DNA of 29,461 nt, taken from positions 1 to 29,461 of the IMG/VR virus record IMGVR_UViG_3300017969_000081, one strand, 5' to 3'. Source of the DNA: a virus. The notes beneath the pieces are model-generated. The model was not told the origin of the DNA and did no database searches. It saw only the letters and a list, made by a program, of their open reading frames with translations. Shown in pieces: positions 1 to 29,461 of the stretch; position 1 is the stretch's first letter; each line of letters starts with the position of its first letter. The position numbers were made by a program, and so were the translations under genes.

Positions 1-2259
1 GATGAAGATACATTATATTATTATACTGGTGGGAACCTTTCCGGAACTATTTCATCAACAACTGGAGCAGTCTTTAATGTTGATGTTGGTATTGGTTCAA
101 CACAACCAACAGCAACTCTTGATCTTGATGGAACATTTAATGTTACTGGTATTTCAACCTTTGGATCAGACCTTGATATTAATGCTGCTGTTGATATTTC
201 TTCTAACTTAACTGTTGATGGATTGAGTGACTTAGATCAACTTAATGTTACTGGTGTTTCTACTTTTCTTGATAATGTAAGAATTGCTGATGATAATATA
301 AAACTCCAAATAGGAGGCGGGAATGATATTGAGATATATCATTCTTCTGGAGTAAATTTTATTGAGATTGATTCTGGATCCGCTTTATCAATAAAAGATG
401 CAACTAACACAAGAGCTGTTTTCCAAGGAACGGGAGCAGTTGATTTGTATTATGGAGCAAACAAAAAATTTGAAACTATTGGTGCTGGTGTAACAGTCAC
501 TGGAACTACATTTACAAATCAACTTAGTGTTTCCGGTCTTTCTACTTTTGGGGCAAACGTAGATATCAATGCTGCTGTTGATATAAGTAATAACTTAGTT
601 GTAGATGGATTAAGTGACTTAGATGAACTTAATGTTGCTGGTATTGCAACCTTTAATTCTCTTACAACACTTGGTGCTGGACTTACGGTAACAGGTATCG
701 TAACCGCAAGTGGTGGTTTTAATTTAGGTATTAGTTCTGGTGGAACTTCTATTACTTCAGGACCAGTTACTACTCTGAACTTCATTGGTGCTGGTAATAC
801 CTTTGCCGTTGATGGAACAACTGTTGATATTACTCTCTCTCCTGATGTTGAGTATACTGATATTAATAAGCAAACATTTAATGTTGGTGTTGGTGGAACA
901 ACCTTAGTTACTCTGAATGAATCTTATACATCTGGTAATGTTGATGTTTATGTTAATGGTATTAAGTTAATTCCAACATCCGATTTTACTGAAACGAGTC
1001 AAAACGTCATTACATTGACTCAACCAGCACTTAGTGGTCACGTTATTGAGGTAGTTTCTTTCAAAGCAGTTTCTCTTGGTGAACTTGGATTAAATGTTCA
1101 GCAAGACGGCGTTGGAGTTGGTACAACTATTTCTACTCTTAATTTTGTTGGTGGAGCAAGTACTTATACTGATCGTGGAAATGGTACTCTTGATATAAAT
1201 CTTGCTCAGAGTAGAATTAATAAGCAAACATTTAATGTTGGTGTTGGTGGAACAACCTTAGTTACTCTGAATGAACCATATGAATCTGGAAAAATTGATG
1301 TTTATCTGAATGGTATTCGTTTAGCGCAGGCAGACTTTACTGAAACTTCTTCAACGACTGTTGGTTTAACAACTGCGGCTGATAACGGTGACGTTATTGA
1401 AATTCAATCATTTATTGGTGTAATCAATACACAAACATTCAGTATTATTGATAATTTAACGGTTGCTAATATTGCAACTATTACCAGTCTCAATGTAACT
1501 GGAGTTGCAACCGCTACATCATTTGTTGGAAACTTAACTGGAAATGTTACTGGTAATGCTGATACTGCAACCACTGCTACTAATATTGATATTAGTGCTG
1601 CTTCTTCTGGTGATACAACGACTCATCTTGTTCTCGTCGGAAACAATTCAACAGGAGCACAGCAACCATTTATTGATAATGGATCTTTGACTTATAATGC
1701 TTCGACAAATGTTTTAACTGCTGGCGGTGGATTTAGTGGTGATGGATCTGCTCTTACCGCACTGAATGCTTCTCAATTAACTTCTGGTACAATACCTGGA
1801 GATCGTGGTGTAACTTCTGGTTCTACTAGTTCTTCTTTTGTTGAGTATAATGGAACCACGAGAACATCAGGTCAGTTTTATGGTGGAACAACAGATCCAA
1901 CGAGTTCAACCAGATTAAATTACGATGGAAACTTACATATAAATGGTATGGTTGCCGTTGGTGTTGTTACCGCAACTGATTTTAACTCAACTTCTGATGT
2001 TAAACTCAAGACTAACGTTCAAACAATTGAAAATCCAATTGATAAAGTATTGCAGATAAATGGTGTTTCCTTTAATTGGATTGCAGATAATAGACCTTCT
2101 ATGGGTGTGATTGCTGATGAAATTGAAAAGGTATTGCCAGAGTTAGTCAGTGATACAGATCCTAAGACTGTAAATTATAATGGTCTTATTGGTCTTCTGA
2201 TTGAATGTATTAAGACTCAGCAAGTTGAAATTGAGAATATAAAGAAGAAACTAAACTAA
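1..2259 (+). CDS. Tail fibre protein with C-terminal S74 chaperone domain (5' truncated)
   Basis: The reading frame is open from base 1, so the ATG at 223 is internal and the true start lies upstream; 752 residues are visible. Most of the protein is beta-rich fibre repeat, including 'NLTVDGLSDLDQLNV' type units and 'NLTGNVTGNADTAT', typical of cyanomyovirus fibres. The last ~90 residues match the peptidase S74 intramolecular chaperone. The motif SDVKLK places a candidate nucleophile Ser at 1993-1995 and the paired Lys five residues later at 2008-2010, as in endosialidase-type S74 domains, which trimerise the fibre and then cleave themselves off just before the Ser. A short helical tail (QQVEIENIKKKLN) ends the protein. 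It contains an exact 60-nt internal repeat. The fibre role is secure; the receptor is unknown. Confidence 0.88.
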   Translation, partial: DEDTLYYYTGGNLSGTISSTTGAVFNVDVGIGSTQPTATLDLDGTFNVTGISTFGSDLDINAAVDISSNLTVDGLSDLDQLNVTGVSTFLDNVRIADDNIKLQIGGGNDIEIYHSSGVNFIEIDSGSALSIKDATNTRAVFQGTGAVDLYYGANKKFETIGAGVTVTGTTFTNQLSVSGLSTFGANVDINAAVDISNNLVVDGLSDLDELNVAGIATFNSLTTLGAGLTVTGIVTASGGFNLGISSGGTSITSGPVTTLNFIGAGNTFAVDGTTVDITLSPDVEYTDINKQTFNVGVGGTTLVTLNESYTSGNVDVYVNGIKLIPTSDFTETSQNVITLTQPALSGHVIEVVSFKAVSLGELGLNVQQDGVGVGTTISTLNFVGGASTYTDRGNGTLDINLAQSRINKQTFNVGVGGTTLVTLNEPYESGKIDVYLNGIRLAQADFTETSSTTVGLTTAADNGDVIEIQSFIGVINTQTFSIIDNLTVANIATITSLNVTGVATATSFVGNLTGNVTGNADTATTATNIDISAASSGDTTTHLVLVGNNSTGAQQPFIDNGSLTYNASTNVLTAGGGFSGDGSALTALNASQLTSGTIPGDRGVTSGSTSSSFVEYNGTTRTSGQFYGGTTDPTSSTRLNYDGNLHINGMVAVGVVTATDFNSTSDVKLKTNVQTIENPIDKVLQINGVSFNWIADNRPSMGVIADEIEKVLPELVSDTDPKTVNYNGLIGLLIECIKTQQVEIENIKKKLN
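862..1275 (+). repeat. Exact 60-nt direct repeat inside the S74 fibre gene
   Basis: Bases 862-921 and 1216-1275 are identical over 60 nt and lie 354 nt apart, a whole number of codons, so the frame is kept. Both encode 'INKQTFNVGVGGTTLVTLNE'. The flanks diverge at once, which suggests recent duplication or gene conversion of a fibre repeat unit. Confidence 0.9.
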
Positions 2260-2308
2260 AATAAATAACCTGAACAATTATTTGTAGATTAATAACTGGT
2301 TCTGATTA

Positions 2309-2316
2309 GATAAATA
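2309..2316 (+). promoter_or_regulatory. Possible late promoter (GATAAATA)
   Basis: GATAAATA lies 27 nt upstream of the ATG at 2343, in the 83-nt gap after the S74 fibre. It differs by one base from the T4-type late element TATAAATA. No -35 is expected for a gp55-type late sigma factor. The short motif and AT-rich background keep confidence modest. Confidence 0.4.
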
Positions 2317-2342
2317 GTAAAAACTGCCGAGTGTAAACGAAG

Positions 2343-2597
2343 ATGGCAATTAAAATTTCTGGAACTACTGTTATTGATGACAGTGGAAACCTGACTAATA
2401 TAAACAGTGGTGCTATTATTGGAATTCAATCTGCCGGAAATGCTATTGGTGCTGGTGCGACAACATTAAATTTCATCGGTGCTGGTAATACTTTTTCATA
2501 TAGTGCTGGGACAAAAACCTTAGATATTAGTATCTCTGGTGGTGGTGGTGGAGCTTCTGCATCATCCACTTACTTCTTTTCAAACATTCTATCTTAA
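2343..2597 (+). CDS. Small fibre-like protein (84 aa)
   Basis: An 84-residue protein starting MAIKISGTTVIDDSGN, an N-terminus typical of small cyanophage tail proteins. Its middle carries 'TTLNFIGAGNTF' followed by a VDI/LDI-type strand, the same beta unit found three times in the protein at 18717-19481 and once in the S74 fibre. A run of five Gly follows, then a short tail. It lies 8 nt before the next gene and probably belongs to the fibre operon. It is probably a minor virion or fibre accessory protein; its precise role is not recognisable. Confidence 0.7.
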   Translation: MAIKISGTTVIDDSGNLTNINSGAIIGIQSAGNAIGAGATTLNFIGAGNTFSYSAGTKTLDISISGGGGGASASSTYFFSNILS

Positions 2598-2604
2598 TTA
2601 AAAA

Positions 2605-2979
2605 ATGGCATCTCCAAATATTTTAGACCTAACAACAGTAACTGGTGTAACGACAGCAATTACGCTTGGCACAACTAGTGTTACGTCCTTAGTATCAAAT
2701 GCAGCAAGTTCTAATCAAGTTTATAGAGTTGCATCTCTAATTATTTCTAATATTGATGGAACTAATTCGGCTGACATAACCGTAAAATATCATGATGCTG
2801 TTGCAGCAGGTGGTACTGGTTATTCAGTTGCTACAACTATCGCAGTTCCTCCAGATTCTTCAATTAATATTATTGATAAAACCTCATTTTTGTATCTAGA
2901 AGAAAGTCGTTCACTTTCAGTTCAAGCCAGTGCATCTGGTGATTTGACTGCAGTATGTACTTATGAAGTATTAGAATGA
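2605..2979 (+). CDS. Small beta-rich virion-type protein, paralogue of 11569-11946
   Basis: A 124-residue protein, predicted all-beta, beginning MASPNILDLTTVTG. It is clearly homologous along its whole length to the 125-residue product of 11569-11946; shared landmarks are LVSNAASS, the strand around 'IISN.DG', 'YLEE' and the end 'C.YE'. The fold resembles small beta-sandwich structural proteins, but no named family is recognised. It starts 7 nt after the previous stop and ends 4 nt before the next start, so it is translationally linked to the LamG fibres. A structural or fibre-accessory role is inferred from position and from the presence of two copies in equivalent fibre modules. Confidence 0.72.
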   Translation: MASPNILDLTTVTGVTTAITLGTTSVTSLVSNAASSNQVYRVASLIISNIDGTNSADITVKYHDAVAAGGTGYSVATTIAVPPDSSINIIDKTSFLYLEESRSLSVQASASGDLTAVCTYEVLE

Positions 2980-2983
2980 TAAA

Positions 2984-3730
2984 ATGAAAAATTTAAGAAA
3001 GGTTGTTAATGGTGGATATTTGGGTATATCATATGAAAAAACTCAAAATCCAGCATTTAATTTTTTAAACCTAGCTATACCACTAAATTCTCTAGATGGA
3101 TCCACTGTCAATGTAATAGATTATTCGGAGCAAAGTAATTCTGTTACTAACAATTCAGTTACCTGGGATTCTGGAAGAACTGATAAATTTTATAATGGTG
3201 CATCTGCTTTTAATGGTTCTTCTTCTTATTTGAGTATTGGATCTAATGCTAGTCATGGAACAACCGGTGGTAGTGACTCTCCATTTACAATCGAATCTTA
3301 TATTTACAGTAATAATGTTAGCTCTGGAAATAGAACCATCTATGAGCAGCAACAGTCTGGATCTTCTAATTTAAAATTTTATACCAATGCTTCAACACTA
3401 TCAGTTGACTTTAATGGTGCAAACATACTCTCAAGTACTTCAAATATTACTGTAAGTACCTGGCATCATGTTGCTCTACAAAGAAGTGCTTCAGCATTAA
3501 GTATGTTTATTGATGGGGTATGTGTAGCATCAACTTCTGTTAGTGGAATATTGACATCTGCTTCTGTTAATATTGGCAGAAGTGTATCTGGATCGGAATA
3601 TTGGTCTGGAAATATACAGGATTTGAAAGTTTATTCAAATATTCCAAAATATTTTGGAAACTTTCAAGTTCCTTCGAGTTCGACAAGCAATACAAGAAGA
3701 TATCCATCAGGAATTTACACACTGGGATAA
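2984..3730 (+). CDS. LamG/concanavalin-like lectin-domain fibre protein
   Basis: A 248-residue protein. The segment from about residue 100 to 230 shows the LamG-like jelly-roll pattern: 'PFTIESYIY' first strand, a central 'STWHHVALQRS' motif, 'MFIDGVCVAS', and a final 'WSGNIQDLKVYSN'. Such domains bind glycans and are common at fibre tips. The N-terminal ~90 residues include another sheet-rich section ('SAFNGSSSYLSIG') that normally opens a LamG fold. There is no signal peptide or membrane segment. It is one of three LamG-bearing genes in a row, and its 3' end abuts the next start at 3735. Confidence 0.75.
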   Translation: MKNLRKVVNGGYLGISYEKTQNPAFNFLNLAIPLNSLDGSTVNVIDYSEQSNSVTNNSVTWDSGRTDKFYNGASAFNGSSSYLSIGSNASHGTTGGSDSPFTIESYIYSNNVSSGNRTIYEQQQSGSSNLKFYTNASTLSVDFNGANILSSTSNITVSTWHHVALQRSASALSMFIDGVCVASTSVSGILTSASVNIGRSVSGSEYWSGNIQDLKVYSNIPKYFGNFQVPSSSTSNTRRYPSGIYTLG

Positions 3731-3734
3731 AAAA

Positions 3735-5705
3735 ATGAGCGCATCTGCATACAAAAGAGTTTTTTCAAATAACCAAAGTTCTACTTTCAATGATGGATGT
3801 GACTACGAAGTAACCAGATTTTCATTGACAGAATATTCTACAGAATCTGACAATGAGGTTCAAGTAAAAAGTGATTTGTTATATTCTGGTTATTCTCCAA
3901 TAAAAGCTAATTCGTATTATAATACTGTATCTAATTTTGCTACCGAATCCGAACAGATTGCTGATTTAAACTTGGGTACAATAACAGCAGTTTCAACTGC
4001 CACGGGAGTTTATGGTCATCATATTGGAATTGGAACTCAAATTGGAACCAGTGGACAAAATAGTGGTGCTCCTGTCGCAGGGATCAAAGGAACACAAATC
4101 GCAATAACAAATTCACATACTGGAAATAATAGTCCATTTCAATATACAACAGATGGTGGTGTAAATTGGACAACCGCTAGTGGAGATTCTATTATAGGAT
4201 ATAACACATATATGTGGGCAACAAATGGATCTGATAAAATTGCCACATTATCTAACTATTCTAATAGTACAATGTATGCGACATTTAGTGGAGGAGTTCC
4301 GACTTCAGCAACGACAGCACAATCTCATTCAGCCATTGCTGGGGGAATATCTAATAATTTACTTTTAATGGGAAAATCAAATGAAATTTATAGATCAACT
4401 ACTTGGACTCCACCTGGAACTTTAGTTGCATCTATAACTGGATCACCATACGCTATGTCTATTAGTAGTGGTTCAGATACAACAGCAACTTGTTTAGCAT
4501 TTATTTATAACGGAACTCTTTATAGGAGTACTGATGGTGGACAAAATTGGTCTCAAGTATCTCCAACAAGTTTACCAAATTTCAACTTTAGTGGTGTTGG
4601 GAATAGGTCTTGTGTTTGGCATTCAGAAACATCAAAATTTTATGTTTTAAACCATGTTGCTGGAAAAGCAACAATATATTCTAGTTCTGATGGACTAACC
4701 TGGGAGATGTTATCTCAAACTGCATATGGAGGTTATCCAGCTTTTAGTAGACTTCAATCAGAAAACGGTTATTTAATTGGCATTGGCAGTAAAATATGGC
4801 AAAGTGTTGATGGATATGTCTGGTCTAGACTAAGTGGTACAAGTTTTTTTGATAGAAATTTTGCATACGGATCATCAGGTTATACTAATTTTGATGGTAC
4901 TGGATATTATGCTGAAGCATCAACTGGTGGAAATGGAAGATCTCATGAATATGGTGAATATGGAACATATACAGAAATAACAACAGACACAAATTCAAAT
5001 TATTCTTATTTGACACTATCCTCTTCCCAACAAGCCAAACGAAGTGATGCTACTGGATCTCCACCTAGTATTGTGGGTGATATTCAATTAGTAAATACAC
5101 CAGATAACAAAATATATTTGCAAAATCCTTCTGGTGCCTGGGGAACTAGTTATTCTGGAACATCTTTGGTTACTTCTGCTGGTTTCAATGGAGCATATGT
5201 TGGACTTAAAGTTGGTAGTCCATTCTCATCAGGATACATTAGAGAAACTAATATTCCTGATCTATCAGCTTTTACTTATGATTTATTGTTTAGATTTAAC
5301 TCTGCAAGTGATACAAGTAAAACACTAATTGATACTAGAAATTCTACAAATACTACGGGATTTTATGTTGAAATTGATGGATCCAGTATTTTAAAAATAT
5401 ACTCTGCTGATGGACTAAGTTCAAATACATTATTATCACCTATTGATACTGAATGGCATCATCTCAGAATTACTCCATCAACATCGTATATAGATAATAC
5501 TAGTATTTCTCATGGATTTACTGTAAGTAGTGGTTCTAGAATTTCAATTGCTAGAAATTGGAGTAACTCTAATATTTTGCAAGTAAAAATTAGTAATTTT
5601 AGATTGGTACAAAAAACATTATCTTCTCCTGGTGAAAACTACCTTAGAAATTTATTATCAACTTCCACTAAATCATATCCTGCTATAAAACCTGTTAATT
5701 ATTAA
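3735..5705 (+). CDS. Adhesin with Asp-box (BNR) propeller and C-terminal LamG domain
   Basis: A 656-residue protein read from the ATG at 3735; an in-frame ATG at 3654 would overlap the previous gene by 77 nt, so it is rejected. Four Asp-box repeats of the form S/T-x-D-G-x-x-W are visible: TTDGGVNW (138-145), STDGGQNW (265-272), SSDGLTW (317-323) and SVDGYVW (357-363), indicating a sialidase-type beta-propeller. From about residue 520 a LamG-like domain follows, with 'FTYDLLFRF', 'DTEWHHLRI' and 'VKISNFRLVQ'. No catalytic sialidase residues can be assigned, so glycan binding is more likely than hydrolysis. It lies between two other LamG proteins in the fibre operon. Confidence 0.75.
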   Translation: MSASAYKRVFSNNQSSTFNDGCDYEVTRFSLTEYSTESDNEVQVKSDLLYSGYSPIKANSYYNTVSNFATESEQIADLNLGTITAVSTATGVYGHHIGIGTQIGTSGQNSGAPVAGIKGTQIAITNSHTGNNSPFQYTTDGGVNWTTASGDSIIGYNTYMWATNGSDKIATLSNYSNSTMYATFSGGVPTSATTAQSHSAIAGGISNNLLLMGKSNEIYRSTTWTPPGTLVASITGSPYAMSISSGSDTTATCLAFIYNGTLYRSTDGGQNWSQVSPTSLPNFNFSGVGNRSCVWHSETSKFYVLNHVAGKATIYSSSDGLTWEMLSQTAYGGYPAFSRLQSENGYLIGIGSKIWQSVDGYVWSRLSGTSFFDRNFAYGSSGYTNFDGTGYYAEASTGGNGRSHEYGEYGTYTEITTDTNSNYSYLTLSSSQQAKRSDATGSPPSIVGDIQLVNTPDNKIYLQNPSGAWGTSYSGTSLVTSAGFNGAYVGLKVGSPFSSGYIRETNIPDLSAFTYDLLFRFNSASDTSKTLIDTRNSTNTTGFYVEIDGSSILKIYSADGLSSNTLLSPIDTEWHHLRITPSTSYIDNTSISHGFTVSSGSRISIARNWSNSNILQVKISNFRLVQKTLSSPGENYLRNLLSTSTKSYPAIKPVNY

Positions 5706-5706
5706 A

Positions 5707-6549
5707 ATGACTAATAGAAACATAGGAAACACTTTTGGAATAAAAAAGACAGATGATTTAAAATCTGGAATATGGAATACTTATGAAATACATAATCAAA
5801 AATTACCAGACTCATTTGGTGCTAGTAGTTGGTATGCTGAAAATAATCTAAAAGACTATCAAGTTTTGTATGTTCCACTAGATAATACGAATTGGGATGC
5901 CTATGGATCATCTGGTGGAAGTGTTGGTATAATAACAGAAGCTCCTAATGTTGCAGCTGGATTTACTGAAACATCTCCACAAAATGATTTTGGTATTACT
6001 GCATGTATGTTTAATGATGCCAATCAAAATGATAGATTTATTACAATTCCTGCGAGTTCAGATTTTGCTTTGGGAACTTCCGATTTTACAATTGATATTT
6101 TCCTGAATAGAACATCAACAGGTTGGTATGAAGGTGGAACTCTTATCGATGCAAGAGATCCTTCAACAAATCAAGGTCCTTGGTATATTGGATATTCAGC
6201 TTATCAGGGACGCAGTAAGCCATCATTATATGTTGACAATAGTAATGGTGCTAACACTTTTCAGACATTTGAAACTGAAACACTTTCCGGATCAACCTGG
6301 TATCATTATAGGTGGTCTAGGAATGGTGATAAACTTAGAGCATTTACTAATGGTATTCTTCGTAATACTTATACTTTTAATAATCCACATGTTCCAATAA
6401 ACCCAAGCAACAATCCTATTAGAATTGGTGTAGGTGCAAAGGGATATTTTGGACATTTGAGGATTGTGAAAGGAATTGGATTGAATGGAACTGATAGACC
6501 AGATTTCTATAGTGGTATTAGTTCTACTTCATCAAGATTACCAATTTGA
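5707..6549 (+). CDS. LamG-domain fibre protein
   Basis: A 280-residue protein starting one base after the previous stop. An N-terminal linker of ~60 residues is followed by a LamG-like lectin fold: 'DFTIDIFLNRTS', 'TLIDARD', 'GSTWYHYRWSRNGDKL' and 'GYFGHLRIVKGIG', which matches the strand order of the family. It is related in architecture to the C-terminal half of the upstream Asp-box adhesin. It is likely a fibre tip or fibre-attached lectin that contacts host surface glycans. No catalytic residues are seen. Confidence 0.72.
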   Translation: MTNRNIGNTFGIKKTDDLKSGIWNTYEIHNQKLPDSFGASSWYAENNLKDYQVLYVPLDNTNWDAYGSSGGSVGIITEAPNVAAGFTETSPQNDFGITACMFNDANQNDRFITIPASSDFALGTSDFTIDIFLNRTSTGWYEGGTLIDARDPSTNQGPWYIGYSAYQGRSKPSLYVDNSNGANTFQTFETETLSGSTWYHYRWSRNGDKLRAFTNGILRNTYTFNNPHVPINPSNNPIRIGVGAKGYFGHLRIVKGIGLNGTDRPDFYSGISSTSSRLPI

Positions 6550-6567
6550 TTCAATATATAATCTTTG

Positions 6568-6575
6568 GATAAATA
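6568..6575 (+). promoter_or_regulatory. Possible late promoter (GATAAATA)
   Basis: GATAAATA in the 47-nt gap between the LamG gene and the ATG at 6597, with 21 nt from motif to start. It is the same variant of the T4 late element as at 2309 and 22703. Confidence 0.4.
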
Positions 6576-6596
6576 AAAAAACCTACAATCACTAAA

Positions 6597-7040
6597 ATGC
6601 TATACTCATACATAAATCGTTATCCAGAAAAACTTCCCAAAAGATTTAGATTGGGTGATGGATCAACTATTACAAATTTAGCAGAAAAATCTAGTGAAGA
6701 ATTGCTAGAGTTGGGATTTGATGGACCATATGAAATACCAGTTTATGATCCATCAAATGAAAAAATAAATTGGAATGGTAGTGGATTTGATATTATTCCA
6801 TTTTCAGAAGATGAAAAAAATGGAAGGATTGCTGAAATTTGGAGAAATGTTCGAAATAGAAGGGAAGAACTTTTAAGTAAGACTGATTGGACACTTTTGC
6901 CAGATTCTCAATTATCTGAAGAGAAAAAAAATGAGTTTTTATCTTATAGACAAAAATTGAGAAATATTCCTCAAGAATTTTCTGATCCAAGTCAAATTAT
7001 TTGGCCTCAAGAACCTCAAGCAATAGATCTACCTTATTAA
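6597..7040 (+). CDS. Phage tail assembly chaperone-like protein
   Basis: A 147-residue protein. The C-terminal half has the hallmarks of the phage tail assembly chaperone type often encoded after fibre genes: 'IWRNVRNRREELLSKTDW', then 'FLSYRQKLRNIPQ' and a proline-rich end with 'WPQEP'. The N-terminal half ('ELGFDGPYEIPVYD') is shared with the product of 11965-12528, showing that the two are paralogues. Such proteins are thought to help fold or attach fibres. It closes fibre module 1 and converges with the minus-strand oxygenase; the stop codons are only 3 nt apart. Confidence 0.72.
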   Translation: MLYSYINRYPEKLPKRFRLGDGSTITNLAEKSSEELLELGFDGPYEIPVYDPSNEKINWNGSGFDIIPFSEDEKNGRIAEIWRNVRNRREELLSKTDWTLLPDSQLSEEKKNEFLSYRQKLRNIPQEFSDPSQIIWPQEPQAIDLPY

Positions 7041-7043
7041 TAA

Positions 7044-7652
7044 TTAATTTTTATCTTTAAAAGAAACCATATTAAATGTCAGATTTTCATCTGCTTGATA
7101 CCATCCTGTAGCAATATACTTTCTTTCTCCGGGAGGATTTCCTCTATGTGTGTGACTAAATCCAGCAGGCCAAATTAATACTGTTCCTTCTGTAGGTGTA
7201 TATCTTTCGTCATAAAAATAAAATTCAGTTTCACCTTTATCTTTTACCGTATTTAAATATACCATCCAAACCAGAGTTCTAGAACTATATCTCCAACTAG
7301 TGTTTTCTGCATGAAAATTATGAAATCCTCCTGTTGGTGGTTCTGTCACTTGTAAATTGGTTCTAGTGCTTATGAAATTAAATTCGGATAGAATAGGATA
7401 TTCTTGCACATAGTGTTTAAGACACTCGTTCACTCCACCCATAAGAAGATGTGATTCATTAGGATTGAATGAATCTAAAGAAATAAGCTTATCGTCTATA
7501 TTTTTGTTTTTTCTAAAAATAATGTTTTCAGATCTATCGCAATATTCTCTTAAATATTGCATGAAAGAATCTTGAAAGACATTATCAAATTTTCCAATAA
7601 AGTTTGAAAAAGAACAGTCAAAAGAATCATTTATTGGGAAATCACTTTTCAT
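7044..7652 (-). CDS. 2OG-Fe(II) oxygenase, prolyl-hydroxylase-like (only minus-strand gene)
   Basis: A 202-residue protein on the minus strand. The double-stranded beta-helix is clear: 'HAEN' gives the first iron pair as HxE (His114/Glu116), 'WMVYLNTV' and 'GETEF' are the following strands, and 'WPAGFSHTHRG' carries the distal His. Arg177 or Lys178 in 'GERKYIATGWY' would hold 2-oxoglutarate. HxE instead of HxD is usual in this subfamily. The enzyme would hydroxylate a protein or small-molecule side chain; the substrate is unknown. It is the only gene facing left in the window and shares a symmetric promoter region with the halogenase-like gene. No good Shine-Dalgarno is seen before the ATG at 7652. 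Confidence 0.82.
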   Translation of the reverse strand: MKSDFPINDSFDCSFSNFIGKFDNVFQDSFMQYLREYCDRSENIIFRKNKNIDDKLISLDSFNPNESHLLMGGVNECLKHYVQEYPILSEFNFISTRTNLQVTEPPTGGFHNFHAENTSWRYSSRTLVWMVYLNTVKDKGETEFYFYDERYTPTEGTVLIWPAGFSHTHRGNPPGERKYIATGWYQADENLTFNMVSFKDKN

Positions 7653-7655
7653 TTT

Positions 7656-7711
7656 TTATTGACAGAAAATTTATATACGATTATAATATTATTTTAAAGC
7701 ATTGTCAATAA
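7656..7711. promoter_or_regulatory. Symmetric overlapping bidirectional sigma-70 promoter
   Basis: Plus strand: TTGACA at 7659-7664, a 17-nt spacer, TATAAT at 7682-7687. Minus strand: TTGACA (7708-7703), a 17-nt spacer, TATAAT (7685-7680). Both are perfect consensus, and their -10 elements overlap in the palindrome ATTATAAT (7680-7687). The flanking TTATTGACA arms (7656-7664 and 7703-7711) are exact inverted repeats centred on the same axis. The two promoters cannot be occupied together. The right arm reaches the A of the ATG at 7711. They would drive the oxygenase leftward and the halogenase-like gene rightward. Confidence 0.85.
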
Positions 7712-8949
7712 TGAAAGTATCAATCGTTGGAAAGGGCACATCTGCAATTATCACGGCACTTAAATGTATTTCCCATGGAATTGATGTTGAGATTTATTAT
7801 GATCCAAATATACCTTATGTGAGTGTTGGTGAAACGACAACACCAGTTGTTGCAGAGCTTTTGAGAAATGTCACTGGAGTCAGTATTTCTGAACTATATC
7901 AAAAAGGCATTGCATCAATTAAGACTGGAATTAAGTTTATTGATTGGGGTAAAAGTGAGGTATTTTATCACAATTTTGAGAATGCAATGTCAATGCAGTT
8001 TGAGACAGATAAACTAAACCCTTTCGTTCATAATTTATTAGAAGAAAAAGGATTGGTTACTTATATTCCAGAAAATGTAGGTGAGTATAAAATTCTTGAC
8101 AATCAAGTAATTATTAATGGCAGATATTCTGATTTTGTAATTTTTTGCACAGGGTTTTCTGATCAAGATGAATATCTTCCACCATATGTAAATTCTGTCA
8201 ATTCTGGCATACTTTTTGTAAAGGATGGTGTTGATGGAGATGAAACTTATTCCATTCACAAATCTACAGAAGATGGGTGGCAATTTGGATTACCATTTCC
8301 AAAGTTTAAAATGACAAAATGTGGATATCTATATGATTCTAATATTTCAAATCCAAAAGAAGTTGAAGAAAAAGTTAGGAATTTTGAAAACTGTAAAGTA
8401 GTTAATCATATTCATTGGAAACAAAAATATGCAAAAAATTTATTGCAAAACAAATATTGTGCATATAATGGAAATCGATTATTTTTCTTTGAACCATTGC
8501 AAGCTTTAAGTCTCCATTATTATGAAATATTTGCTGAAATTATTTGTGCCTTTTTGAAATTTAAGGATATTAGTTATTTTTATGCTGCGAATTATCAATA
8601 TCATCATAATATGTGGCAACAGCAATTAACTCTTGCACATCATTATCAATATGGTTCTAAATTTGATACAAGTTTTTGGAAACAAATTGTAGATCAATCT
8701 AAATCTTTTATTGATAAAACTCCCATTCGTTCTAAGGATATTCTGTTAGATAATATGATTGCGGATTATGTCATTAAAACCTCAGGTTACTCTACTATCG
8801 GACCAATGCAAAAGCATGATTGTAAACAACTTTATTGCGGATTTAGTGGGGAAAGTTATGAAGACATTTATGCGGAATATACAGATAAATTAAAAGACTT
8901 CAATAATACAGTTTGGACCAATGAACCTTATGACAATTTTTATGAATAA
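7711..8949 (+). CDS. Divergent flavin-dependent tryptophan halogenase homologue
   Basis: A 412-residue protein read from the ATG at 7711; a TTG at 7702 is in frame but less likely. The N-terminal FAD-binding loop is VSIVGKGTSA (3-12), followed by 'VSVGETTTP' and 'IKTGIKFIDW', whose first Lys (71) aligns with the catalytic Lys79 of PrnA. The family's WxWxIP motif is degraded to WQFGLP (190-195), and the 'EPLEATS' segment reads EPLQALS (261-267), losing the acidic residue that corresponds to Glu346 of PrnA. It is about 100 residues shorter than typical halogenases. It probably binds FAD, but halogenation is doubtful; it may be a changed flavoenzyme. It overlaps the next oxygenase by 8 nt, mirroring the second pair at 25878-27955. 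Confidence 0.8.
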   Translation: MKVSIVGKGTSAIITALKCISHGIDVEIYYDPNIPYVSVGETTTPVVAELLRNVTGVSISELYQKGIASIKTGIKFIDWGKSEVFYHNFENAMSMQFETDKLNPFVHNLLEEKGLVTYIPENVGEYKILDNQVIINGRYSDFVIFCTGFSDQDEYLPPYVNSVNSGILFVKDGVDGDETYSIHKSTEDGWQFGLPFPKFKMTKCGYLYDSNISNPKEVEEKVRNFENCKVVNHIHWKQKYAKNLLQNKYCAYNGNRLFFFEPLQALSLHYYEIFAEIICAFLKFKDISYFYAANYQYHHNMWQQQLTLAHHYQYGSKFDTSFWKQIVDQSKSFIDKTPIRSKDILLDNMIADYVIKTSGYSTIGPMQKHDCKQLYCGFSGESYEDIYAEYTDKLKDFNNTVWTNEPYDNFYE

Positions 8950-9460
8950 TTTTACTTATCATTATAAAGATAATTTTTTAAATAATATTGATGACATAAG
9001 ATCTATTGCATTAAATTGCAACTACAACAAATCTGATTTGAATACTGGGTGGAAAGGATTTAGATCAAATTTAATAGAAGCAAATTTAATTAAAGATCCT
9101 ATTCTAGATGAGATTTGTGAGTTTTTAAATCTAGAAAAAAATAATTACACTTTATCTTGTTTTTTTCATTATTCTTTGGAAGAAACTAAGTACGAATGCT
9201 TTCCATCCTTTAATCAGTATAAATGGCATGTTGATGGGTGTGATGTTGCGGGGGTTATTTATTTACAACCATTTCCTATGAATAATTGTGGAACTTCTAT
9301 AATCAATAAAAAAGGAGAAAAACTTGAAATAGATAATGTCTATAATAGGATTTTGTATTATGATGCAAATCTATTACATGCTCCAAATAATTTATTTGGT
9401 AAAGATATTGATAATTCGAGAATGACTATTAGTTTTTTTATGACACATATATCAAATTAA
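8942..9460 (+). CDS. Putative 2OG-Fe(II) oxygenase, partner of the halogenase homologue
   Basis: 172 residues from the ATG at 8942, which overlaps the upstream stop by 8 nt and aligns with the start of its paralogue at 27446; ATGs at 8921 and 8930 are alternatives. Candidate iron ligands are His96 and Asp98 in 'YKWHVDG' and His146 in 'NLLHAP'; Arg160 in 'SRMTISFF' would bind the co-substrate. The same four residues sit at nearly identical numbers (95, 97, 146, 160) in the paralogue. Shared signatures include 'FHYSLE.TK..CFP.FN'. It resembles small proteins encoded beside tryptophan halogenases in bacteria (DUF6445-like, from memory). The substrate is unknown. Confidence 0.7.
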   Translation: MNNFTYHYKDNFLNNIDDIRSIALNCNYNKSDLNTGWKGFRSNLIEANLIKDPILDEICEFLNLEKNNYTLSCFFHYSLEETKYECFPSFNQYKWHVDGCDVAGVIYLQPFPMNNCGTSIINKKGEKLEIDNVYNRILYYDANLLHAPNNLFGKDIDNSRMTISFFMTHISN

Positions 9461-9471
9461 AAAGGATTCTA

Positions 9472-10248
9472 ATGACACTTTCATTTGATTATTGGTATGT
9501 CTTCCCTATTGCAATAATTGTCGCAACATTGTGCAATGCATCTGGATTTTCTGGAAGTGTATTATTCCAACCATTTTTTAATTTTGTTCTTGGTATACCT
9601 ATTGCACAATCTGTAGCAACTGGTATTGCAACAGAAAGTATCGGAATGACTAGTGGTGCAGTATCTTATTGGAGAATGGGAAATAAAATTGATATTAAAG
9701 CAGTCAAAAAAGTATTCCCATTTGTTTATATTGGAATTATTACTGGAGTTTTCCTATTTGTTTTTCTACCAAAACTTTGGTTAAGGTTTGTAGTTGGTTG
9801 TAGTATATTTTCTATTGCAAGTTATCAGCTTTATTTTGCATATCTTGGAAAGTTTGGTGTCAATGATAAAGCAGATTTAAATATTCTTGGAAGTCGTAAA
9901 TCGCGCATCAAACAATTTTTTGCTGGTGTTTCCTCTGCTTCTACTGGCACCGGCATAGCGGAAATTCATCAGCCAATGTTTGAGCATGATGCAGGTCTTT
10001 CTACTAAGAAATCAAATGCATCTGCTATTCTTATCGAAGCACTTGGAAATTGGTTTATTACTCTACTGAATATTAAATTGGGAAATATTGACTATGAAAT
10101 TCTCATCTTCAGTGCAAGTGGTGTTTTGATTGGTGGTCAAATTGGTCCATTGATTTCTAATCACATTTCCGATAGAGTTTTGAAGGTAATATTTGGAATT
10201 TCTGTCTGTATAATTGGAGTAATTTATATTATAACTTCACTGTATTGA
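9472..10248 (+). CDS. TauE/SafE-family membrane permease
   Basis: A 258-residue integral membrane protein with about eight hydrophobic segments in two halves, separated by a charged loop around residues 125-150. The N-terminal 'NASGFSGSVLFQPFFNF' and 'QSVATGIATESIGMTSGA' match the first half-repeat of TauE/SafE (former DUF81), and 'IEALGNWFITLL' followed by 'ASGVLIGGQIGPLIS' matches the second. Family members export or import sulfite, sulfonates or other small anions. A Shine-Dalgarno (AAGGA) precedes the ATG. It ends enzyme module A, 11 nt after the oxygenase. In a phage it would be an auxiliary metabolic gene; the transported anion is unknown, though sulfotransferases occur in the window. 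Confidence 0.85.
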   Translation: MTLSFDYWYVFPIAIIVATLCNASGFSGSVLFQPFFNFVLGIPIAQSVATGIATESIGMTSGAVSYWRMGNKIDIKAVKKVFPFVYIGIITGVFLFVFLPKLWLRFVVGCSIFSIASYQLYFAYLGKFGVNDKADLNILGSRKSRIKQFFAGVSSASTGTGIAEIHQPMFEHDAGLSTKKSNASAILIEALGNWFITLLNIKLGNIDYEILIFSASGVLIGGQIGPLISNHISDRVLKVIFGISVCIIGVIYIITSLY

Positions 10249-10278
10249 TACTGTAAATTGGTTCATCGCAAAGTATTT

Positions 10279-10309
10279 ACTTTTTTATTTCTTATAAATA
10301 ATTAAAAAG
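10279..10309 (+). promoter_or_regulatory. Late promoter with conserved flanks (TATAAATA at 10293-10300)
   Basis: A canonical T4-type late element, TATAAATA, lies 16 nt before the ATG at 10317. The surrounding 31 nt match 18679-18709 at 30 positions, and the ATG falls at the same distance in both. It drives fibre module 2. Confidence 0.75.
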
Positions 10310-10316
10310 CGGTAAA

Positions 10317-10802
10317 ATGACAAGAGCCAGAGAAATATCTAGATTGTTTTCTCCGGGAGTTCCAGATATTAATGTTGGTATAGTAACTGCTACTAAACTT
10401 CATGTTGGTTCTGGTGTATCAATTACTAGTGGAATCATCACAGCAACAACAGGAATTGTTACTTACTATGGTGATGGCCAATACCTTCAGAATATTGTAA
10501 GTGGTGTTGGTATTGCAACAGAGGGTGGAACAGTTGGGACTGGTGCAACTTTATTAGACTTTAGAGGAGCAGGAATTTCTACAGTCACTGTTTCTTCTGG
10601 TATTGCAACAATTAATGTAACTGGAGGAGGTGGATCTATAGGAACCACTGGAATTACAACACAAACATTCTTCTCTAATCCAAATATTATTAGTGAAGCA
10701 TATGTTTTAGATAATCCAAATCATAATTATGGAATGTTTGGTCCAGTTTCTGTTGGTGCTACCATCACTGTTGGTGTTGGAAATACCTTCGTAATCGTAT
10801 AA
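10317..10802 (+). CDS. Fibre-type structural protein (161 aa)
   Basis: A 161-residue beta-rich protein. The N-terminus MTRAREISRLF is shared with 18717 (MTKARDIS) and is typical of cyanophage fibre-associated proteins. The body consists of Gly/Thr/Val-rich repeats ('GIVTATKLHVGSG', 'VSSGIATINVTGGGG'). The C-terminus has 'HNYGMFGPVSVGATITVG' and 'NTFVIV', a beta-structured tip often seen in T4-like cyanophage fibres. The start codon is set by the late promoter spacing. It is the first gene of fibre module 2. A virion role is inferred; the exact attachment is unknown. Confidence 0.72.
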   Translation: MTRAREISRLFSPGVPDINVGIVTATKLHVGSGVSITSGIITATTGIVTYYGDGQYLQNIVSGVGIATEGGTVGTGATLLDFRGAGISTVTVSSGIATINVTGGGGSIGTTGITTQTFFSNPNIISEAYVLDNPNHNYGMFGPVSVGATITVGVGNTFVIV

Positions 10803-10814
10803 GGAGTTTAGAAA

Positions 10815-11048
10815 ATGTCTTCTTTAAGAGTTAATAAGATAGTAAACTACAATGATGATGGTCCAGTTGAATTTACAAAAGGTGTTTCTGTTCCTTCTGG
10901 TCAGCAAATTGATGGAACATTAGTCATTAATACTGTTGGTGTAGTTACTGCCACATCTTTTAGTGGTGTTGGTGCTGGAATAACAACATTTGGAGTTGCA
11001 AATGAAGTTTCTACCAGTAAAGCTATAGCATACACAATAATAGGATAA
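10815..11048 (+). CDS. Small VPSGQ-motif fibre protein, copy 1
   Basis: A 77-residue protein preceded by a strong Shine-Dalgarno (AAGGAG). It begins MSSLRVNKIVNYNDDGPVEF, has the signature 'SVPSGQ', a short fibre repeat ('GVVTATSFSG') and the end 'SKAIAYTIIG'. The next two genes encode proteins with the same order of motifs, so this is a tandem family made by duplication. A small trimeric fibre segment or virion decoration protein is plausible; no named family is recognised. Confidence 0.72.
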   Translation: MSSLRVNKIVNYNDDGPVEFTKGVSVPSGQQIDGTLVINTVGVVTATSFSGVGAGITTFGVANEVSTSKAIAYTIIG

Positions 11049-11052
11049 AAAA

Positions 11053-11286
11053 ATGACAATAAACTCTAAACTTCAAGTTGATAGTATAGAAGCATTTGAT
11101 CCTGCTGGACCTGTTGTAGTTTCTTACGGAGCTTCTGTTCCTTCTGGGCAAACATTCACTGCACAAGGTAATGTAAATATAAGTGGAATTGTTACAGCAT
11201 CAAATTTTTCTGGTGATGGTAGTGGATTGTCCGGATTAAATATTGCAACTTCATCAAAAGCAATTGCATACACTCTTATAACTTAA
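11053..11286 (+). CDS. Small VPSGQ-motif fibre protein, copy 2
   Basis: 77 residues, starting 4 nt after copy 1. It has 'SKLQVDSIEAFDPAGPVVV', 'ASVPSGQTFTAQG', 'GIVTASNFSGDGSGLSGLN' and the terminal 'SSKAIAYTLIT', matching copies 1 and 3 segment by segment. The 'GDGSGLSGLN' unit also occurs in long cyanophage fibres. Probably a short structural fibre or tip protein; the precise function is unknown. Confidence 0.72.
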   Translation: MTINSKLQVDSIEAFDPAGPVVVSYGASVPSGQTFTAQGNVNISGIVTASNFSGDGSGLSGLNIATSSKAIAYTLIT

Positions 11287-11287
11287 A

Positions 11288-11533
11288 ATGGCAAAAATAA
11301 AAGTAAATTCTATTGTTAATCAGAATGATGATGGGGCACCTGAATTAACCAGAGGTGCCACAGTTCCTTCTGGGCAAAGTTTTGACGTTGAGGGAAATGT
11401 TAATGTTGTTGGTGTAATAACAGCATCTAATTTTGTAGGAAATGGTTCTGAATTAAGTGGAATAAATATATCCACACAAGGTAAAGCAATTGCTTTTAAA
11501 AGAATTCTTGGATTTGATGAATATAGATCATAA
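11288..11533 (+). CDS. Small VPSGQ-motif fibre protein, copy 3
   Basis: 81 residues, starting one base after copy 2. It has 'IKVNSIVNQNDDGAPEL', 'ATVPSGQSFDVEG', 'GVITASNFVGNGSELSGIN' and 'GKAIAFKRILGFDEYRS', the last being a longer tail than in its two tandem paralogues. Its N-terminus is closer to copy 1 (NDDG) and its middle closer to copy 2 (TASNF), which suggests mixing between copies. The role is the same as for the other two. Confidence 0.72.
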   Translation: MAKIKVNSIVNQNDDGAPELTRGATVPSGQSFDVEGNVNVVGVITASNFVGNGSELSGINISTQGKAIAFKRILGFDEYRS

Positions 11534-11538
11534 AATAC

Positions 11539-11546
11539 TATAAATA
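11539..11546 (+). promoter_or_regulatory. Late promoter (TATAAATA)
   Basis: An exact TATAAATA element in the 35-nt gap before the ATG at 11569. An AAGGAGA ribosome-binding site follows at about 11552-11558. It would start a late transcript for the beta-protein, chaperone and Cys-rich protein. Confidence 0.68.
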
Positions 11547-11568
11547 TAAAAAAGGAGAGAATTAAAAA

Positions 11569-11946
11569 ATGGCAGCCCCAAACATTGTAAATGTAACCAC
11601 GATTATAGGTAAAACTAGTTATTTGAATTTAGGAGACACTAATGACACCGTTCTCGTTAGTAATGCAGCTTCAAGTGGAAAGGTATATAAAATTAATTCA
11701 ATTATTGTTTCTAATGATGATGGCGTAGATACTGCTAATATTACAGTTGCACTTCATAATGCAGCAGCGGGTGGTGGATCTGGATTCAAACTTGCACATA
11801 CAATTGATGTTGTTGCAGATTCAACACTTGTAGTTTTAGATAAAGCATCATCAATCTATTTGGAAGAAGATCATTCTATTGTTGTTACCGCATCTGCAGC
11901 ATCAGATTTGGATGTTATATGTTCTTATGAAGAAATTTCTGCTTGA
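11569..11946 (+). CDS. Small beta-rich virion-type protein, paralogue of 2605-2979
   Basis: A 125-residue protein beginning MAAPNIVNVTTIIG. It is homologous end to end to the product of 2605-2979: both have LVSNAASS, 'I.VSN.DG', a Gly-rich turn near the middle, 'IYLEE' and the C-terminal 'C.YEE/YEV'. It has its own late promoter and ribosome-binding site. In both modules a tail-assembly-chaperone-like gene lies downstream, so the two families may function together in fibre assembly. No named domain is recognised. Confidence 0.75.
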   Translation: MAAPNIVNVTTIIGKTSYLNLGDTNDTVLVSNAASSGKVYKINSIIVSNDDGVDTANITVALHNAAAGGGSGFKLAHTIDVVADSTLVVLDKASSIYLEEDHSIVVTASAASDLDVICSYEEISA

Positions 11947-11964
11947 TACGGAGAGTAATTACCA

Positions 11965-12528
11965 ATGGCAAATCCAACAGCACTATACTCTTATCAGGGG
12001 CAAGCACCAGCACCACTTCCAAAAAAAATTCTTTTAAGTGACGGTAGAAAAAGAACAGACATAAATTCTTTTACTGACGAAGAATTATTAAAATCTGGAT
12101 ATAGTGGACCTTACGAAGTCCCGAATTATGATCAAGAATATCAAAGAATTTTATGGAATTCAGAAACTCTCTCATTTGTTGTAGAAGATATTTCTGATGA
12201 AGAACTTTGGGATAAAGTTCGCAAAGAAAGAGACAATCTTCTTTCAAAATCTGATTGGACAATGTTTATAGATTCTTCAGAGACTTTAAATTATCGTGAG
12301 TGGGAGATGTATCGTCAAAGGCTTAGAGACCTAACAAACCTTTATGATAGTCCAAAGAATGTAGTTTTTCCTGAAAGTCCAGAAGGAAAATCCGATGAAG
12401 ATTTTGAACAACCTAGAGTTTATGAAGACAGAATTATTCGTAGAGTTCGTGCTTTAGAAGAAGAAATCAAAATACTTAATGCAAAAGTATTTTCAGAATC
12501 TGTAGGTATTGCTTCAACGGATGGGTAA
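11965..12528 (+). CDS. Phage tail assembly chaperone-like protein, paralogue of 6597-7040
   Basis: A 187-residue protein. Shared with its 147-residue paralogue are 'LYSY', 'LLSDGRKRTDINSF', 'SGYSGPYEVPNYD', 'VRKERDNLLSKSDW', 'YRQRLRDL' and the terminal proline motif 'VFPESPEG'. It adds ~40 residues at the C-terminus with a heptad-like helical stretch ('RRVRALEEEIKILNAKVF'), absent from the shorter copy. A ribosome-binding site (GGAG) precedes the ATG. It probably assists folding or attachment of the downstream fibre protein, as chaperones of this class do next to fibre genes. Confidence 0.73.
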   Translation: MANPTALYSYQGQAPAPLPKKILLSDGRKRTDINSFTDEELLKSGYSGPYEVPNYDQEYQRILWNSETLSFVVEDISDEELWDKVRKERDNLLSKSDWTMFIDSSETLNYREWEMYRQRLRDLTNLYDSPKNVVFPESPEGKSDEDFEQPRVYEDRIIRRVRALEEEIKILNAKVFSESVGIASTDG

Positions 12529-12531
12529 CTT

Positions 12532-13272
12532 ATGGCACCTTTTAGACCCACAAATATTAATAAAAGAGCATACCCAGGAAATGCAAGTGTAGTTGGACCA
12601 ACTATAGAAGCATCATTAGGAATTAGTACAACAACTTGTTGTAGTTCTACCAATGTGTGTGATGCTTGTACTGGTCCTAATAATATTTTAGGATGTAGAT
12701 ATACTTATTGTTATTGCCCTTGTTGTAATGTTTGTTGTTCTTGTGATTGTACAGTATGCACACAAACTGTTCCTGGTGGAATGTGGAAGTCTTCAGAGCA
12801 ATATACCGCATCTGTTGCTGGTGCATGGGGAAATAGTTCAACGTCCTCAAATACTGCACCAGTTTGCTTATGTTGTACTAATGTTGGTGCAACTTCACTT
12901 AGTTCTGCTTGTTCAGATTGTGGTGGATTTTTTATAAGATGTGGACCATCAACTGCAAAATGGTTTATAGCACCATCTTGTACTGAATTGTGTAGGGTTT
13001 GGACTTCTAGAAATGATGCAGTTACATGTGCAAATTCTGCAGTAGGTTCTTGTGGTTGGTTTATTCATTCAATTACACAATGGAGTGATACTTTATATCC
13101 TGGTGGAGCATATTGGGATTCTAAACAATCTGGTATAAGTCAATGGTATTGGAGTGATACTGAATCTAACGGAACCTACGCTTCCCTTGCCTGCTTCTTT
13201 AATGGTAGGCCTTCAATCGGGACAAAGTCGTCCTCGCACTGGGTCCGAGCTACAAGATGTGTTCCATCTTAA
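12532..13272 (+). CDS. Cys-rich virion protein with C-terminal DUF1566/C-type-lectin-like domain
   Basis: A 246-residue protein with 26 Cys, ten of them between residues 55 and 76. The N-terminus (MAPFRPTNINKRAYPG) is followed by the Cys cluster, then 'GGMWKSSEQYTASVAGAWG' and repeated small Cys/Trp motifs. The C-terminal ~45 residues fit the end of the DUF1566/Lcl C-type-lectin fold: 'YWSDTESN', then 'A..FFNG......K.....VRATR'. Bases 13177-13251 are A-poor (12 of 75) and GC-rich (41 of 75), whereas the preceding 75 nt have 24 A and 30 GC by hand count. That is the expected trace of a DGR variable region. Likely a surface-displayed receptor-binding protein. There is no signal peptide. Confidence 0.7.
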   Translation: MAPFRPTNINKRAYPGNASVVGPTIEASLGISTTTCCSSTNVCDACTGPNNILGCRYTYCYCPCCNVCCSCDCTVCTQTVPGGMWKSSEQYTASVAGAWGNSSTSSNTAPVCLCCTNVGATSLSSACSDCGGFFIRCGPSTAKWFIAPSCTELCRVWTSRNDAVTCANSAVGSCGWFIHSITQWSDTLYPGGAYWDSKQSGISQWYWSDTESNGTYASLACFFNGRPSIGTKSSSHWVRATRCVPS

Positions 13273-13300
13273 ATAACAAATTGAACATTATTGATTTTGA

Positions 13301-13801
13301 ATGTCTTCTATTAATTTTTTTAAAGCAAAAAATAAACACGAATATAATCAAAAATTTTTGACAAAAGTTCCTTCTTGGGAGCAAATAATTTACAATATAG
13401 ATTTAAATGTAAAGAAAAAAAACAAAATAATAAATAGAGATTATTATGGAATAGAAATTTTTAATATATTTGATATAGAAGAAGTAGATAAAATTATTGG
13501 TTGGATTAAAAAAAATAATCCAAACCATTTATATTCAGCACATGCTTATGTAAGTCTGTCAGAAAAAAGTCATACACTAGGAAAACATTTTGATAGTTCT
13601 GATGTATGGTTTTGGCAGTGCATAGGAAAAACTAAATGGCATGTATATGAAAACAACAAAAATTATTCTTATATAATGAGTCCTGGCGATTTTATATATG
13701 TTCCAAAGAATATTTTTCATGAGGTAATTCCATTAACACCAAGGGTTGGAATTTCTTTTGGAATAGATTATAATGATTCTATACTTAAATACAGTTATTG
13801 A
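13301..13801 (+). CDS. JmjC/cupin-like 2OG oxygenase
   Basis: A 166-residue protein. The core 'KHFDSSDVWFWQCIGKTKWHVY' segment (residues 95-116) gives an HxD pair (His96/Asp98) and the typical 'Q..G.K.W' strand of JmjC/Cupin_4 hydroxylases. 'SPGDFIYVPKNIFHEV' supplies the distal His140. It lacks the long dimerisation and winged-helix parts of ROXA-like ribosomal oxygenases, so it is a minimal catalytic domain. It is the first gene of enzyme module B. JmjC/cupin proteins are known neighbours of halogenases, sugar and peptide tailoring genes; the substrate here is unknown. Confidence 0.75.
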   Translation: MSSINFFKAKNKHEYNQKFLTKVPSWEQIIYNIDLNVKKKNKIINRDYYGIEIFNIFDIEEVDKIIGWIKKNNPNHLYSAHAYVSLSEKSHTLGKHFDSSDVWFWQCIGKTKWHVYENNKNYSYIMSPGDFIYVPKNIFHEVIPLTPRVGISFGIDYNDSILKYSY

Positions 13802-13806
13802 ATAAC

Positions 13807-15537
13807 ATGAATATTTTGGGAATTTATGGTAGTTTTAATTGGGAAGCAAATACCTCATATGATGAAAATGGTTCAATATCATGGCTTCATGATTCTGGTG
13901 CATCTCTCATAATTAATGGAAATCATGTATGTAGTATTTCAGAAGAAAGGCTTAGTAGAATTAAGTATGATGGCAATTTTCCTAAACTGTCCATAGATTA
14001 TTGCTTATCTGAAGGAAATTTGCATCCGGAAAATATAGATTTGATATGTATTACATCAATGTGTCTTGATATTTTTTATGAGAAATTGTATAACAATGAA
14101 ATTCATAAAAAAATAAATGAAATATTTCCAAATGCAAAAATAAAAATAGTTTCACATCATCTAAGTCATGCTGCAGCAGCAATTTTTACTTGTGATTTTA
14201 ATGAAGGAACTTTTCTTATATTAGATGGAGCTGGTAGTAAAATTTATGATCCATATAAAAATAATGAAATAACAACAGAAACTAATAGTATTGGATACTT
14301 TAATAAGTATGAAAATGTTTTAAGAATTCATCCAGGATATCATGAAGTTAATGATTTTGGTACTTATTATAGGGGATTATCTCAGATTATATATGAAAGA
14401 AAAACTCATAGGAAACTTTGGGATTATGAGGAAAATATTCGTGAAAGTTTGAGTGGAAAAATAATGGGTCTTTCTGCTTATGGTGAATATCAAAAACATG
14501 ATTGGAAAGACTATTCTGTGTCTTTAGATTATGAATTGCCATTTATTAAATTTAAATCAGAAAGAGGTGAAAAAAATTTATTTAATGATACCTATAGTTT
14601 TAAAAATCCAGAAGATATGAGTTCGATACTACAGAAAAATTTTGAAAGTGCATTGTTAGATTATATAATTGCTCTTAAAAATCAAACATATCTCACAGAT
14701 AATGTATGTTTTTCTGGAGGTTGTTTTCTTAATGTTCTAGCAAACACTAGTATTAAAAAACTTAATTTATTTAAAAATATTCATATTCCTCCATGTACGA
14801 ATGATAGTGGATTGCACTTTGGTGCTGCTTGCTATGGTGCATTTTTAAATAAACAAAAAATAAAACTTCCTGAAAACATTGCACTTCTTGGAAAAAAATA
14901 TCAAGATGCAGAAATTTTACAAGAACTAAAAAATCATCAGGTAAAATATCAATATTTCAACTCTTTTGATGATTTGTGTGATGATGTTGCATCATATCTC
15001 CACGATAATAAAATTATTGGATGGTTTCAAAATAGATCTGAATTCGGACCTAGAGCATTAGGATCTCGTTCTTTATTAATGAATCCATCTATTAAGGAAA
15101 ATAAAGATATAATGAATACTAGAGTGAAGCACAGAGAATATTGGAGACCTTTTGCTGGAATAATATTAGAAGAAGATTTTCATGATTATTTTAATGAAAA
15201 TTTTACTTCAGATTACATGCTTTACTCTTTTTCTGTGAAAGAATCTAAAATTTCAGAATTAGGTGCAATTACTCATGTTGATAATACTTGTAGAGTTCAG
15301 ACTGTGAACAAACAATTAAATCCAGAAGTTGCAATTTTATTGAAAAAATATAAAAAAATATCAGGAATTCCCGTATTACTTAACACATCATTCAATGACA
15401 ATGGTGATCCGATTGTGGAAACACCAAAAGATGCTATTATGTCTTTTTTAAAAATGGATTTGGATTACTTAATAATTGGTAATTATATCGTAGAAAAAAA
15501 TATTAGTAAAAAAAATAAAATTACAGTAATATATTGA
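13807..15537 (+). CDS. Carbamoyltransferase, NodU/CmcH family
   Basis: A 576-residue protein from the ATG at 13807; a TTG at 13798 is possible. The N-terminal Kae1-like domain shows 'SEERLSRIKYDGNFP' (45-59), the signature HHLSHAAAA (117-125) and 'LILDGAGSK' (138-145). The C-terminal YrdC-like half has 'FGPRALGSRSLLMNP', 'REYWRPFAGIILEED', 'CRVQTVN' and 'GIPVLLNTSFNDNGDPIV'. The length is normal for the family. These enzymes make carbamoyl-AMP from carbamoyl phosphate and ATP and transfer the carbamoyl group to a hydroxyl, usually on a sugar, as in nodulation factors or antibiotics. Between oxygenases and glycosyltransferases, it probably tailors a glycan. Confidence 0.92.
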   Translation: MNILGIYGSFNWEANTSYDENGSISWLHDSGASLIINGNHVCSISEERLSRIKYDGNFPKLSIDYCLSEGNLHPENIDLICITSMCLDIFYEKLYNNEIHKKINEIFPNAKIKIVSHHLSHAAAAIFTCDFNEGTFLILDGAGSKIYDPYKNNEITTETNSIGYFNKYENVLRIHPGYHEVNDFGTYYRGLSQIIYERKTHRKLWDYEENIRESLSGKIMGLSAYGEYQKHDWKDYSVSLDYELPFIKFKSERGEKNLFNDTYSFKNPEDMSSILQKNFESALLDYIIALKNQTYLTDNVCFSGGCFLNVLANTSIKKLNLFKNIHIPPCTNDSGLHFGAACYGAFLNKQKIKLPENIALLGKKYQDAEILQELKNHQVKYQYFNSFDDLCDDVASYLHDNKIIGWFQNRSEFGPRALGSRSLLMNPSIKENKDIMNTRVKHREYWRPFAGIILEEDFHDYFNENFTSDYMLYSFSVKESKISELGAITHVDNTCRVQTVNKQLNPEVAILLKKYKKISGIPVLLNTSFNDNGDPIVETPKDAIMSFLKMDLDYLIIGNYIVEKNISKKNKITVIY

Positions 15538-15542
15538 TTAAT

Positions 15543-16079
15543 ATGAAAATAACAGCATTTGAAATACCAATTTTTAAATATAAAGTTTCTGAATGGCAAA
15601 TTAAAAAGAAAAAATTATTAGATTTATTTGATTCTTTTGACAATCAAATAGTTGGTAATGTTATTACAAGTCCAATATTTTATAAAACAGATATATTTTC
15701 TGAAGAAATGCATCTGTTCGAAAAAGAAGTTAATCTAAAGTTAAAAATAGATAATATTTGGTTTCAGAAATATGAAACAAAAATGGATCATGGAGTTCAT
15801 AATCATGGATCATCTACATTTTCTTCTGTTTGTTTTATAGAATATGAGAAAAATTTTCATAGTCCGACTATTTTTGTATCTCCCTTTACAAATAATATTA
15901 CAAATGAATTTATTACTTATGCACCAAATGTAGAAGAGGGTGATATAATATTTTTTCCATCAAATCTTTTACATTATGCACCTCCAAATTTTTCAGATAA
16001 ACATAGAACTATTATTTCATTTAACTTATTAATTGATAATATAAATGAAAATAAAATAAAGTACAATTATAGTTGTTGA
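15543..16079 (+). CDS. Putative 2OG-Fe(II) oxygenase
   Basis: 178 residues from the ATG at 15543; the TTG at 15534, which would overlap the carbamoyltransferase stop, is a weaker start. The pattern matches phage oxygenases of the 2OG-FeII_Oxy_5 type: 'NIWFQKYETKMDHGVHNHGS' (71-90) with His86/His88, then 'GDIIFFPSNLLHYAPPN' with His144, and Arg155 in 'HRTIISFNLL'. It is closely similar in design to the proteins at 16125 and 22740. The first motif reads HxH rather than HxD, so the acidic iron ligand cannot be assigned with certainty. The substrate is unknown. Confidence 0.72.
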   Translation: MKITAFEIPIFKYKVSEWQIKKKKLLDLFDSFDNQIVGNVITSPIFYKTDIFSEEMHLFEKEVNLKLKIDNIWFQKYETKMDHGVHNHGSSTFSSVCFIEYEKNFHSPTIFVSPFTNNITNEFITYAPNVEEGDIIFFPSNLLHYAPPNFSDKHRTIISFNLLIDNINENKIKYNYSC

Positions 16080-16101
16080 AATAAAATATATGTGATATAA
16101 T
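16073..16101 (+). promoter_or_regulatory. Possible extended -10 promoter
   Basis: TGATATAAT (16093-16101) is an extended -10 (TGn plus perfect TATAAT). With a 17-nt spacer, the -35 is TTGTTG (16073-16078), two bases off consensus. It lies in the 45-nt gap before the ATG at 16125. Confidence 0.5.
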
Positions 16102-16124
16102 AAATTTAAGTATTAAAAAAAACT

Positions 16125-16730
16125 ATGAATTTACTCACCATATATTCAACTGCAATATGGCAAGCAGAATATTCTGAGTTTGAAAACGAAAAGGAAATGA
16201 TTCTTGATGTATGCAAAAGATATAGACAGGAGAATCCACACTCATTTCAAGTATCGGGTGTAGGTGGATATCAGTCACCAAAGCTTCTTCATTTAAATGA
16301 AGAATTAAGGTCGGTTTTTAATTATATTACTCTTTTGTCAAATATTGCAGCAGAAAATCTTAATTTTGTTGAAAGAGAACTTTTTATCACAAATTCTTGG
16401 GTAAATTATAATGATTCAAGACAAGCAATGAATTCTGAACATGTTCATGGAGATGTATTTTCTGGTGTGTTTTATTTGAAAGTACCGGAGGGAAGTGGAA
16501 AACTCTGCATAAGTAATCCTGGAATTAACAGAATGTGGATGGGATGTGATCTTGTTAAAGAAAAAAATCAATTTTGTGCAGAAAGTATAAAAATAATACC
16601 CGAAGAGGGTAAAATTTTGCTTTGGCCATCATATTTACCACATTCAGTGGAAACAAATGATCATGATGAAGAAAGAATTTCCATTTCTTTTAATATTATT
16701 GCACTTCCAAAAAATAGTATTAATTCATAA
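16125..16730 (+). CDS. 2OG-Fe(II) oxygenase (2OG-FeII_Oxy_5-like)
   Basis: A 201-residue protein. 'SWVNYNDSRQAMNSEHVHGD' (91-110) is the family's characteristic approach to the first metal His (His106/His108), followed by 'FSGVFYLKVPEGSGKLC'. 'EEGKILLWPSYLPHSVE' gives the distal His173, and 'ERISISFNI' gives Arg184 for 2-oxoglutarate. This is the best match to the family among the three similar genes in the window. It has its own candidate promoter (TGATATAAT), so it may be expressed early. Oxygenases of this type are frequent in marine phages but their targets are not established. Confidence 0.82.
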   Translation: MNLLTIYSTAIWQAEYSEFENEKEMILDVCKRYRQENPHSFQVSGVGGYQSPKLLHLNEELRSVFNYITLLSNIAAENLNFVERELFITNSWVNYNDSRQAMNSEHVHGDVFSGVFYLKVPEGSGKLCISNPGINRMWMGCDLVKEKNQFCAESIKIIPEEGKILLWPSYLPHSVETNDHDEERISISFNIIALPKNSINS

Positions 16731-16738
16731 CCAAAAGA

Positions 16739-17467
16739 ATGAAAAAACTTTTAATTACATTTGATATTAATACTTACACGAAAGAAATTACAGATATTAC
16801 ATATCCGTATATGAAATCTTATGCAAATAAGATTGATGCAGACTTTAAGATAATTACTGAAAGAAAATATCCAAATGAACCTGTAATCTGTGAAAAATTT
16901 CAAGTATATGATATAAGTAAAGAATATGATTGGACAATACTAATAGATTGTGATGCAATCATTCATCCAAACTGCCCTGATGTTACTGAAGTTTATAACA
17001 AAGATGCTGTAATTTTTAATGCATATGATTTATATCCATTAAGATTTAAACACAACAATTACACACGAAGAGATGGAAGAAATATTGGAGCACCTCCTTG
17101 GTTTAGCGTATTTAGTAATTGGACAAGACATCTTTGGAAACCTTATGACAATCCAACACAATACTTAAGTGAAATAAATTTAACAAATAAAGAAAAAAAT
17201 TTCGGATATAAACCAGAGCATATTTTAACCGATTACCTTGTAAGTAGAAATATTGCAAAATACGGTCTTAAAGTAAAAACAATATTGCATGATATGTTTG
17301 CATCATATCCTAAAGATGGTTATCCTTTGTTTTTTATTCATCAGTATTGTATAACACAACAAGAAAAAATTGAATATTTGAACTATTGGAATAATTTTAT
17401 AAAAAATGAAATACATTCAATATATGATGATGGTTTAAAACTAAAAAATAATATGAATTATTCATAA
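16739..17467 (+). CDS. GT-A type glycosyltransferase (DxD)
   Basis: A 242-residue protein. 'CEKFQVYDISKEYDWTILID' (51-70) leads into Asp70-Cys-Asp72, the metal/nucleotide-sugar DxD, followed by 'AIIHPNCPD'. This 'EK...YD....YD..L.lD.D' layout is typical of small GT-A glycosyltransferases (GT8/GT34-like). 'NIGAPPWFSVFSNW' and the late 'YPLFFIHQYC' are consistent with acceptor and catalytic loops. Its stop codon overlaps by one base the ATG of a truncated sulfotransferase. It probably transfers a sugar in the same tailoring pathway as the carbamoyltransferase; donor and acceptor are unknown. Confidence 0.65.
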   Translation: MKKLLITFDINTYTKEITDITYPYMKSYANKIDADFKIITERKYPNEPVICEKFQVYDISKEYDWTILIDCDAIIHPNCPDVTEVYNKDAVIFNAYDLYPLRFKHNNYTRRDGRNIGAPPWFSVFSNWTRHLWKPYDNPTQYLSEINLTNKEKNFGYKPEHILTDYLVSRNIAKYGLKVKTILHDMFASYPKDGYPLFFIHQYCITQQEKIEYLNYWNNFIKNEIHSIYDDGLKLKNNMNYS

Positions 17468-17580
17468 TGAAACAATATTATTTCATCTCTGGACTTCCAA
17501 GGTCTGGTTCTACATTACTTTCTGGTATTCTTAATCGGAAAATATATTTTATTAAATGGAGACAAAATGAAAATTATTAA
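17467..17580 (+). pseudogene. Sulfotransferase remnant (N-terminal stub only)
   Basis: From the ATG at 17467 the frame reads MKQYYFISGLPRSGSTLLSG and continues ILNRK, which is the start of a PAPS-dependent sulfotransferase including the 5'-phosphosulfate loop (PRSGST). It is like the intact gene at 23388 (KYYFLGGLMRSGNTLLSSIL). At about base 17539 the similarity stops and the frame runs through the leader of the next gene to a TAA at 17578-17580. Only ~24 sulfotransferase codons survive, so it cannot be an active enzyme. Confidence 0.82.
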
Positions 17581-18505
17581 TATTGACGGTGGAATTGGAA
17601 GAATTATTACTGCTCTTCCAGCACTCCTTAAGTACCATAAAAATCATCCAGATGAAGAATGGTATCTATCAATTATGGGATGGGATTATGTTCCTTTAGG
17701 TATTCCAGAACTTCAAGAAAGAACCTTTAATCCGGATACAAAAGGATGCTGGGAAAATTATTTCTTGAAAGCAGATGAGGTAATTTATTCTGAGCCTTAT
17801 CGTCTTCCAAATTTTTATAAAGGAAAAATCTCACTTGTTGAAGCATTTGATGAAATCATTAATGAAACGGAAGATCATACAGATTTAAATTATGAAACTT
17901 TGAATCTTTCTCATGCAGAGATTCGTAAAGGTCAAGAAATAATTTATAAAGCATATGAATCTCAAGGAAAAGAACAAACGATTGTTATCAATCCATATGG
18001 TTCTACTGCACAAACATGTCCTATAGGAGTCTATGATGATTCCTTAAGGTCTTTGCCAGAAAATATGTTCATTCAACTCTGCGAACTACTTTCGGAGGAT
18101 TATAATATCATCTATATGGGATATCGACATCTTCTTTCAGAGGATAATAAGTTTGTTTATGTTCCAGATCAAGATCTTCATATGCGTGAATGGATGGGAG
18201 TAATTTCTCAAATTGATTATTTTATTGGATGTGATAGTGTTGGCCAGCACATTGCAAGGGCAACAGGAACTCAAGGATGCGTGATTATGGGAGGAACTAA
18301 TCCGATTAATATGTCTTATCCGGATTATTTTAGAATCATTCAAAGAAAAGAAGCAGTGTACTCTCCAATGAGAATCTCTGCACTCCAATCTAATCTTGCA
18401 GAAAGATTAAATAAAGAATGTATTGAATATACTGAAGAAGAAATTTTAGATGTTTACGAAAAAATTAAAAAAGATATGGCTAAAATTTTAAAAATAGTTT
18501 GTTAA
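17567..18505 (+). CDS. GT9/heptosyltransferase-like glycosyltransferase
   Basis: A 312-residue protein with a GGAG ribosome-binding site 6-9 nt before its ATG. The N-terminus 'GGIGRIITALPALLKYHKN' fits the GT-B opening loop that receives the acceptor. The C-terminal half has 'TIVINPYGS', 'NIIYMGYRHLLSEDN' and 'QIDYFIGCDSVGQHIARATG' followed by 'GCVIMGGTNP', which is the GT9 (ADP-heptose:LPS heptosyltransferase) nucleotide-sugar pocket. It may add a heptose-like sugar to a surface or virion glycan. It is less AT-rich than its neighbours and lies between a truncated sulfotransferase and a truncated SPRY-type fibre gene, so it appears to have been inserted by recombination. Confidence 0.75.
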   Translation: MKIINIDGGIGRIITALPALLKYHKNHPDEEWYLSIMGWDYVPLGIPELQERTFNPDTKGCWENYFLKADEVIYSEPYRLPNFYKGKISLVEAFDEIINETEDHTDLNYETLNLSHAEIRKGQEIIYKAYESQGKEQTIVINPYGSTAQTCPIGVYDDSLRSLPENMFIQLCELLSEDYNIIYMGYRHLLSEDNKFVYVPDQDLHMREWMGVISQIDYFIGCDSVGQHIARATGTQGCVIMGGTNPINMSYPDYFRIIQRKEAVYSPMRISALQSNLAERLNKECIEYTEEEILDVYEKIKKDMAKILKIVC

Positions 18506-18526
18506 AGTTAAAAATGAATTTTAACT
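18506..18526 (+). terminator. Possible AT-rich terminator hairpin
   Basis: Immediately after the TAA of the GT9 gene, AGTTAAAA (18506-18513) pairs perfectly with TTTTAACT (18519-18526) around an ATGAA loop. A T-rich stretch follows (ACTTTTAATATT). It contains only two G-C pairs, so termination strength is uncertain. Confidence 0.4.
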
Positions 18527-18539
18527 ACTTTTAATATTA

Positions 18540-18704
18540 AACTTCGGTCAAAAGCCCTTCAAGTTCCCACCACCAGCAGGTTTCCAACCATTAAATGCTG
18601 CTAATGTTCGTCCTTCTACTGTGATTGCTCGTCCTGATCAGTATGTTGATATTGTGACTTATACTGGGGATGCTTCCACTTTTTTATTTCTTATAAATAA
18701 CTAA
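18540..18704 (+). pseudogene. Remnant of a SPRY-like cyanophage fibre gene
   Basis: The frame starting at 18540 reads 'NFGQKPFKFPPPAGFQPLNA', then 'ANVRPSTVIARPDQYVDIV' and 'TYTGD'. This is the familiar end of a SPRY-type domain in cyanophage fibres, where 'FGQKPF.' follows a long domain that is missing here. There is no start codon or upstream coding in frame. The frame reaches a TAA at 18702-18704 within the next late promoter region. The higher GC and conserved codons suggest recent decay by recombination rather than slow drift. It fills the 211-nt gap between the GT9 gene and the next fibre gene. Confidence 0.75.
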
Positions 18705-18709
18705 AAAGA
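18679..18709 (+). promoter_or_regulatory. Late promoter with conserved flanks (TATAAATA at 18693-18700)
   Basis: A canonical late element 16 nt before the ATG at 18717. The 31-nt block matches 10279-10309 except at one position, with the same spacing to the start codon. It drives fibre module 3. Confidence 0.75.
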
Positions 18710-18716
18710 CTATGAA

Positions 18717-19481
18717 ATGACAAAAGCACGGGACATATCTTTTTATGGTTTGGGCGTTGGAATTCAGTCTGCTGGCTCAGTAATTTCTGGAACTGGTGTC
18801 ACTACACTCAACTTTATTGGTGCAGCAAATACCTTCACCGTTGTTGATGATAGAGTTGATATTAGTATTGCTGGTGGCATTGGGATTCAGTCTGCTGGAT
18901 CAGTAATTTCAGAATCCGGTGTTACACAATTAAATTTTATTGGCGCAGCAAATACCTTTGCTGTTGTTGATGATAGAGTTGATATTAGTATTGCTGGTGG
19001 CATTGGGATTCAGTCTGCTGGATCAGTAATTTCAGAATCCGGTATTACACAATTAAATTTTATTGGCGCAGGTAATACCTTTGCCGTAAATGGAAATACT
19101 GTAGATGTCAGTATTGCTGGTGGTGGCGGCGGTGCTGGAGGCATTGGTATTCAATCTGGAGGTTCTAGAGTTGCCTATGGTATCACTGATGTAAATATTG
19201 CAATTGGATCTACAACTTCTAGAAATATTACTGCAATTGGTGATACATCTACTATTTCTGTTGATCTTGGTGAATATTATATTTTTAGGAAACCTTCAGT
19301 CGGATTTGCTACAATGAGGGTGTTGATTGCTGGATCTAATGGAGGTATTGCCAAATCTGATTATCTTGGTGGGAGTGAACATGTCGGAATGACTACCGTT
19401 AATACCGACCAATTCCCATGGGTGGCTGGGATTGGAATTACCATCAGTTCACTTGGTCACTTGATTTTTACAGTACCCTAA
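18717..19481 (+). CDS. Fibre protein with three 41-residue repeats
   Basis: A 254-residue protein. The N-terminus MTKARDISFYGLG matches that of the gene at 10317. Residues ~14-137 are three copies of a 41-residue unit, 'GIQSAGSVIS', then 'LNFIGAANTF' and 'VDDRVDISIAGG'. A Gly-rich hinge and a distinct C-terminal domain follow ('YYIFRKPSVGFATMRVLIAG' and 'WVAGIGITISSLGHLIFTVP'), which is probably the distal tip. It is the first gene of module 3, behind its own late promoter. Probably a short tail-fibre or tip adhesin. Confidence 0.75.
   Translation: MTKARDISFYGLGVGIQSAGSVISGTGVTTLNFIGAANTFTVVDDRVDISIAGGIGIQSAGSVISESGVTQLNFIGAANTFAVVDDRVDISIAGGIGIQSAGSVISESGITQLNFIGAGNTFAVNGNTVDVSIAGGGGGAGGIGIQSGGSRVAYGITDVNIAIGSTTSRNITAIGDTSTISVDLGEYYIFRKPSVGFATMRVLIAGSNGGIAKSDYLGGSEHVGMTTVNTDQFPWVAGIGITISSLGHLIFTVP
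18753..19121 (+). repeat. Three tandem 123-nt coding repeats
   Basis: The 123-nt unit starts at about 18753, 18876 and 18999. Copies 2 and 3 are nearly identical in DNA; copy 1 is a little more diverged. Each encodes one 41-residue beta unit. Copy number could change by slippage or recombination without breaking the frame. Confidence 0.85.
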
Positions 19482-19518
19482 CTCATTTTAATCCCAACTA
19501 TAAACAAGGAGTATAACC

Positions 19519-20346
19519 ATGGCAATTACCATAGACGTAGGCAAAATCAAGCTTCAATGGAGAAGCACCTACTCTGGATCCACTGCATATGAGGTTGATG
19601 ATGTAGTTCTTTATGATGATTCCATTACCAATAGTGCATATATTGCTGTCGCTAATAGTACAGGACAAAATCCATCCAATTCTGGAACAGTAAATACCAC
19701 TTATTGGAACCTTCTAGCACAAGGAGCCTCAGCAACGTCAGGAGGGACTAGTGATGGGCAAATTCAATTCAAAAACAGCACCGGATTTGCAGGAACAAGT
19801 TTGTTATTCTATGATAGTACTAATAACTATTTGGGTATCAGTAGTGAAATTCCGACAAGAACTTTAGATGTTCTTGGGACATTTCAGAGCACTAATCTGA
19901 ATATTACTGGCATTGCAACTTTCACTGATGCTAATGTTGATGATAAACTCTCATTTGATACAATTCTTGAGACCACCACTATCACAGCGGGAGCAGCAAA
20001 CGCTACTTCTAACCTCGATGTAAAGAATGGAAGTATATTTCTTTTCACCACAAACTCTGGATCTACTTGGACACACAACCTCCGTGGTGATGCATCTACA
20101 ACACTAGATAGTATTATGGATGTTGGCCAATCACTTGTAGTGACGGTAATCTCTAAACAAAACAACACAAGTTACTATACTGCAAATATCAATATTGATG
20201 GTGCTGCCCAGACAGAATATTGGTTTGCTGGTTCTGCACCTGTCGCTGGTATGTCATCTTCTGGTTATGATGCGTATAGTTGGACCATTATTAAAACTGG
20301 TTCATCCGCATTTATTGTTTTGGCAACTCAATCTCAATTTGGTTAA
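19519..20346 (+). CDS. Tail fibre protein with carbohydrate-binding-like N-terminus, copy 1
   Basis: A 275-residue protein with a strong ribosome-binding site (AAGGAG) ~9 nt before the ATG. Residues ~8-70 ('KIKLQWRSTYSGSTAYEVDD' then 'VVLYDDS..NSAYIAVANST' and 'TTYWNLLAQG') look like the small CBM5/12-type 'Y..D.V.Y...YW..L..G' module found in phage fibres. A central unit 'GQIQFKNSTGFAGTS..LFYD' leads to a fibre repeat and a C-terminal beta domain with 'WTHNLRGDAST'. It is paralogous along its entire length to the next gene. It probably forms a fibre that binds cell-surface carbohydrate. Confidence 0.78.
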   Translation: MAITIDVGKIKLQWRSTYSGSTAYEVDDVVLYDDSITNSAYIAVANSTGQNPSNSGTVNTTYWNLLAQGASATSGGTSDGQIQFKNSTGFAGTSLLFYDSTNNYLGISSEIPTRTLDVLGTFQSTNLNITGIATFTDANVDDKLSFDTILETTTITAGAANATSNLDVKNGSIFLFTTNSGSTWTHNLRGDASTTLDSIMDVGQSLVVTVISKQNNTSYYTANINIDGAAQTEYWFAGSAPVAGMSSSGYDAYSWTIIKTGSSAFIVLATQSQFG

Positions 20347-20352
20347 TAACTC

Positions 20353-21183
20353 ATGACAGAAGCAATTAGACAATTAGATGTAGGCAAAATTAAACTCCAA
20401 TGGAGAGGCACCTATGCTGGTGGAACTACATATGAAATTGATGATGTAGTGATGTATGACGATACAATCACTACCAGTGCTTATGTGTGTGTTGCTAATA
20501 GCACAGGAAATGTTCCATCTAGTTTGGGTACAGTAGATACCACTTATTGGAACCTTATGGCACAAGGTGCCCAAGCAGTGGCTGCGGGAACTGGTGATGG
20601 TCAAATTCAATATAAAAACACAACTGGATTTGCCGCAACAAGTTTATTATTTTATGATACTACTAATAATTATTTGGGTATTTCATCTACAATACCGACC
20701 AATGAGATAGATGTTCTTGGCGACACATCAGTTACATCATTTACCAATATTACAGGTATTGGAACTATAAAAGACTTGGTTGTTGATAATGTTTTTGACG
20801 TAAAAAGTATCAGAAATGATGTAAATGTCATTGCTGGAGGAGCAGAGTCTACCAGTCATATTGATGTTCTAACATCTAGTTCTGTTTTATTCACCGCAAA
20901 CTCTGGAGGTACTTGGACACATAATATTCGTGGTGATGCATCTACATTATTAGATAGTATCATGTCCACTGGACAAACATTAACAGTAACTGTCATTTCA
21001 TCTCAAAATAGTGCAAGTTACTACAGTAATCAAATCACGATTGATGGATCTGCAGTAACTGAATATTGGATAAATAATACTACCCCAAGTAGTGGTAGTG
21101 CATCAGGATATGATGTTTATAGATGGGTCATTACGAAAACTGGAGCATCTACTTTCCTTGTCTTCGCATCACAAAATCAATAG
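20353..21183 (+). CDS. Tail fibre protein with carbohydrate-binding-like N-terminus, copy 2
   Basis: A 276-residue protein starting 6 nt after its paralogue. It keeps the same domain order: 'VGKIKLQWRGTYAGGTTYEI', 'TTYWNLMAQGAQA', 'GQIQYKNTTGFAATS' and 'GGTWTHNIRGDASTLLDSIM', ending in a beta domain with 'YDVYRWVITKTGASTFLV'. Sequence drift is greatest in the middle fibre repeat, and the C-terminal tip remains conserved. The two could form homo- or hetero-trimers, giving alternative tips. There are no enzymatic motifs. Confidence 0.78.
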   Translation: MTEAIRQLDVGKIKLQWRGTYAGGTTYEIDDVVMYDDTITTSAYVCVANSTGNVPSSLGTVDTTYWNLMAQGAQAVAAGTGDGQIQYKNTTGFAATSLLFYDTTNNYLGISSTIPTNEIDVLGDTSVTSFTNITGIGTIKDLVVDNVFDVKSIRNDVNVIAGGAESTSHIDVLTSSSVLFTANSGGTWTHNIRGDASTLLDSIMSTGQTLTVTVISSQNSASYYSNQITIDGSAVTEYWINNTTPSSGSASGYDVYRWVITKTGASTFLVFASQNQ

Positions 21184-21195
21184 GAGGTAAAAAAT

Positions 21196-22194
21196 ATGTT
21201 TGGCAATAGTTGGTTTAGAAAAGAAAAACCTCTTCTTGGTTCTTTTGGTTCTGGTGCATCTGGATTTGGTTTTTCTAGAAAAAAGAGAGGTTTAAGGTTA
21301 AATTTATCTGGTTCCTATAGCACCACTGATGATGGAGATTATCGTATAGTTGAATGGTCTGGTGGAGGATCCGTTTCAGTTCTCAGTTATGCTGAAAATG
21401 GACCTGATAATAATGTCGATATTTATGTTTGTGCTGGTGGCGGCGGTGGTGGAACAAATAATCCATCAAATGCATGGGGAACCGCCGGCGGTGGCGGCGG
21501 AGGAGGAGTTATTGATGCTCCAGGTTACGATATAAGAAATTTGCCGTCATCTATACCAATTACTGTTGGTGGCGGTGGTGGTGGAAGTGGTTCCACTCCC
21601 TCTCCTGGCGGAAATGGATCTCCTTCAATTTTTGGAACATTTACTGCTATTGGTGGTGGGGGTGGTAGATCTCAAAATTCATCAACACCTGGAGGAAATC
21701 CTGGTGGTGCTGGCGGAGGAGGTGGAGGCGGATATAGATGTAGAGGAGCTTCTGCAGGTGGATTTGGGTATCAAAGTCCCCCAAGAAGTGGTGCTCCTTC
21801 CCCAAGTCCTTTTGGACAATCTGCTGATAGTATAACTTATGGATATGGTTACAATGGTGGCAGCTGCGGCAATGGTAGTGCAAGCGGAGGTGGTGCAGGT
21901 GGCGCTGGGCAAGGAACTACTTATGGAAACTCTAACGGAGGTTCTGGTAGATCTTTACCAGCACCACTAAACATACCAGGAACAAGAATTTTTTCTGGTG
22001 GTGGTGGAACCGCTAGTGATAGAAGATCGACCAGTCCTGGAGCAGGGGGAAGTGGAATTGGTGGTAGAGGAAGTGGACCACTTGGTCCAACTTCAGCTGT
22101 TGCTAATACTGGTTCTGGAGGTGGTTCAGGAAATGGTCCCAGTGGTGGACCTGGTTCTGCTGGAAGAGTTTTTCTCCGTTATAAATTTCAGTAA
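21196..22194 (+). CDS. Glycine-rich adhesin-like protein (polyglycine sandwich type)
   Basis: A 332-residue protein with a near-perfect Shine-Dalgarno (AGGAGGT) 7 nt before the ATG. After a basic N-terminus (MFGNSWFRKEKPLLGSFGSG) there is a beta segment ('YRIVEWSGGGSVSVL', 'VDIYVCAGGGGGG'), then at least seven Gly runs ('GTAGGGGGGGV', 'ITVGGGGGGSG', 'AIGGGGGRS', 'GGAGGGGGGGY') separated by short varied loops, ending 'GSAGRVFLRYKF'. The layout recalls T-even gp38-type adhesins, in which packed polyglycine helices present hypervariable loops at the fibre tip. A host-range role is therefore plausible but inferred. Confidence 0.72.
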   Translation: MFGNSWFRKEKPLLGSFGSGASGFGFSRKKRGLRLNLSGSYSTTDDGDYRIVEWSGGGSVSVLSYAENGPDNNVDIYVCAGGGGGGTNNPSNAWGTAGGGGGGGVIDAPGYDIRNLPSSIPITVGGGGGGSGSTPSPGGNGSPSIFGTFTAIGGGGGRSQNSSTPGGNPGGAGGGGGGGYRCRGASAGGFGYQSPPRSGAPSPSPFGQSADSITYGYGYNGGSCGNGSASGGGAGGAGQGTTYGNSNGGSGRSLPAPLNIPGTRIFSGGGGTASDRRSTSPGAGGSGIGGRGSGPLGPTSAVANTGSGGGSGNGPSGGPGSAGRVFLRYKFQ

Positions 22195-22214
22195 ATTAAT
22201 TAATCTGTCAAGAA

Positions 22215-22697
22215 ATGGAAAATCAAACATCGTACGCAAATTTAAATGATGAAGGTAAAGTTGTAAGAATTGTTTGCGAAAGTCTTGAGTATTTAAATGA
22301 AAATTATTATGGAACTTGGGTTGATGCATTACTGGATCATGATACAAAGCAAAGAGCTGAAATTGGTATGAAGTATAATGCCGATCTTCAAATTTTTTAT
22401 AATGAAGAATTACCTGATAATACTGGTTATTGGGTACTAGATCGTAATACTGGTAGATATAATAATATTAAACCATATCCAGATGATAGACCTGATGTTA
22501 GGCAGTGGAGTTGGAATCATTTAACTGGTGAATGGGAACCATACTCTAGTGCTGTTTATAAAACTGATCCAAGAATAACATCTGATTATCCAAATGATGG
22601 ACTTTATTATAGATATCATTTCGGAAGTGATACTTGGAGAAGAGTTGAATACATTGAAAATGAAGATGGAAATTATATTGAAACTGATGTTGACTAA
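22215..22697 (+). CDS. Small tail/fibre-associated protein (160 aa)
   Basis: A 160-residue soluble, acidic protein starting MENQTSYANLNDEGKVVRIV. It contains 'YLNENYYGTWVDAL', 'TGYWVLDRNTGRYN', 'PYPDDRPDVRQWSWNHLTGE' and a terminal 'WRRVEYIENEDGNYIETDVD'. The 'Y..L.....V..I' opening and 'KPYPD....W.W......W' centre are reminiscent of small cyanophage proteins that follow fibre genes, but no named family can be given. It ends fibre module 3. A fibre-assembly or attachment role is a guess from position. Confidence 0.6.
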   Translation: MENQTSYANLNDEGKVVRIVCESLEYLNENYYGTWVDALLDHDTKQRAEIGMKYNADLQIFYNEELPDNTGYWVLDRNTGRYNNIKPYPDDRPDVRQWSWNHLTGEWEPYSSAVYKTDPRITSDYPNDGLYYRYHFGSDTWRRVEYIENEDGNYIETDVD

Positions 22698-22702
22698 CAG
22701 TT

Positions 22703-22710
22703 GATAAATA
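22703..22710 (+). promoter_or_regulatory. Possible late promoter (GATAAATA)
   Basis: GATAAATA in the 42-nt gap between the small tail protein and the ATG at 22740. It is the same one-base variant as at 2309 and 6568. Confidence 0.4.
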
Positions 22711-22739
22711 AATTACTACTATGAAAGGTTGTAGACATT

Positions 22740-23384
22740 ATGGGACAAATTGTTAATGTATTTTCACCATGGTTTTATCAAACAAATATAAATTTAAATA
22801 AAAAATATAGAGAAAAAGTCACTTCTAAGCTAAGAAGATTATATTATAAAAATAAATTTCTAAATGCTAAAGATTGGAATTGTAATGTCCATTCCTCATT
22901 TGGAGAAAAAAGACTTCCAGATCATTTTAACTGGAGTCCATTATTAGATGCTTATAGTATTAAAATTACTGAATTCATTAATGAAAATAACTTAAATTGT
23001 ACATATTTTCATATTGAGGATATTTGGTACAATGTTTATGGTAAGATGCAGAACCAAGAAATGCACACACATCATGGTTCTGGGATAAATTTTAGTGCTG
23101 TTCATTTTTTACAATTTGACAATAAAACTGACCCTCCAATAAGATTTTGCAACACAAATGATTCTTTTGTTAAGAAAAGATCTGATTCAGAAATTAAAGA
23201 TTTGGTGAATACTGGTATCGGATATTATCAGAATTCATACGATCCAGAAATAGTGGAGGGATCTTTTTTAATATTTCCAAATTGTTTGAGTCATGAAGTT
23301 CCAATGAAATTTACTAGTAAATTACGAATGACAATATCAATGAATATTAATATTCAATTGAGATCAACAGGATGTGATTGTTAA
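22740..23384 (+). CDS. 2OG-Fe(II) oxygenase (2OG-FeII_Oxy_5-like)
   Basis: A 214-residue protein. 'HIEDIWYNVYGKMQNQEMHT' (91-110) leads to His109/His111, and 'INFSAVHFLQF' is the next strand. 'EGSFLIFPNCLSHEVPM' carries His185, and Arg196 in 'KLRMTISMNI' is the 2-oxoglutarate anchor. It is similar in design to the proteins at 15543 and 16125, with an extra ~50-residue N-terminal helical part. The C-terminal 'RSTGCDC' is unusual. As in the other two, the second ligand position holds His, leaving the exact iron site uncertain. It opens enzyme module C, behind a possible late promoter. Confidence 0.78.
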   Translation: MGQIVNVFSPWFYQTNINLNKKYREKVTSKLRRLYYKNKFLNAKDWNCNVHSSFGEKRLPDHFNWSPLLDAYSIKITEFINENNLNCTYFHIEDIWYNVYGKMQNQEMHTHHGSGINFSAVHFLQFDNKTDPPIRFCNTNDSFVKKRSDSEIKDLVNTGIGYYQNSYDPEIVEGSFLIFPNCLSHEVPMKFTSKLRMTISMNINIQLRSTGCDC

Positions 23385-23387
23385 TTT

Positions 23388-24212
23388 ATGAAAAATAAAA
23401 AATATTATTTTTTAGGTGGATTGATGAGAAGTGGAAATACACTACTATCGTCAATACTTAATCAAAATCCAGACATTAAAGTTTCCCCTAACTCACTTGT
23501 TCCCGATTTATATCAATCATTAGATAGTTTAAGATTTAAACCAAATTTTGACTTGCATGACTCAAATTTAGATTTAATAGATAATTTTTTAAAAAAGTCT
23601 ATAGATATTTTTTACGAAAACATAGATTGTAAATATCTCATAGACAGAAATGGAGCATGGGGGACACCAGAGAATTTAGAGAAAATAAAAAAATATATAA
23701 CGGAAGATGTTAAAATAATATTTCCAGTAAGAAATATTACAGATATATTATCCTCTTTTATCAGAGCACTAAAAAGTCACCCAAATAATAACATAACAGA
23801 AGAAGCATACAATCATACATATCCATACCTCAGTGATGATGATAGAATATGTGATTACTTGATGTCAACAGGTTCACCCATGTTGGACTTGCAATTATAT
23901 TCATTAAAAAATTTATTAAAAGAAGAAAATAGAAAATATTTACATATCATAGAGTATGAAGATTTAGTTTCAAATCCAAAAAAACAAATAAAAAAAATTT
24001 ATGATTTTTTAGAAATACCTTATTATGACCATGATTTTAAAAATATATGTCAATATTCTTTTGAGAAGAAATCATATAATGATATTGAATCTTTAGGTGT
24101 CCCTTTACATAGTATCAACACAGGAATTGTAAAAAAGAGATCTCCCAGGTCTAAAACAGTTCTATCAAAATATGCATATCAAAAATATTCTAATTTAGAA
24201 TTTTGGAGATAG
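23388..24212 (+). CDS. PAPS-dependent sulfotransferase (Sulfotransfer_1/3 type)
   Basis: A 274-residue protein. The N-terminal 'YYFLGGLMRSGNTLLSSILN' holds the phosphosulfate loop (RSGNT, 14-18), and 'IIFPVRNITDILSSFIRA' (110-127) is the 3'-phosphate motif with Arg115 and Ser122/123. 'YLHIIEYEDLVSNPKKQIKKI', shown here in parts as 'IEYEDLVSNP', is the usual C-terminal block before the final helix. Complete length. It would move sulfate from PAPS to a hydroxyl or amine of a glycan, peptide or metabolite. It is homologous to the stub at 17467. Its stop is 2 nt before the ATG of a second, different sulfotransferase. Confidence 0.85.
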   Translation: MKNKKYYFLGGLMRSGNTLLSSILNQNPDIKVSPNSLVPDLYQSLDSLRFKPNFDLHDSNLDLIDNFLKKSIDIFYENIDCKYLIDRNGAWGTPENLEKIKKYITEDVKIIFPVRNITDILSSFIRALKSHPNNNITEEAYNHTYPYLSDDDRICDYLMSTGSPMLDLQLYSLKNLLKEENRKYLHIIEYEDLVSNPKKQIKKIYDFLEIPYYDHDFKNICQYSFEKKSYNDIESLGVPLHSINTGIVKKRSPRSKTVLSKYAYQKYSNLEFWR

Positions 24213-24214
24213 TT

Positions 24215-24778
24215 ATGTTTTTGAATCGAAATAGACATGAAAAATTATTTTTGTTTGTCCACATACCAAAAACTGGTGGAACATCTATAAGATCAATCAT
24301 AAAAGACAACTGGAATAGATCTTATCCATATTTTCATGATCCTCTTTTTAATCTTCAATTATTGAATGATATTGGAGATAATATTTTTAAATTTTGTGTA
24401 GTGAGAAATCCATACACAAGAACTTTTAGTTATTATAAACATTTTTTAAGAAATAATCCTCAGTTCAATAATTGGAATTTTGAAACTTTTCTATATCATC
24501 TTAAGAAAAAAGTATATTTTAAAAACACACCTATGATTGGTTACCCTCAATCTTTTTATGTGTATGATTTAAATGGAGATATATCACTAAATGTTTTTAA
24601 TTTTGAAAATCTTGTTAAATTAGAAAAAGTTCTAGACAGAAAACTTCCTATTCTGCATAATGGGGGTTATAATGTAGATGATTATTATCAATCATATTCT
24701 AAAAAGAATATTGAAACTGTTAAGGAAATGTTTTCAATTGATTTTGATAATTTCAATTATTCAACAAAATTTATATGA
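24215..24778 (+). CDS. Sulfotransferase (Sulfotransfer_2-like)
   Basis: 187 residues from the ATG at 24215, chosen because GGAG lies 6 nt upstream; a TTG at 24203 would overlap the previous gene. 'LFLFVHIPKTGGTSIRSII' (11-29) is the classic phosphosulfate loop of the carbohydrate sulfotransferase 2 family. 'KFCVVRNPYTRTFSYYKHFL' (59-78) is the 3'-phosphate motif with Arg64 and Ser72. The C-terminal 'KKNIETVKEMFSIDFDNFNY' is typical of bacterial and phage members. These usually sulfate sugars. It is not related in sequence to its upstream neighbour, so the phage carries two sulfation activities. Confidence 0.85.
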   Translation: MFLNRNRHEKLFLFVHIPKTGGTSIRSIIKDNWNRSYPYFHDPLFNLQLLNDIGDNIFKFCVVRNPYTRTFSYYKHFLRNNPQFNNWNFETFLYHLKKKVYFKNTPMIGYPQSFYVYDLNGDISLNVFNFENLVKLEKVLDRKLPILHNGGYNVDDYYQSYSKKNIETVKEMFSIDFDNFNYSTKFI

Positions 24779-25341
24779 ATAAACCATATTCTTATAAGTT
24801 ACTAAAAAATATTGATGTTTCAAATCTTGTTGATTTTCTTGAGCAGTATCGACACAAAATTGATATCAACACTGATTTCAATACTTCTTATGGTAGAGAA
24901 AAGTGTTTTATCAATTGTAATTCATATCCCATAATTGATAATTTTATGATTAACGATATCCAATTGCATGAGATCTTTTTTAATACATTTGATGAAATAA
25001 TAAATCTTTTTTATTCAAATTATGGTCCAGGAAATTTCTGTAAGATACAATTTTCAAATTTAAAATCTTTTGGGAAAATAAAAACACACTATGATGGTGG
25101 ATTAGTATATTTGTGGTCGCATAGAATTCACATACCAATAATAACTAACGAAAAAGTAATCTTTAATGTTGATGGAATTAGGAAAAATATAAAACTAGGT
25201 GAAATTGTAGAGGTAAATAACAATAAGATGCACTCAGTAAAGAATGGTGGTAATCAAGACAGAATTCATTTGATACTTGATTATATGCCGAATGAGTACT
25301 ATAAAATTTTTTCAGAATTAAATTTGAGTCATGAACATTAG
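24775..25341 (+). CDS. Aspartyl/asparaginyl beta-hydroxylase-like oxygenase
   Basis: A 188-residue protein whose ATG overlaps the sulfotransferase stop (ATGA). 'GKIKTHYDGGLVYLWSHRIH' (100-119) gives His105/Asp107 and the family's R-x-H strand (Arg117/His119), followed by 'IPIITNEKVIFNVDG'. 'GEIVEVNNNKMHSVKNGG' gives the distal His153, and Arg163 in 'DRIHLILDY' would hold 2-oxoglutarate. This fits the Asp_Arg_Hydrox family, which hydroxylates Asp/Asn/Arg side chains or lipid tails (LpxO-like members). The N-terminal ~90 residues are less conserved. It is part of the tightly packed module C operon. Confidence 0.8.
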   Translation: MNKPYSYKLLKNIDVSNLVDFLEQYRHKIDINTDFNTSYGREKCFINCNSYPIIDNFMINDIQLHEIFFNTFDEIINLFYSNYGPGNFCKIQFSNLKSFGKIKTHYDGGLVYLWSHRIHIPIITNEKVIFNVDGIRKNIKLGEIVEVNNNKMHSVKNGGNQDRIHLILDYMPNEYYKIFSELNLSHEH

Positions 25342-25873
25342 AAATTTAATTAAAAGACTAGTTTTAAATTTTTACGACATAAAGATATATGATGATTTTT
25401 TTGAATCCTATTGTCTAAACTTTATAGAAAAAAATATTTCAAATCTTCCCTTCTATAGATCAGAATATGATCTAGCAGGACGTTTAAAAAAGAAATCTGG
25501 ATTGGTCCATTATATTGACTATAAATCAGATGTGTATAATATAATTGAAAACAGATTAGTAGATAAGAATATATTGACAGATAAAAATAAAATTGATAGA
25601 ATGTATTACAATTTATTTTTGCCAAATGAAAATCCACAGTATCATGTAGATTCAAAAAATAACAATGATATTACGGTATTAGTTTATTTGGATAATATTG
25701 AAATTGATATGAATGAAAATGGATGCACCGAATTTGATATTGACAGTTTAGTTCTTGGTATTCCCCACATAAAAAATAGAGTTGTAGTTTTTAATTCAAC
25801 TATAAAACATAGAGCAACATCATTTTTAGATAAAGATAGATACTCTATAGCTGTAAAAATTGTAAAAGATTGA
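25331..25873 (+). CDS. 2OG-Fe(II) oxygenase
   Basis: A 180-residue protein overlapping the previous gene by 11 nt. 'NPQYHVDSKNNNDITVLVYL' (101-120) contains His105 and Asp107, 'ENGCTEFDI' is the next strand, 'NRVVVFNSTIKHRATSF' carries His160, and Arg170 in 'KDRYSIAVKIV' completes the HxD...H...R set of 2OG-FeII_Oxy/prolyl hydroxylase-like enzymes. The N-terminus ('FYDIKIYDDFFESYCLNFI') is the helical lid usual in the family. The substrate is not known. It is 4 nt upstream of the halogenase, so it may act on the same molecule. Confidence 0.78.
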   Translation: MNIRNLIKRLVLNFYDIKIYDDFFESYCLNFIEKNISNLPFYRSEYDLAGRLKKKSGLVHYIDYKSDVYNIIENRLVDKNILTDKNKIDRMYYNLFLPNENPQYHVDSKNNNDITVLVYLDNIEIDMNENGCTEFDIDSLVLGIPHIKNRVVVFNSTIKHRATSFLDKDRYSIAVKIVKD

Positions 25874-25877
25874 TAAA

Positions 25878-27440
25878 ATGAAAAAAAGATTATTGGTTGT
25901 TGGCGGTGGAACTGCAGGATGGTTGACAGCTATGTTTGTCAGAAAGATGTTTCCAGAGGCAGAAGTCACTGTTATAGAAGATAAAAATTCAAAGGTTATA
26001 GGGGTTGGGGAAAGCACAGTTCCTGCAATCCTTGACGTGTTTAATTTTATTGATGTTCCTATCGAAGAATTAATTAAAAATTGTGGTGCTACGATAAAGA
26101 ATTCAATCAAGTTTACGAATTGGAATGGCGATGGTGACTCTTATTATCATGGATTTAATGTTCCTGGAAAGTCAATATCATTGTATAATTTTAGTAAAGC
26201 TTCTCCATACTCATTTAATGACATAGATATTGATTGTGATAAATCCTTCTTGTTTTTGAATCAATTATATAAAGGAAAAAATTTGAATGAGGTTGATTTT
26301 CCATCTAAACTTAGTATGGATTACAAAATACCTTTAGTTTTTGATCAAAAAAAGAAAAACGGAAGTAACAATAAAATAGAACATTTTAATCAATGTTGTT
26401 ATTATGCTCTTCACTTTAATGGACAAATAGTCTCTAAGTACTTAAGAACTTTTTCACATGAAAGGAACATTAATATAGTGGATGGTCTTGTAATTGATTG
26501 TGATCTTGATCAAAATAAAAATATTAAGAGTGTATTGTTGGAAGATAACAGAAAAATAGATTGTGATTTTATCTTTGACTGTACAGGGTTTTCTAGATTT
26601 TTCATTGATAAAATATACAAATCAGAATTCAAATCTTATAAAAAATATTTACCGATAAAGAGAGCAATACCATTTTATCTGGACAATAAAAAAAGAATTC
26701 CACCATACACTGAAGCGATTTCTATGAAAAATGGTTGGATGTGGAAAATACCAGTAGAAGAAAGATTTGGATGTGGATATGCTTTTGATTCAGATTATTG
26801 TACTGATGACGAGTGTTATGAAGAAATTTGTAAATTTTTAAATTTTGAACCAGAATTTAAATCTTCGATATCATTTGAACCTGGATATTATAAAAAAGTT
26901 TGGAATAATAATGTATTATCTTTAGGGTTATCCTCTGGATTTATAGAACCTTTAGAGGCTACTTCTATATGGGTTACAGTTATGTCATTGACAATGTTGA
27001 CAAAATATATTGCTGGAATTGTAGATTTGAATTCAAAAATAATAAATGAGTATAATATTGATTTTGAAAAGAAAACAGACAGTATCTTAAACATAGTTTA
27101 TTTTCATTATCTAAACAAAAGACAAGATACTCCTTTTTGGAAAGAGTTTAGGGAAAAGAATCAACATCCAGAATCTATAGTAGAAATACTAGAGACATTC
27201 AAATACAGAACTCCTTTCAAAAGTGATAAAATGTTTTATGATAGTTTTGCGATAGAAAGTTGGTTAATTGTTGCTGCGGGAAATAAGTATTTTTCTAATG
27301 ATGTAATAGAAAATGAATTCTTGACGTACAATGTAAGAGAAAATATTATTAACAATGTAAATCATCATAAAGAAAATCTTAGAAAGGTTTCAGGGATGTG
27401 CATAGAACATGATTCATTCATAAAGTATATGAAAGGATGA
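25878..27440 (+). CDS. prnA-like: Flavin-dependent tryptophan halogenase family protein
   Basis: A 520-residue protein of normal family length. The FAD loop is VVGGGTAGW (7-15), with 'GVGESTVP' at 42-49. Lys74 in 'ATIKNSIKFTNW' aligns with the catalytic Lys79 of PrnA. WMWKIP (287-292) is the diagnostic WxWxIP motif, and 'GFIEPLEATS' (354-363) keeps the Glu (360) matching PrnA Glu346. All key residues are present, so it is probably an active FADH2-dependent halogenase that makes HOX from halide and O2. Free tryptophan need not be the substrate. A flavin reductase would have to come from the host. Its stop overlaps the ATG at 27437. Confidence 0.92.
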   Translation: MKKRLLVVGGGTAGWLTAMFVRKMFPEAEVTVIEDKNSKVIGVGESTVPAILDVFNFIDVPIEELIKNCGATIKNSIKFTNWNGDGDSYYHGFNVPGKSISLYNFSKASPYSFNDIDIDCDKSFLFLNQLYKGKNLNEVDFPSKLSMDYKIPLVFDQKKKNGSNNKIEHFNQCCYYALHFNGQIVSKYLRTFSHERNINIVDGLVIDCDLDQNKNIKSVLLEDNRKIDCDFIFDCTGFSRFFIDKIYKSEFKSYKKYLPIKRAIPFYLDNKKRIPPYTEAISMKNGWMWKIPVEERFGCGYAFDSDYCTDDECYEEICKFLNFEPEFKSSISFEPGYYKKVWNNNVLSLGLSSGFIEPLEATSIWVTVMSLTMLTKYIAGIVDLNSKIINEYNIDFEKKTDSILNIVYFHYLNKRQDTPFWKEFREKNQHPESIVEILETFKYRTPFKSDKMFYDSFAIESWLIVAAGNKYFSNDVIENEFLTYNVRENIINNVNHHKENLRKVSGMCIEHDSFIKYMKG

Positions 27441-27445
27441 AAATT

Positions 27446-27955
27446 ATGAATAGTATTATTATAAAAGATAATTTCTTCTCAAATCCAAATTATTATAGGT
27501 CTCTAGCTTTAGATAAAAAAGATCAGTTCAAATCACCACAATATTCTAATGAAAATTGGAAAGGTTATCGTATTCCTTATTATGAAAAAAGTTTTGATAG
27601 AATTTTAAAATTTGTCAAAAAACAGTTTTCAATAAAAGAAAAGGATATTTTATTTGAAACATATTTTCATTATTCTCTCGAAAAAACGAAAAAATCATGT
27701 TTTCCAACATTTAATAATTATAAAATGCATATAGATCCATGTTCTTACTCTGGAATTGTATACTTAACACCAGATGCGAATATAGAATCTGGAACTACAT
27801 TTATTGATTCTTATAATAATTCAAAAATTAAAATTGAAAATTATTATAATAGATTAGTTTGTTATCCTGCAAACATTTTACATGGTCCAACTGATTTATT
27901 TGGTGACGATATATATGATGGAAGATTGACATTAACATTTTTTATTAATGTTTAA
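27446..27955 (+). CDS. Putative 2OG-Fe(II) oxygenase, partner of the halogenase
   Basis: 169 residues from the ATG at 27446, chosen because AAGGA ends 8 nt before it; an ATG at 27437 overlaps the halogenase stop (ATGA) and would add three residues. His95/Asp97 in 'YKMHIDP', His146 in 'NILHGP' and Arg160 in 'DGRLTLTFF' match, position for position, the residues of the paralogue at 8942. 'NWKGYR' and 'FHYSLEKTK' are further shared blocks. Both copies directly follow a halogenase homologue, so the two enzymes probably act in sequence or on the same substrate. The exact reaction is unknown. Confidence 0.72.
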   Translation: MNSIIIKDNFFSNPNYYRSLALDKKDQFKSPQYSNENWKGYRIPYYEKSFDRILKFVKKQFSIKEKDILFETYFHYSLEKTKKSCFPTFNNYKMHIDPCSYSGIVYLTPDANIESGTTFIDSYNNSKIKIENYYNRLVCYPANILHGPTDLFGDDIYDGRLTLTFFINV

Positions 27956-27995
27956 TTTATTTCTTTATTGAGAATATGGAAATAGAGAAATAAAT
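27955..27995 (+). terminator. 15-bp AT-rich hairpin, candidate terminator
   Basis: Bases 27955-27969 pair with 27981-27995: 14 Watson-Crick pairs plus one G-U, with an 11-nt loop. The stem starts in the last base of the oxygenase stop codon. A T5 run follows at 28000-28004. It contains one G-C pair, so it is unusual as an intrinsic terminator; it may instead be an RNA-processing or stability element at the end of the halogenase operon. Confidence 0.45.
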
Positions 27996-28022
27996 AATAT
28001 TTTTAAACTCGACTCAAAGTGT

Positions 28023-28583
28023 ATGGTGGAAGTAAAGGTTATAAAGAAATATGTTACATCTGATGTTTTGAATGAATTAAACTCTTGGACACTCAATAAC
28101 TACAAAAAACCTTTTTTTAATGAATCCGTCTATATGAATTCTGGTGGAACAAGATATACTACTAGACAATGTGTAAATAGAAATCGTGACTGGATGTTTA
28201 ATTACCCAAATGCTGTTTATAATTTACAGAAAAGAATATGTACTGATTTTTCTATAGAAAATGAACCAGTGATTCCTGTAGGAAAAAATGGTATTGTGAC
28301 TGGAATTGGATTAGAGAATGATTATATCGAAGAACATACTGATCCAATTTGGGTTGAAAACACTGAGACAATTCATTTTAATATAATTTCCCAAAAATCA
28401 AACATCGGCGGAATTACTATTATTGAAAATAAAATGTATGATATTGATGAAGGGGATTTGTTGGTGATTAATGTATCCAAACATAAACATAAAGTATCAA
28501 AAACTTCTGGAAATGTCTCTAGAATTTTATATGTATTTGGTTTCTGTTTAACAAATAAAAAAATTAAGGATATTTTTATTTGA
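28023..28583 (+). CDS. 2OG-Fe(II) oxygenase
   Basis: A 186-residue protein. 'GLENDYIEEHTDPIW' gives His105/Asp107, 'TIHFNIISQKSNIGGITIIE' is the following strand pair, 'EGDLLVINVSKHKHKVSK' provides the distal His (154 or 156), and Arg167 lies in 'VSRILYVFGF'. This is the HxD...H...R set of a compact 2OG oxygenase. No clear Shine-Dalgarno precedes the ATG at 28023. It lies between the hairpin at 27955 and a perfect sigma-70 promoter, so it is separate from both neighbouring transcription units. The substrate is unknown. Confidence 0.75.
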   Translation: MVEVKVIKKYVTSDVLNELNSWTLNNYKKPFFNESVYMNSGGTRYTTRQCVNRNRDWMFNYPNAVYNLQKRICTDFSIENEPVIPVGKNGIVTGIGLENDYIEEHTDPIWVENTETIHFNIISQKSNIGGITIIENKMYDIDEGDLLVINVSKHKHKVSKTSGNVSRILYVFGFCLTNKKIKDIFI

Positions 28584-28608
28584 CATCCCTCCCAACATCC
28601 TATATAAT
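28580..28608 (+). promoter_or_regulatory. Perfect consensus sigma-70 promoter
   Basis: TTGACA (28580-28585), a 17-nt spacer and TATAAT (28603-28608). The -35 overlaps the last bases of the upstream gene. Predicted transcription start is near 28615, giving a ~17-nt leader to the ATG at 28632. It shares the preceding 'TTTTTATT' with the bidirectional promoter at 7656. Confidence 0.85.
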
Positions 28609-28631
28609 ATAACTGAATACATTATTCAAAT

Positions 28632-29252
28632 ATGGCGTTTCAATCAGTTTGGTATTACACCAATCTGCCAGAAGATGTTGTGGATATTATCGAAAGAGAT
28701 CTAACAGAGAATTTCGATTCACAAATGGCAGATTCTCGATTACACGGGGATGAACTGAACAAAGATAAGAGAAACTCGCAGAACACTTGGATTCCCACTA
28801 CACATTGGGTTGCAGGTTTCTTGTGGCATTATGTTCAACGTGCAAACCGTGAGAACTTCTTGTATGACCTGAGGAATATTGATGGCGAAAGTCTTCAATA
28901 TACCAGATATGGGGAAGGTCAGTTCTATGGATGGCACAATGATGCTGGACTTGCTACACAGTATAAACCTGTGAGTGTTGGTAACCATGATCAGGGATTG
29001 CACCAAGACTTTGTGAATGAGAACCTTGAACTTGTACGTAAGTTGTCATTCTCTATTCAACTCTCTGATCCTGATGACTATGAGGGTGGTAATCTTCAAT
29101 TGCTGGATGAGAACGGAAATAGTTATATTGTTCCACGACAGAGAGGATGTATCTGTCTGTTTGACTCCCGCACACAACATAGAGTTTTGAAAGTAACAAA
29201 AGGAACCCGCAAATCCGTTGTGGGTTGGGTAGTTGGACCAAGGTGGAAATAA
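28632..29252 (+). CDS. PKHD-type 2OG-Fe(II) oxygenase (PiuC-like)
   Basis: A 206-residue protein. 'LQYTRYGEGQFYGWHNDAGL' (88-107) supplies His102/Asp104, 'RKLSFSIQLSDPDDYEGGNL' (136-155) is the hallmark PKHD strand, 'RGCICLFDSRTQHRVLKV' carries His183, and Arg193 in 'GTRKSVVGWV' binds 2-oxoglutarate. The length is a little below PiuC/YbiX. This prolyl-4-hydroxylase-like gene is widespread in T4-like cyanophages and is the most conserved oxygenase here. It has its own consensus promoter and noticeably higher GC and different codon use from the upstream genes, suggesting a return to the phage core. Its stop overlaps the next ATG. Confidence 0.88.
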   Translation: MAFQSVWYYTNLPEDVVDIIERDLTENFDSQMADSRLHGDELNKDKRNSQNTWIPTTHWVAGFLWHYVQRANRENFLYDLRNIDGESLQYTRYGEGQFYGWHNDAGLATQYKPVSVGNHDQGLHQDFVNENLELVRKLSFSIQLSDPDDYEGGNLQLLDENGNSYIVPRQRGCICLFDSRTQHRVLKVTKGTRKSVVGWVVGPRWK

Positions 29253-29461
29253 TGGCAGTGTCAATGACAGTTGAACAACTTGCATTTCAAGAACAAATCA
29301 ATACTGGTACTGCCTGGACTCGTAACGATTCTTTTGAGAAGAATGGTTATCTGGTAATCAAAGACCTCTGGGACCCAGAAGAACTGTATCACCCTGTTCC
29401 CGAACAGAAGGGTCAGTATAACTACTGGGATAAGAATCCAGAACACTTCAATCACGTTCCA
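29252..29461 (+). CDS. Start of a probable 2OG-Fe(II) oxygenase-like gene (3' cut by window)
   Basis: The ATG at 29252 shares its A with the PKHD stop (TAATG), and the frame stays open for 70 codons to the window edge. It begins MAVSMTVEQLAFQEQINTG and continues 'FEKNGYLVIKDLWDPEEL' and 'PEQKGQYNYWDKNPEHF'. 'F..NGYLVI..L.DPEEL' is the usual N-terminus of phytanoyl-CoA-dioxygenase-type and related cyanophage 2OG enzymes, but the metal-binding half lies outside, so the assignment is provisional. Codon use matches the PKHD gene, and the two are probably one early operon. Confidence 0.55.
   Translation, partial: MAVSMTVEQLAFQEQINTGTAWTRNDSFEKNGYLVIKDLWDPEELYHPVPEQKGQYNYWDKNPEHFNHVP

Follow-up and report, generated by a model that had tools for sequence, protein, structure and literature searches.

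Background

Bidirectional promoters, in which divergent mRNA genes share a -10 element read on both strands, are known from bacteria (Warman, Grainger; PMC12825309, PMC10268837). Two polymerases are sterically excluded at such a promoter, which is therefore occupied in one orientation at a time (PMC12825309). The described examples are pseudo-symmetric, those tested are weak, and in most of them the starts lie 18 bp apart, the commonest spacing in E. coli, with a 5-bp overlap of imperfect -10 elements (PMC12825309, PMC10268837). Divergent starts separated by 7-25 bp are characteristic of the class; small variations around the preferred spacings are allowed (PMC12825309). Five E. coli bidirectional promoters have been tested, and at basal activity none was strong enough for its two directions to compete; competition appeared once a stronger -35 element was given to one side, which suppressed the other (PMC12825309). 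Overlapping divergent promoters of which one direction may win are also found in genetic switches such as that of plasmid pLS20, which is described as relying on a dedicated regulator and operators (PMC4207663).

The locus described here lies between an oxygenase gene transcribed leftward and a halogenase operon transcribed rightward. Its intergenic gap very probably holds a genuine bidirectional promoter of the sigma70 type with a shared -10 element, most likely early and read by the host RNA polymerase. This putative promoter is of the known bacterial kind but is fully consensus, with a 21-bp geometry.

Results and Discussion

Genes and phage context

The window, meaning the whole stretch of viral DNA that was analysed (29,461 nucleotides), appears from its relatives to belong to a T4-like marine cyanophage, and the host is suggested by family resemblance. 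Homologues of the oxygenase come mainly from Synechococcus and Prochlorococcus phages, and Synechococcus phage S-SM2 has a gene 86% identical to the one at 28632. More tail-fibre-like genes lie to the right of the halogenase operon, and the locus is a cyanophage tail-fibre region (Table 1). The cultured homologues of the halogenase, in S-SCSM1 and P-TIM40, lie in plus-only runs of genes with no divergent oxygenase.

Positions 7044-10248 and 13301-29461 form a dense island of tailoring enzymes among the tail-fibre genes, with about nine oxygenases of the 2OG-Fe(II), JmjC or Asp/Arg-hydroxylase type, two proteins of the halogenase family, a carbamoyltransferase, a TauE transporter and a pair of sulfotransferases. 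Both halogenase-family genes (in the regions 7711-9460 and 25878-27955) have a DUF6445-like gene overlapping their 3' end, which suggests that the halogenase and the DUF6445-like protein constitute a repeated two-gene unit.

Table 1. Predicted promoter elements, neighbouring genes and related motifs in the window
Feature	Position	Strand	Remarks
Plus promoter, -35 TTGACA	7659-7664	+	Halogenase side; direct reading and promoter scan; invariant in L006
Plus promoter, -10 TATAAT	7682-7687	+	17-bp spacer; reading, scan and L006 comparison
Minus promoter, -35 TTGACA	7708-7703	-	Oxygenase side; 17-bp spacer; reading and scan; invariant in L006
Minus promoter, -10 TATAAT	7685-7680	-	Reading, scan and L006 comparison
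Palindromic common core ATTATAAT	7680-7687		Axis 7683.5; both -10 boxes combined
Whole symmetric element	7656-7711		As delimited in the initial annotation; outer 3 bp of arms not conserved
Intergenic gap, 58 bp	7653-7710		Completely taken up by the two promoters and leaders
Perfect promoter TTGACA-17-TATAAT	28580-28608	+	Only other one in the window; serves 2OG oxygenase 28632-29252
2OG-Fe(II) oxygenase (PF13640), 202 aa	7044-7652	-	Leftward transcription
Trp_halogenase-family protein (PF04820, best stretch partial), 412 aa	7711-8949	+	Heads rightward operon
DUF6445-like protein	8921-9460	+	Just under Pfam cut-off; overlaps halogenase end; likely co-transcribed
TauE/SafE transporter-like gene	9472-10248	+	Likely last gene of rightward halogenase operon
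Tail assembly chaperone gene	6597-7040		Left of oxygenase; stop codons 3 bp apart
T4-late-type motif GATAAATA	6568-6575	+	Upstream of tail chaperone gene 6597-7040

Architecture of the dual promoter

Two exact consensus promoters with a common palindromic -10 element had been proposed for opposite strands of the gap, and both direct reading and a promoter scan bear this out. Each strand matches the sigma70-type consensus (TTGACA-17-TATAAT) in 12 of 12 letters, with a spacer of the optimal length, and each match precedes a start codon, in agreement with the early-promoter consensus of cyanophages. The two opposite-strand TATAAT boxes overlap in the 4 bp TATA (7682-7685), so that a -10 element is shared as in bacterial bidirectional promoters. 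On either side of the axis at 7683.5, TTATTGACA (7656-7664) and TGTCAATAA (7703-7711) form the arms of an exact inverted repeat, each 9 bp long.

From the end of the -10 box to the ATG there are 23 nt for the plus promoter and 27 nt for the minus promoter. The geometry of the elements predicts starts at 7694 (+) and 7673 (-), 21 bp apart, and a shift to the nearest purine could move them to 7696 (+) and 7672 (-). This predicted spacing falls within the range of 7-25 bp but is not one of the 10, 18 and 23 bp preferred in E. coli. If both TATAAT boxes are perfect and lie on opposite strands, any overlap is restricted to 4 bp, with starts 21 bp apart, or 2 bp, with starts 23 or 15 bp apart; an 18-bp start spacing, by the same geometry, needs imperfect -10 boxes. 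The predicted dual promoter is the tightest head-to-head overlap that costs neither -10 box a letter. In contrast to the pseudo-symmetric bacterial examples, it has four full-consensus hexamers and two 17-bp spacers, with an overlap of 4 bp and predicted starts 21 bp apart.

The overlap would save space by fitting two complete promoters into 58 bp, at the price that each -35 element would occupy the would-be Shine-Dalgarno position of the opposite mRNA. The oxygenase mRNA would include in its 5' leader the complement of the -35 element at 7659-7664, and the halogenase leader that of the element at 7703-7708, immediately before the ATG. Both leaders (within 7653-7710) have TGTCAATAA just ahead of the ATG, and there is no space for a Shine-Dalgarno sequence in either because the complement of the opposite -35 element directly precedes the start codon. 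RNA structure in a read-through transcript was also considered and rejected, with no clear excess over shuffled sequences (z of -1.6 for the plus strand and -0.6 for the minus strand).

The same dimensions support a rival account, to which we give a chance only a little short of even: two ordinary early promoters have been packed into 58 bp, the symmetry is a by-product, and initiation stays so far from saturating the site that exclusivity regulates nothing. The gap of 58 bp, with distances of 23 and 27 nt from -10 to ATG, leaves no room for separate promoters, and since perfect TATAAT boxes overlap by 4 or 2 bp only, any tight pair of them is automatically symmetric. This account concerns the purpose of the bidirectional promoter and not its existence.

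Rarity of the arrangement

Within positions 1-20000 the dual promoter supplies the only 12/12 promoters found by the scan, and the whole window has one more (28580-28608). The dual pattern is expected 3e-7 to 1e-6 times per window by a Markov estimate, or 3e-6 to 1e-5 times if nine combinations of spacings are allowed. No second match to the dual pattern occurs in the window, even with 3 mismatches.

In the IMG/VR collection the pattern with spacers of 14-16 was found on four contigs, three of which carry the oxygenase-halogenase module and one an unrelated prophage-like locus, and a control pattern with reversed letters was found on one. Because the control also matches once, a lone perfect match in so large a database could be accidental, and it is the conservation and the placement of the element that carry the argument. 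Accidental matching of AT-rich sequence, for which an isolated match would be unsurprising, is scarcely credible here: the element falls precisely in the gap that separates two divergent start codons, and in the relative L006 conservation is confined to its promoter elements.

A relaxed pattern gave at least 115 readable matches in viral contigs, and among those listed none adjoins homologues of either gene. The sequence TTGACACTCTGCTAATAACTAATTATAATCAACACTGTAAGGGTTG(A/C)CAA, a dual promoter that is nearly symmetric but has an imperfect -35 element on one side, recurs in the viral contigs L177, L211, L224, L265 and L281.

Conservation in a relative

In the collections searched, three contigs besides the window carry both genes, two of them near-identical to it. 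The third, L006, has the same gene order, with protein identities of 83% for the halogenase and 77% for the oxygenase; a TauE/SafE-like gene was not found after its DUF6445-like gene. The initial annotation would have abandoned its interpretation if relatives that keep both genes lacked the symmetry. In L006 the promoter symmetry is present: both promoters are perfect, both 17-bp spacings are unchanged, and the distance from the -10 box of the plus promoter to the ATG is again 23 nt. Between the window and L006, 0 of 20 hexamer and core positions have changed as against 14 of 30 spacer positions (Fisher p=2e-4), so that the elements are conserved while their surroundings diverge; since two lineages of the locus can be distinguished in the collections searched, this is one independent pairwise comparison. 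The 9-bp arms fare less well. They are exact in the window, but biological weight for them is not supported, for in L006 the outer 3 bp of each arm are not palindromic and the 6-bp hexamer arms alone are conserved.

The symmetry might instead be that of an operator, with a phage repressor or host factor binding as a dimer to the inverted repeat over divergent promoters, as in temperate switches. The element is indeed a long interrupted inverted repeat, with 38 of the 56 positions across 7656-7711 self-complementary (both 9-bp arms, all 8 bp of the core and a modest share of the intervening positions). Such a switch is resembled by an unrelated, prophage-like viral locus, L031 (2041-2090), where a gene for an HTH repressor adjoins a perfect dual promoter whose palindromic spacers are probably operators. 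In the phage, however, the spacers are not palindromic (6 of 15 positions self-complementary in the window and 2 of 15 in L006), and the outer letters of the arms are not conserved. No regulator gene is adjacent, the neighbours being the oxygenase, halogenase, DUF6445, TauE and tail chaperone genes, and no NtcA or Pho box was found in the region. An operator is therefore very unlikely, and the locus differs from pLS20 as described (PMC4207663) and from L031 in that neither a dedicated regulator nor operators were found at it. Because the elements have been kept in L006 while the outer arms and the spacer symmetry have been lost, selection, as judged by this comparison, maintains the hexamers that sigma70 reads on each strand rather than an inverted repeat of the operator type.

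Probable early promoters among late genes

T4-late-type motifs (NATAAATA) precede the genes at 2343, 6597, 10317, 11569, 18717 and 22740, whereas no exact motif of this type is found before the oxygenase or the halogenase gene. One might still suppose that the minus gene is driven late by TATAAATT (7675-7668, minus strand), which matches the T4 late motif in 7 of 8 letters in a region where late motifs precede the neighbouring structural genes, and that the likeness to sigma70 promoters is secondary there. This is highly improbable, because the spacer letters differ in L006 and TATAAATT is lost there, while both sigma70 hexamers are kept.

Perfect sigma70-type promoters have a clear place in related phages. 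Six genomes of cultured cyanophages contain 2 to 17 perfect TTGACA-16..18-TATAAT promoters each, 43 in the forward direction and 1 in the reverse, against a total of 2 for the reversed control. Since these promoters are nearly all in one direction and the control matches are few, occurrences of the consensus in such phages are real promoters. At the place that matches 28580-28608, S-SM2 also carries a perfect promoter, with unrelated spacer letters and the same 23 nt to the ATG. We infer that early expression driven by the host polymerase is the natural reading for these enzyme genes among late genes, because of this promoter before an oxygenase gene in the window and in S-SM2 and because of the common 23-nt distance from -10 to ATG. 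The predicted dual promoter thus resembles the early promoters of T4-like cyanophages (Kyanoviridae) in its perfect elements and in the class of enzyme served in S-SM2, and differs in that those of the six cultured genomes are unidirectional; no pair that shares a -10 box was found among their perfect promoters.

The same layout between fabH and fabD

A total of 84,980 bacterial and archaeal genomes was scanned for the dual pattern with spacers of 14-16. The scan found 110 loci, 72 of them with the exact 15/15 arrangement, which corresponds to 17-bp promoter spacers. Fifty-three of the 110 adjoin fabH or fabD, and all 53 are 15/15; the other 57 are 15/15 in 19 cases, where 6.3 are expected (binomial p=7e-6). 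Open reading frames lie on both sides at 65 of the 72 bacterial 15/15 loci, compared with 64% of random positions, a weak test that was not used as evidence. Among 295 genomes of the order, the pattern occurs in 19 and the reversed control in none.

Selection on the pattern itself was avoided by searching for fabH by protein homology alone within the Clostridia family, which yielded 30 fetched loci. The genes fabH and fabD are divergent in 28 of these, and all 28 have the 20 letters and the 15/15 spacing, in the layout TTGACA-15-ATTATAAT-15-TGTCAA (L053:2355-2404, L286-L313), with FabH identities down to 50%. Perfect symmetry had been called extreme for the phage, and in the sense of unique this can no longer be said, for one family of gut bacteria has the same layout at 28 of 28 divergent loci. 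This fixation also speaks in favour of a genuine bidirectional promoter in the phage. No description of a dual promoter between fabH and fabD was found in the literature searched, so that this promoter looks both invariant and, by that search, undescribed. The 20-letter layout in these Agathobaculum/Butyricicoccus-type Clostridia is identical to that of the phage, but the genes are bacterial fatty-acid genes with no homology to the phage genes, and the spacers are unrelated. The fab loci are analogues of the phage locus, not homologues, and apparently represent convergence with it.

Possible competition between the two directions

At the predicted dual promoter the host sigma70 holoenzyme would bind in either of two orientations, and the bound polymerase would mask the opposite start, so that each loading event would give one transcript or the other. 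Because the hexamers and the spacings are equal on both sides, any directional bias would have to come from the spacer, discriminator and leader sequences. Late in infection, read-through from the motif at 6568 would cross the oxygenase gene in the antisense direction and then enter the halogenase operon as sense transcription.

Both sides appear strong, and competition should therefore matter more than at the weak promoters of E. coli. On the strength of these promoters, we put the odds of a functional effect of competition between the phage oxygenase and halogenase at about even. Promoters with full consensus elements may release the polymerase slowly, so tight binding does not guarantee high output.

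The lack of competition at basal activity in five of five E. coli promoters agrees with simple packing of two ordinary promoters; the suppression of the opposite side by a single stronger -35 element argues against it (PMC12825309), as does the fact that both arms in the phage are full consensus and have stayed that way in L006, in contrast to the weak, non-competing E. coli cases. In the most far-reaching interpretation the two sides truly compete, in a regulator-free choice between oxygenase and halogenase operon at each loading event that would be a matter of chance per cell at low phage copy; selection would have maintained the arrangement in a lytic phage and, on a separate occasion, in the fab genes, where it may fix a ratio. 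We regard this full interpretation as unlikely.

Conclusions

Bidirectional promoters have been recognised in bacteria only recently, and those studied in E. coli are too weak to compete unless an activator assists. A pair that is symmetric, conserved and perfect by nature would offer a clean case, since competition should be inherent in it and need no regulator. The dual promoter predicts its starts to within a few bases, and may serve as a natural substrate for learning how spacer and discriminator set direction. The fixation of the same layout at fabH/fabD across a bacterial family suggests that it has been selected repeatedly, perhaps because it locks the ratio of two gene products.
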